Source of the DNA: Leptolyngbyaceae cyanobacterium M33_DOE_097
Lineage (GTDB): Bacteria; Cyanobacteriota; Cyanobacteriia; Leptolyngbyales; Leptolyngbyaceae
Direction of reading: 5' to 3'
DNA length: 48,014 nt
Assembly (NCBI GenBank): GCA_015296075.1
Contig: DVDV01000248.1
Coordinates: 1 to 48,014 of the forward strand
The notes under the pieces are model-generated. The model did no database searches and was not told the DNA's origin. It saw only the letters and a list, made by a program, of their open reading frames with translations. Both the position numbers and the translations under genes were made by a program. This document shows positions 1 to 48,014 of this stretch, piece after piece. Every line of letters begins with the position of its first letter. Within the stretch, counting starts at the first letter, position 1.

Positions 1-110
1 CGTGTTGAACAATGGTTTCCATAACCGTTCAGTTAAATTTTGATTACGCCCTTTCTTTCAGATTTTTCCTTCTTTGGCAACCCCTTGTTGAAACTGGTGC
101 AAGATCTCAG

Positions 111-446
111 TTAACGCCAACTTCCCGAAAACCGGAAAAAATATAATGCTGATATTAGCCCAATCAACATTCCAAAGATAGTATATAAACTTGCAGAATT
201 GAATGGATTAGTGAAGAGAGAAGAAACTAAGTTTGGCAGAATAAAAGGTGAAAAAAGGACATAGAGGGGTAACCAAAATAACTGGTCAACAAAGAATTCA
301 GCTCTAGAGCAGGAAGGAGCAGGATCAATAGTGGAAATTCCACAGGAAAAATCATTATCAAGAATCGTTTGAAATATAATTCCTGCTACTAATGAGACTG
401 ATGAAAAGATGTATATAAATACAAGAAACCTAAATAATAAGCGCAT
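111..446 (-). CDS. Small hypothetical membrane protein
   Basis: I do not recognise this 111-residue protein. The N-terminus (MRLLFRFLVFIYIFSSVSLV) is a strong hydrophobic segment that could be a signal anchor. Two more hydrophobic stretches follow, around residues 55-75 and 88-104, so three membrane spans are plausible. Two cysteines (near residues 35 and 46) lie between the first and second spans, in a part that would be periplasmic if the N-terminus is inside, and could form a disulfide. The DNA is AT-rich compared with the housekeeping genes further right and has no HIP1 site, in keeping with accessory DNA. It lies on the same strand as the Clp-N and Uma2 genes but is separated from them by long spacers, so an operon is unlikely. 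Confidence 0.5.
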   Translation of the reverse strand: MRLLFRFLVFIYIFSSVSLVAGIIFQTILDNDFSCGISTIDPAPSCSRAEFFVDQLFWLPLYVLFSPFILPNLVSSLFTNPFNSASLYTIFGMLIGLISALYFFRFSGSWR

Positions 447-724
447 TATTTTTTGCCTTAAGTTTAAAAGAATGTCAGACTAAAGCTTAGCTACTATATT
501 TTAATTAATTTGTTAATTGACACTTGGTCGAGGCGGGCTGTAGGTGGAGGGGAAAGTAAACCACTTAAGTGAGTGATAATCGCTTACTCAGCGCATATCG
601 TTGGTGAACCAGGCACCCCTTGGTTGATTGCAAGGTTTGGAAGGGGCAATCTCTCTCTCGGTTTTTAAACTCTAAAACGGTTGGCACCCTGATCGATTTC
701 ACACAAGTCAACATCAACTGCTGT

Positions 725-1354
725 TTATCCTTTTTCATTCAACAGATGTGTAACTTGGTTCTCAACTGCCAACAAATCAACTTTTAACAACCCCAGCACT
801 CTAAAAGCATCACTAGGGCTTCCATCAAAAATCTCTTTACCCCCTTGAATAAGCGCTAAAAGAATGTGCCCGGTTGTCATTGAAACAAAACCTGCCTGTT
901 GCGCTTTTTTCCAGGCTAAAGCAAATACATGAAGACACCGAGAGCTTAATGGAACAAGACTTCTAGTTAAATATGCTTTTCCTGGTGGTGCTATTATTTC
1001 TCTATTCTCAGAAGTAAAAACTTTGGATATTGCCGACTTGGCCTGTGTGGAAGGATCAATTGTTTCCCTTGATGATTGAGACAGGATGTCATCAAAAACA
1101 TTTTCAATATCAGACATAGAGACATTAACAGCCTGAAGTGTTTGAGCAGCAATTCCAGGTAAAAGAATGAAAGTAGAGTCTGGATTTATTACCTCATTGC
1201 CAAAAACACTTTTATTCTGCCCTTGTCTTGACAAGCCTAAGAGCAGATGCCCTGTCCCCACAAGGCTATGTTTTGACAATGTATACGCAAGTACTGCTTG
1301 GGAAAATGCTTCGATTTGCTCAGGAGTAAATTTTTCGTATAAATTTATAGACAT
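725..1354 (-). CDS. Stand-alone Clp N-domain (Clp R) protein
   Basis: This 209-residue protein resembles the N-terminal double-repeat domain of ClpC/ClpA chaperones but lacks the AAA+ ATPase modules. Repeat 1 covers about residues 5-95 and contains LVGTGHLLLGL, the counterpart of the ClpC motif FVGTEQILLGL. Repeat 2 covers about residues 130-205 and contains TTGHILLALIQGG followed by RVLGLLKVD. In the family this domain docks adaptors and substrates such as ClpS and McsB. A free copy could act as an adaptor, a decoy or a regulator of the Clp machinery; that role is inference. No Clp ATPase or protease gene is nearby. The two repeats are separated by a longer, poorly conserved linker than in ClpC. 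Confidence 0.75.
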   Translation of the reverse strand: MSINLYEKFTPEQIEAFSQAVLAYTLSKHSLVGTGHLLLGLSRQGQNKSVFGNEVINPDSTFILLPGIAAQTLQAVNVSMSDIENVFDDILSQSSRETIDPSTQAKSAISKVFTSENREIIAPPGKAYLTRSLVPLSSRCLHVFALAWKKAQQAGFVSMTTGHILLALIQGGKEIFDGSPSDAFRVLGLLKVDLLAVENQVTHLLNEKG

Positions 1355-1709
1355 ACGCTCTCTAACTTATTGAAAGACAATAACGTTTTTCGGTAGTCCT
1401 AAAGATGTCTGTCGTTAACACGTTTTTTGACAGGATTAATACGTTAAATATCCTTCTAAAAAACAGCTGAAAGCTCTACTCAGAGGTTTTTTTCAGACTT
1501 TATTCCCATAATATCCTCTTGGTTTTACACACTCTTCTAACAGAATTTGACGGACATTTAATTTGTTAACGATATCAAATAGCCTGCAAGCGACACAATT
1601 GCAACAGGTCGAACGCCAAATTGCCTTGCTTCAGCCGACCTTCAATGGCTTTGAGCTTGCAAGTAACCCCCACCACTGTCCTTTCCGTCACTCTGCCTGA
1701 GGTTCCCAC
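1355..1709. other. Intergenic spacer, no gene seen
   Basis: This AT-rich spacer separates the Clp-N gene from the Uma2 gene, both on the minus strand. It should contain the Clp-N promoter next to position 1354. Short reading frames here (for example around 1621-1815) overlap the antisense of the Uma2 gene and have no coding character. No clear terminator hairpin or repeat was found. Confidence 0.4.
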
Positions 1710-2297
1710 TCAGTCCTCAAAGCGCGATACAGGTAACACAAAACCGGGCAGCACGTCTTCGCCAGAGAGTTCAGTGGGTAACAGTCGTACCTCTTTGGGT
1801 TGCCCCTGGCGGTAAATCTCCACTTGTTGTTCCTGGGGATTCACCATCCAGCCCAGTCGAACCCCAGCATCCATGTATTCCTGCATCTTTGCCTGCAACA
1901 GTTCGAGGTTATCTGTGGGGGAGCGTAACTCGATCACAAAGTCAGGGGCAATGGGAGGAAATTTTCGCCTTTGTTCGGGAGTCAGGCTCTGCCAGCGAGA
2001 TAACTCTACCCACGCTGCATCGGGGGAGCGATCGCCTCCATTGGGCAATTTAAATAGGGTGGACGAGCTAAATACCTTCCCCAGTCCCGTCTGCCGATTC
2101 CAATTGCCCAAATCGACAATGTTGTCCGCTTCATAGCTACCACCCTCCCCACCGACAGGAGTCATAACAATCAAAGCTCCCTTTGCACTCCGTTCAATCG
2201 TCAGGTCAGGGTTACTGAGGCAAAGCTGGTAAAACTGCTCATCGGTGAGATGAACCTCTGTTGTCTCCAGCACGAGTGGCGACGTCAGTGAAACCAT
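1710..2297 (-). CDS. Uma2 family (DUF820) restriction-endonuclease-like protein
   Basis: This 195-residue protein belongs to the Uma2/DUF820 family, which is greatly expanded in cyanobacteria and has a PD-(D/E)xK nuclease fold. The family signature is visible: an N-terminal part with LTDEQFYQLCLSNPDLTIER, then SPDAAWVELSRWQSL, then the catalytic core PDFVIELRSPTDNLELLQAK, whose Asp, Glu and Lys match the PD-ExK pattern, and finally YMDAGVRLGWMVNP. Length is typical (about 185-200). Biological function of the family is not established; members often lie among mobile or conflict genes, and no partner is evident here. The ATG start at 2297 gives a family-typical N-terminus. Confidence 0.88.
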   Translation of the reverse strand: MVSLTSPLVLETTEVHLTDEQFYQLCLSNPDLTIERSAKGALIVMTPVGGEGGSYEADNIVDLGNWNRQTGLGKVFSSSTLFKLPNGGDRSPDAAWVELSRWQSLTPEQRRKFPPIAPDFVIELRSPTDNLELLQAKMQEYMDAGVRLGWMVNPQEQQVEIYRQGQPKEVRLLPTELSGEDVLPGFVLPVSRFED

Positions 2298-3128
2298 AGT
2301 ACCGCCCCCATTTAGTTCCTGAGATTCATTATGTCATTGACACGGGCAGATGAGGTATGGCGACGCCACCATCAATAACCTGAAGGATACAAAGCTCGTT
2401 GCGATCGCCCCAATGCCGCCCTTACCCTGTTAAGCGACAAGCGTTTCACCTGGCGACTGCGATCATTGCCGAACTAAATTGACCCGCCCCTTAGCGTGAG
2501 ACGAGCAAACAAACGAGAGACGCGACAACCTCCCTCCCTCCTCAACAAAATGATGAGCATCTTTGCCCGGCTGCAGCAAAGAAGTTCAGGTGTCTCCTAT
2601 TGTCGCTCCTCACAGTGAAATCAGACTCGCATGCGATCGCAGCCCTGCTACAACTTTCCCAATTTGCAGTTGAGCAAATCCCACCGCTTCAATTCTGATT
2701 AGACAATTGTTCTGCATGGCTCCAATCTTAATCATGCAGAATAGGATGATTCTGCTTTAACAGCGCCCTTCTGCAACGTCTCAACAAATCTTTCATGAGG
2801 GTAGAGATCAGGATCGCTGATCAAATATGTAAAGAGATCGCATCGGTTGTGTGCGATCGCACAGAATATCGAGAAGTTTAGGCTTCAAGTTCGCGATCGC
2901 ACTGACCTGCAACTACCCAATAGAAAGCCGCGATCGCACTGCGGAGTTCACGACGTTAAACCATCAATTGCAAAACACTCAAGGCGTATCGAGTGGATTC
3001 GGGCATCAACTGCTGGGCGATCGCTCATAATCCTCTTAACCCCCACAAACCGAGGCTTGCAACACTCCCTCGTCTGTTCTATCAGGGTTCGTTATACCAG
3101 CAATAAGACAGAGATACCTTTACAGTTG
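2298..3128. other. Long HIP1-rich spacer upstream of psbA
   Basis: About 830 bases without a convincing gene. It carries several HIP1 octamers (GCGATCGC), four of them within about 2866-3022, two of which sit in near-identical 13-base contexts (CGCGATCGCACTG near 2894 and 2931). The only longer open frame (2847-3179, plus) has low-complexity, non-protein-like translation and runs into the psbA promoter, so I treat it as spurious. Function beyond the psbA regulatory region is unknown. Confidence 0.4.
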
Positions 3129-3157
3129 TTTACATTCCTTAATGTTTCAGGTACATT
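3129..3157 (+). promoter_or_regulatory. Candidate sigma-70 promoter of psbA
   Basis: TTTACA at 3129-3134 (five of six to the -35 consensus) is followed after exactly 17 bases by TACATT at 3152-3157 (four of six to the -10 consensus). Transcription would start near 3164, giving a leader of about 55 bases before the psbA ATG at 3219. This is the usual arrangement for cyanobacterial psbA genes. An overlapping TTTACA at 3119-3124 is a less well-spaced alternative. Confidence 0.55.
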
Positions 3158-3218
3158 AGAGACACAGCTAAGCCATTAGCTGATTCATACCTCAAACCTT
3201 TACCGCACTTATAAAACA

Positions 3219-4301
3219 ATGACTACCACGATTCAACGCACCGAGCGTGCCAATCTGTGGGAGCAGTTCTGCAACTGGGTGACCAGCACCGACAACCGCC
3301 TGTATATAGGCTGGTTCGGCGTCCTGATGATCCCCACTCTGTTGGCTGCTACCATCTGCTTCATTATCGCTTTCATCGCTGCTCCTCCTGTGGACATCGA
3401 TGGTATCCGTGAACCGGTTGCAGGTTCCTTAATGTATGGCAACAACATCATCTCTGGTGCGGTTGTGCCTTCTTCCAACGCCATCGGCTTGCACTTCTAC
3501 CCCATCTGGGAAGCGGCTTCTCTGGATGAGTGGCTGTACAACGGTGGTCCTTACCAGTTGGTTGTGCTGCACTTCCTGATTGGTGTGTTCTGCTACATGG
3601 GCCGTGAGTGGGAACTCTCCTATCGCCTGGGTATGCGTCCTTGGATCTGTGTTGCTTACTCTGCACCTGTGGCAGCAGCAACCGCAGTATTCTTGATCTA
3701 CCCCATCGGTCAAGGTTCTTTCTCTGACGGGATGCCTCTGGGTATCTCTGGTACGTTCAACTTCATGTTTGTGTTCCAGGCTGAGCACAACATTCTGATG
3801 CACCCCTTCCACATGTTAGGTGTGGCGGGTGTGTTCGGCGGTAGCTTGTTCTCCGCGATGCACGGTTCGTTGGTGACCTCCTCCTTGGTGCGTGAGACCA
3901 GCGAAGTGGAGTCTCAGAACTACGGCTACAAGTTTGGTCAAGAAGAAGAGACCTACAACATCGTTGCAGCGCACGGCTACTTCGGTCGTTTGATCTTCCA
4001 ATACGCATCGTTCAACAATTCTCGTTCCTTGCACTTCTTCTTGGGTGCATGGCCTGTGGTTGGCATCTGGTTCACGGCATTGGGTGTGAGCACGATGGCG
4101 TTCAACCTGAACGGTTTCAACTTCAACCAGTCGATCATCGACTCTCAGGGTCGTGTGGTTGGCACCTGGGCGGACATCCTGAACCGTGCGAACCTGGGTA
4201 TGGAAGTGATGCACGAGCGTAATGCTCACAACTTCCCGCTCGATTTGGCTGCTGGCGAAGCTGCACCTGTTGCACTCTCGGCTCCTCAAATCAACGGTTA
4301 A
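3219..4301 (+). CDS. psbA: Photosystem II reaction-centre protein D1, Glu130 form
   Basis: D1 of photosystem II, 360 residues with five transmembrane helices in the thylakoid membrane. It carries P680, the pheophytin and QB sites and most Mn4CaO5 ligands. Counting from the start, the key residues are all present: Tyr161 (YZ), Asp170, Glu189, His190, His198, His215, His252, Ser264, His272, His332, Glu333, His337, Asp342 and Ala344, the last being the site after which the 16-residue C-terminal extension is removed. Residue 130 is Glu (MGREWELSY), the variant of the high-light or stress type (D1:2), which hydrogen-bonds pheophytin more strongly than Gln130; residue 212 is Ser. It is monocistronic, with its own promoter and a strong terminator. 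HIP1 sites are absent from the gene. Confidence 0.99.
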
Positions 4302-4326
4302 TTTAGTCATCGACTAGGTTAGTCTC

Positions 4327-4353
4327 AAGCGCTCCCTCCGGGGGGCGCTTTTT
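4327..4353 (+). terminator. Intrinsic terminator of psbA
   Basis: A 10-bp stem (AAGCGCTCCC at 4327-4336 pairing with 4341-4350, one G-U pair) with a four-base loop is followed by a run of T to 4353. It lies 26 bases after the psbA stop, as expected for a monocistronic psbA message. Confidence 0.85.
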
Positions 4354-4475
4354 CATTTGTATGAAGCTGCACTCTGAAGTTTTGCAAATTTGCTTCAGAA
4401 GTGTCATGATGAGCGCGTGGAGATTTTGCGCTCCTGTTGCTAACCCCTTCTCTACAGGCTCTTTAGCGAAAAAAT

Positions 4476-4910
4476 ATGTTTGGGAAAAAGACTCCGCAAC
4501 CAAAATCCTTACCCACCTACATTGCTCAAAACAGCGAATTACAAGGGACGCTATTCGTTGAAAGCAACCTGCTAGTAGACGGTATTATTCACGGTACGGT
4601 TGAAGTCAGAGGCGATATGGAAATCTCTGCCAGCGGGCTTGTAGAAGGGCCAGAAGTGCGCGCCAAAAATTTAACAGTGCATGGAATTTTGAAGGCGCGG
4701 GTGATTGTAGAAGGGCGACTCACGCTGAGTAAGACAGCCCGGTTAGAAGGGGATGTGAATGCTAGTGCGCTGAGCGTTGAGCCAGGGGCATTCTACGTTG
4801 GTTATATTGAGACGGGGGAAGCAAAAACTGGGCTACCCGAAAGCCGTAACTATCCCGAATTAATGGGCACCACTCCAGACGTGCGTTTACCCGGCAGCGA
4901 TTTGCGCTAA
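4476..4910 (+). CDS. Bactofilin (polymer-forming cytoskeletal protein)
   Basis: A 144-residue protein of the bactofilin (DUF583) family. The core, about residues 18-115, is a right-handed beta-helix built from hydrophobic-glycine repeats: LQGTLFVESNLLVDGIIHG, then VEVRGDMEISASGLVEG, then VRAKNLTVHGILKARVIVEG, then LTLSKTARLEGDVNASALSV. Short, probably disordered tails flank it (MFGKKTPQPKSLPTYIAQ at the start, a Pro-rich C-terminus), as is typical. Bactofilins polymerise without nucleotide and scaffold cell-envelope processes such as stalk growth, polarity or wall synthesis; the role in this organism is unknown. The ATG at 4476 gives the standard short tail. It is separated from psbA by a terminator and stands alone. 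Confidence 0.9.
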   Translation: MFGKKTPQPKSLPTYIAQNSELQGTLFVESNLLVDGIIHGTVEVRGDMEISASGLVEGPEVRAKNLTVHGILKARVIVEGRLTLSKTARLEGDVNASALSVEPGAFYVGYIETGEAKTGLPESRNYPELMGTTPDVRLPGSDLR

Positions 4911-5115
4911 TCACGAGTGAGTTTTGAAAGGTAATCTGTTCTTAGCATTTTGGGCTTTCACCCGTTTTGTTCTGCTTTTCACCGCATCGCACAGGCAGAA
5001 TTTTAGGTTTTCTTTCAGCGATTTACCGATAAACGTGGCGAGGGAGTCGCGCAATTTCTAAGCTGATGCTTTAGGATTGGCTTCGTAGCTTCACTGCTGA
5101 CTTACCCCGTCAGCA

Positions 5116-8058
5116 ATGCATTGGTTTATGGTGCTGAAACAGGTTTTTGGAGCGTTGCTCCTGTTTATCGTTTGTCCCCTTTTGGGTGGGTTACCGATTA
5201 TTGACTGGAGTACGCGGCTGCTCACAGGTAAGCGACTCCGGCAGCTCGGCACAGGGAATGTGAGTGTCTCAGCCGCCTTTTTTCATGGTGGAAAACCTGC
5301 TGGTATTGTGGCAGCTTTATCGGAGGCAGCGAAAGGCGCGATCGCGGTTTTACTGGCGCGATCGTTTTTTCCAAATGATCCCGTTTGGGAGCTGATCGCA
5401 CTCATCGCGCTAATTATGGGACGTTATTGGGTCGGGGCAGGGGCAGGCACAACCAATCTCATCTGGGGCTACACAGTACACGATCCGATCTCAGCCGGAT
5501 TCGTGTTTTTAATCGGAGGCATCGGGTTTACCATCCTACGCGAGCCGCAACTGGGACGGTTTAGCGTGTTGGTGTTATTTCCATTAATGACAGCACTTCG
5601 TCACTCCAGCGATCGCCCCTTAATTTTGGCGGCGATTGCCCTGGCTGCTCTGATGGCCTGGATTTATCAAAAAATTCCTGATGATTTAACGCTAGACTCA
5701 CAAGCAGCACAAGCAGGTTCTCGTAAGGTGTTTAAATTCTTTCGTGGCGATCGCGGCATTGCAACCCTAAATCAAGCTCTTACAGGTGCAAAAGTCGGTC
5801 AAAAAGCAGCTCGACTATCGGAGCTGAGGCAGTTGGGCTACCCCGTACCAGAGGGTTGGGTTTTGCTACCAGGAGATGACCCTACCCCTTTGATCGAGCA
5901 GCTTGAACCGTCTCCGGCGCATCCCTTTGTTGTGCGATCGTCCGCTTTAGACGAAGATGCCGAAGGGGGTTCTGCAGCAGGGATTTACGACAGCTTTTTA
6001 GATTTAACCAATCGAGATGCGCTGCGGTCAGCCATTAATCGTTGTTTTGAGTCTTACGACAATCCCCGTGCGATCGCTTATCGGCGCGATCGTCAATTGC
6101 GCGAGCAAGCGATGGCTGTGTTGATTCAGCCCCAAATTCGCAGTGTGTTCTCTGGCGTTGCATTTAGTCGTGACCCCATCACGCGCCAAGGTGAAGCCGT
6201 TCTGGTTGAAGCCCTACCCGGCAGTGCCAGCCGTGTTGTGTCGGGCCAGGTGACGCCTGAGCGCTATCGCCTTTGGATCAGAGAAGGCAGTGTAACGGCT
6301 ACAAGTGACTGGCGGTTGCCCGCCGACCTGAAGTTGCCAATGGAAGGCAGTGAAGGTGATGTGCCAGCAGCATTAATTCAGCAAGTCGCTTACTTGGCGC
6401 GGCAGATCGAGCAGCAATATCGTGGTGTGCCCCAAGATATTGAGTGGAGCTACGATGGGCAGCAGCTTTGGCTTCTCCAGGCGCGACCGATCACGACGCT
6501 GTTACCAATCTGGACGCGCAAAATTGCCGCAGAGGTGATTCCAGGGTTTATTCAACCGTTGACATGGTCAATTAACCGACCGCTGACCTGCGGTGTGTGG
6601 GGTGATCTGTTTACGATTGTGTTGGGTGAGCAATCGCAAGGTTTAGACTTTAAGGCTACGGCCACACTGCACCATTCAGTTGCCTACTTTAATGCGTCGC
6701 TACTGGGTGAAATCTTTTTGCGCATGGGGCTGCCACCCGACAGCCTGGAGTTTCTCACCCGTGGTGCAAAATTTAGTAAACCGCCGCTGCTCTCAACTGC
6801 CCGGAATGTGCCCGGACTGTTGCGCCTCGTGCAACGAGAATTTGCCTTAGAAAAAGACTTTGCCCGGGACGATCGCCGGCAATTCACTCCGTTTCTGGCG
6901 GAGTTGGCGCAAAAACCGGCTGACTCACTCAGTGCGATCGCCCTGGGGCAGCGAATTGACATGATTTTGAGTCAATTAAATAAGGCGACCTATTACAGCA
7001 TTTTGGCCCCGTTGAGTGCCGCGCTCCGCACAGCCATTTTTAAGGTGCCCGAACGCGCCATTGATGCGAGTGCGACGCCAGAAGTGGCTGTTGTGCGGTC
7101 GCTACAAAACCTGGCTCAGCAAGCAAAGGCTCACCTGCCGTCAGCGTTTGAGCAAGAGACTTTGACGCCCGACTTGGTTCATCGCTTGTTTAAGGAGCTG
7201 CAACAAACGACAGGTGGGCAAAGCATTGTGCAACAGTTTGACCAGATTTTGCAGCAATACGGTTATTTGAGTGAGGTCGGCACCGACATTGCTGTACCAA
7301 CCTGGCGCGAAGAACCGATGCCTGTTCAGACTTTATTTGTTCAGTTTTGCATTCAAGCGATCGCAGAACCGCCTGCGGCTACCAGCTCACCAGCGCCTCG
7401 CAAAGTTCAGAGCCGCTTTACATTAAAGGGCAGAGTCACAGAGGTTTATAGCCGCTTGCTAGCTGAGCTACGCTGGAGCTTTTTAGCCCTCGAACGGCAA
7501 TGGCTCGATCGCGGCTGGCTGCGGCAACCAGGCGATATCTTTTTGCTGGAGTATGACGAAGTGCGTCAGTTAATTGAGTCGGATGCCAGTGACGTAAACC
7601 CCTTTGAGGAGCGAATCGAACAACGGCGGCAGCAACTTGAGCGCGATCGCCAGGCCCAAACCATCCCCTATTTGGTGTATGGCAACGCACCACCCATGCT
7701 GAAAACGACCATTTCTCGTGCGGCGGTGCAGCAAAAAATTCAGGGCATCGCTGCCAGCCCTGGTTTGATTGAGGGTGAAGTTAAAGTGGCTCGCAGCTTG
7801 ACCGACGCCGCTCACGTCAATGCCCAAACAATTTTGGTTGTGCCCTATACGGATTCCGGCTGGGCTGCGATTCTAGCGCGAGTCGGTGGCCTCATATCAG
7901 AAGTGGGCGGGCAACTGTCGCATGGGGCGATCGTGGCACGCGAGTATCAAATTCCAGCCGTGATGGATATTCCTAATGCGACGCAACTGTTTCACGATGG
8001 GCAACGGGTGCGACTCGATGGAGAGACAGGCGTGATTGAAGTGCTAGCAGCAGAATAA
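5116..8058 (+). CDS. PlsY-like membrane domain fused to PEP-synthase/PPDK-like enzyme
   Basis: A 980-residue two-part protein. Residues 1-190 are a multi-span membrane region resembling the acyl-phosphate:glycerol-3-phosphate acyltransferase PlsY: the first PlsY motif is recognisable as LGTGNVSVSAAFFHGGKPAG followed by AAKG, but the second (GHxFPVFxxFKGGKG in PlsY) is replaced by MGRYWVGAGAGTTN, so acyltransferase activity is doubtful. From about 225 to 460 comes a pyruvate-phosphate-dikinase-type ATP-binding module (GQKAARLSELRQLGYPVPEG, FVVRSSALDEDAEGGSAAG, VFSGVAFSRDP, WLLQARPIT). The C-terminal 100 residues form the swivelling phosphohistidine domain with GGQLSHGAIVAREYQIPA, His936 being the predicted phosphorylated residue. 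The PEP/pyruvate TIM-barrel domain of true PEP synthase is not apparent; the central 470-860 region is different, as in rifampin-phosphotransferase-like enzymes. Substrate unknown; the membrane part suggests a lipid-linked or membrane-associated acceptor (inference). HIP1 sites occur in it. Confidence 0.8.
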   Translation: MHWFMVLKQVFGALLLFIVCPLLGGLPIIDWSTRLLTGKRLRQLGTGNVSVSAAFFHGGKPAGIVAALSEAAKGAIAVLLARSFFPNDPVWELIALIALIMGRYWVGAGAGTTNLIWGYTVHDPISAGFVFLIGGIGFTILREPQLGRFSVLVLFPLMTALRHSSDRPLILAAIALAALMAWIYQKIPDDLTLDSQAAQAGSRKVFKFFRGDRGIATLNQALTGAKVGQKAARLSELRQLGYPVPEGWVLLPGDDPTPLIEQLEPSPAHPFVVRSSALDEDAEGGSAAGIYDSFLDLTNRDALRSAINRCFESYDNPRAIAYRRDRQLREQAMAVLIQPQIRSVFSGVAFSRDPITRQGEAVLVEALPGSASRVVSGQVTPERYRLWIREGSVTATSDWRLPADLKLPMEGSEGDVPAALIQQVAYLARQIEQQYRGVPQDIEWSYDGQQLWLLQARPITTLLPIWTRKIAAEVIPGFIQPLTWSINRPLTCGVWGDLFTIVLGEQSQGLDFKATATLHHSVAYFNASLLGEIFLRMGLPPDSLEFLTRGAKFSKPPLLSTARNVPGLLRLVQREFALEKDFARDDRRQFTPFLAELAQKPADSLSAIALGQRIDMILSQLNKATYYSILAPLSAALRTAIFKVPERAIDASATPEVAVVRSLQNLAQQAKAHLPSAFEQETLTPDLVHRLFKELQQTTGGQSIVQQFDQILQQYGYLSEVGTDIAVPTWREEPMPVQTLFVQFCIQAIAEPPAATSSPAPRKVQSRFTLKGRVTEVYSRLLAELRWSFLALERQWLDRGWLRQPGDIFLLEYDEVRQLIESDASDVNPFEERIEQRRQQLERDRQAQTIPYLVYGNAPPMLKTTISRAAVQQKIQGIAASPGLIEGEVKVARSLTDAAHVNAQTILVVPYTDSGWAAILARVGGLISEVGGQLSHGAIVAREYQIPAVMDIPNATQLFHDGQRVRLDGETGVIEVLAAE

Positions 8059-8179
8059 GCCACGCAATTTGTCTGGCAGAAAGGGCGATCGCGCTCCGAT
8101 TTTTCCGTATTCTCCCTTGTTGTCTTTCAATTCCTCATTCCTACTGCCACAATAGGCGGTGAAGCCTTGGATTTCTCTT

Positions 8180-8440
8180 ATGCCTGACCCTCGTCTCTAC
8201 GAAAGTGAACATTACGTTGTGCTGGAACCTGATCAGCCAGAGCAGTTTTTCACGCGCGATGAGTTACGTGCCAAGCTAGAAAGCATTTTGAATCCTCGGC
8301 AAGACGACCTGCCCAGAGAGTTACAACGCATTGCCGCCGTAACCGACCAGGCTAACTATTTGATTGACAACTCCTGTGAGCTTGACCTTGCACCTGGCGA
8401 GTCAATGCAGTGGTATGTCGTGCGCCTGGAGAAGAAATAG
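8180..8440 (+). CDS. CRR7-like (chlororespiratory reduction 7) protein
   Basis: A small soluble protein of 86 residues matching the cyanobacterial/plant CRR7 family by its conserved core: HYVVLEPDQPEQFFTRDEL near the start and SCELDLAPGESMQWYVVRLE at the end. In chloroplasts CRR7 is needed for assembly of the NDH-1 complex that drives cyclic electron flow; the role of cyanobacterial homologues is less clear. I prefer the ATG at 8180 because MPDPRLYESEHYVVLEP corresponds to the family N-terminus. An in-frame GTG at 8159 would add seven residues and is the alternative. No strong ribosome-binding site supports either. It converges on the porin gene. Confidence 0.75.
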   Translation: MPDPRLYESEHYVVLEPDQPEQFFTRDELRAKLESILNPRQDDLPRELQRIAAVTDQANYLIDNSCELDLAPGESMQWYVVRLEKK

Positions 8441-8477
8441 ACGCACGCTGCATCCACAACTTTCCTAAATGATTCGT

Positions 8478-8505
8478 GAAATGAGCGATCGCTACATTTC
8501 GCTTT
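8478..8505. terminator. Palindrome centred on HIP1 between convergent genes
   Basis: GAAATG (8478-8483) and CATTTC (8495-8500) flank the self-complementary AGCGATCGCT, giving an almost perfect 23-base palindrome with a HIP1 octamer at its centre, followed by TTTT on the plus strand. It lies between the convergent CRR7 and porin genes, so a bidirectional terminator is the likeliest role. Hairpin function is inferred from the sequence only. Confidence 0.45.
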
Positions 8506-8514
8506 TACCCTGGC

Positions 8515-10161
8515 TTAAAAGGTGAACGTGGTGCGGAGGACACCAACATACTGGGTATCGTTGCGGCTGTTGTTTTCTGGGTTAAACACAACCCAAAAAC
8601 CGGGGGTAATGGCGATGAAATCATTAAGCTGCAAGCGGTAGAACACTTCTAAGTGATAGGCAGTATCTCGGTCTTCTTGCACATCGCTGTTGCTGATGCG
8701 GGGGGGAATGCCAATCAAAATTCCGGGTAGGTAGCCACGCCCACCGACATCAGGGAAGGTTAGGCCGATCGCACCATACCAAATGCTGGCATCATCGCCT
8801 TCATCGACAGAAGTTAGAATGGTGCCGCCCGTCCCATCAGAAAGCGAACTCAACCCTGATGTGACCGCATTCGCTGTGATGTAGCCACCAAAGGCATGAA
8901 TCTGGAAGTTGGGCGCGACCCGGACAAACCCCGACAAACTAAAGAGATTGGCTTCTGTGGCGATCGCGTCACCAAAGGGCTTGTCGGCCAAAGCACTGCC
9001 TGTTCCTGCGGTTAAGGAAGTTGTGCCACCGGGGGCATAGTTGCGGGCATAGCCTAAACCAACACCGCCCCAATCCCAACGGTAGACAAGCTGCGCCATG
9101 GCCAAATAACCACCATTAAACAGACCTGCCTTATCAGACGGATCGTTTGGTGCAGCCGCCAAGTAACCCACCGTCAAAATTAAATCGTCTGTAAACTTCC
9201 AGTTCAGGGCAGCACCCCCACCCCCACGCCGGTAGAAGGGGTTGTACTCCCCAAAGCGAGAGGGAATGCCCAGACCATCATCGGCGATCGTGGGTGGTGT
9301 AACCGTGTCAGTAATATCGGTAAAGCCAATCCCCACTGGGCCTACGGTTGCCTCTAGCGTCTCTGTAATCGGGAATCGGTAGAGTAAATGGGGCACAAAG
9401 ACATCATTACCCAAATCATCGGCAAAGTTGAGCTGGGTCATGCCGGTGCCTGTCGCCGCCACAATCGAGCTAGAACCTGGCGCATTAAAGAAATTGCCAA
9501 ACTCTAGCCGAACTCGCAGAAAGTCGCGTCCTGAAAAGCTGCTCTCTAAGTTGAAGCGTGCCCGGTTTGCGAAGATCGTATTGGTCTCATCTGAGTCTCC
9601 ACCGACGCTGTTACCAAACGTATCGGTAATGGCGGTAATAACCTGAGCATTCAGCTTGGTTGTAGTTGAGAACTGCTGTCTTTCTAAAGTGGTTGCCCGG
9701 ACTTCGAGCGCATCAACCCTTCCCCTTAACGTGGCCAGCTCTACAGCAAACTCTGCTTGTAACTTTCTAAGCGCTTCCAGATCTTCTTTTTTGACAAAAT
9801 CTGCTGTGTTAGCCGCAATGAGTTCACTGATGCGATCGAGACAGGCATTGAGTCCGGCTGCAAACTCAAATCGGCTCAGCGATTGATTTCCCCGAAACGT
9901 TTGATCCGGGTAACCCACAATGCAACCATATCGCTCAACCAATGATTGCAATGCCTGAAATGCCCAGTCGGTAGGCCGAACATCTGATAGTTGCGAAACA
10001 GAAGTAACCTGAGACATTGAAGCAAGGTCGTTAAACTCGGCCTCAGTATCTTCTAGATAAGGTTGCTTTAGCGCAGGATTTGCTAACACAAATGGTTGCC
10101 AACAGCTAAGCAAAGCACTTATTACAGCGATTTTAAAAGTAAAGAAGAAATGTGTTTTCAT
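8515..10161 (-). CDS. SLH-domain OprB-type outer-membrane porin (iron uptake porin family)
   Basis: A 548-residue outer-membrane protein. An N-terminal signal peptide (about residues 1-28, ending LLSCWQPFVLA) is followed by a surface-layer-homology domain at about 60-115 (VRPTDWAFQALQSLVERYGC, YPDQTFRGNQSLSRFEFAAG), which anchors the protein to the periplasmic wall. A coiled coil follows at about 118-165 (LEALRKLQAEFAVELATLRG), and then a C-terminal OprB-like beta-barrel of alternating aromatic strands ending in phenylalanine (RTTFTF). This is the SomA/SomB architecture, the main porin class of cyanobacterial outer membranes; many members are annotated as iron-uptake porins because of work in Synechocystis. 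Passage of small ions and solutes is the family role. It could also let GlcNAc through for the PTS further right (speculative). It is monocistronic. Confidence 0.93.
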   Translation of the reverse strand: MKTHFFFTFKIAVISALLSCWQPFVLANPALKQPYLEDTEAEFNDLASMSQVTSVSQLSDVRPTDWAFQALQSLVERYGCIVGYPDQTFRGNQSLSRFEFAAGLNACLDRISELIAANTADFVKKEDLEALRKLQAEFAVELATLRGRVDALEVRATTLERQQFSTTTKLNAQVITAITDTFGNSVGGDSDETNTIFANRARFNLESSFSGRDFLRVRLEFGNFFNAPGSSSIVAATGTGMTQLNFADDLGNDVFVPHLLYRFPITETLEATVGPVGIGFTDITDTVTPPTIADDGLGIPSRFGEYNPFYRRGGGGAALNWKFTDDLILTVGYLAAAPNDPSDKAGLFNGGYLAMAQLVYRWDWGGVGLGYARNYAPGGTTSLTAGTGSALADKPFGDAIATEANLFSLSGFVRVAPNFQIHAFGGYITANAVTSGLSSLSDGTGGTILTSVDEGDDASIWYGAIGLTFPDVGGRGYLPGILIGIPPRISNSDVQEDRDTAYHLEVFYRLQLNDFIAITPGFWVVFNPENNSRNDTQYVGVLRTTFTF

Positions 10162-10738
10162 TAGCTTGAAGCTTTAGCTATGAGTAAAGAATTAACCTTA
10201 TATAAAACGGATAAAAGCAAGGAAAAAGCTATCTAAAGAGGGGTATTTGATGAACTGCACTAAACTTGACAATTTTGGGTTGCTTTGTGTCAAAAACGAA
10301 ATTTATTTCAAAAGCAAAAATATTTTGGTTTGTTCTAAGGACTTCTGTTTATTGTTAATGAGACGATCTAACCAGCACTTACTGAATCTCATATTGGAGA
10401 AGTGGCTCCCAATGGTTTTTGCGATAAAAGTGTTTCATAACCTTAATAATGGTTGGAGTGAATGTGACGTTTGATAAATTCAGTTGAAAAAGGGTGATCG
10501 ACAAGATTTTGAGATAGTCATAAGTCAGATCCAGTCGTCCTATTTGGAATGTGAGGGATTTTTCCAGGTACAACCTTTCTAATCTTTCTTTTAATCTCCA
10601 ATAGATTTGGGCGGGTAATCAAGTTGAAAATTGATAAAAAATAGTTAAATCAATTAGTCGCTTTTCTGCAACACTACGATCGCCCCTAGATCACATTTCT
10701 GATTTTTTGCAACGCAACGACACGAGTTAGTTTTAGTT
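10162..10738. other. Intergenic spacer between divergent porin and DUF1823 genes
   Basis: AT-rich 577-base region holding the promoters of the divergently transcribed porin and DUF1823/bioF genes. A 7-bp inverted repeat, AATTGAT (10629-10635) and ATCAATT (10649-10655), separated by 13 bases, lies about 85 bases before the DUF1823 start and could be an operator or a small hairpin. Short open frames on both strands have no coding character. No RNA gene was recognised. Confidence 0.35.
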
Positions 10739-11158
10739 ATGGATGACAACACAACCGCTTTATTTACTCCCCTTGCTATTGCCCCCGATCAACTACCACC
10801 GTTAAGCACAGAAACCATCTGGCAAATCATCAATGATGAGATTGATGACGAAACAGCCAGGGCGCTGGTGTGGCACTACTTGGGCTATCGATTTGACCCT
10901 GCCACGCAACAGTGGGATGCCTCGGCAGTTCCGGCTGATTGGCGAGAAACCTATCCCTTACCGCCCGACTTTATTGGCGATCGCCCCCCGGTTGTCAAAC
11001 TGACGCGCTCCATCCCACCCGAAAACAAACAACTGCTGAAGGAAAAGCTAGGCTTCAAGGGGTATCAGGTCGGCGAATTGGTGCCTCGGAAGACTCGTCG
11101 CGCGACGATCGCCAACTGGTTACTCAGCTATATGCAGCAGCAGGGTATGCTCAATTAG
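10739..11158 (+). CDS. DUF1823 family protein
   Basis: A 139-residue protein of DUF1823, a family confined to cyanobacteria and plastid-bearing eukaryotes, of unknown function. The family core is clear: ALVWHYLGYRFDPATQQWD, then FIGDRPPVVKLTRSIPPENK, then LLKEKLGFKGYQVGELVPRK and finally TRRATIANWLLSYMQ. The acidic N-terminal half (IINDEIDDETA) is helical in appearance. No signal peptide or membrane segment. The stop is 45 bases before the bioF start on the same strand, so the two are probably co-transcribed; whether there is any functional tie to biotin synthesis is unknown. Confidence 0.85.
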   Translation: MDDNTTALFTPLAIAPDQLPPLSTETIWQIINDEIDDETARALVWHYLGYRFDPATQQWDASAVPADWRETYPLPPDFIGDRPPVVKLTRSIPPENKQLLKEKLGFKGYQVGELVPRKTRRATIANWLLSYMQQQGMLN

Positions 11159-11203
11159 CGACTCCAAACCCGATCCTCGCACTAGAAACTGAACTGACAC
11201 AAA

Positions 11204-12400
11204 ATGCCATCCCCGTATGACTGGCTAGACGATGCCTTAACAACCATTCACCGAGCTGGATGGTACCGCTCTGTAAAGACGATTGCAGGCCAACCAGGGG
11301 CGGTCGTTTGTTTGAATGGTCAAACGGTCAATAACTTTGGCAGCAACGATTACCTGGGGTTGGCCGGAGATGCGCGGTTGATGCAGGCGGCGATCGCGGC
11401 GACTCAGACCTATGGCACTGGCAGCACGGGCTCGCGACTCATTACCGGACACCGGGAACTGCATCAGGAGCTAGAGCAGGCGATCGCCCAGCTCAAACAA
11501 ACTGAAGCGGCGATTGTGTTTAGCTCTGGCTATCTGGCTAATTTAGGGACAGTCAGTGCACTGGTGGGCAAGCGCGATTTGGTTTTGTCTGATCAATACA
11601 ATCACGCTAGCCTCAAACATGGGGCCAGTCTGAGTGGTGCAACCATCCTTGAATATCGCCACTGTGACATGCAGGAGCTAGAGCAAAAACTGGCCAGTCA
11701 GCGATCGCAGTTTCGCCATTGCCTCATCTTGACTGATAGCGTTTTCAGCATGGATGGAGATCTCTGTCCCCTACCGACCTTGCTCAACCTGGCCAATCAG
11801 TTTGACTGCATGTTGCTAGTTGATGAAGCACACGGTACGGGCGTGCTGGGCAAAACAGGGGCCGGCTGTGTTGAGCAGTTTGGCTGCACCGGACAAGAAT
11901 TGATTCAAGTTGGGACGCTCAGCAAAGCTCTGGGCAGCTTGGGCGGCTATGTCGCAGGCTCAGCTACTCTGATCGACTTTCTGCGAAATCGCGCCCCCAC
12001 CTGGATCTACACCACCGGACTCTCACCGGCCGATACCGCCGCCGCTCTGGCGGCGATTCAAATTGTGCACGCCGAACCCGAACGGCGCGATCGCCTCTGG
12101 CACAACCGCCGCTACTTAGAAACTTCTCTGACACAGCATCTTGCTGATTTGCCCCCCAGCTTTACCCTCCTCCCTTCTGAATCACCAATTCTGTGTCTGC
12201 AAGTCGATCGCCCGACCACCGCGTTAGCTCTCTCGCAAACTTTGTTAGAACGGGGCAGTTTTGTCCCGGCGGTGCGTCCGCCAACCGTACCGACCAGCCG
12301 CCTCCGCATCACGTTGATGGCGACTCACACAACCGAGCAGATTCAGCAACTCAGCGATGATCTGCACCAGGCCGTTAAGAATCTGCCACTTCTCGACTGA
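11204..12400 (+). CDS. bioF: 8-amino-7-oxononanoate synthase
   Basis: BioF, a PLP-dependent alpha-oxoamine synthase that condenses pimeloyl-CoA or pimeloyl-ACP with L-alanine, the first committed step of biotin-ring assembly in the cytosol. The 398-residue length is normal. Diagnostic elements: [14 protein letters not shown] near residue 43, [12 protein letters not shown] at 71-82, His134 that stacks on PLP, the DEAH motif with Asp207 and His210, and the PLP-binding Lys241 in [15 protein letters not shown]. Related enzymes (glycine C-acetyltransferase, 5-aminolevulinate synthase, serine palmitoyltransferase) share the fold; BioF is preferred from length and N-terminus, but KBL-type activity cannot be excluded by eye. 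No other bio gene is adjacent; it follows the DUF1823 gene. Confidence 0.88.
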
Positions 12401-12468
12401 GAATGTTAGCCTGGGATTATAGACAAATTTTTAGTATATTTGTACTATAAAAAGATGGAAATTGGGCA

Positions 12469-13245
12469 ATGCAGGAGCAAGACGAGCGGGGAGTCGGTGT
12501 TGTGTTGCGAAATCTAAGTATGATGCTGGCGGGTGGGCTGATTGCTGCAACGGCGGTTGGTTCCTTTTGGGCAGTTCGCATGGGCGATCGCCTACTTTCG
12601 TCAGCCCAAAACTTTTTGAATGCGCCACCCCCGTCGCCTCAGGTAGATGTGCGATCGATTGTGATTGAGCAAGTGCGCGAAGCCAGCGATCTCACGACGG
12701 CTGTGTTTTCCATGCAGGCGGTTGTGCCCACCAGTCAGGATGTGAAGCTGGGCAACTTCACCGTTGGCACCACGAAGCTACTCTACATCGCTCATGGACA
12801 GGTGCAAGCTGGCGTTGATCTGAGCCAAATTCGCGCCAGTGATGCTCAAATATCTGGCAACAGCATTCAGTTTCAGATCCCAGCACCCCGCATTCTCGAT
12901 AGCAAGGTGGATGTGAATCGTTCGAGTGTTTACGACTACAATCGCGGCTTTCTCAATCTGGGCCCTGATGTTGCCCCCGACTTGCAAACCGCCGCTCAAA
13001 AAGAAGCCCTCACCTCAATTGTCAGAGCCGCTTGTGACGATGGTATTTTGCAACGCGCGGGCGATCGCGCTAAACAGGTCGTGACTCGCTTACTTACCAC
13101 CGCAGGCTATACCCAGGTAAATGTCACGCAGGCTCCCCCTGTGAGTGCTTCGTGCGTCGCGTCGGCTCAATCATCTCCAAATCCAGCCCCAACCCCTGCA
13201 AATCCGGCTCCCAGCACTGCACCCGCAGCAGAGCGGCAACTGTAG
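12469..13245 (+). CDS. DUF4230 domain protein, membrane-anchored
   Basis: A 258-residue protein with one N-terminal membrane anchor (about residues 17-40, MLAGGLIAATAVGSFWAV) and a periplasmic or extracytoplasmic DUF4230 domain at about 65-225: VRSIVIEQVREASDLTTAVF, TKLLYIAHGQVQAGVDLSQI, then ISGNSIQFQIPAPRILDSKV and YNRGFLNLGP. The last 30 residues are low-complexity Pro/Ala/Ser. The family is widespread in cyanobacteria and Firmicutes; its function is not known. The ATG at 12469 gives a short charged leader before the anchor. It is likely monocistronic, 68 bases after bioF and facing the HicB-like gene. Confidence 0.82.
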   Translation: MQEQDERGVGVVLRNLSMMLAGGLIAATAVGSFWAVRMGDRLLSSAQNFLNAPPPSPQVDVRSIVIEQVREASDLTTAVFSMQAVVPTSQDVKLGNFTVGTTKLLYIAHGQVQAGVDLSQIRASDAQISGNSIQFQIPAPRILDSKVDVNRSSVYDYNRGFLNLGPDVAPDLQTAAQKEALTSIVRAACDDGILQRAGDRAKQVVTRLLTTAGYTQVNVTQAPPVSASCVASAQSSPNPAPTPANPAPSTAPAAERQL

Positions 13246-13263
13246 TTTAGGCTGCGAGACGGG

Positions 13264-13488
13264 CTAAATATGCTGCAAGGATTGATCAAATAACTGTGGC
13301 TCTGGTAAAGGCTTACCTTCATTCCGCGTTGATTCAGTCAGTAGCTCTAAAACGTCTTGGGCGTTCTTTAAGGCTGCTTCATACGTTTCCCCATGCGTGT
13401 GACAGTATCCTCCCCACTCTGGAAGACTGACAACATAGCACTGATCTGCTTCTGACCACTGAATCATGATGCTGTATCGATGACTCAT
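13264..13488 (-). CDS. HicB-like antitoxin family protein
   Basis: A 74-residue protein with the HicB partial RNase H-like fold: YSIMIQWSEADQCYVVSLPE near the start, a Gly-rich turn WGGYCHTHGETYEAALKNAQ and the helix DVLELLTESTRNEGKPLPEP. HicB proteins neutralise HicA RNA-degrading toxins. No HicA gene lies next to it, and it lacks the C-terminal DNA-binding domain of longer HicBs, so it may be an orphan or have another partner. Its ATG overlaps by four bases (ATGA) the end of a decayed upstream reading frame, indicating it was once the second gene of a translationally coupled pair. Confidence 0.8.
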   Translation of the reverse strand: MSHRYSIMIQWSEADQCYVVSLPEWGGYCHTHGETYEAALKNAQDVLELLTESTRNEGKPLPEPQLFDQSLQHI

Positions 13489-13729
13489 GAATCTTCCTCT
13501 TCTAATTCAGCCAGCCGCTTGAGTGTCTTGGCAAATCCAGCCTTGACTCTGCCTCAAACTTGAAAGAGCGCATCCTTTAGAAGCTGAATCATTTGGTCAA
13601 TGCTCCTGTGCTGAATCTCACATTGGGTCATGCGTCGAGCTTTTCTGGTCAAGTTCAGCGCAGTTTGGGAATTCGAATGCTCTAGGAGTTGCCGACTTTA
13701 ACGATTTGAGTGCGAATTGAAGCGGCCAT
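13485..13729 (-). pseudogene. Decayed AbrB/MazE-type antitoxin remnant upstream of the HicB-like gene
   Basis: On the minus strand the ATG at 13729 opens 15 codons, MAASIRTQIVKVGNS, then a TAG at 13684-13682, after which the same frame continues SIRIPKLR before further stops. Intact SpoVT/AbrB-fold antitoxins read GNSQGIRIPK at this point, so the pattern is what a CAG-to-TAG and a Gly-to-Ser change would give. Further on, the frame leading into the HicB-like gene holds GFAKTLKRLAELEEEDS and ends with TGA overlapping the next ATG; it is blocked by a TGA just before. The region therefore looks like one or two small toxin-antitoxin genes inactivated by point changes and frameshifts. No MazF-like toxin is present. 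Confidence 0.55.
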
Positions 13730-13934
13730 AGCAACCTGTTTGAAGCGTAATTACATCGTAATCACAGCTGGGAGTGCTGCCAAGCTCAAGTGAAATCCCT
13801 GTCGATTAGAGTTTTGAAACGACTTTGCAAAATCCCTTGCTCGTAGAATGAGAGACTGAGGGAAGGAGCGATCGCCTTGTGTTTGCAAGCAAGGTAGCGA
13901 TAGGCTTAACGGCAGTCTGTTTTCATCTTTGTTT

Positions 13935-14750
13935 ATGAAAGCCAGTGAACTCAAATTTGTTTTGAAATTGCTTGGGCACCCGCCTGAATATCGGGTTGCG
14001 TTGAGTGAGATGAAAACTCCGGCAAAGGTGGGCGATCGCGAGAAGTTATGTCGAGAGCTGAGCGATCGCGAGTTGGTCGCTTATAGCAGTGAGATTCGCA
14101 AATTTCGGATTGAGCCACCGGGCAAAGCGTTGTTGCGGCTAAAAAATGCTGACCTGCCTATCTCAGAAACAGAGTTGAAGATTTTGCAGGCGTGTCGCTC
14201 TGGTAGCAAATCAGTAGCAGGCTTCAAAGCTTTGGGAGCGGCGTTACAACCGATTTTGAAAGGGTTGAGCGATCGCGGGTTGATCAAGGTGACAGAAGAG
14301 AAAATCAAAGATGTGTGGTTGAGCGATCGGGGCAAGCTCTACCTGCGTGATGATTGCAACCCAACCGGCAACACCACTATTAGTCTCACATTGCTCAGCC
14401 ACTACCTGCGCTTTCTCCGCAAACCGTTGGACTTAACGCTGGAAGCAGGTTCGAGAGCAGCAGCTTCGCCAGGGTTGGGCAAACCGAGTGACGCTGAGTT
14501 GCTGACTCTGATTGCCAACTTAGACAAAGAACTGGGAACTGAAAACTATCTGCCGATCTTTCATCTGCGCGAAAAGTTGCAGCACTCGCTGACGCGGTTG
14601 GAGCTAGATGAAGCACTGTATCGCCTCCAACGTGATGACAAGCTAGAGTTGAGTTCGCTGCAAGAAGCGATCGCCTACACGTCTGAGCAAGTTGAGGCAG
14701 GCATTCCACAAGAAATTGGGGGGGCACTCTTTTTCATTTCGCTAATTTGA
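13935..14750 (+). CDS. Conserved cyanobacterial protein with winged-helix-like repeats
   Basis: A 271-residue soluble protein I recognise only as a conserved cyanobacterial type. It opens with MKASELKFVLKLLGHPPEYR, a helical segment. Two similar halves follow at about residues 8-70 and 80-140, each with helices and an LSDRxL/GL turn (CRELSDRELV, LKGLSDRGLIKVTEE), reminiscent of winged-helix domains; a third comparable segment lies near 180-250 (LREKLQHSLTRLELDEALYR). DNA or protein binding is possible but not shown. I use the ATG at 13935; a TTG two codons upstream is unlikely. HIP1 sites at the LSDR turns encode part of the repeat. Confidence 0.7.
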   Translation: MKASELKFVLKLLGHPPEYRVALSEMKTPAKVGDREKLCRELSDRELVAYSSEIRKFRIEPPGKALLRLKNADLPISETELKILQACRSGSKSVAGFKALGAALQPILKGLSDRGLIKVTEEKIKDVWLSDRGKLYLRDDCNPTGNTTISLTLLSHYLRFLRKPLDLTLEAGSRAAASPGLGKPSDAELLTLIANLDKELGTENYLPIFHLREKLQHSLTRLELDEALYRLQRDDKLELSSLQEAIAYTSEQVEAGIPQEIGGALFFISLI

Positions 14751-14796
14751 GCGGCTATTTCGCTTGAACGTTTTTTAGGGCAAGGAAATTCACGCA

Positions 14797-15609
14797 ATGG
14801 CAAAAACTGTTTTTGTTACGGGTGCTTCGAGTGGCATTGGCAAAGCAACGGTGGATATCTTTCAGCGGAACGGGTGGAATGTCGTCGCAACCATGCGATC
14901 GCCCGAAACCGCGACCGATTTAACCGAACAGAATGTCTTGCGCTTGCGACTTGACGTAACGGAGTCAGGCTCAATTCAAGCGGCAGTTGAGGCGGCGATC
15001 GCGAAGTTTGGCAGCATCGATGTGTTAGTCAACAATGCGGGGTATGCCCTGATTGGGACGTTTGAAGCCTGTACGCCAGAGCAAATTCAGCGGCAGTTTG
15101 AGACGAATGTGTTTGGGTTGATGAATGTAACACGGGCAGTGTTGCCGGGAATGCGCGATCGCAACACAGGCACCATCATCAATCTCTCTTCGATTGGTGG
15201 ACGCATGGCGTTTCCGCTCTACAGCCTGTATCACGCGACCAAGTGGGCTGTAGATGGCTTTTCGGACTCGTTGCAGTATGAGCTAGAACCCTTCAATATT
15301 CGAGTGCGAATCATTGAGCCAGGGCCAATTAAAACGGATTTTTACTCGCGATCTCTAGATTTAGCCACGCAGCCACACTTGACCGCTTATGACGCGATTG
15401 CCCAAAAAGTTTTGCCAAATCTGAAGCGAATTGGGGAAACAGGTTCACCACCAGAAGTGACGGCAGCAGTGATTTATCAGGCGGCGATCGATCCAAGCAA
15501 ACGGTTACGCTACCCGGCCGGAGGAAATGCGAGTGCATTGCTAGCTCTGCGGAAGTATTTGCCGGATGTGCTGTTTAAGCAAATTGTGCGGTATGCGATG
15601 TTGCGATAG
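14797..15609 (+). CDS. Short-chain dehydrogenase/reductase (classical SDR)
   Basis: A 270-residue classical SDR. The Rossmann cofactor motif is TGASSGIG (8-15), the NNAG motif lies at 79-82, and the catalytic Ser (131 or 132), Tyr145 and Lys149 are in INLSSIGG and YHATKW. The PG motif after strand six is IIEPGPIKTDF. The basic residue after the second strand (ATMRS) suggests NADP(H). The substrate cannot be told; close relatives are annotated as general oxidoreductases. It is 46 bases after the winged-helix-like gene on the same strand, so co-transcription is possible, and is followed by a 333-base spacer before the nag genes. Confidence 0.88.
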   Translation: MAKTVFVTGASSGIGKATVDIFQRNGWNVVATMRSPETATDLTEQNVLRLRLDVTESGSIQAAVEAAIAKFGSIDVLVNNAGYALIGTFEACTPEQIQRQFETNVFGLMNVTRAVLPGMRDRNTGTIINLSSIGGRMAFPLYSLYHATKWAVDGFSDSLQYELEPFNIRVRIIEPGPIKTDFYSRSLDLATQPHLTAYDAIAQKVLPNLKRIGETGSPPEVTAAVIYQAAIDPSKRLRYPAGGNASALLALRKYLPDVLFKQIVRYAMLR

Positions 15610-15942
15610 ATGCTGAAATCTGTGATTTGTGGGGATTAAAGCGAAGGTTGGGGCAATTCTGCGGCTCTAAAATCTCCGCTTAAGAATTTTTGCTTTCAAA
15701 GAGAGCTGGCAAGCCTGTTTTTGCAATTGACTGCTTTGCAGAGTTTGGCTCAGAGGCAGTGCGAACAGCGATACAGAATGTTGCAAATGCGCTGCAAATG
15801 TAAAGTTCAGCGATCGCCAAAAATTAAATTATGTGATCTAGTTCTTTATCCACTTCAAAAATGCGGTCGAATTCGTATCATAAGCAGCTTTATTTGACCA
15901 ACTGTACTGAGTAGCTGCTGCCAAATTAGTCAGGAGATTTGC
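15610..15942 (+). promoter_or_regulatory. nagF: Upstream region of the nag PTS operon
   Basis: A 333-base spacer that must hold the promoter for nagF-nagE. An excellent ribosome-binding site, AGGAG at 15932-15936, lies six bases before the nagF ATG. A TTGACC at 15894-15899 could be a -35 element but lacks a good -10 at the right distance. I found no clear NagC, NagR or other operator palindrome, and no regulator gene lies beside the operon. Confidence 0.4.
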
Positions 15943-18504
15943 ATGACTCAAGCTCCTCCCGCATCGATCGTTCACACTAACAGAGTCCTACTCAAAGCCC
16001 CTTTATCTGGCTACCTTCTGCCGATTGAACAAGTACCCGATCCGGTTTTTGCCCAAAAAATGGTCGGGGATGGTATTTCGATTGATCCGACGAGTCAGAC
16101 TTTGGTTTCCCCCTGTGATGGGGAAGTGATTCAACTGCATCCTTCGCAACATGCCGTCACGATTAAAACAGCAGAAGGCTTAGAAGTGTTAATGCACCTT
16201 GGGTTAGATACCGTTACGCTGCGAGGAGAAGGTTTTACCCCAAGAGTCAAAGAAGGCGATCGCGTACGGAGTGGTGATCCATTAATTGATTTTGATGCTG
16301 ACTTTGTGGGAACTCACGCCCGCAGCCTGCTGACGCAGATCGTGATCACCAATGGCGATTTAGTGGCGAGCCTGACGCCTAACACCGGGTTTGTGAGCAG
16401 TGGGCAAGACGCGATTTTAGAGTTAACCCTGGCGAGTGAAAGCGTCGAAACAACTGTAACCGGAGGCGAACTGATTACCTCTGAAGCAATTGTGGTGCCG
16501 AATCCGACCGGGTTACATGCGCGTCCTGCGGCGGTTTTGGCGAGCCTTGCCAAAAAATATCAGGCTAAGATTCGGCTCAAGTATGGCGACCAAACCGCCA
16601 ATGTCCGCAGCGTCACCGGATTAATGGGCTTGCAGGTTGGTAATGGCGCAACGGTTTACCTCCAGGCAGAAGGCCCAGATGCCGCAACCGCGATCGCCCA
16701 CTTAAGCGAAGAACTCCGCGCCGGTCTAGGTGAGGAAGGCGCTAAACCTGTTGCCGCTCCCGCCAGCATTTCCCAATCAGAAGGTGCCAAACCTGCGCCA
16801 CGTCCCCGCTCTGAAGACCCCAACATTGTCCTGGGAGTGGCGGCTTCTCCGGGCGTTGCCGTTGGCACGATTAGTCGAGTCCGGCAGTTTGAGATTCAGG
16901 TTGAGGAGACTGGCGGCACGGCGAACGACGAGAAACGCAAGCTGGATCAGGCGATCGCTCAGGCAAAACTCGAAGTTGAAGCGTTACGAGCCAAAGTACA
17001 CGGGCAAGGAGATCCCAAAAAAGCCGCAATTTTTGCCGCGCACCAGGAGCTACTCGAAGATCCAGAATTGGTGGACACCAGTTACCGGGCGATCGATAAG
17101 GGCAAGAGTGCCGCCTTTGCCTGGAAGCAGACCTACAGTGCACAGGCAGAGGTGTTAGCCAAGTTGACCAATGCCTTACTGGCCGAACGGGCTAATGATC
17201 TGCGTGATGTTGGAGGTCGCGTCTTGCGGATTCTGACAGGAGTGACCACTGAAGTTGCGACCTACCCCGCAAATACGATTCTGATTGCCGAAGACCTCAC
17301 TCCGTCTGACATGGCTACCCTCGATCGCACCCAGGTGATCGGCTTTTGTACGGTTGCAGGAGGTGCCACCTCCCATGTCTCGATTCTGGCTCGCTCGATG
17401 GATTTGCCTGCGATCGCGGGGACGGAGCCACGTGTGCTAGAACTGACCGATGGCACTGCCGCAATTCTGGATGGCACGAAAGGCAAGCTGCGCCTCAACC
17501 CGTCAGTTGAAGCAATGGAGCAAACCCGTCAGCGCCAAGCTCGGTTGAAAGAACGTCGGGCTGTTGAGCTTGCCACTAAGGACGAACCCGCCATTACTAA
17601 AGACGGTCACCGGATTGAGGTTGCTGCCAATATTGGCAGTCTGGAAGATGCTCAAAAAGGCATCCAGATGGGGGCTGAAGGCGTTGGCTTGCTGCGTACC
17701 GAGTTTGTTTTTATGGAAGCAAGCAGCGCCCCCACCGAAGCCGAACAAACCCAAATCTACAGTGATATTGCCCAGGCATTGGGCGATCGCCCCCTCATCA
17801 TTCGCACCCTGGATGTGGGCGGTGACAAACCGCTACCCTACATGCCTATGCCCCACGAAGAAAACCCATTTTTGGGCGAACGGGGTATTCGTATGTGCTT
17901 TGACCGCCCTGAGTTGATGCGCACTCAGTTTCGCGCGATTTTGCGATCGGCGCAGACGGGCAACGTGCGGGTCATGTTCCCGATGATTGTGCGGACTGAA
18001 GAGATCCAGATGGCGAAAGCTGTGATGGAAGAAGAACGGCAACAGTTAGGCGTGCTACCGATTCCCATCGGCATCATGATTGAGGTGCCTGGTGCGGCTG
18101 TGATTGCTGATCAGCTGATTCGCGAAGTCGATTTCTTCTCAATTGGCACAAACGATCTGACCCAGTACACCCTCGCGATGGATCGGGGCCATCCCAAGCT
18201 TGCACCTTATATCGATGCCCTTAATCCCAGTGTGCTGGCGCTAATTGGCATGACGGCGCGGGCGGCTAACAATGCTGGCAAATGGGCCGGGGTCTGTGGT
18301 GGCGTCGCCAGTGATCCGCAAGCGGTGCCCCTGCTGATTGGTCTAGGCATTAAAGAACTGAGTTGTAGCATTCCGGCGATTCCCAGTGTGAAAGCCCAGA
18401 TTCGAGCATTAACGCTCGCCGAGTGTCAGCGCCTGGCCGAACAAGCCCTGCAGCAACCAACGGCAGAAGCCGTGCGGAATTTAGTGCCGTTAGAGGAGGA
18501 GTAG
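15943..18504 (+). CDS. nagF: Multidomain PTS phosphoryl carrier EIIA-HPr-EI
   Basis: An 853-residue fusion of three phosphotransferase-system parts, cytosolic. Residues 15-165 are an EIIA of the glucose/GlcNAc family, with the two conserved histidines His70 and His85 (EVLMHLGLDTVTL; His85 is the phosphorylated one). Residues 180-265 are HPr with active His192 in PNPTGLHARPAAV. Residues 295-850 are enzyme I: phospho-His478 in GGATSHVSILARSMDLPAIAG, then the PEP-binding barrel with MGAEGVGLLRTEFVFM, FFSIGTNDLTQYTL and catalytic Cys785 in GVCGGVASDP. PEP phosphate would pass EI to HPr to EIIA to EIIB of NagE. The same order is found in NagF of several proteobacteria. It is followed after 59 bases by nagE. 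HIP1 sites lie inside the gene, so it is adapted to this genome. Confidence 0.93.
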   Translation: MTQAPPASIVHTNRVLLKAPLSGYLLPIEQVPDPVFAQKMVGDGISIDPTSQTLVSPCDGEVIQLHPSQHAVTIKTAEGLEVLMHLGLDTVTLRGEGFTPRVKEGDRVRSGDPLIDFDADFVGTHARSLLTQIVITNGDLVASLTPNTGFVSSGQDAILELTLASESVETTVTGGELITSEAIVVPNPTGLHARPAAVLASLAKKYQAKIRLKYGDQTANVRSVTGLMGLQVGNGATVYLQAEGPDAATAIAHLSEELRAGLGEEGAKPVAAPASISQSEGAKPAPRPRSEDPNIVLGVAASPGVAVGTISRVRQFEIQVEETGGTANDEKRKLDQAIAQAKLEVEALRAKVHGQGDPKKAAIFAAHQELLEDPELVDTSYRAIDKGKSAAFAWKQTYSAQAEVLAKLTNALLAERANDLRDVGGRVLRILTGVTTEVATYPANTILIAEDLTPSDMATLDRTQVIGFCTVAGGATSHVSILARSMDLPAIAGTEPRVLELTDGTAAILDGTKGKLRLNPSVEAMEQTRQRQARLKERRAVELATKDEPAITKDGHRIEVAANIGSLEDAQKGIQMGAEGVGLLRTEFVFMEASSAPTEAEQTQIYSDIAQALGDRPLIIRTLDVGGDKPLPYMPMPHEENPFLGERGIRMCFDRPELMRTQFRAILRSAQTGNVRVMFPMIVRTEEIQMAKAVMEEERQQLGVLPIPIGIMIEVPGAAVIADQLIREVDFFSIGTNDLTQYTLAMDRGHPKLAPYIDALNPSVLALIGMTARAANNAGKWAGVCGGVASDPQAVPLLIGLGIKELSCSIPAIPSVKAQIRALTLAECQRLAEQALQQPTAEAVRNLVPLEEE

Positions 18505-18563
18505 GAGAAAGCGAATCTCTACCCCTACTCTCTCCCTTACAAACAACACAGGAAACACGCTCT

Positions 18564-20489
18564 ATGTGGAAAAAAGCCTTCGCACTCTTGCAACAGATGG
18601 GGAAAGCCCTAATGTTGCCTGTCTCGATCTTGCCGATCGCCGGTTTGTTACTGGGTTTAGGGAGTGCTCGTCTGATCGAGATCCAAAAAATCACGGCTGG
18701 CACTCTCACCAAAGAAACGTTTGGCTGGTTGCCTGAGTGGTTAGCAGACATCATGAAAGCCTCTGGGGATGCCATTTTTGGTGCGTTGCCCCTAATTTTT
18801 GCGATCGCCGTTGCGATTGCCTACACCGGCAATGATGGCGTTTCGGCGTTAGCGGCAACTGTTGGTTTTATGGTGTTTATCGCCGCACTGGGTGCTGTCG
18901 GTATGGCGCGTGGATTTGTCACCGAAAGCCAGATCCAAGACTTAGCCGCGCAGGGGCAACCCACCCCTGATGTGTGGATGAAGCCCGTTTTAGGGATCAC
19001 GACGCTCGATACTGGCGTTTTTGGTGGCTTAGTGATGGGTTGCATTGCGGCTTACCTGTTCAACAAATACTTTCGGATTAAGCTGCCCCAATACCTGGGT
19101 TTCTTTGCAGGTAAGCGCTTTGTGCCAATTGTGACGGCACTCGTTGCGATCGCGGTCGCCCTGCTGATGAGTGTGATCTGGCCGCCGATTGGTGGTTTTA
19201 TCAACCGGGCGGCAAATACAGCGGCGACGGGGGGCAATGTTCCGGTTGCGGCAGGCATCTATGGCATTGTTGAGCGATCGCTGCTGCCCTTTGGTTTGCA
19301 CCACATTTGGAACGTGCCCTTCTTTTTTCAGATTGGCTCGTTTACCGACTCGGCAACAGGTAATATTGTGCGCGGTGACATTAACCGTTTCTTTGCGGGT
19401 GACCCCACGGCTGGCATTTTAGGGGGAGCTTACTGGTTCAAAATGTTTGGTCTGCCTGCTGCGTCGATCGCCATGTGGCAGGCCGCGAAACCCAAAAATC
19501 GCAAACTGGCAGGCGGTATTCTCCTCTCCGCCGGATTCACCTCGTTTTTGACGGGCATTACAGAACCGCTGGAATTCTCGTTTTTGTTTATTGCGCCTGT
19601 CCTGTATATGATTCACGCAATCATGGCAGGAATTTGCGACTTTGTGTTTGCCTCGCTTGGTGGTCGCATGGGTTTCACTTTCTCCCAAGGGGCGATCGAC
19701 TTTATCTTGTTCAACCAGCTCGGCAGTTGGAATGGGCAGCGGGGTGAGGTCTGGAAGCTGATTATTGGGGGTGGCATTGTTGCGGCGGCGATCTACTACT
19801 TTGTGTTTCGCTTTGCGATCCGCATCTTTGATCTCAAAACACCGGGTCGCGAAGATGAAGACGTGACGCCAGAAGGGGAAGCAGCGGTGGCAACCGTTGG
19901 GGCCGGAGGCATGCCGCTAGAACTGGTGCGAGCCTTTGGGGGACGCAGCAACATCGCGGTGTTAGATGCCTGCATCACTCGCCTGCGCATTACGGTGCAA
20001 GACAAGAGCAAGGTCAATAAGGCAAAACTCAAAGCACTGGGTGCTTCCGGTGTTCTCGAAGTCGGTGATAGCGTGCAGGCAATTTTTGGCCCGCGATCAG
20101 AAAACCTGAAGACCGACATGATCGAGTACCTCAAAACGGCTGGGCCAGAAGCCGATATGCTCGAAGCAGTGCCGGTGAGTCCAGCGAAGGCGATCGCCGC
20201 GGACAGTCCAGTCACTCCTGTAATTGCCCAAGATCCAAACGCTGATCGCAAAGCAGCCGACATTACAGCTGCTTTGGGGGGTAAGCAAAACATTCGGCGG
20301 GTAGATGCGATCGCCCTGACCCGCTTACGGGTTGAAGTGGCTGACAGCTCAGCCGTCAATGACTCTGCGTTGCAAGCGGTTGGTGTGCAGGGCATTTTGC
20401 GTCTAGAAGGTGGCGTGTTGCACCTGTTGATGGGGCTAGGGGCTGACCAATATGCTGATGAAATCAAAAAACAATTGACCACTGCTTAA
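18564..20489 (+). CDS. nagE: PTS N-acetylglucosamine permease EIICB with a second, Cys-less EIIB domain
   Basis: A 641-residue inner-membrane transporter that takes up and phosphorylates its sugar. The EIIC part (about 1-425) starts MWKKAFALLQQMGKALMLPV and carries the family signatures LPFGLHHIWNVPFF (241-254) and GITEPLEF (331-338), typical of the glucose/GlcNAc superfamily. The first EIIB domain (about 448-527) has the phosphocysteine Cys470 in LDACITRLRITV. A second EIIB-like domain (about 562-637) aligns well but reads VDAIALTRLRVEV, so the cysteine is absent. EIIA is supplied by NagF. GlcNAc is inferred as substrate from nagB and nagA nearby and family resemblance. The ATG at 18564 follows AGGAAA by eight bases; an in-frame extension further upstream inside nagF is rejected. 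Confidence 0.92.
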   Translation: MWKKAFALLQQMGKALMLPVSILPIAGLLLGLGSARLIEIQKITAGTLTKETFGWLPEWLADIMKASGDAIFGALPLIFAIAVAIAYTGNDGVSALAATVGFMVFIAALGAVGMARGFVTESQIQDLAAQGQPTPDVWMKPVLGITTLDTGVFGGLVMGCIAAYLFNKYFRIKLPQYLGFFAGKRFVPIVTALVAIAVALLMSVIWPPIGGFINRAANTAATGGNVPVAAGIYGIVERSLLPFGLHHIWNVPFFFQIGSFTDSATGNIVRGDINRFFAGDPTAGILGGAYWFKMFGLPAASIAMWQAAKPKNRKLAGGILLSAGFTSFLTGITEPLEFSFLFIAPVLYMIHAIMAGICDFVFASLGGRMGFTFSQGAIDFILFNQLGSWNGQRGEVWKLIIGGGIVAAAIYYFVFRFAIRIFDLKTPGREDEDVTPEGEAAVATVGAGGMPLELVRAFGGRSNIAVLDACITRLRITVQDKSKVNKAKLKALGASGVLEVGDSVQAIFGPRSENLKTDMIEYLKTAGPEADMLEAVPVSPAKAIAADSPVTPVIAQDPNADRKAADITAALGGKQNIRRVDAIALTRLRVEVADSSAVNDSALQAVGVQGILRLEGGVLHLLMGLGADQYADEIKKQLTTA

Positions 20490-21073
20490 GTTCAATCCAC
20501 TTTTAGGAACGAAAATTGAATAACAATTCCCTGCATGGCAAATGATTCGCGCAAGCGGCCTAGCCTGACGAGTCGCTTTTTGTAAGGAGTGCAAGATGTG
20601 GTTTAAGCCTGCGCAGCAGGGTTCCCACCCCACCCTTAACCCCCTTTTGTCAAACACTGGAACTAGTAACACCTTCCGCAGGGGAGGCGAGGGGAGGCGG
20701 CCCGGCCCCTCGCGGGGGTTTGGGGGCGTGCCCCCAAGGGTTGCTGGCTCGGAATCGCTGAATCTAAGAGAAAGCTTTTTGATTGAAGCTAAGCGAAGAT
20801 TTGGGGGCGGCGGAGCCGCGAATCGGGGGACTTCCCCCCGCAAGGTGGTGCGGGTGGGTGTTGAATGGGTAGCTAGTCAAGCGGTACGGGTTGCAAGTTT
20901 GACGCTTTGATCGTTGATCGAAGGTACGGGTGGGGTGAGGCGGAGGTTGCATGGGCGATCGCCGTTTGGGCTGAGAATTTATTTTCTGCCTGCCGCCTTT
21001 CTCAAACCCTCTCTGAGAGAGAACCGATAGATGCCAAAATGGGCGTATCCAAAAATGGTTGGGAGCAGGTTGG
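20490..21073. other. Spacer with GC-rich hairpins and an interspersed repeat
   Basis: About 580 bases between nagE and the methyltransferase gene. It contains G/C tracts, including the palindrome GGGGGCGTGCCCCC around 20722-20735, and one copy of the interspersed repeat described at 20744-20962. An open frame at 20596-20910 is an artefact of the repeat. The spacer probably ends the nagFE transcript, but no single textbook terminator stands out. Confidence 0.4.
20744..20962 (+). repeat. Interspersed repeat, copy A (inverted with respect to copy B)
   Basis: This 219-base stretch matches the reverse complement of 26636-26860 over its whole length, with scattered substitutions and small gaps. 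The best-conserved blocks are TAAGCGAAGATTTGGGGGCG (around 20790), GTGTTGAATGG followed by TAGCTAG (around 20858), and GTGAGGCGGAGGTTGCA (around 20936) ending in a HIP1 site. The internal GGCGGCGGAGCCGC is palindromic. No transposase is coded inside. Confidence 0.75.
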
Positions 21074-21820
21074 GTGACGAAATTGAGTAGCGTGCGAGAT
21101 AAAATTGGCGCGATCGCACACAATCCTCAGAGCTTGGCGCGCTTACTGCGTCGCCTTTATCTGCGACTGGTCACGACTCCTTTTCGGCAAGACAGCACCG
21201 AAGACCCTTACTACCAACTGTTTCAGACTTTTCTCACAATGGTGCGCGATCGCCCGCAGCCAAACGTGCTGGAGTTGGGTGCCCGCAATGTCACTAATAA
21301 CTCACCTCGCAAGCTTTTCACCAATGCGGCGCAATACGTTGGGTTTGATATTCATGCGGGTGAAGGGGTCGATGTGGTGGGTGATATTCACCAGCTCTCA
21401 ACCTACTTTCCGGCGAATACCTTTGACGTGGTCTATTGCATCTCGGTGTTCGAGCATTTGGCGATGCCGTGGAAAGCAATTCTCGAAATTAACCGCGTTA
21501 TGAAAGACGGTGGTTTGCTGTTTATCTCGACCCATCCAACCTTTCCAAAGCACGAGTTACCCTGGGACTTTTGGCGCTTTTCAGAAGCGGCGTTTGGGGT
21601 TCTGCTCAATCCTGTGACGGGCTTTGAGCTAATTGGCTGTGTTGAAGGGTTGCCCTGCTCGATTGTGCCGCTTGTGCGCGATCGCTGGATGAAAGGCATG
21701 TCAGTTGAACCTGCGAATTTGGGTGTTGCCGTTCTCGCCAAAAAAATTGCCAACTCTGATCCGCGCCTGTGTTGGGATGTCACAACTGCTGAAGTGACAA
21801 CGGGCATCTACCCCACCTGA
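21074..21820 (+). CDS. Class I SAM-dependent methyltransferase
   Basis: A protein of about 248 residues with a methyltransferase type 11 core. Motif I is VLELGARNVTNN; then VGFDIHAGEGVDVVGDI (acidic residue that binds the SAM ribose), FDVVYCISVFEHLAMPWKAI (motif post-II/IV) and EINRVMKDGGLLFISTHPT (motif of strand five). The loop after motif I is ARNVTN instead of the glycine-rich GxGxG, a feature of some glycan- and lipopolysaccharide-linked methyltransferases. The likely start is the GTG at 21074, nine bases after GGAG; a TTG at 21059 is an alternative. It lies between nagE and nagB on the same strand, but nothing in it points to GlcNAc metabolism; substrate unknown. Confidence 0.82.
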   Translation: MTKLSSVRDKIGAIAHNPQSLARLLRRLYLRLVTTPFRQDSTEDPYYQLFQTFLTMVRDRPQPNVLELGARNVTNNSPRKLFTNAAQYVGFDIHAGEGVDVVGDIHQLSTYFPANTFDVVYCISVFEHLAMPWKAILEINRVMKDGGLLFISTHPTFPKHELPWDFWRFSEAAFGVLLNPVTGFELIGCVEGLPCSIVPLVRDRWMKGMSVEPANLGVAVLAKKIANSDPRLCWDVTTAEVTTGIYPT

Positions 21821-21953
21821 GTTTGCTACACCTGATTGGCTGAAAGTGCGCCTGAGCAGCGATCTCAGGTCAGACAAAGCGCAACCATGCACCGAGCCGA
21901 AGTTTCTTATATAGTGTTTGTGCCCCGTTACAGATGCAGGGAGAAAGGGACGC

Positions 21954-22748
21954 ATGCGATTAGTCATTCCCGAAGTCAGTGTTGGCGAATGGGCCGCGCA
22001 GTATGTCTTGCAGCGTGTTCAACAGTTTGCGCCAACCGCCGATCGCCCTTTTGTGCTAGGTCTACCCACTGGCAGCACTCCACTGGGTATGTACAAGAAG
22101 CTGATTGAGTTTCATCAACTGGGGAAGCTGAACTTTCAACACGTCGTCACCTTCAACATGGATGAGTACGTGGGCTTGCCGGAAGACCATCCCGAAAGCT
22201 ACCACAACTACATGTTTCGCCACTTCTTCAACTACATCAACATTCCCCGTGAGCAAATCCACATTTTGAATGGCAATGCCCCTGACCTCGCTGTTGAATG
22301 CGATCGCTACGAAGAACAGATTCGTCAGTTTGGTGGGGTGGATCTATTTATCGGTGGGGTGGGGGTGGATGGCCACATTGCTTTTAACGAACCTGGTTCT
22401 TCCTTAGTCTCTCGTACGCGCGTAAAAACCCTGATGGACAGTACTCGCTTTGCCAATTCTCGTTTCTTTGAAAATGATATGGAAAATGTACCGAAACTGG
22501 CGCTGACCGTGGGTGTCGGCACTGTCATGGATGCGAATGAAGTGATGATCTTAGCGCAGGGGTATGCCAAGGCATTAGCGGTTTATCACGCGATCGAAGG
22601 CGGCATTAACCAGATGTGGACAATTTCAGCATTGCAGATGCATCCTCGCGCCATGCTAGTCTGCGACGATAGCGCCACCTCAGAGCTAAAAGTCAAAACC
22701 GTTCGCTACTTTAAGCAGATGCAAGACCATCTCAGCCTGTTCTATTGA
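21954..22748 (+). CDS. nagB: Glucosamine-6-phosphate deaminase
   Basis: NagB, 264 residues, converts glucosamine-6-phosphate to fructose-6-phosphate and ammonium in the cytosol, the last step of GlcNAc catabolism. Catalytic residues are in place: Asp70 in FNMDEYVGL (general base), and Asp139, His141 and Glu146 in [16 protein letters not shown]. The phosphate-binding [13 protein letters not shown] is at 35-47. The protein starts [18 protein letters not shown] at the ATG at 21954, matching E. coli NagB; a longer in-frame start is rejected. AGGGAGA lies just upstream. Lys/Arg residues of the E. coli allosteric site are not assessed. The nagA frame begins at once after it. Confidence 0.96.
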
Positions 22749-22801
22749 GCTTTACGGATCCGCGATCGCCCTCCCCCATTGTTTTCAAAGGCAACACCAT
22801 C

Positions 22802-23953
22802 ATGTACGCGCTCACTAATGCAACCCTGTTTACCAGTGCCGCAGAGCTACTCGGTCATGCAATTATCATCGAAGGCGATCGCATCATTGATGTGGTGCCC
22901 CAAACAACCCTGCCAGAGTACATCCCCACCATTGATCTGAAGAATTGTATTGTTGCGCCTGGCTTTATTGACTTGCAACTCAACGGTTGCGGTGGTGTGA
23001 TGTTTAACGACACGATCGCCGCCGACACGCTCGACACCATGCACCGCACCAACCTGAGCAGTGGCACCACCAGCTTTTTGCCGACCTTGATCACAGCACC
23101 GGATGAGGACATGCTGGCCGCGATGCAAGTCGTCACAGCCTATCGTCAGCACAGTCCCCACAACGTTTTGGGCTTGCACCTCGAAGGCCCCTATCTAAAT
23201 CCGCGCCGCAAAGGGATTCATAACGGCAACTATGTGCGCCAACCGGATGCCGCTATGCTGCAAAAAATCGCTCATGCGGGTCGAGACACCGTGAAACTGC
23301 TTACCCTGGCTCCCGAAGTGACCCAGCTGGATGACATTCGTTTGCTCGCTGATGCTGGCATTGTTGTTTCCGCTGGACATACGGATGCCGACTATGAAAC
23401 CGCGATCGCCAGTTTTGAGGCAGGCGTTAGCATGGCAACCCATCTGTTTAACGCGATGTCACCCTGGCAGGGGCGCAGTCCGGGGATGGTGGGTGCTGTG
23501 TTTGAGGATGAAAACGTCTACGCAGGCATCATTGCCGATGGGCATCACGTTCACCTCGCCTCGGTGGGGTTGGCCCACAAAATTAAGCGCGATCGCTTGA
23601 TTCTCGTAACCGATGCCACTCCTGCGGCGGGTGCAACCATCGCGTCATTTAGGATTGGTGGGCAAGAAGTGTTTTGTCAGGCAGGCAAGTGCGTCTCGGC
23701 AGATGGAACCCTGGGTGGGTCGGCGCTCACGATGATCGAGGCGGTTCAGAACTGTGTGGAAATTATTGGCATTCCTCTGGCGGAGGTCTTGCGCATGGCC
23801 TCGTTTTATCCGGCGCAGGCGATCGCGGTGGATGATGAACTCGGCAGAATTGTGCCCGGTTATATCGCCAATCTCGTTGTGCTGAGCGCGAATTTAGCAG
23901 TGGTGGGTGTGGTTGATCGCGGCACCTGGTACGACTTTGTTTCAGAGTCTTAA
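22802..23953 (+). CDS. nagA: N-acetylglucosamine-6-phosphate deacetylase
   Basis: NagA, 383 residues, removes the acetyl group from GlcNAc-6-phosphate, giving glucosamine-6-phosphate and acetate. It is an amidohydrolase TIM-barrel enzyme. Diagnostic stretches: APGFIDLQLNGCGGVMFND, GLHLEGPYLNPRRKGIHN (metal-ligand Glu), VVSAGHTDADY and ATHLFNAMSPWQGR (metal-ligand histidines), IADGHHVHLASV, and the catalytic Asp in LVTDATPAAG. The start MYALTNATLFTS at the ATG 22802 mirrors E. coli NagA. It follows nagB by 53 bases on the same strand and is almost certainly co-transcribed with it. HIP1 octamers lie inside. Confidence 0.96.
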   Translation: MYALTNATLFTSAAELLGHAIIIEGDRIIDVVPQTTLPEYIPTIDLKNCIVAPGFIDLQLNGCGGVMFNDTIAADTLDTMHRTNLSSGTTSFLPTLITAPDEDMLAAMQVVTAYRQHSPHNVLGLHLEGPYLNPRRKGIHNGNYVRQPDAAMLQKIAHAGRDTVKLLTLAPEVTQLDDIRLLADAGIVVSAGHTDADYETAIASFEAGVSMATHLFNAMSPWQGRSPGMVGAVFEDENVYAGIIADGHHVHLASVGLAHKIKRDRLILVTDATPAAGATIASFRIGGQEVFCQAGKCVSADGTLGGSALTMIEAVQNCVEIIGIPLAEVLRMASFYPAQAIAVDDELGRIVPGYIANLVVLSANLAVVGVVDRGTWYDFVSES

Positions 23954-24049
23954 TCAACCCACCTTTGCTTCTTTTGATTGAATCGGCGATCGACCACCCC
24001 CTTGTAGAATCTTGAAGAAGGCTGAATTATCTTCAGGAAAATTTTTGTC

Positions 24050-24844
24050 ATGCGATCGCCTGCTGATCCCCCGGATCGAGTCCGCCAAATTATCACCACC
24101 ATTGCGGTAATTGGCTCCATTCTGATAAATACTGTCTCCAACTTTTTCCCAATTCGCGGGCAAAACGTGGGGGTGATTGCCAATACCCGTTTTGCAAATG
24201 TGCTGATTATTCCCGCGAGTTACGCTTTCGCTATTTGGGGGCTGATCTATCTGGGGCTGATTGGCTTTGTGGTCTATCAATTTTTGCCTCCCCGTCAACA
24301 ACATCCCCAACTCAAACGCATCAGTTACTTATTGGTTGGAGCCTGCATCGCTCAAGCCGCGTGGATTTATCTGTTTCAGGCGTTTGCATTCTGGTGGTCG
24401 GTGCTGGCGATGCTGGCGATTCTCGCTTGTTTGATTGCCATCTATCAGATCTTGAAAAATTCGCCGCGATCGCAGGTCCGCACTGAGCGCTGGTTACTCC
24501 GCTATCCCTTCAGCATTTACCTGGCGTGGATCTCGGTTGCAACGATTGTCAACATCGCATCGGCGCTCTATGACCAGTCCTGGAATGGCTGGGGTCTCTC
24601 TTCAGAAACATGGACGGTGATCATGCTGCTGATCGCGACGGCGATTCCGCTGCTCTTGTTATGGCAACGGGGGGATGTGCCGTTATCGCTCGTTTTCGTC
24701 TGGGCTTTTGTCGCGATCGCACTGAAGCGCTTGTCCTTGCCGCTGATCTGGGGTAGTGCCGCTGGTTTAGCCCTGATTATCTTGATTTTTGCAGCTTTGA
24801 GTTGGCAGAAAAAATGGGGCGATCGCTCAGCGGCAACGGGTTGA
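24050..24844 (+). CDS. TspO/MBR-like tryptophan-rich membrane protein
   Basis: A 264-residue membrane protein with about eight hydrophobic segments and the features of the long cyanobacterial TspO/MBR-related group: ANVLIIPASYAFAIWGLIYL in the first half, AWIYLFQAFAFWWSVLAMLA, YPFSIYLAWISVATIVNIAS, and many tryptophans. Canonical TspO is about 160 residues with five helices; this form carries extra C-terminal helices. Canonical TspO proteins bind porphyrins and sterols; the ligand of this long form is unknown. It is about 97 bases after nagA on the same strand, but a functional link is not evident. Confidence 0.82.
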   Translation: MRSPADPPDRVRQIITTIAVIGSILINTVSNFFPIRGQNVGVIANTRFANVLIIPASYAFAIWGLIYLGLIGFVVYQFLPPRQQHPQLKRISYLLVGACIAQAAWIYLFQAFAFWWSVLAMLAILACLIAIYQILKNSPRSQVRTERWLLRYPFSIYLAWISVATIVNIASALYDQSWNGWGLSSETWTVIMLLIATAIPLLLLWQRGDVPLSLVFVWAFVAIALKRLSLPLIWGSAAGLALIILIFAALSWQKKWGDRSAATG

Positions 24845-24929
24845 AAAGAGAAGAAAAGTGCAAAATCCACTCATTCAGGTTGACCATTTGGTATATATCT
24901 AAGCAGCGAAAATGCCTTAGGTATCCAGA

Positions 24930-26627
24930 ATGGCTCTGTACAGGAAGCGATTTGTGAATGGTGTTGCTGCTCTCGCCCTTAGTTTTGGGGTCAGCACTGC
25001 GGCTTTAGTGCCAAAATCGGCGCAAGCGGCTGAAAAGATTTACATCACATACGGCCCCTTTGCGACTTCGCTACCCGTGAAGTCTTTAGAGACGTTTGCT
25101 GCGACGGGAACCATTGACAGAGATTTCCAGTTTTTTGCCCGCAACCTCGATGCCAACGCTTTAGCCCAATTTCGAGAAGTCTTGCGGCGGCGCTTCAAAA
25201 TTAGTCCGGTGGCGTTTAATCAGTTAGCCTATACGCGCATGGGCGAAGATGGCCTCAAAAGCCTTGGGCTAATTATCAAAACTGAGACTGGGGATAACGG
25301 CGCGATCGCGTTGCGGGGAGCAATGACGCTAGCGGCCAACGATCCACAAGGGTTCAGCATGGTTAGTCTGCTGCAGCAATACCCCAGTCGCAATGTGCAG
25401 ATCGATGCTCAGCAGTTGCTGAAGTTGCAGCAATATCTGACGACGGTGATTGATTATCGCGATACTTCAGTCGTTGCGATTCAAGCGCAAGCCAAACGTG
25501 AGGTTTCTGTCGAAAAACCTCCCAACTTTAGCCAGATGGAGGCACTTTGGAAACCGGGCAAGCTCCCCTATCGAAAATTGACTTTCACCGTCCCCAGCTT
25601 TGGCTACGTGCTGCCTCCCACCACCCAACGGCCGGTGCGAAATTTTCCACTGGACGTTTACTTGCCTCAATCAAACCAGCCACTACCGATTGTGGTGTTG
25701 TCTCACGGTTTGGGTTCTCGGCGGCAAGATCTCGCTTTTTTAGCCGAACACCTCGCTTCTCACGGCTTTGTGGTGGTGGTTCCAGAGCATTTAGGCAGTA
25801 ACAAAGGCGCTCAGACCGCTTTAGCTGAAGGGTTACTCTACGCTGACCCCAGTCAGACCGAGTTTGTCGATCGCCCCCAAGACATTCAGCGATCGCTCGA
25901 TTTTCTGACCAGCCGCGTCAAAACCGACCCCAACCTCCGAAACCGGCTCAACTTCAATGCGATCGGCATGATTGGGCATTCCTTTGGCGGTTACACAACC
26001 CTAGCAATCGCGGGGGCTGAGCTTAATCTGCAACGGCTCAGTCAAATCTGCAAAATTGATCGGGTGTATGTGAATCCCTCGGTATTTCTGCAATGCAGTG
26101 CCGATGGGTTGCCAACCACGGGCTATCGTTTGCGTGACCCGCGCATCAAAGCCGCGATCGCGATCAACCCCGTTGCAGGTGAGGTATTCGACAGCAAAGG
26201 TGTTGGCAAAATCCAAATTCCGATGATGCTGATTTCTGGCACCAATGATTTCGTCACCCCGGCTTTAACCGAGCAGATTCACCCGTTTCTGTGGCTGACC
26301 AGTAAGCAAAAGTATCTGGTTACAATGCAACCTGCCAGCCATAATTCCTTTTACCCACCGATGAAAAACTCGCCGCCCCCTAGTGCGGTGGGTAAGCTGT
26401 TGCAGGGACCCGATCCGGTGCTGGGCAGTCAATATGTGAAGGCGCTGAGCGTGGCGATGATGCAAGTACATCTCAACAATCAGGCTAATTACGCGCCCTA
26501 CCTGACTGCAAGTTACGCCCAGTTTCTGAGCCAAAGCCCACTGGAGCTGCGCATGGTGCGATCGCTCACAGCTGAGCAGCTAGAAGCCGCCTTTGGCAAG
26601 AAACCCCCGATCCCTATCTTTCCTTAG
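24930..26627 (+). CDS. Secreted alpha/beta hydrolase with N-terminal DUF1400
   Basis: A 565-residue exported hydrolase. A signal peptide (1-33, ending SAQA-A) precedes DUF1400 at about 35-165 (ITYGPFATSLPVKSLETFA, and so on), a cyanobacterial domain always found in front of this type of hydrolase. The catalytic domain starts near 235 with LDVYLPQSNQPLPIVVLSHG. The nucleophile is Ser351 in IGHSFGGYTT; the acid is probably the Asp in ISGTNDFVTP and the base the His in PASHNSFYPP. It resembles platelet-activating-factor acetylhydrolase and dienelactone hydrolase families. The substrate, probably an ester or lipid in the periplasm, is unknown. Confidence 0.88.
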   Translation: MALYRKRFVNGVAALALSFGVSTAALVPKSAQAAEKIYITYGPFATSLPVKSLETFAATGTIDRDFQFFARNLDANALAQFREVLRRRFKISPVAFNQLAYTRMGEDGLKSLGLIIKTETGDNGAIALRGAMTLAANDPQGFSMVSLLQQYPSRNVQIDAQQLLKLQQYLTTVIDYRDTSVVAIQAQAKREVSVEKPPNFSQMEALWKPGKLPYRKLTFTVPSFGYVLPPTTQRPVRNFPLDVYLPQSNQPLPIVVLSHGLGSRRQDLAFLAEHLASHGFVVVVPEHLGSNKGAQTALAEGLLYADPSQTEFVDRPQDIQRSLDFLTSRVKTDPNLRNRLNFNAIGMIGHSFGGYTTLAIAGAELNLQRLSQICKIDRVYVNPSVFLQCSADGLPTTGYRLRDPRIKAAIAINPVAGEVFDSKGVGKIQIPMMLISGTNDFVTPALTEQIHPFLWLTSKQKYLVTMQPASHNSFYPPMKNSPPPSAVGKLLQGPDPVLGSQYVKALSVAMMQVHLNNQANYAPYLTASYAQFLSQSPLELRMVRSLTAEQLEAAFGKKPPIPIFP

Positions 26628-27156
26628 TTGAGTGAGCGATCGCCCCTGCAACCTCCGCCTCACGTCCCCCATCCCCTCTGTAAACGAGCCAAGCGTGAAA
26701 CTAATGACCCTCATCGTCTGGCTAGCTAACCATTCAACACTCACCCACATCACCTTGCGGGGGGTGTAGGGGAAAGTTCCCCGATCTTGCGGCGCCGCCG
26801 CCCCCAAATCTTCGCTTAACTCCCAAAAAAGCTTCTCATAGAGCAGTTTTTCCGAGTCAGCCCCCCGAAGGATTACCTCCAAAAAAGCTGAGCTTATTCA
26901 TCGTTGTTGTGAAAACTTTAGAAGCATTAGTCTTCATTCAACTTCCAATGCTGCCTTAACCAAAAAAGGGCTACAGATTTTCTGCCTTTAAATTAGCCAT
27001 GCCCTTCATTAGGAGCGGTGCCAAACGCCGGGGGATATCTATCTGTCGCGATCGCAAATTAGACCGCCATGCATCAACCTGCCTCTATCCAGCAAATTAC
27101 ATAGCTCTCATTTCTAAAGGGCGCATCATCATCATGCGCCCTGATCCAGCTTGGCA
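26628..27156. other. Spacer with an interspersed repeat
   Basis: Between the hydrolase gene and fabG (convergent). The left half is copy B of the interspersed repeat; the right half (26870-27156) is AT-richer and shows no gene. TAAAGGGCGCATCATCATCATGCGCCCT near 27115-27142 contains an inverted repeat (AGGGCGCAT and ATGCGCCCT) that could act as a terminator for fabG, which ends at 27157 on the minus strand. Confidence 0.4.
26636..26860 (-). repeat. Interspersed repeat, copy B (inverted with respect to copy A)
   Basis: Read on the minus strand this matches 20744-20962: CTGACTCGGAA, then TTAAGCGAAGATTTGGGGGC, GTGTTGAATGGTTAGCTAGC, and GTGAGGCGGAGGTTGCA ending in a HIP1 site. The two copies enclose the methyltransferase, nagB, nagA, TspO-like and hydrolase genes in inverted orientation. 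An open frame on the minus strand (26580-26882) is a by-product of the repeat. Confidence 0.75.
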
Positions 27157-28228
<1,072 letters not shown>

Positions 28229-28546
28229 ATGACGGTCAAAAAGCAGTTTGCATCCTTTGAAGCCATGATTGCAGAGTCTGAGCTGCCCGTTTTAGTCGAT
28301 TTTTATGCGACCTGGTGTGGCCCCTGTCAGATGATGGCGCGAATCTTAGAGCAAGCCAGCAGCCAACTCCGGCAAAAGGTCAAGATTGTAAAAATTGACA
28401 GCGAAAAATACACCCGTCTGGCAAGTCAATACCACATTGCTGCATTGCCAACCTTAATTTTGTTTAAACAAGGGCAAATTGTCGATCGAATTGAAGGAGT
28501 TTTAACGGCAGATCAACTGGTGCAACGTCTCCAGGCTTACATTTAG
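28229..28546 (+). CDS. Thioredoxin, y-type-like
   Basis: A 105-residue thioredoxin that reduces disulfides in target proteins. The active site is FYATWCGPCQMMARIL with the WCGPC motif, and the cis-proline loop is AALPTLILF. The sequence resembles cyanobacterial and plastid y-type thioredoxins (short VKKQFASFEAMIAESELPVL start and DRIEGVLTADQL end), which supply antioxidant peroxiredoxins; the type assignment is from memory. I choose the ATG at 28229 because GAGGAG precedes it at the right distance; an upstream in-frame ATG at 28208 has none. A terminator follows. Confidence 0.9.
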   Translation: MTVKKQFASFEAMIAESELPVLVDFYATWCGPCQMMARILEQASSQLRQKVKIVKIDSEKYTRLASQYHIAALPTLILFKQGQIVDRIEGVLTADQLVQRLQAYI

Positions 28547-28584
28547 ACAGCCAATACTGTTAATTTTTATAAATAAAGTTCAGG

Positions 28585-28606
28585 GCGCTCATGATGGGCG
28601 CTTTTT
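28585..28606 (+). terminator. Intrinsic terminator of the thioredoxin gene
   Basis: A seven-bp stem (GCGCTCA at 28585-28591 with TGGGCGC at 28595-28601, one G-U pair) and a three-base loop are followed by TTTTT to 28606. It lies 39 bases after the thioredoxin stop. Confidence 0.7.
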
Positions 28607-29089
28607 CGCAGCGTTGCGGCTTTCACCTCCCCTTGCAGCTTAACTGGATGAATAATTGGCTTCTGCACAAAAAACCTTTCAGAGTTTTTTGTTTAGGCTA
28701 GACCCTTGAATGTGAGGGGTTTGGGGCGTTTGTGATCGCGCTTTCTCAAGTCAAGAATTAGAGTTTGAGCCACTAAGAAAAGAAAAAGAGTCAAGCAAGG
28801 GCTTAAAAACACTGATTTGCTAACACTTCCAAAATCGAATCTATCAATAGTTTGGGCTTATAGTTTTCGGTTTTGTTGGCTTCAACCAATCTCAAAAAGC
28901 CACATATCTTAAAGGTTTTACGGTTACACCTACAAAAACTAGACCATAGAATAGAACATTAAAATTCCGGGTAGGTCGAAAGTTCAGGGTATTTGGTAGG
29001 TAACTCACCCGGTTTTTAGGTAGCTCTCAAATGATGAGAGATTCCATTTCAAAAACTATTCAGTGTCCTGTAGTAGGTAGGAGACTTCA
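28607..29089. other. Spacer upstream of the HU gene with GGTAGGT-type short repeats
   Basis: Roughly 480 bases without a gene. Close to the HU gene, four occurrences of (G)TAGGTA-like words appear in about 110 bases: GGTAGGT near 28971, GGTAGGTAA near 28994, TTAGGTAGC near 29018 and AGTAGGTAGGAGA near 29073. The last one includes the ribosome-binding site AGGAGA ahead of the ATG at 29090. They might be regulator sites, but no known consensus is claimed. Confidence 0.35.
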
Positions 29090-29383
29090 ATGAATAAAGG
29101 TGAATTAGTTGATGCGGTAGCCGAAAAAGCCAGTGTAACCAAAAAACAAGCGGATGCCGTGCTATCCGCTGCCCTGGAAGCGATCGTTGATGCGGTGAGC
29201 GATGGTGATAAAGTGACGTTGGTTGGGTTTGGGTCGTTTGAGTCTCGCAACCGTAAAGAGCGAGAAGGGCGTAACCCCAAAACAGGCGATAAGATGAAGA
29301 TTCCCGCGACCAAAGTGCCTGCGTTCTCAGCCGGAAAACTGTTTAAGGAAAAAGTTGCACCTGTCGGAAAGTCTAAGAAGTAA
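29090..29383 (+). CDS. hup: HU family DNA-binding protein
   Basis: A 97-residue nucleoid-associated protein of the HU/IHF family, forming dimers that bend DNA. The N-terminal helices (MNKGELVDAVAEKASVTKKQ) and the beta-arm region (VTLVGFGSFESRNRKEREGR, NPKTGDKMKIPATKVPAFSA) are classic, with the intercalating proline in the arm (RNPKTG). The C-terminal tail is Lys-rich (KKEKVAPVGKSKK-like). AGGAGA precedes the ATG by several bases. The single cyanobacterial HU is essential in the species studied. Its 3' end overlaps the proposed TTG start of the decarboxylase gene. Confidence 0.96.
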   Translation: MNKGELVDAVAEKASVTKKQADAVLSAALEAIVDAVSDGDKVTLVGFGSFESRNRKEREGRNPKTGDKMKIPATKVPAFSAGKLFKEKVAPVGKSKK

Positions 29384-30455
29384 TCCTGCTGTTACAAGCA
29401 TCTCTGATTCTCGCCCGTCTCATGGGGGCAATCTCGTTTGGGCGGCAACGCTGGCGGGGTGCGCCCCTGAGCAAATTTTGGATTTTTCAGCCAGTATTAA
29501 TCCCTTAGGGCCGCCTGCTAGCGCGATCGCAGCGATTCAGGCGGGGTTGGCTGGTTTGTGTGCTTACCCTGATCCGCATTACCACAATTTAAAAGCCGCG
29601 ATCGCCGCCTTTCATGGCATTTCCCCAGAGTGGGTTTTGCCAGGAAATGGGGCTGCTGAGTTGTTGACCTGGGCCTGTCGTGAATTGGCAGACCTTGATA
29701 CGGTCGTGTTGCCCGTCCCGGCGTTTGGTGACTATACTCGCGCGTTGCAGGCGTTTGGTGCTGCCATCCAGCCAACTCAGTTGCCGCTTGACTCGCAGGC
29801 CAATGATTTTGCTGTTTCAAGTCCTTCAGGCCAGGTGGGGCTGCTGCTCAATAACCCCCACAACCCAACCGGACAACTCTTCTCAAGAGATGCCATCTTG
29901 CCCTGGCTAGAGCAGTTTGCCCTGGTTGTCGTCGATGAAGCCTTTATGGATTTCTTGCCCCCCACTGAAGATGAAAGTCTGATTGAGTGGGTCAAAGATT
30001 TTCCCAATTTAGTGATTGTGCGATCGCTGACCAAGTTCTATAGCTTGCCGGGTCTGCGATTGGGCTATGCGATCGCTCATCCTGAGCGGCTGCAACGCTG
30101 GCAAACCTGGCGCGATCCCTGGTCGGTGAATGCGTTAGCGGCGGCTGTTGGCGAAGTCGTGTTAAGTGATGCTTCCTTTCAAACCCAGACCTGGCAATGG
30201 TTAGGCACCGCAAGACCGCAACTCTTCTCAGCGCTGACTGAGCTGCCGGGGTTAAAGCCCCTGCCTGGAGTAGCAAACTTTTTATTAGTCGAGTCTGAGC
30301 ATTCTGTGCCTGAGCTGCAAGCCAGATTACTCAAACAACACCAGATCTTAATTCGCGACTGCCTCAGTTTTGCCGAGTTGGGCGATCGCTATTTTCGAGT
30401 TGCGATTCGCACAGAGGCCGAAAACCAGCGGCTGATTACGGCACTCAATCACTAA
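29355..30455 (+). CDS. cobD: Threonine-phosphate decarboxylase-like aminotransferase (CobD family)
   Basis: A 366-residue class I/II PLP enzyme resembling CobD, which decarboxylates L-threonine-O-3-phosphate to aminopropanol phosphate for the cobamide nucleotide loop. Features: HGGNLVWAATLAG and LDFSASINPLGPP at the N-terminus (typical CobD), CAYPDPHYHNLKAAIA, GNGAAELL, the LLNNPHNPTGQLFSRD motif, the VVDEAFMDF Asp, and the PLP-lysine in RSLTKFYSLPGLRLGY. It is close to histidinol-phosphate aminotransferase, but the N-terminal signature favours CobD. No ATG is available near the start; the first usable codon is TTG at 29355, which overlaps the hup 3' end by 29 bases in another frame, suggesting translational coupling. 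Confidence 0.82.
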   Translation: MHLSESLRSNPAVTSISDSRPSHGGNLVWAATLAGCAPEQILDFSASINPLGPPASAIAAIQAGLAGLCAYPDPHYHNLKAAIAAFHGISPEWVLPGNGAAELLTWACRELADLDTVVLPVPAFGDYTRALQAFGAAIQPTQLPLDSQANDFAVSSPSGQVGLLLNNPHNPTGQLFSRDAILPWLEQFALVVVDEAFMDFLPPTEDESLIEWVKDFPNLVIVRSLTKFYSLPGLRLGYAIAHPERLQRWQTWRDPWSVNALAAAVGEVVLSDASFQTQTWQWLGTARPQLFSALTELPGLKPLPGVANFLLVESEHSVPELQARLLKQHQILIRDCLSFAELGDRYFRVAIRTEAENQRLITALNH

Positions 30456-30546
30456 CTTTGCCTGAAGAAATAACCTGGGCGGCTAGTCAAAGGTAAAAGG
30501 GAAAGGGTAAAAGGTAGAAGGAGATTTACCGTTTGGCGGCGGGCAC

Positions 30547-32001
30547 ATGGCTGTTGACTACGATTTAGTTGTAATTGGGGCATCCCCAGCGGGATTTGAG
30601 GCAGCAATCGCCGCTAATCAAGCAAAAGCACGGGTTGCACTCGTGACGCAAGGTATTGAGCCTGGCCCCATACGATTGGGCTATCGCGCTTTGTTAGAAG
30701 TGAGCCATCTGGTTAGTGCAGCCGAGCGATCGCACCAATTAGGCATCGTTGACGGCAGTGCGATTCGACTGCATCAGGTGTTGGTGCAACAAATTCAAAA
30801 TTGGCAGGCAGCGGTTGCAACGGCAGTGGCTGATCACTATTCTCTAGCCGTGTTAGCCAGTAAGGGAATTGAGGTGATCGCGAGTGCTGGAGCGTTTCAC
30901 CGCAAGCCGAGGCTGAGTTTTGAGGTTGATGGGCGATCGCTGCGATCGCGGCGCTACTTGCTGGCCTTGCCGAGTCAACCACAACTGCCGCCTATTTTGG
31001 GTTTGCGTGACGTGAGTTACTTGAGCAGTGCCGATCTGTTGCACAAATTGCCTGCTTTACCGCCGCAAGCCCATCTATTAGTCTTAGGCGCAACTCTCGC
31101 GACGGTTGAGTTGACTCAAGCCTTGAACATTCTGGGCTTTCAAGTCACGGTGATGATTCCCACGCTAGGCCAGACATCCAACTACGACATCGAAGCGCTC
31201 CAATTTCTGCAAACGCAGCTTGAAGCGGCAGGCATTAAAGTTCTGCTGCAAGCTCCAATTACACAAGTGCGGCAGCTGCATGGCAAAAAGTGGGTGCAAG
31301 CCGGAAAAACAGCCCTCGAAGCCGATGAACTGATCATTGTGAGCGATTTTGCCACTCCGGTGCGCCACGCGCTTAACTTAGATGCGATTGGTGTGGCTCA
31401 TCAGGGGGATGTGCCGCTGATCAACCCGTACTTTCAAACCACAAATTCCAAAATTTACGACTGTTACGGCTTAGTTGCAGCTTTGCCTGCTTACCAAATC
31501 AGCGATCGCCACGCAAGACTGGCAGCCACCAACGCGATCGGATTGGGCTTTGCGCAAAAACCTTTTTGGAGTGTGCTACCTAGTGGGTCTATCGCCTCTG
31601 AACCACCCTTTGCCTGGGTTGGGCTTTCAGAGACAGCGGCAAAGAGCCGTTATGGTCGCGATTATGTTGTTCTGCGGCGCAATTTTGTCGATGTTCAGCA
31701 AGCCCAAATTGAGGGAGCAACCGAGGGATTTTGTAAACTCGTGCTGCGTCGTAATGGCAAGCTAGTCGGTGCGAGCGTGCTGGGTCGGTATGCCCAAGAA
31801 TGGATTGGGATAATTGCGTTGGCAATTCAACAGCAGATCCCACTGCAAAAACTGCATCAAATTGCGGCGTCCGATTCGACTTTTGTCGCAATTTTGCCCC
31901 AACTTGCGTATGATTGGCGACACCAACAATTAAAGCAAAATCACTTACACGAAGACTTGTTGGCAGGTTGGTTTAACTGGCAACGCGGCCGCGTAAAATA
32001 A
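30547..32001 (+). CDS. FAD/NAD(P)-dependent oxidoreductase lacking the redox disulfide
   Basis: A 484-residue flavoprotein of the dihydrolipoamide dehydrogenase/mercuric reductase fold. The FAD-binding motif is VIGASPAGFEAA near residue 9; the second nucleotide-binding motif is LVLGATLATVELTQAL near 180, a relaxed GxGxxG. The C-terminal dimerisation domain is present (about 355-470). However, where dehydrogenases of this family have CxxxxC after the first helix there is only GPIRLGYRALLEV, and the C-terminal His-Glu pair is missing too (IAASDSTFVAIL). A disulfide-exchange reaction is therefore excluded; a different electron acceptor or a structural role is likely. Similar cysteine-less homologues occur in other cyanobacteria. 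The ATG at 30547 fits the fold. Confidence 0.8.
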   Translation: MAVDYDLVVIGASPAGFEAAIAANQAKARVALVTQGIEPGPIRLGYRALLEVSHLVSAAERSHQLGIVDGSAIRLHQVLVQQIQNWQAAVATAVADHYSLAVLASKGIEVIASAGAFHRKPRLSFEVDGRSLRSRRYLLALPSQPQLPPILGLRDVSYLSSADLLHKLPALPPQAHLLVLGATLATVELTQALNILGFQVTVMIPTLGQTSNYDIEALQFLQTQLEAAGIKVLLQAPITQVRQLHGKKWVQAGKTALEADELIIVSDFATPVRHALNLDAIGVAHQGDVPLINPYFQTTNSKIYDCYGLVAALPAYQISDRHARLAATNAIGLGFAQKPFWSVLPSGSIASEPPFAWVGLSETAAKSRYGRDYVVLRRNFVDVQQAQIEGATEGFCKLVLRRNGKLVGASVLGRYAQEWIGIIALAIQQQIPLQKLHQIAASDSTFVAILPQLAYDWRHQQLKQNHLHEDLLAGWFNWQRGRVK

Positions 32002-32022
32002 GGGCTGTTGAAACCCCTGTCA

Positions 32023-32340
32023 TTAGGCTGAAACCGTTCTGATTTCTGCGCTTGTCGCGTCTGAGACAAACGGGGCAGCATCCTTTGAGAAACTCTCGGT
32101 CTTCGCTGCTGGAGACAGAGGATGCTGGTGGTGATGCGCACTAATCGCTTGCTGCTGCCAGATGATAATGCCCTCTAAGTTTTCCCAAGCAGGCATGAAC
32201 GGTGGTGCTGCAACAGAACAGGCTTTCCAGTGACTTTGAACCATCACATTGAGGCGTTGGCAATGCCCGCCCCGACGGCCTTCGGGAGTGTAGTATCGGC
32301 AGTGCCGACAGTGAGGTGATGACGAGTCAAGAGTATCCAT
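32023..32340 (-). CDS. Conserved cyanobacterial small protein with a four-Cys motif
   Basis: A protein of about 105 residues whose central part is a conserved cyanobacterial motif: PHCRHCRYYTPEGRRGGHCQ, then RLNVMVQSHWKACSVAAPPF and PAWENLEGIIIWQQQ. Four cysteines (two in CxxC, one in GGHC, one in WKAC) could bind a metal such as zinc or an Fe-S cluster; this is inference. The C-terminal 40 residues are low complexity. Start: ATG at 32340 (MDTLDSSSPHCRHC) gives the family-like N-terminus; an in-frame ATG at 32436 would add 32 poorly conserved residues. It converges with the flavoprotein gene. Confidence 0.72.
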   Translation of the reverse strand: MDTLDSSSPHCRHCRYYTPEGRRGGHCQRLNVMVQSHWKACSVAAPPFMPAWENLEGIIIWQQQAISAHHHQHPLSPAAKTESFSKDAAPFVSDATSAEIRTVSA

Positions 32341-33079
32341 AGAGGGAGCTTTACGAGCGCTATCTTTCTTTATTGTCTGCGACCCAAAATGTAGGTTTAA
32401 GGCTGCAAAAACTGCAACATCCCAGCCCAAAGCCATGTTTGAGCGATCGCTGACAAAAAGGTTGTTTTACAATCTTTTCGGTTTTATGAAACCTAGGTAA
32501 ATCTCTAAAGAGCGATTTGTACAATCACCCTAAAAAAGGATGCGTATTTGGGAAAAATCACTGGGGATCAAGCCAAAAGAACTACGCACTTCCTCAGGCT
32601 AACAACAGAATTTTTTGCCTGTTTCAGAAGATTCACTGATAAGAACGCTGGTATGAGTTAACTTTTGAAAACGATCCCGATCTGGCTAAACTTACGATCC
32701 CCACTAGGTTGTGAAACACCACTCCCAAGCAAGCCTGTTTTAACAGCCGCCGCTTTTTCCCCCTCATTAAGTCCAGTAGCGCATGGAGAATGATGCTTTC
32801 AATTCAATCATCACAAGTTTCGTCCATCTAGACAGCGACTTTTAATAAATCTGTTACAGCCACGTAGCCACTGCGATCGCACGAGTTGATCGTTGCTCTG
32901 TAGGCGATTTGGCGATGAGAGATTCCAATCAATCCCATCCATCAGGCGAAAGTTAAAACTTGAATGCCGCATTTTTAGAAGTTCTTGCTATAGTCTCTCA
33001 GGAGTTTTTTTGGAAGGGGAGCTAGTGACAGCCAATGAACTGGAACTAGAGACCCGTCTGTACGTAAATAAGAGTTGCC
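32341..33079. other. Long spacer, no gene seen
   Basis: Around 740 bases between the divergent small Cys-rich gene and the next membrane-protein gene. It is AT-rich and carries only one HIP1 site near 32875. An open frame at 32893-33192 overlaps the start of the downstream gene in another frame and has no protein-like composition. The right part (near 32990, TATAGT) may hold the promoter of the gene at 33080. Confidence 0.35.
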
Positions 33080-33826
33080 ATGCACGCAACAGAACAGTTG
33101 AAAAATCAAGTATCATCAGCCGTTGCTCGAGTACTACTCAAGCGATCGCCCGCGCATCTCAGCCCAACTGGATTTGGGGAATTTTCCTATAACCTTGCAG
33201 CTCAGCAACGTCTAATTTCGATCTTGCTCGTCAGCGGAGCAGGGGTGTTGCTGGCCTTCCCCTTTGTGGTGGACTTTATTCTGCGTGACATGAGTACGCT
33301 GCTCAAGCACTCTGTCAAGCTACCCGCCTGGAGCTATGGTGGGTTTTTGATGTTTGCTCTGACGGCAGGGGTTGGAGCCGCGTTGCTCTGGCTACGAGCC
33401 GATGAAACGGAGCAGTATGCCCTGGCCGAGGAGAATGTTGGCAAAGCGTTGCATAGTCTGCGCCAGGAGGGTTGGCACATTCGCTCTGGAGTGCCTAATG
33501 CTCAGACGGGGCACGATATGGTATTGCTCCACTCGCCCTATCAAGTCGCGTTTGCTCTTTACATCTACCCTGAAAAGGGGCATGTGACGCTATTTGGCAA
33601 ACATTTGGTGCAACGACTTGCGTCTCGCCAACAGTTCTTCAAATTTGACCTGTTAGAAGCTGCCCAGCAACGAGCAATGGCGTTGCAACGCTACTCCGGA
33701 GATCGCCTGATGATTCCGGTCTTGGTCTTCGCCGGGGCGATCGTCGAGGTACCCCGCAACCCGCTCAATGGAGTCTACGTGCTCGACTTAAATAACCTGG
33801 TGTCATGTTTGCGGCTGCTGACTTAG
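33080..33826 (+). CDS. Hypothetical protein with two membrane spans
   Basis: A 248-residue protein I do not recognise with confidence. Two hydrophobic segments at about residues 45-68 (LISILLVSGAGVLLAFPFVV) and 85-108 (GGFLMFALTAGVGAALLWLR) form a hairpin in the membrane. The cytosolic C-terminal half (about 115-248) has alternating strands, such as HDMVLLHSPYQVAFALYIYP and GHVTLFGKHLVQRL, in an arrangement that faintly recalls nuclease-related NERD or restriction-endonuclease folds, but no complete catalytic motif is visible. The last segment (VYVLDLNNLVSCL) is strand-like. Start taken at the ATG 33080. It stands alone. Confidence 0.6.
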   Translation: MHATEQLKNQVSSAVARVLLKRSPAHLSPTGFGEFSYNLAAQQRLISILLVSGAGVLLAFPFVVDFILRDMSTLLKHSVKLPAWSYGGFLMFALTAGVGAALLWLRADETEQYALAEENVGKALHSLRQEGWHIRSGVPNAQTGHDMVLLHSPYQVAFALYIYPEKGHVTLFGKHLVQRLASRQQFFKFDLLEAAQQRAMALQRYSGDRLMIPVLVFAGAIVEVPRNPLNGVYVLDLNNLVSCLRLLT

Positions 33827-34096
33827 CGTTGCAACAGAGCTAAACGGGTAGATTGTCGCAACAAAATTGTGACTGCTTTACAAAAAGTGACTCGTCAGGC
33901 AAGACCGCTTTTGCCAAACGACCAATGACCAAAACTGCAAAATATCTCAGGCGACTACCAGGGCGATCGCCTTTGTAACCGTTGTCTCACCTGTCCCTTC
34001 GATAAACGCTCAATTGCCTAAAAATTCTCCCTGGCTGCCCACATTCTTTAAGAAGTTGAGCAACTAGGGAGAATTGAATGTTTCGCAACGCAGAAC

Positions 34097-34930
34097 TTAT
34101 TTGTCGCTGACGATCAGTCGTTGGGTGATGACCGTGATGCCGTCATCTCGCACAACAACCGCTGAGATCCAACGGTTTTCACCCCGGTTAGGGGCACGCC
34201 CAACTTTGAAAATGCCACCCGCATTTAACGGTCGTAATTCAATTTTGGCGGGTGTCAAAAAGCCTTCCGGTCTAATCGCTTCTTCAACCGCTGCACCCAG
34301 CAGCAAATCATCTTCTAAAGGTTCTTCAACGATCGCGTCAAAGTTAAACCGCTGACCTGGCTTGACCTTACTTGGCAGCACTAAGCGAATGCTGGGTGGG
34401 TTTTCACCCGAAGTCACCTTCGATTGCTCTGACAAGACTTCTTGCTGCACAATTTGCTGGTTGACAATGCGTTGGCGCGATCGCAGCGTTGAGTTGAGGT
34501 TGTATTGGCGATCGCCCACTTTCTGAGAACCTGTAACGTAAGTGATCGTCTCCGTCACAATCGCATCACCTTCGCGCTTCCAGTCTTGAATCTCAGTGCG
34601 ATATTTGAGGTTGGGGTAGCGTTCCCATAGCTTACCCAGAGCCGCTTCTAGTCCTTTGCGGTCTAAACCGTCTGAGTGGCGAAAGGTGGGGCTGTAGAAT
34701 TTCATCACCCCAGTTTTATCGGCTTTGCTAGCAGCGGCATCCAGTTGGCTTAACGTTTCTTTGAGCGCAGTGGGTGCAGTTGCGGCTGACTGAGCTAACC
34801 CCTGCACTGGCATCACCATTGGCGCGATCGCCAGTGCTAGCCCAACCACAAAGCCTCTACCCCACCGACTTACTGCAGGCAATAGGTGAGACGATGCAGC
34901 CAAACGTTGAGGGCGAACAAAGCTTTGCAT
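34097..34930 (-). CDS. Exported protein with NTF2-like N-terminal domain
   Basis: A 277-residue protein with a signal peptide (about residues 1-47, basic start then FVVGLALAIAPMVMPVQGLA). The region from about 55 to 160 has the helix-strand pattern of an NTF2/SnoaL-like fold (LSQLDAAASKADKTGVMKFY, then YPNLKYRTEIQDWKREGDAI and TYVTGSQKVG), and the C-terminal third is strand-rich, ending VVVRDDGITVITQRLIV. Homologues are common in cyanobacteria as uncharacterised NTF2-family proteins. No catalytic function can be given. It is divergent from murG. Confidence 0.68.
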   Translation of the reverse strand: MQSFVRPQRLAASSHLLPAVSRWGRGFVVGLALAIAPMVMPVQGLAQSAATAPTALKETLSQLDAAASKADKTGVMKFYSPTFRHSDGLDRKGLEAALGKLWERYPNLKYRTEIQDWKREGDAIVTETITYVTGSQKVGDRQYNLNSTLRSRQRIVNQQIVQQEVLSEQSKVTSGENPPSIRLVLPSKVKPGQRFNFDAIVEEPLEDDLLLGAAVEEAIRPEGFLTPAKIELRPLNAGGIFKVGRAPNRGENRWISAVVVRDDGITVITQRLIVSDK

Positions 34931-35038
34931 AGAGATTCCTAAGAACTTTAAAGAATGAAACGGAGTGAACTCACGGTTTAATATCCTTACATTGCTGGTC
35001 AGCCAGCATCCAGGAAATTTTTAAATTGGGTAGCCCCT

Positions 35039-36148
35039 GTGAGTCGTCCATCTGATTCTACTCTTCCCTCACCTGCTCGTGCGGGTCGAGCACCAAAACT
35101 CTTAATTGCGGCAAGTGGCACAGGCGGTCACTTGTTTCCAGCGATCGCGGTGGCTGAGCAATTGACCGACTACGAAATTGAGTGGTTGGGGGTGCCTGAT
35201 CGTCTCGAAACGCAGTTGGTGCCTGACCGTTACCCGCTTCACACCGTATCAGTTGAGGGCTTTCAAAAAAAAGGGTTGGATGTTCTGCGCGTATTAGTAA
35301 AGTTCTTGGGCGCCACCTGGCAAACCCGCCAGATTTTGCAAAAGGGTGGCTTTCGTGGCGTGTTTACAACTGGGGGCTACATCGCAGCTCCGGCGGTAAT
35401 TGCCGCGCGATCGCTGGGTATGCCTGTGATTTTGCACGAGTCCAACGCTTTACCAGGTAAGGTGACTCGCTTTTTAAGCCGTTGGTGTAATCAGGTTGCA
35501 CTTGGCTTTGATGCGGCTAAAAAGTATTTACCCAAAGCCAACACAGTTTGTGTCGGCACTCCCGTGCGATCGCAGTTTCTGGCTAAGGCGGCAACCGCAA
35601 CGTTAGAGGATCTCGCCATTCCAACCGATGTGCCGCTACTGGCTGTTGTCGGAGGGAGTCAGGGCGCGGTTGCCGTCAACAAACTCGTGCGCCAGTGCGC
35701 CCCCACCTGGCTCGACGCTGGCATCTGGATTGTGCATCAAACGGGAGCTAACGACCCAGACCTGCACAGCCTCCAACACCCGCATTATTTCCCGCTTCCC
35801 TTTTACGACAACATGGCAGGACTAATGCGACGAGCCGATTTGGTAATCGGGAGATCGGGCGCGGGTACCCTGACGGAGTTGGCTATTACCCACACCCCTT
35901 CCATTCTGATTCCCTACCCGTTTGCGGCAGAAGACCACCAAACAGTGAATGCTAAAGTCTTTGCTGATGTGGGCGCAGCGCTGTTGTTTCAACAAAAAGA
36001 GCTAGCAGCAGAACGACTGTCTCAAACGGTGCTGACGCTTCTCAAACAAGACCCAACTCAGCTTGAACAAATGGCAAAGCAAACCGCAGGCTTAGCGGTG
36101 CCCGATAGTGCTACCCGACTTGCTAAATTGCTGCGAGAACAGATTTAG
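35039..36148 (+). CDS. murG: UDP-N-acetylglucosamine--lipid I N-acetylglucosaminyltransferase
   Basis: MurG, 369 residues, transfers GlcNAc from UDP-GlcNAc to lipid I on the cytosolic face of the membrane, giving lipid II for peptidoglycan. GT28 family features: the glycine-rich loop AASGTGGHLFPAIAVA, the second G-loop TGGYIAAPAVIAARSLG, HESNALPGKVTR, VVGGSQGAVAVNKL, and the donor-binding FYDNMAGLMRRADLVIGRSG followed by GTLTELAI and PYPFAAEDHQ. The start codon is GTG at 35039, with a 20-residue Ser/Pro-rich leader before the first strand. No other mur genes are adjacent; cyanobacteria scatter them. UDP-GlcNAc ties it loosely to the amino-sugar pool fed by the nag route. Confidence 0.95.
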   Translation: MSRPSDSTLPSPARAGRAPKLLIAASGTGGHLFPAIAVAEQLTDYEIEWLGVPDRLETQLVPDRYPLHTVSVEGFQKKGLDVLRVLVKFLGATWQTRQILQKGGFRGVFTTGGYIAAPAVIAARSLGMPVILHESNALPGKVTRFLSRWCNQVALGFDAAKKYLPKANTVCVGTPVRSQFLAKAATATLEDLAIPTDVPLLAVVGGSQGAVAVNKLVRQCAPTWLDAGIWIVHQTGANDPDLHSLQHPHYFPLPFYDNMAGLMRRADLVIGRSGAGTLTELAITHTPSILIPYPFAAEDHQTVNAKVFADVGAALLFQQKELAAERLSQTVLTLLKQDPTQLEQMAKQTAGLAVPDSATRLAKLLREQI

Positions 36149-37914
<1,766 letters not shown>

Positions 37915-38010
37915 CGAAATAGGAAGAAGGGCGTGGGGGGTTAAAATCTCCCTGCGCCTTGCATTTCACCCTCTGACTCTGTACACACTCCTAAATCTTC
38001 AATTTGTTTT

Positions 38011-38418
38011 ATGGCTTTAACCGTTCGAGTGATTGCTCCCGACAAAACTGTTTGGGATTCTGAAGCAGAAGAGGTTATTCTTCCTAGCACAACGGGTCAG
38101 TTAGGTATTCTGCCTAGGCACGCTCCCTTGCTGACTGCATTAGATACGGGTGTAATGCAGGTCAGAAGCGGTAAGGAATGGGTGCCGATCGCGGTGATGG
38201 GTGGTTTTGCTGAAGTCGATAAAGACGAAGTGACGATTCTGGTCAACTCAGCTGAGCGTGGTTCTGATATTGACAAGGAAGAAGCGCGTGCGGCGTTTAA
38301 CCAGGCTTCTGAGCGTTTCACTAAGGCGCAACAATCCGATCGCCAAGAGTTTATCAAGGCAACTCAAGCTTATAAACGTGCGCGGGCGCGTTTCCAAGCG
38401 ACTGGTGGAATGGCCTAA
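38011..38418 (+). CDS. atpC: F1F0 ATP synthase epsilon subunit
   Basis: Epsilon subunit of the ATP synthase central stalk, 135 residues (atpE in chloroplast naming). The N-terminal beta-sandwich contains [20 protein letters not shown] and [20 protein letters not shown], the family signature, and the C-terminal helical hairpin is [20 protein letters not shown] followed by KRARARFQA. It couples rotation to catalysis and inhibits ATP hydrolysis. It is co-transcribed with atpD, and a HIP1-built hairpin follows. Confidence 0.97.
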
Positions 38419-38449
38419 TTCTTCTGAATTTCAGCCAAATAGTTTTGAT

Positions 38450-38490
38450 AAGCGATCGCTCGTATGACAGGGCGATCGCTTTGTGTTTTT
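38450..38490 (+). terminator. Terminator of atpD-atpC built from two HIP1 octamers
   Basis: AAGCGATCGC (38450-38459) and GCGATCGCTT (38472-38481) form a perfect 10-bp stem with a 12-base loop, followed by a T-rich tail to 38490. Both arms consist of the HIP1 octamer extended by two bases. It lies 32 bases after the atpC stop. Confidence 0.6.
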
Positions 38491-38619
38491 GTCTGGCATG
38501 GTCATGCGGGCAAAGTAGCACGATTACGCATAAATCCTATTCAGCTCAATCTGCCAATCGTGACAACCCCCTAGATCAGAAAATACAATAGAGGGAATAA
38601 AAAGCTCCTATCCAGTTAT

Positions 38620-38970
38620 ATGCCCGAAGATATCATTTGGATTGTGACCCAGGATCAGCCTATAAGCGTTGCTCGTGGCGAAAAAGGTTGGGGCAGTGGT
38701 GATCTTTCCCCCAGTTTCCAACGTACTCCTGTTGATTTTGCCACCCTACAACAGGAGTGGAACAAGACTCTCAGCCAAGTTGGGCAGCTAATTCAGCAGG
38801 CGGAACAACGAGCAAATCTTACCTCGCAGCTTCAGCTTGATGAAGTAACTCTGGCGATCGAAATTAGCGGTAAAGGGCAAGTCAGCTTATTAGGAGTTGG
38901 GGGTGAAGCGAGCAGCAGAGGCTCAATTACGCTCAAGTACAAGCGGGTAGAAATCAGGCAAGCAGAGTAA
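38620..38970 (+). CDS. Pepco-domain protein (coupling component of a caspase conflict system)
   Basis: A 116-residue protein matching the Pepco family, whose C-terminal hallmark is visible as LQLDEVTLAIEISGKGQVSL followed by LGVGGEASSRGSITLKYKR. The N-terminus DIIWIVTQDQPISVARG also fits. Pepco and Trypco domains were described, by comparative genomics, as small proteins coupled to peptidases or NTPase-centred conflict systems; a biochemical role is not established. Here it leads an island whose last gene is a caspase-like protease, which fits that context. The next gene begins three bases after the stop. The core strands suggest a beta-rich fold; no signal or membrane segment. Confidence 0.75.
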   Translation: MPEDIIWIVTQDQPISVARGEKGWGSGDLSPSFQRTPVDFATLQQEWNKTLSQVGQLIQQAEQRANLTSQLQLDEVTLAIEISGKGQVSLLGVGGEASSRGSITLKYKRVEIRQAE

Positions 38971-38973
38971 AAG

Positions 38974-39306
38974 TTGGCAATCCTTGATGAAAATGCGGTC
39001 ATTGCGACTGCGAAACTCACACAATACCTGTTGGTGCCCTTGCCAAAAGATGACAAGTCGCAGTTCTTAGCAATAGCAGGTTACACATTGGACAATTGGC
39101 AACAACTTGAGCAAGACTTGAGAGAACAAATCTTGCCGCTCGAAGCCAAACTAACGATGGAAACATCGTATGGGCAAAAATACGTGATTACCGGAAACTT
39201 AATAGGGCCAAATAACAAGACAATCCGAGTTAAAACAATTTGGATTGTTACCAACCAAGTAACCCGATTTGTAACGCTATTTCCAACAAAGGCGGTGAGC
39301 GAATGA
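38974..39306 (+). CDS. DUF6883 domain protein
   Basis: A 110-residue protein of DUF6883: AVIATAKLTQYLLVPLPKDD, then KSQFLAIAGYTLDNWQQLEQ, then YGQKYVITGNLIGPNNKTIR and VKTIWIVTNQVTRFVTLFP. The fold resembles compact toxin-like domains, and family members recur beside DUF4926 genes. A toxin role is inference. Its start is TTG at 38974 (no ATG in frame), three bases after the Pepco stop; its stop overlaps the ATG of the DUF4926 gene (ATGA), showing translational coupling. Family identification is from memory of the domain pattern. Confidence 0.7.
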   Translation: MAILDENAVIATAKLTQYLLVPLPKDDKSQFLAIAGYTLDNWQQLEQDLREQILPLEAKLTMETSYGQKYVITGNLIGPNNKTIRVKTIWIVTNQVTRFVTLFPTKAVSE

Positions 39307-39527
39307 AATTTCCATTGTTTACTCAAGTTGTCTTAACCGAAGACATTCCTGCCTTGAACTTAAAGAAAGGCAGTATTGGCACAATCGTCGAGTACTATCC
39401 AATGCCAGAAACCCAGGAAGATGGTTATAGCTTAGAAGGGTTAGTACCGCTCGACACGGTTGAAGTTTCTGCTTCTCAAATTGCAATGATCGCCCCGATC
39501 TCATCCACTGCTAAACCGACCAATTGA
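39303..39527 (+). CDS. DUF4926 domain protein
   Basis: A 74-residue beta-rich protein: MKFPLFTQVVLTEDIPALNL, KKGSIGTIVEYYPMPETQED, GYSLEGLVPLDTVEVSASQI. This is the DUF4926 pattern, an SH3-like small barrel. The gene overlaps the DUF6883 stop by four bases, and such pairs are frequent in cyanobacteria, so an immunity or antitoxin role for the DUF6883 partner is a reasonable but unproven reading. The stop lies nine bases before the ATG of the caspase gene, so all four genes are tightly packed. Confidence 0.75.
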   Translation: MKFPLFTQVVLTEDIPALNLKKGSIGTIVEYYPMPETQEDGYSLEGLVPLDTVEVSASQIAMIAPISSTAKPTN

Positions 39528-39535
39528 TACACTGT

Positions 39536-41089
39536 ATGGCTAAAAATTGGGCGATCGCGATCGGCATTAACGACTACGAGCATCATCCTGAGCGCAAGCT
39601 AAGTTATGCCGTTAATGACGCTCAACGAATGCACGACTTTTTGTGTGGAGAGGCGGGTTTTCCAAGCGAACAGGTCATTCTTTGTTTGGGCGATGCAGGC
39701 CATCGGCATCTATCCACTTACCCCACCACCAATACCCTGTTCAAACTACTTAATCGCGATTTCCACCCCCACCAAATTGGAAGTGCTGATCGCTTGTGGT
39801 TTTTCTTCAGTGGTCACGGCATTAGTCGCAATGGGCGTGATTATCTAATTCCCTGCGATAGTTTTGAAGAAGACTCGGAACGGTTTATTTTGCCGATTGA
39901 CGAGGTGATTGCTGCCTTACGTCGCCACAAAACTGCTGAAATTGTATTGGTGCTAGATGCCTGTCGCCAGCTAATTGGCAGCAAAAGCGCAGGAGGAGAG
40001 ATCGGTGAGCAAACCGTTGAAGTTGCTAAACAGCAAAGTGTCACTACAATCTTTTCGTGCAGTTATCGTCAAAGCTCCTACGAAAACCAAACCTTACAGG
40101 CAGGTTCCTTTACCTATGCTTTGTTAGAAGGGCTACGCCAACACACCATTCCTGAAAAGCTAGAACCTTACCTGCAACGGCGTGTTCAAGAGCTGAATCA
40201 GCAAGATGGCAAGTCAACTAACCAAACCCCTATCATTCGCCCTGAACCCGGCTCGAAATACTGCCAACCCTTACTGCCTAACTGTACGCCAACTGCCGAT
40301 CTTGCCTATCTTAAGCAGAAGGCGATTCAAGCTTTTGCGGATGAAGATTTAGAGACGGCTGAGCAGCTATGGGCATCTATCAATGAACTCGCGATCAACT
40401 CATCAGATCGCCAGCTTAGCCTCAAAATGCTGAAGCAGATTCTTCGCCAAACCTCTATGAGGACAGGTTTAGCCAATACCTCCATCCTAATCAATAACCC
40501 TGTAGGGGCAGGTTCAGCCGATGCCTCTGCACAACCCCCAGCACCCTCATCAAAACCTGCCCCTACCGACGACCTCAGCAGTGAAAAGGGAATTGACTAC
40601 ACTAGACTGCGCGACTTGTTAAAGGCAGGTAAATGGAAAGAAGCCGATCAAGAGACGGCTGAGCGAATGTGTGAAGTGATGGGGCGACAAAAAGAAGGCT
40701 TCCTCCGAGTCGAAGATATTAAAGCTTTCCCCTGTGTTGACTTGGGAACTATTGACCAACTCTGGGTGAAGTATAGCAACGGACACTTTGGCTTTAGTGT
40801 GCAAAAGAAAATCTGGGAAAAGTGCGGTAGCCCAACCGATTATGGTAAAAACTGGGATAAGTTTTGCGATACCGTGGGCTGGCAAGTGCAGGGAAAATAC
40901 ATAAGCTACAGCGACCTGAAATTCGACCCGTCTTTTTCTCTTGAAGGAGAATTACCTGGATTTGTGGATTTTTGTGGGGCTGTGATGGGATTTGTTGTTG
41001 TGGGGGAGGTGTCGTTTGGTTTGTTGGGGTTGGTTTTTGTCTCTTCTCTCGCGCAAAGACTTGCAGACTGTAGCATGAGCCAGTCTTGA
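39536..41089 (+). CDS. Caspase-like protease with C-terminal GUN4 domain
   Basis: A 517-residue soluble protein. Residues 1-250 are a caspase/metacaspase (peptidase C14) domain with the catalytic dyad His94 in WFFFSGHGISRNGRDYLIP and Cys143 in IVLVLDACRQL; the start AKNWAIAIGINDYEHHPERK is typical. A helical stretch (255-310) and a Pro/Ala/Ser-rich linker (319-348) follow. Residues 353-512 are a GUN4 domain (IDYTRLRDLLKAGKWKEADQ, then PCVDLGTIDQLWVKYSNGHF, then WDKFCDTVGWQ). Classical GUN4 binds protoporphyrin and Mg-protoporphyrin and activates Mg-chelatase; stand-alone fusions probably use it as a sensor (inference). The linker DNA is an interspersed palindromic repeat. The ATG at 39536 is preferred over a TTG at 39524. 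Confidence 0.9.
   Translation: MAKNWAIAIGINDYEHHPERKLSYAVNDAQRMHDFLCGEAGFPSEQVILCLGDAGHRHLSTYPTTNTLFKLLNRDFHPHQIGSADRLWFFFSGHGISRNGRDYLIPCDSFEEDSERFILPIDEVIAALRRHKTAEIVLVLDACRQLIGSKSAGGEIGEQTVEVAKQQSVTTIFSCSYRQSSYENQTLQAGSFTYALLEGLRQHTIPEKLEPYLQRRVQELNQQDGKSTNQTPIIRPEPGSKYCQPLLPNCTPTADLAYLKQKAIQAFADEDLETAEQLWASINELAINSSDRQLSLKMLKQILRQTSMRTGLANTSILINNPVGAGSADASAQPPAPSSKPAPTDDLSSEKGIDYTRLRDLLKAGKWKEADQETAERMCEVMGRQKEGFLRVEDIKAFPCVDLGTIDQLWVKYSNGHFGFSVQKKIWEKCGSPTDYGKNWDKFCDTVGWQVQGKYISYSDLKFDPSFSLEGELPGFVDFCGAVMGFVVVGEVSFGLLGLVFVSSLAQRLADCSMSQS
40502..40566 (+). repeat. Palindromic interspersed repeat inside the caspase-GUN4 linker
   Basis: GTAGGGGCAGGTT (40502-40514) and its exact inverse AACCTGCCCCTAC (40554-40566) flank a 39-base centre. 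A related word, ACAGGTTTAGCCAATACCTC, lies just upstream at 40461-40480 and matches GCAGGTTCAGCCGATGCCTC at 40508-40527 in direct orientation. The whole lies in frame within the protease gene, encoding the low-complexity linker. Confidence 0.7.
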
Positions 41090-41320
41090 GATTTTTTTAA
41101 GTTTTGTAGCACTGCTCTTTTTACATATAAAACCTGCCTTTCAGAGATCCGTTACCTGGCACCGATAATCTCATCATTAGGTTGAGTTCATAAACTGGGC
41201 ACTGGCAACCTTTTGGTCAAAGCAATTTGCTAAGAGTTAGCTCGAAGAGTAACTGATAGGGGGTGAAACTCTTGTAGATTTTCTCTCGCCTCCCTTAAAA
41301 AGGGCTACGGTATGTGGACA
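41090..41320. other. Spacer after the caspase-GUN4 gene
   Basis: About 230 bases of AT-rich sequence. A partial copy of the tandem repeat core (CTCCCTTAAAAAGGGCTAC, near 41290-41308) occurs in it. No gene or terminator was recognised. Confidence 0.3.
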
Positions 41321-41580
41321 AGCCGATCCGATCCTCCCCAACCCTCCTTAAAAAGGAGGGAGCTGAATTGGATTCCGTCAAAGTCCCCCTTTTTTTAGCG
41401 CAGCGGCGCGTCAGCGCGGGGATTCAGGGGGATCTGCTCCCAAATTTTGCGGTGTACGGGTAAGCCGAGCCGATCCTCCCTAACCCTCCTTAAAAAGGAG
41501 GGAGCTAAATTAAATTCCGTCAGAGTCCCCCTTTTTAAGGGGGATTTAGGGGGATCTGCTCCCAAATTTTGTGGCATACA
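41321..41580. repeat. Two tandem copies of a cyanobacterial repeat element
   Basis: Copy 1 (41321-41457) and copy 2 (41463-41580) run in direct orientation. Shared blocks: AGCCGATCCGATCCTCCC-like start, AACCCTCCTTAAAAAGGAGG palindrome, ATTCCGTCAAAGTCCCCC, and GGGGGATCTGCTCCCAAATT near the end. Copy 1 carries an extra 22 bases (41397-41418, an AGCGCAGCGGCGCGTC-type insert) where copy 2 has AA. Read on the minus strand, each copy encodes KIWEQIPLNP, and copy 2 supplies the last codons of the DUF559 gene. Confidence 0.75.
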
Positions 41581-41918
41581 CTCTCAAAATCATTAAGCAC
41601 TTCATTGTTTGTAAATCGCAATACTCTCAACCCATAGCTTTCTAAAATACTGGTTCGCTCAAAGTCGTATGTTTGCCCCTCATGAGTGAAGTGGCTTTCA
41701 CCATCAACCTCAATCACTAATTTCAATGCGGCACAGTAGAAGTCCACAATAAATTGGTCAATCGGGCGTTGCCGTAAAACACGCAGTGGCAATGTTTTGA
41801 GGCACTCTTGCCAGAGTTTTTGCTCAGCCGCAGTAGGGTTTTGACGCATTTCTTTTGCTCTTGCAACAAGTTGCGCGTTATAGGGCAAGTGAAAATCGGT
41901 ATTATTCAGTTCAGGCAT
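41535..41918 (-). CDS. DUF559 endonuclease-like protein
   Basis: A 127-residue member of the DUF559 family, with a Vsr/PD-(D/E)xK-type nuclease fold. Key parts: ARAKEMRQNPTAAEQKLWQE, then FIVDFYCAALKLVIEVDGES with the acidic catalytic residues, and SILESYGLRVLRFTNNEVLN. Members are abundant near mobile elements in cyanobacteria; their cellular role is unknown. Here the last 10-15 codons (KIWEQIPLNPP) are supplied by the neighbouring tandem repeat, and the same peptide is encoded a second time in repeat copy 1, so the natural C-terminus is uncertain. Confidence 0.88.
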   Translation of the reverse strand: MPELNNTDFHLPYNAQLVARAKEMRQNPTAAEQKLWQECLKTLPLRVLRQRPIDQFIVDFYCAALKLVIEVDGESHFTHEGQTYDFERTSILESYGLRVLRFTNNEVLNDFESVCHKIWEQIPLNPP

Positions 41919-42016
41919 ACGCTATTCCTGGCAAAAGGGAGGCTTGATTCTTTGTAATAAAAAGAGTTCCCATGCTCGATTTGATGAGATGTATGTGACC
42001 TGCTTTTTTGACTCAG

Positions 42017-42270
42017 CGCGATCGCCCCTCTTTCGTCAGTCCATTAAAATCAGTAGTAGCGATCGCCCTGTTTTCTAGGCATTACCCATAGACCACGCAT
42101 CCTGTAGGGGCGTTTCGCGTTCGCATAGCGTCTCCATCGGAGACAACGCCCCTACCAAGGGGTAACTATCTAAAATCGATCGCCCACTTGCCCCGATACT
42201 TTGCCTAAACGCGATCGCCCCTCTCTAATCAGTCCATTAAAATCAGTAGTAGCGATCGCCCTTGTTTTCT
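42017..42270 (+). repeat. Pair of 60-base direct repeats with HIP1 ends
   Basis: 42017-42076 and 42210-42270 share CGCGATCGCCCCTCT, then CAGTCCATTAAAATCAGTAG, then TAGCGATCGCCCT and GTTTTCT, with only a few changes (TTCGT versus CTAAT, and one inserted T). They are 133 bases apart and enclose the palindromic element. Confidence 0.75.
42104..42155 (+). repeat. Palindromic GTAGGGGCG element, copy 1
   Basis: Ends GTAGGGGCGTT (42104-42114) and AACGCCCCTAC (42145-42155) are exact inverted repeats, and the interior holds the inverted repeat GTCTCCATCGGAGAC (42130-42144). The first 41 bases match the reverse complement of 45072-45112 with two differences. Confidence 0.75.
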
Positions 42271-42286
42271 GCGATGCCCGTTAGCC

Positions 42287-42601
42287 ATGACTGTGCCAGC
42301 AATTGAGCTACCGATGGATAAAATTGCTGAATTTTGCCAAAAGTGGCAGGTCACTGAGTTTGCCCTGTTTGGTTCGGTGTTGCGCGATGACTTTCGCCCT
42401 GACAGTGATATCGATGTGTTGGTCGATTTTGCGCCAACTGCTTGTAGAGGGTTAACCGAAACGCTACAAATGCGTGATGAATTACAAGCTATTTTTTGTC
42501 GAAAGGTAGACTTGATCGTTAAAAACGCAATTGAACGAAGCGAAAACTGGTTGAGACGCAAAAACATCTTAGAATCGGCAAAAGTTATTTATGCCGCGTG
42601 A
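42287..42601 (+). CDS. Minimal nucleotidyltransferase (MNT) antitoxin-like protein
   Basis: A 104-residue minimal nucleotidyltransferase. The catalytic signature is FALFGSVLRDDFRPDSDIDV followed by LVDF: the GSxxR...DxDxD pattern of MNT proteins, with both metal-binding aspartates. MNTs are normally paired with HEPN RNases and act as antitoxins by AMPylating the toxin. No HEPN gene follows; instead a GTG overlapping the stop opens only five codons (VTKNR) before a TGA and the downstream DNA is repeat-like. Either an orphan or one whose partner was lost. Confidence 0.85.
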   Translation: MTVPAIELPMDKIAEFCQKWQVTEFALFGSVLRDDFRPDSDIDVLVDFAPTACRGLTETLQMRDELQAIFCRKVDLIVKNAIERSENWLRRKNILESAKVIYAA

Positions 42602-42732
42602 CTAAGAATCGCTGATTGGCATAGCGATCTCCATCAGACGCAGCTTGCGTTCCATTCTTTTTCCGTGCTTCGCAAGATTTGCTTAAGGTTTGGTGCCACC
42701 AAATCGTAAGATAGGGGAGGCGTAAGCGTAGC
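42602..42732. other. Repeat-like spacer upstream of dxr
   Basis: Contains GGCATAGCGATCTCCATCAG followed by ACGCAGCTTGCGT (42618-42652), related in its words to the GTCTCCATCGGAGAC elements, and GGCGTAAGCGTAGCGTGG at the dxr start. GGGAGG at 42715-42720 probably serves as ribosome-binding site for the GTG at 42733. No gene seen. Confidence 0.4.
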
Positions 42733-43929
42733 GTGGCGATCGTGAAAGCAATTTCCCTCCTCGGTTCAACTGGCTCCATTGGCACTCAAACCCTTGATAT
42801 TGTGGCAAGTCACCCCGATCAGTTTCGGGTTGTGGCACTCGCAGCCGGAAGCAACGTCGAGCTGTTAGCGCAACAAGTGCGTCAGTTTCGACCAGAACGG
42901 GTAGCGATTTGTGATGTGAGCAAGCTGCCCGATCTGCGGGAGGCGATCGCCGATATTACCCCCCAACCGACTCTTTTGGCAGGCGAGGAAGGCATTGTTG
43001 AAATTGCTCGTACTCCTGAAGCCGATGTGGTTGTCACCGGAATTGTGGGCTGTGCGGGGCTGTTGCCGACGATCGCCGCCATCAAAGCAGGCAAAGACAT
43101 CGCCCTCGCCAACAAAGAAACCCTGATTGCAGGTGGTCCCGTAGTGCTGCCCTTGATTCAGGAACACGGTATTAAGTTGCTCCCGGCTGATTCAGAACAC
43201 TCCGCTATCTTCCAGTGTTTACAGGGTGTTCCCGCAGGTGGTTTGCGACGGATTTTGTTGACTGCTTCAGGTGGTGCATTTCGTGATCTGCCCGTCGAAA
43301 AGCTGGCTCAGGTGACGGTTGCCGATGCGTTGAAGCACCCAAACTGGTCAATGGGACGCAAGATCACGATCGACTCTGCCACCCTGATGAACAAAGGCTT
43401 AGAAGTGATTGAAGCCCACTACTTGTTTGGCTTAGATTACGACCACATTGACATTGTGATTCACCCACAAAGCATTATTCACTCGCTGATCGAGGTGCAA
43501 GATACCTCTATGCTGGCGCAACTCGGCTGGGCTGACATGCGACTGCCGCTTCTTTATGCGCTGTCTTACCCTGAGCGAATTTATACAAACTGGGAGCCAC
43601 TCGATCTGGTCAAGGTTGGCACGCTCACCTTCCGCGAACCCGACCACCAAAAATATCCCTGCATGAAGTTGGCTTACGCAGCAGGACGCGCAGCCGGTTG
43701 TATGCCAGCGGTGCTGAATGCGGCAAACGAACAAGCCGTGGCCCTCTTCCTAGACGAAAAAATCGCGTTTCTCGATATCCCGCGTTTAATCGAGCAGACC
43801 TGCGATCGCTACCACAGCCAAAACCGCTCAAACCCCGATCTCGAAGAGATTCTTGCAGCTGATAAGTGGGCGCGGCAACAGGTCACGAGCTTGAGCCAAA
43901 CTTCTGCCGCAACCGTCGTAACGCGTTAA
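42733..43929 (+). CDS. dxr: 1-deoxy-D-xylulose 5-phosphate reductoisomerase
   Basis: DXR (IspC), 398 residues, makes 2-C-methyl-D-erythritol 4-phosphate, the first committed step of the MEP isoprenoid pathway that feeds carotenoids, chlorophyll phytyl chains and quinones. Features: NADPH-binding [30 protein letters not shown], the metal and substrate site [15 protein letters not shown] with catalytic Asp and Glu, the flexible loop region [32 protein letters not shown], and the Glu in [10 protein letters not shown]. Starts at GTG 42733; a second GTG three codons on (VKAISLL) is the alternative. It is monocistronic. Confidence 0.97.
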
Positions 43930-43974
43930 GCCAGCAGTAGCAAAGGTTAACATTTAAGCTTTAGCGGGTGCCGT

Positions 43975-43990
43975 AGCCTGCTAGGGCTTT
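43975..43990 (+). terminator. Weak hairpin after dxr
   Basis: AGCCT (43975-43979) and GGGCT (43984-43988) form a five-bp stem with a four-base loop, followed by TTTGC. It is short; termination here is only possible. Confidence 0.3.
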
Positions 43991-44096
43991 TGCGGTATCG
44001 ATTCACAATTTGTTGATATCTGAAACTGTAACTGACGGATCTGCTCACAATGGAAGTGACAAATTAGAAAGACACCGTTACTGTGAGGAGTCCAGA

Positions 44097-44846
44097 ATGA
44101 TGAGTTCCCTAAAACCCAGCAAGTTTTCTCTGAGGCAACTGCCCGCGATCGCCTTGATGACGGGCTTTCTTAGTCTCAGTTTGATTCAACCCGTGCTTAG
44201 CCAGGAGAGAATGTTGCGAGCCTTAACAGTGACCGGACGTGGTAAGGAAACGATTGAGACGACGTTAGCTGTTGTCCGGCTAGGGGTAGAAGCCCAGGGC
44301 AAAACCGCCAAAGAAGTGCAGGCCGAAGTCTCGCGCCGTTCAAATGCTGTTGTTTCGCTACTCAAGGCGCGTGGGGTGCAAAAGTTAGAAACGACAGGGG
44401 TGAATCTCAATCCTAATTATCGTTACGACAATGGTAAGCAAACGTTGATCGGTTACTCTGGCAGCAATATTGTGAGTTTTCGCACGTCCATTGCAGAGGC
44501 TGGCAGAATCATTGATGACTCGGTCAAAGCGGGTGCTAGCCGGATCGATGGGGTCAACTTTATTGCCAGTGATGAAGCGATCTCTGCGGCTCAAAAGCTA
44601 GCATTGCGCAAAGCCACTCAAGACGCGCAAGCGCAGGCAGATGCCGTCTTTGATGCGCTGAATATCACCCGCAAAGAAGTGGTGAGTGTTCAGGTGAATG
44701 GTGCTTTTGTTCCACCTCCACAGCCCGTTAATTTCCAACGATCCACTAAGCTAGAAGGAGCGGCTGTCTTTGATGCGGCCCCACTGCCAATTCAGGGTGG
44801 CGATCAGGATGTAGAAGCTTCGGTGACGCTTCAAATCAGTTACTAA
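44097..44846 (+). CDS. SIMPL domain (DUF541) exported protein
   Basis: A 249-residue protein with a signal peptide (about residues 1-39: SLKPSKFSLRQLPAIALMTG to PVLSQ) and a SIMPL/DUF541 domain: LTVTGRGKETIETTLAVVRL, GVEAQGKTAKEVQAEVSRRS, LKARGVQKLETTGVNLNPNY, YSGSNIVSFRTSIAEAGRII, and AGASRIDGVNFIASDEAISA, ALRKATQDAQAQADAV. SIMPL proteins occur in the bacterial periplasm and in Brucella (BP26); the molecular role is unknown. The ATG at 44097, after GAGGAG, is preferred to the TTG at 44010. A strong terminator follows. Confidence 0.92.
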   Translation: MMSSLKPSKFSLRQLPAIALMTGFLSLSLIQPVLSQERMLRALTVTGRGKETIETTLAVVRLGVEAQGKTAKEVQAEVSRRSNAVVSLLKARGVQKLETTGVNLNPNYRYDNGKQTLIGYSGSNIVSFRTSIAEAGRIIDDSVKAGASRIDGVNFIASDEAISAAQKLALRKATQDAQAQADAVFDALNITRKEVVSVQVNGAFVPPPQPVNFQRSTKLEGAAVFDAAPLPIQGGDQDVEASVTLQISY

Positions 44847-44953
44847 GCTCAGCCGCAAGGCTCACACTGAGTTTAATTACTCGCGCAGAGCCAACAGGTT
44901 TGTCAGGGGTGCATCCTTTTGAGTTTGTTGGACACACTTTTGACCTCTTTAAC

Positions 44954-44986
44954 GCACAGCTTTCTAACTAGGGGCTGTGCTTTTTT
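44954..44986 (+). terminator. Intrinsic terminator after the SIMPL gene
   Basis: GCACAGC (44954-44960) and GCTGTGC (44974-44980) form a seven-bp stem with a 13-base loop, followed by TTTTTT to 44986. It lies about 108 bases past the stop. Confidence 0.75.
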
Positions 44987-45022
44987 GTTGAGCAGGATTT
45001 TGATGTGCTGGAGTTTGGACTA

Positions 45023-45146
45023 ATACCAATTCTTCAAAACTGGGCTACCGATGATTATCTGTAAGAGCGCTGTCTCCGATGGAGACGCTACGCGAACGCG
45101 AACCGCCCCTACGAGGATCTGTAAATAGGATTTAGAGAATTGGTAT
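45023..45146. mobile_element. MITE-like element with ATACCAATTCT inverted ends
   Basis: A 124-base unit bounded by exact 11-base inverted repeats: ATACCAATTCT (45023-45033) and AGAATTGGTAT (45136-45146). Inside lies a second element, GTCTCCGATGGAGACGCTAC to CGCCCCTAC (45072-45112), which in reverse complement matches the one at 42104. It has no coding capacity. No clear target duplication was seen. Inverted ends and nesting suggest a non-autonomous transposable or repeat element. Confidence 0.55.
45072..45112 (-). repeat. GTAGGGGCG element, copy 2 (nested)
   Basis: Reverse complement reads GTAGGGGCGGTTCGCGTTCG then CGTAGCGTCTCCATCGGAGA and C, differing at two of 41 positions from 42104-42144. 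Its closing inverted arm (AACGCCCCTAC) present in copy 1 is missing here, so it is truncated at that end. Confidence 0.7.
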
Positions 45147-45456
45147 AACCCCAAAAAATACACCCTATTTAGGACAGACGAATGGCTGTTTGCCCTTACG
45201 TATAGTGGGAAATTGCATTTAGTCTAAAGTCCAATGATTGCGCTGTGGGTTGATACAACAGGAGCATGGGAATTGTTGCAAGAGCGTCATCTGCTGAGGT
45301 TTCCATCTCTTTTTGCAAGCGCAGATACAAAATTTTCTATTTTGAGCAAATTTATAACTTTTGAGAGGCATTCCACACAGTGCAGTCTATCGAATGAGAG
45401 TTCTTGATCACTGAGCCATGCCTTTAGGCTGAGTTTGGATATAACGGGTAACTCGA
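45147..45456. other. Spacer upstream of the hypothetical gene at 45457
   Basis: About 310 bases, AT-rich and without a HIP1 octamer. It may contain the promoter of the next gene near 45380-45440. A short open frame on the minus strand overlaps the next gene's start and is judged spurious. Part of an in-frame plus-strand fragment (starting 45237 ATGATTGC) reads a few codons typical of a small protein but ends early. Confidence 0.3.
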
Positions 45457-46803
45457 ATGGAAGACCTTCTTGTGCGATCAGCGCAATTGCAGCAGACGGT
45501 GCGTGATTTTGTTTATGAAACGGAGGGAGACGTTGCAACCGCTCTAGAACAGTATTCGGCTGAGCAACTTGCGCGATCGCCCAAATTTCAGTTTCAGGGC
45601 AATCAGCAGATGCAATGGCTGCTGACTCGCTTCATTTTTGAGGGGGATGTCACAGGTCAAAAGCTGTACCAACACTTTGCTGAACAGACCTCAACCTTAG
45701 AGGAGCGCGATCGCAGCCTGCTAAAGAACTGGCAGCGTAGCTTCCCTGGTTTGTTCGTGGTGATCGAAGCCAAACAAAATCAGTTTGAGCTGATGAACTG
45801 GCTAACAGCCAAACGATACTCGGTGCAGCTTAATCCGTTGTTAGATAATCGGCAAATTGCACGCATCACGCCTGACGAAATCCTGCTCAGTTACTTGCAA
45901 CCTGTGGATGCAGAGAACTGGATGTTTGCCACGGAGCCAATGCTGTTGGGCAAACTAGGTAAACCCAAGCTGGCGGTTGCGGTGGGTAACTTTAAACATG
46001 ATTTTCCCGACTCGATTTATGGCGATGCCCCCGAATTGTTAGAAGAAGCCTGGCAATCGGTGGAGAGCTACTACCAAGAATTTATCGACTTTTTTGGTGG
46101 CAACCAGATCACGATGCCGGGGCACCAGTTTGGTCAGAAGCTCCAGGAGTTTCAGAAATTCATCACCGAAAAACGATTGGCGGCGGCGGGCTTAGAGCCG
46201 GGTCAAACGCTGGATGATTTGGCTGAAAAGGCGAACATCTCAAAAGAGGAGTTGCTCGAAAATATCGAAGACATGGGGTTAGCTCCCGCTGCTGCTGAGA
46301 AGGTGTTTGCTCAGAATGCGCGATCGCAAACTCAGATGACAACGCCGACAGTGCAGTTACCCGATGCCCTCAAGCGATCGCAACGGTTAACCGTTTTAGT
46401 TCATCCGCGCTGGGGGCAGGTGTTTTTGCCAGACTTTGAGGATTTTGTTGAGATTCTGCAAAACCCTGAGCAGTATGCATCACCAACCGCTGGAAAACTC
46501 GTGCAGCACTATCTTAAAGACGAAACAGTTTCTACCTTTGTTTGGCATCATTTAGCCAGCTTGTACCCAAACAACCTCGAAACCTTGTTAAGGACAGTTT
46601 TAGAGCGGTCAGACTTTAACTTAAGTCGTGATTTAGACAGTCTACTAGCAGAATTTCATAAGCCACTTAAGCCCACCCTCCCCGAAATTGCAAGTGTGCC
46701 TTTGCATTTGCATCAGTTGTTTGAAGCGGCTCTTACCGAGGTCTACCAAACCAAAAAGAAAGCGAAGAAAAAGCCTGCCGCAATCAAAGGTTTTGGGAGC
46801 TAA
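45457..46803 (+). CDS. Conserved cyanobacterial hypothetical protein
   Basis: A 448-residue soluble protein that I know only as a conserved cyanobacterial hypothetical. Visible features: an N-terminal helical region (MEDLLVRSAQLQQTVRDFVY), a strand-rich middle (FPGLFVVIEAKQNQFELMNW, ISPDEILLSYLQP-like, MLLGKLGKPKLAVAVGNFKH), a segment with a possible helix-turn-helix near residues 248-290 (LEPGQTLDDLAEKANISKEE), and a C-terminal domain ending in a Lys-rich tail (KKKAKKKPAAIKGFGS). The basic tail suggests nucleic-acid or membrane binding (inference). No enzymatic motif found. A good terminator follows. Confidence 0.75.
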   Translation: MEDLLVRSAQLQQTVRDFVYETEGDVATALEQYSAEQLARSPKFQFQGNQQMQWLLTRFIFEGDVTGQKLYQHFAEQTSTLEERDRSLLKNWQRSFPGLFVVIEAKQNQFELMNWLTAKRYSVQLNPLLDNRQIARITPDEILLSYLQPVDAENWMFATEPMLLGKLGKPKLAVAVGNFKHDFPDSIYGDAPELLEEAWQSVESYYQEFIDFFGGNQITMPGHQFGQKLQEFQKFITEKRLAAAGLEPGQTLDDLAEKANISKEELLENIEDMGLAPAAAEKVFAQNARSQTQMTTPTVQLPDALKRSQRLTVLVHPRWGQVFLPDFEDFVEILQNPEQYASPTAGKLVQHYLKDETVSTFVWHHLASLYPNNLETLLRTVLERSDFNLSRDLDSLLAEFHKPLKPTLPEIASVPLHLHQLFEAALTEVYQTKKKAKKKPAAIKGFGS

Positions 46804-46847
46804 ATGACCTGAAATTCATGCTTTTAGAGTTTCCTGGGAGAAGCTTT

Positions 46848-46880
46848 AACCTTCTACTTAGCAATAGGTAGAAGGTTTTT
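46848..46880 (+). terminator. Intrinsic terminator after the 45457 gene
   Basis: AACCTTCTAC (46848-46857) and GTAGAAGGTT (46868-46877) form a perfect 10-bp stem with a 10-base loop, ending in TTTTT (46876-46880). It lies 44 bases after the stop. Confidence 0.8.
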
Positions 46881-47145
46881 ATTAGGCACATTGGTCTTTT
46901 TGTTGCTCAATTTTTATGCCTGATTTCTAATCGGGAATATGCCTAACTCCTGATTGAGAAAGAGAGAATGGGTGCTTTGTAAGCTGCCCCTCGAAAGGTA
47001 TGTATCACTTGCTTAATGGCTACCAGTAAGCTATTTCTTTTGATTTTATTGAAGGCAAAAAATGACTCCCATTTGGGAGAGGTGAAAACTTTAGCAGACC
47101 GATAAATTAGATTCATAGCAAGTGAACAAGAAACGGGAGATTGTT
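46881..47145 (+). promoter_or_regulatory. Upstream region of the GlsB/YeaQ gene
   Basis: About 265 AT-rich bases. GGGAGA at 47132-47137 precedes the ATG at 47146 at good distance as ribosome-binding site. No other signal is certain; the family is often stress-induced, so a stress promoter is likely but not visible. Confidence 0.4.
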
Positions 47146-47421
47146 ATGAATATTATTGCTTGGATTGTTCTTGGTTTATTGGCTGGTGCTATTGCAAAAG
47201 CAATTTATCCAGGACATCAGGGCGGCGGAATTTTAGCCACGACTCTATTGGGTGTTATTGGTGCTGTTGTGGGTGGTAGCCTGGTTACCTTAATTCAAAC
47301 TGGAACAATTCAATTGACAGCAGCTAGCTTAAGCATTCCTGGTGTATTTGTTGCAGTGTTAGGTGCCATTGTTGCAATTTTCTTGTGGGGTCTAATTACT
47401 CGTCGCTCCAACAACATCTAA
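47146..47421 (+). CDS. GlsB/YeaQ/YmgE family stress-response membrane protein
   Basis: A 91-residue membrane protein with three hydrophobic helices: MNIIAWIVLGLLAGAIAKAI, then GGILATTLLGVIGAVVGGSL, and FVAVLGAIVAIFLWGLITRR. Gly-rich helices and the AIYPGHQGGG loop are signatures of the GlsB/YeaQ/YmgE (transglycosylase-associated) family. Members in other bacteria are induced by envelope, acid or osmotic stress; molecular role unknown. The ATG at 47146 is chosen for its ribosome-binding site; a GTG at 47122 would add eight charged residues. Confidence 0.93.
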   Translation: MNIIAWIVLGLLAGAIAKAIYPGHQGGGILATTLLGVIGAVVGGSLVTLIQTGTIQLTAASLSIPGVFVAVLGAIVAIFLWGLITRRSNNI

Positions 47422-47459
47422 TTATTTCTTCTGTTCATCCTTGAGTGGCTTTGGGTTTA

Positions 47460-47488
47460 GTCGGCTTCTAAGTAGGAAGCCGACTTTT
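47460..47488 (+). terminator. Intrinsic terminator of the GlsB/YeaQ gene
   Basis: GTCGGCTTC (47460-47468) and GAAGCCGAC (47476-47484) form a perfect nine-bp stem with a seven-base loop, followed by TTTT (47485-47488). It lies 38 bases after the stop. Confidence 0.85.
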
Positions 47489-47887
47489 GTATTTGTTAGG
47501 CTTGGCAAACCTAGCTGGATTGTGCGACGGTTTTCAAAAGCAGCCTTTTTACAACACCTTTTTCATCCCACAAATCCTCTAAAGCCGTACACATCAATCC
47601 TGGTTAGATTGTGAAACCCACCACCTCTCTCCTCTCACAAATCATTTAGGGCTGTCATAGCAAATGAACAGAGGAAGTGAGAAATTTTGCTAGCTCAAAT
47701 CTCCTTCACTCTGCGTCAGCTTTAACGCCTTGAAAAGGATTTAGAAAGATGATTCCAGGGTTGATTTTGGTACTAATAAGGTCGTTTTTCTGGCTTTGGC
47801 TAAATTGAATCTGCCAGTTTTGAATTCTTTTTAACTAAAAGATTTGAATGGTATTTCTTCAGAGAAAAATCTGCTCTATAGCGTTTT
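47489..47887. other. Spacer before the transposase fragment
   Basis: About 400 bases of AT-rich sequence without HIP1 octamers. The part nearest 47887 should include the end of the insertion sequence, but its terminal repeat cannot be fixed without the other end. No gene seen. Confidence 0.3.
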
Positions 47888-48014
47888 TCACTCTAGTGAG
47901 GCACAGTAACAACAATGAGAGAACCAATTTCTTAGGTCACTTAGTGACACTTGGGAGAACGCTTCATCAATGGCTTTGGCAAGTTCTGGATAACTGCGTG
48001 CCCCAATCGAACGC
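47888..48014 (-). CDS. IS630-family transposase, C-terminal fragment cut by the window edge
   Basis: The minus strand from the window edge reads RSIGARSYPELAKAIDEAFS then QVSLSDLRNWFSHCCYCASL E and a TGA at 47890-47888. The closing pattern, LxxWFxHCCYC followed by a few residues, is characteristic of the C-terminus of cyanobacterial IS630-type transposases. The rest of the gene lies outside the window, so completeness cannot be judged. It is the only transposase sequence in the window. Confidence 0.7.
   Translation of the reverse strand, partial: RSIGARSYPELAKAIDEAFSQVSLSDLRNWFSHCCYCASLE

Follow-up and report, generated by a model that had tools for sequence, protein, structure and literature searches.

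The closest described relatives of the protein considered here are rifampin phosphotransferase (RPH), an antibiotic-inactivating kinase, and PlsY, an acyl-phosphate-dependent acyltransferase. In RPH-Lm (PDB 5fbs, 5hv1), an ATP-grasp domain, an acceptor domain and a C-terminal swivel domain carrying the His follow one another, and a PEP barrel is absent. The prodiginine ligases PigC and RedH have an identical module order and no PlsY-like domain, and PigC is an RPH-type enzyme that acts as a ligase. PEP synthase and pyruvate phosphate dikinase are built from homologous ATP-grasp and swivel domains, but have a central His and a C-terminal PEP barrel. Work on RPH-Lm (PMC4844700) describes the roles of Lys22, Arg117, Thr136, Glu297 and His825 and presents the acceptor-site residue Glu667 as essential. 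Phosphorylation of alcohols or phenols is reported there for RPH and, in PMC12167813, for HpeHI, which, like CreHI and PpsAB, is described there as two polypeptides with phenolic substrates; none of these has a PlsY-like domain. PlsY (PDB 5xj5-5xj9) has a seven-helix membrane fold. In aaPlsY (PMC5700162), glycerol-3-phosphate is bound by Ser35, Arg45, Lys104, Asn180 and His177, and the phosphate of the acyl phosphate is held by the backbone amides of the 104-107 loop plus His92.

The window, by which we mean the whole stretch of 48,014 nucleotides that was analysed, contains a gene that joins a PlsY-like domain to an RPH-type dikinase. The reading frame starts with ATG, has no internal stops and encodes 980 residues, laid out as follows:

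5116..8058, + strand: whole gene, PlsY-like / RPH-type dikinase fusion (980 aa plus stop)
5116..5685, + strand: PlsY-fold membrane domain, residues 1-190 (Pfam PF02660, model, PDB match)
5248..5292, + strand: family-specific motif 1, residues 45-59, consensus GTGNxSVSAAFYHGG, which replaces SGSTGATNVLR of PlsY
5419..5469, + strand: family-specific motif 2, residues 102-118, consensus GRYWxGKGAGTTNVVWG, which replaces GH...GGK of PlsY
5749..6501, + strand: ATP-grasp domain, residues 212-462 (PPDK_N, alignment to 5hv6)
6502..7725, + strand: helical acceptor domain, residues 463-870, corresponding to the rifampin-binding domain of RPH (model, 5hv1, profile alignment)
7726..8046, + strand: C-terminal phosphohistidine swivel domain, residues 871-977 (PEP-utilizers; aligned within RPH 685-866)

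In the Pfam scan, residues 20-184 matched G3P_acyltransf (PF02660) with 62.0 bits against a cut-off of 24.1, residues 268-462 matched PPDK_N with 152.1 against 27, and residues 903-972 matched PEP-utilizers with 76.4 against 23.1; the AlphaFold2 model of the whole protein has a mean pLDDT of 91.6. By sequence and predicted structure, the protein is thus a membrane PlsY fold followed by a complete RPH-type dikinase without a PEP barrel. A preliminary description, made from the DNA letters, had already proposed the fusion, and the reading frame, the Pfam domains and the relatives in many cyanobacteria bear it out. Near-full-length relatives occur in many independently sequenced cyanobacterial genomes, which rules out both a chimeric assembly and a fusion by chance.

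The dikinase half is homologous to RPH-type small-molecule dikinases along the whole module. RPH-Lm was its best structural match (5hv2, Z 36.0, 648 residues aligned). The model from 213 to 855 aligns to residues 3-746 of the 5hv1 chain, through the rifampin-binding domain, and the ATP-grasp domain aligns to the ATP-binding domain of RPH in 5hv6 (Z 21.0, 224 residues, 2.6 Å). HpeI was also matched (9goj, Z 17.8), in keeping with the ATP-grasp, acceptor and swivel modules, and the predicted dikinase chemistry, that the fusion has in common with the two-component phenol kinases. A profile alignment with seven RPH, PigC and related proteins covered 724 columns (E 6.8e-83). Equivalents of the first-half catalytic residues of RPH (Lys22, Arg117, Thr136, His825) are retained. 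Lys230 (5803..5805, +) aligns with the catalytic Lys22 of RPH-Lm in the profile alignment and is K in 54 of 55 aligned proteins; Arg117 corresponds to R274 (55/55), Thr136 to S/T293 (54/55) and Glu297 to E443 (55/55). The predicted phosphohistidine His936 (7921..7923, +), within GGQLSHGA, aligns with the His825 region and is H in 54/55. K230, R274, E443 and H936 are jointly present in 54 of the 55 proteins. The earlier assignment of ATP-binding and phosphohistidine modules is supported by these residues and by the PPDK_N and PEP-utilizers matches. The second-half residues Arg666 and Glu667 of RPH are, unlike those of the first half, not retained: Lys771 (7426..7428, +; K in 54/55) aligns with the acceptor-site Arg666, the Glu667 position is G772 (G in 47/55) and that of Lys670 is T775. 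Because Glu667 and Lys670 are replaced in this way, the acceptor chemistry must differ from that of RPH.

PEP synthase had been named beside rifampin phosphotransferase as a possible parent, and only the RPH-type layout has stood. The PEP-binding barrel (PF02896) was not found in the fusion protein in a Pfam scan at E 1, and the identical library does find it in gene L121 and in the gene at window positions 15943-18504. Residues 481-870 are largely helical in the model with few strands, and the segment 470-860, expected from the outset to be free of a barrel, aligned with the rifampin-binding domain of RPH. The absence of PF02896, the helical model and the NCBIfam score for PEP_synth (159.3 bits, below the curated cut-off of 739.75) rule out PEP synthase identity. 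The scores for RIF_Ptrans_rph (227.9 bits, cut-off 999), PigC (208.1 bits, cut-off 1300) and RedH (199.6 bits, cut-off 1350) are below the curated cut-offs as well.

The resemblance of residues 1-190 to PlsY, claimed at first from the letters, passed a structure comparison. A separate model of residues 1-200 (pLDDT 91.7) matched PDB 5xj5, 5xj6, 5xj7 and 5xj8 with Z of 18.7-19.2 (179-184 residues aligned, 2.4-2.9 Å); PlsY was the sole strong match, the next best being unrelated at Z 6.0. Gly and Lys positions outside the substrate clamp are kept. The glycerol-3-phosphate clamp itself is absent: in a 39-row alignment, Ser35, Arg45, Lys104, Asn180 and His177 are replaced by T46, Y56, G111, I187 and Y184. 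In the 55-row alignment, T46 is found in 52/55, Y56 in 50/55 and G111 in 54/55; the window has F at 56. The His92 position is a fixed Arg in the fusions, Thr41 and Ala40 have become S52 and V51, and an HRxN-like motif 3 was seen in 1/55 fusions vs 27/29 canonical PlsY. The second glycine/lysine motif had been reported as lost. The lysine is indeed gone, with G111 there in its place; the loss of motif 3 and of the motif-1 arginine had escaped attention, as had the near-invariance of the replacement residues. Within motif 2, R103 and G118 are found in 55/55 and G111, N114 and W117 in 54/55. The loop residues G45, T46, N48, H57, E70, R103, G111, T113 and N114 are each conserved in 50 to 55/55, and the invariant residues gather in both PlsY substrate loops. 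A108 of the window, which has the appearance of decay, is K or R in 46/55 relatives.

A survey of 386 sampled cyanobacterial genomes with the full-length query found the fusion in 106 genomes and in 62 of 143 genera, at a length of about 950-1000 residues. The profile of the modified PlsY-like domain likewise hit 106/386 genomes, and no convincing free-standing copy of that domain was seen among the 386. Mean pairwise identity is 0.562 for the PlsY-like domain, 0.572 for the ATP-grasp domain and 0.530 for the acceptor domain, and median dN/dS over 13 pairs is 0.136, 0.128 and 0.139, respectively; purifying selection acts on the PlsY-like domain no less strongly than on the ATP-grasp and acceptor domains. 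Taken with the near-invariant new residues, this strong selection makes "degenerate", the word first applied to the domain, the wrong one. The domain is remodelled and, wherever it occurs among the genomes sampled, tied to the dikinase, and a decaying N-terminal domain is ruled out. Three genomes, all from one genus, have lost K230 and H936 jointly with motif 1 and the loop of motif 2. They retain a 900-aa reading frame on which selection is purifying (one pair, dN/dS 0.066), so that the protein has, at least in that lineage, some role independent of phosphotransfer. In a further four of the 55 rows, the PlsY-like motifs are altered and the kinase residues intact. One genome (G215) shows an apparent two-gene split at the domain border, which reads as a frameshift and was therefore not used as evidence. 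Another genome (G170) has a second copy, of 591 aa, in which the acceptor domain is missing, the PlsY-like motifs are altered and the kinase His is kept; it is the sole such case.

A canonical PlsY is encoded elsewhere in the window's own genome, which makes the fusion dispensable for the ordinary PlsY reaction. Strong separate matches were found there and in nearly all of 58 relatives, which rules out replacement of the housekeeping enzyme; two genomes, 82 and 84 percent complete (G387 and G412), gave a weaker, fusion-type match only. The fusion carries the PF02660 match, which denotes a glycerol-3-phosphate acyltransferase, but no longer the residues needed for that reaction.

The reading we favour, with a probability of roughly 0.55, is that the fusion is a membrane-bound RPH-type small-molecule dikinase acting on a hydrophobic compound bound by the PlsY-like domain. 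The reaction and the role of that domain we infer from the fold and the kept and replaced residues, and the hydrophobic substrate from the membrane fold only. In favour of this reading are the RPH match with the retained kinase residues, PlsY as the sole strong match of the membrane half, the conservation of the PlsY-like domain, its linkage to the dikinase and the joint loss in one genus. Counting against it are the replaced Glu667 and Lys670 positions, the reading frame retained after loss of the phosphohistidine, the four rows in which only the PlsY-like motifs are altered, and the lack of a neighbour shared throughout the fusion's range. The ATP-grasp domain would pyrophosphorylate His936 with release of AMP, the gamma phosphate would be lost as Pi (overall, ATP -> AMP + Pi), and the swivel domain would bring the phosphate that remains into the helical acceptor domain for transfer to a hydrophobic, membrane-soluble compound. 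As a PlsY descendant, the N-terminal domain has kept the fold and a glycine-rich loop and lost the clamp; within the membrane, it most likely binds, presents or processes this lipid-like substrate or the phosphate of it. The enzyme probably phosphorylates or activates a membrane-soluble compound, in line with the membrane-tethered phosphotransfer enzyme, acceptor unnamed, predicted at the outset. The PlsY fold appears to have been re-specified in a fixed manner and tied to a phosphohistidine kinase, which points to a step in cyanobacterial lipid or prenyl-type metabolism that has not been described. The fusion is kept under strong selection in about one in four of the genomes sampled. A literature search, mainly outside subscription journals, found no description of the fusion, of PlsY or glycerol-3-phosphate acyltransferase with PEP-type enzymes in cyanobacteria, or of rifampin phosphotransferase with dikinase and cyanobacteria.

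A clearly less probable reading is an acyl-phosphate relay, in which the dikinase would phosphorylate a carboxylate, for instance a free fatty acid, and the PlsY-like domain would acylate an acceptor that is not glycerol-3-phosphate; one polypeptide would then perform tasks otherwise split between FakAB or PlsX plus PlsY. The lost residues are precisely the glycerol-3-phosphate binders, the phosphate-holding loop is kept as a conserved glycine-rich GAGTTN with the fixed Arg in place of His92, and both substrate loops hold the invariant residues. However, the PlsY carbonyl contacts Thr41 and Ala40 are changed too, and the RPH-type enzymes whose products are known are kinases of alcohols or phenols, or else ligases; we know of no acyl-phosphate activity in this family. 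In its boldest form, which we consider doubtful, the fusion would be a self-contained ATP-driven lipid acylation machine, passing acyl phosphate from the phosphohistidine dikinase to the re-specified PlsY domain and on to a cyanobacterial acceptor other than glycerol-3-phosphate. If so, it would be a third acyl phosphate route besides PlsX and FakAB. To our knowledge, the PlsY fold is otherwise associated with one reaction only, and an enzyme of this fold with another acceptor would be the first of its kind.

It is unlikely that the PlsY-like domain is a membrane anchor only, with an RPH-like kinase or ligase working on a soluble metabolite. The replaced clamp and the complete RPH layout of the kinase half alone are consistent with this, but near-invariant polar loops are unexpected for a bare anchor, selection on the domain equals that on the ATP-grasp domain, and one lineage has lost the loops and the kinase residues together. 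We regard as quite improbable a PigC/RedH-like phosphohistidine ligase, joining two building blocks at the membrane without a stable phosphate ester. Both families are among the NCBIfam matches and the PigC members align along the dikinase module, but their curated cut-offs are far off, and no recognisable biosynthetic cluster was seen around the gene among the reading frames of the window. A structural or regulatory, pseudoenzyme-like protein in which catalysis is inessential would suit the three genomes without phosphohistidine and Lys230 but hardly the 54 of 55 proteins with all four kinase residues, and is very improbable.

The surroundings of the gene give no pointer to a substrate: no neighbour conserved across the fusion's full range was found, and conserved neighbours are lineage-limited. 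An anti-phage defence role was rejected, a PADLOC match being absent. Plasmid searches returned distant dikinases only (below 60 percent identity in all 316 records) and no PlsY-like domain. In 26 loci, read as Nostocales and relatives, a cupin gene overlaps or follows the fusion stop, with an overlap of stop and start in 21 of them; 31 loci have a divergent GDSL-type hydrolase gene upstream. Searched against the window's own genome, the cupin query gave weak matches only and the GDSL-type query none. A bactofilin gene lies upstream of the fusion in seven Leptolyngbya-type loci, the window among them.

The 980-residue protein is encoded by an intact open reading frame, and its immediate surroundings are as follows.

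3219-4301, upstream, a gene that we take to be psbA
4476-4910, upstream, bactofilin gene
5116-8058, plus strand, the fusion
8159-8440, downstream, CRR7 gene
8515-10161, minus strand, downstream, iron-uptake-type porin

Pfam places three domains in the fusion, all above the curated cut-offs: residues 20-184 match the PlsY family, 268-462 an ATP-grasp dikinase domain and 903-972 a phosphohistidine domain. The ATP-binding and phosphohistidine modules of the preliminary description are thus borne out. The fusion is real and conserved, not an artefact, and represents a novel combination of two known enzyme kinds, the acyltransferase PlsY and a dikinase of the rifampin phosphotransferase (RPH) type.

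The likeness of the N-terminal part to PlsY holds at the level of fold. A structure model of residues 1-200 (mean pLDDT 91.7) was compared with solved structures using Foldseek, which returned PlsY only (TM 0.70-0.75 over 181-183 columns), all remaining matches having E values above 1. VIA-align likewise superposed 179-184 residues on PlsY (Z 18.7-19.2, 2.4-2.9 Å), with the next match at Z 6.0. When profiles were compared, the match to 29 canonical PlsY proteins from cyanobacteria had a probability of 96.8 (E 2.5e-10).

In the whole-protein model (mean pLDDT 91.6), the top structural match is the rifampin phosphotransferase of Listeria. VIA-align paired 648 residues with 5hv2 (Z 36.0) at an rmsd of 22 Å, which is attributed to domain movement, and aligned residues 3-746 of 5hv1 (ATP-grasp and rifampin-binding domain) to residues 213-855. 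A profile of 55 fusions was also aligned with seven proteins (RPH, PigC and relatives); the match extends over 724 columns (E 6.8e-83) and is weak around residues 505-650. Residues 481-870 are modelled mostly as helices with no beta/alpha barrel, and Pfam found no PEP-binding barrel in the 980 residues. The fusion therefore lacks a canonical barrel, as had been proposed; of the two relatives suggested, the layout is that of RPH and not of PEP synthase.

Of 386 genomes sampled from the phylum, 106 match the full-length query (E 1e-40), and these cover 62 of 143 genera. Searching with a profile built from just the modified PlsY-like domain gave 107 matches, also in 106 genomes. The only matches outside one long fused frame were those at two contig ends in genome G074, a gene frameshifted at the domain border (G215) and a second copy of 591 residues in G170, so that no free-standing modified domain was found in the 386 genomes. 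The G170 copy (L124:5332-7104, minus strand) lacks the whole acceptor domain while keeping the ATP-grasp domain and the histidine. Of 250 pattern matches in genome_contigs, 219 code for relatives; 80 were kept, of which 79 are cyanobacterial by their titles and one is a Tatlockia MAG. The alignment combined 43 non-redundant proteins from 96 extracted with 12 of 15 fetched stretches, leaving out the PlsY region of the own genome, the 591-residue copy and the gene with the frameshift.

A separate PlsY is generally present. The own genome carries one on a different contig (176.3 bits, versus 67.4 for the fusion), and PF02660 matched in all 58 relatives, most with both canonical and fusion-type matches; two, with completeness of 82 and 84 percent, have only the weaker, fusion-type match. 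The canonical gene (L121:5260-5937, plus strand) lies about 2 kb from a PEP-enzyme gene (8039-10357, minus strand) that encodes ATP-grasp, His and PEP-barrel domains, probably by chance.

In RPH, Lys22, Arg117, Thr136 and His825 are named for the first half reaction, and Arg666 and Glu667 for the second (PMC4844700). The first set is retained as K230 (54/55), R274 (55/55), T or S293 (54/55) and H936 (54/55), and E443, the counterpart of Glu297, is invariant in the 55 fusions. Arg666 aligns with K771 (54/55) and Glu667 with G772 (47/55). On these alignments, the half that loads the phosphate looks intact, and the acceptor half differs from that of RPH.

Substrate residues named for PlsY are Ser35, Arg45, Lys104, His177, Asn180 and His92 (PMC5700162). 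In the fusions these become Thr, Tyr (Phe in the window), Gly, Tyr, Ile and Arg, respectively, as judged from 39 rows picked from the 55 against 29 canonical loci out of 30 tried, a more favourable set since the other 16 rows include most of the divergent ones. Across all 55, the domain's own residues are well kept: T46 (52), Y56 (50), R103 (55), G111 (54), T113 (53) and N114 (54). Mean pairwise identity is 0.562 for the PlsY-like domain, 0.572 for ATP-grasp, 0.530 for the acceptor, 0.642 for the swivel and 0.444 for the linker; median dN/dS over 13 pairs is 0.136, 0.128, 0.139 and 0.061 for the four domains and 0.210 for the linker (finite in nine pairs). Constraint on the PlsY-like domain therefore equals that on the ATP-grasp and acceptor domains and is weaker than that on the swivel, and the earlier label "degenerate" does not fit, as there is no decay. 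The fusion shares the fold of PlsY and the working plan of RPH but, on the criteria applied, counts as neither enzyme.

RPH-type dikinases are described as using ATP to phosphorylate the catalytic histidine, from which the phosphate goes on to a compound bound by the acceptor domain (PMC4844700, PMC12167813). The fusion would run this cycle at the membrane, where the PlsY-derived domain may bind or process a lipid-like partner. An acyl-phosphate relay is also possible, because the glycerol-3-phosphate clamp is lost while the glycine-rich loop is kept where PlsY holds the phosphate of acyl-phosphate. We rate it below the membrane dikinase cycle, since two carbonyl-contact residues of PlsY are changed too and we know of no such activity in the family.

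One lineage has lost both sets of features.

L122:5458-8157, minus strand, fusion version without phosphohistidine or PlsY-like motif 1 (also L177 and L178; ORF of 900-913 aa)

In these genomes (G083, G058 and G211), K230 is replaced by D or G and H936 by Q. Motif 1 has either been deleted or can no longer be recognised, and the loop of motif 2 is lost, while R103 and the long ORF are kept. G083 and G211 are assigned to the same genus as G058, and the losses are a single evolutionary event. Purifying selection still acts on the ORF in the one computable close pair (G083 versus G058, dN/dS 0.066), more distant pairs being saturated (0.146 or not computable), which shows that some role persists without phosphotransfer. 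The joint loss supports the view that the two halves work together. However, another four of the 55 aligned sequences combine altered PlsY-like motifs with kinase residues that are intact, which argues mildly against strict coupling.

Several neighbours recur. A small cupin gene (Cupin_2 match; e.g., L083:10901-11245, plus strand) lies directly 3' of the fusion in 26 loci, from Nostocales and relatives by their titles. In 21 of these, the start of the cupin gene overlaps the stop of the fusion, which points to translational coupling. In 31 loci a divergently oriented GDSL-type hydrolase gene is found upstream, and in seven a bactofilin gene. The own genome has no match to the hydrolase and only weak cupin matches, and none of the three neighbours names the substrate.

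Elsewhere in the window, Pfam identifies an EIIA-HPr-EI fusion, EIIC-EIIB, glucosamine-6-phosphate isomerase and a NagA-type amidohydrolase in series (15943-23953, plus strand), apparently a complete N-acetylglucosamine phosphotransferase operon; to our knowledge, sugar phosphotransferase systems are uncommon in cyanobacteria. A GUN4-like domain is fused to a caspase domain at 39524-41089 (plus strand; Pfam).
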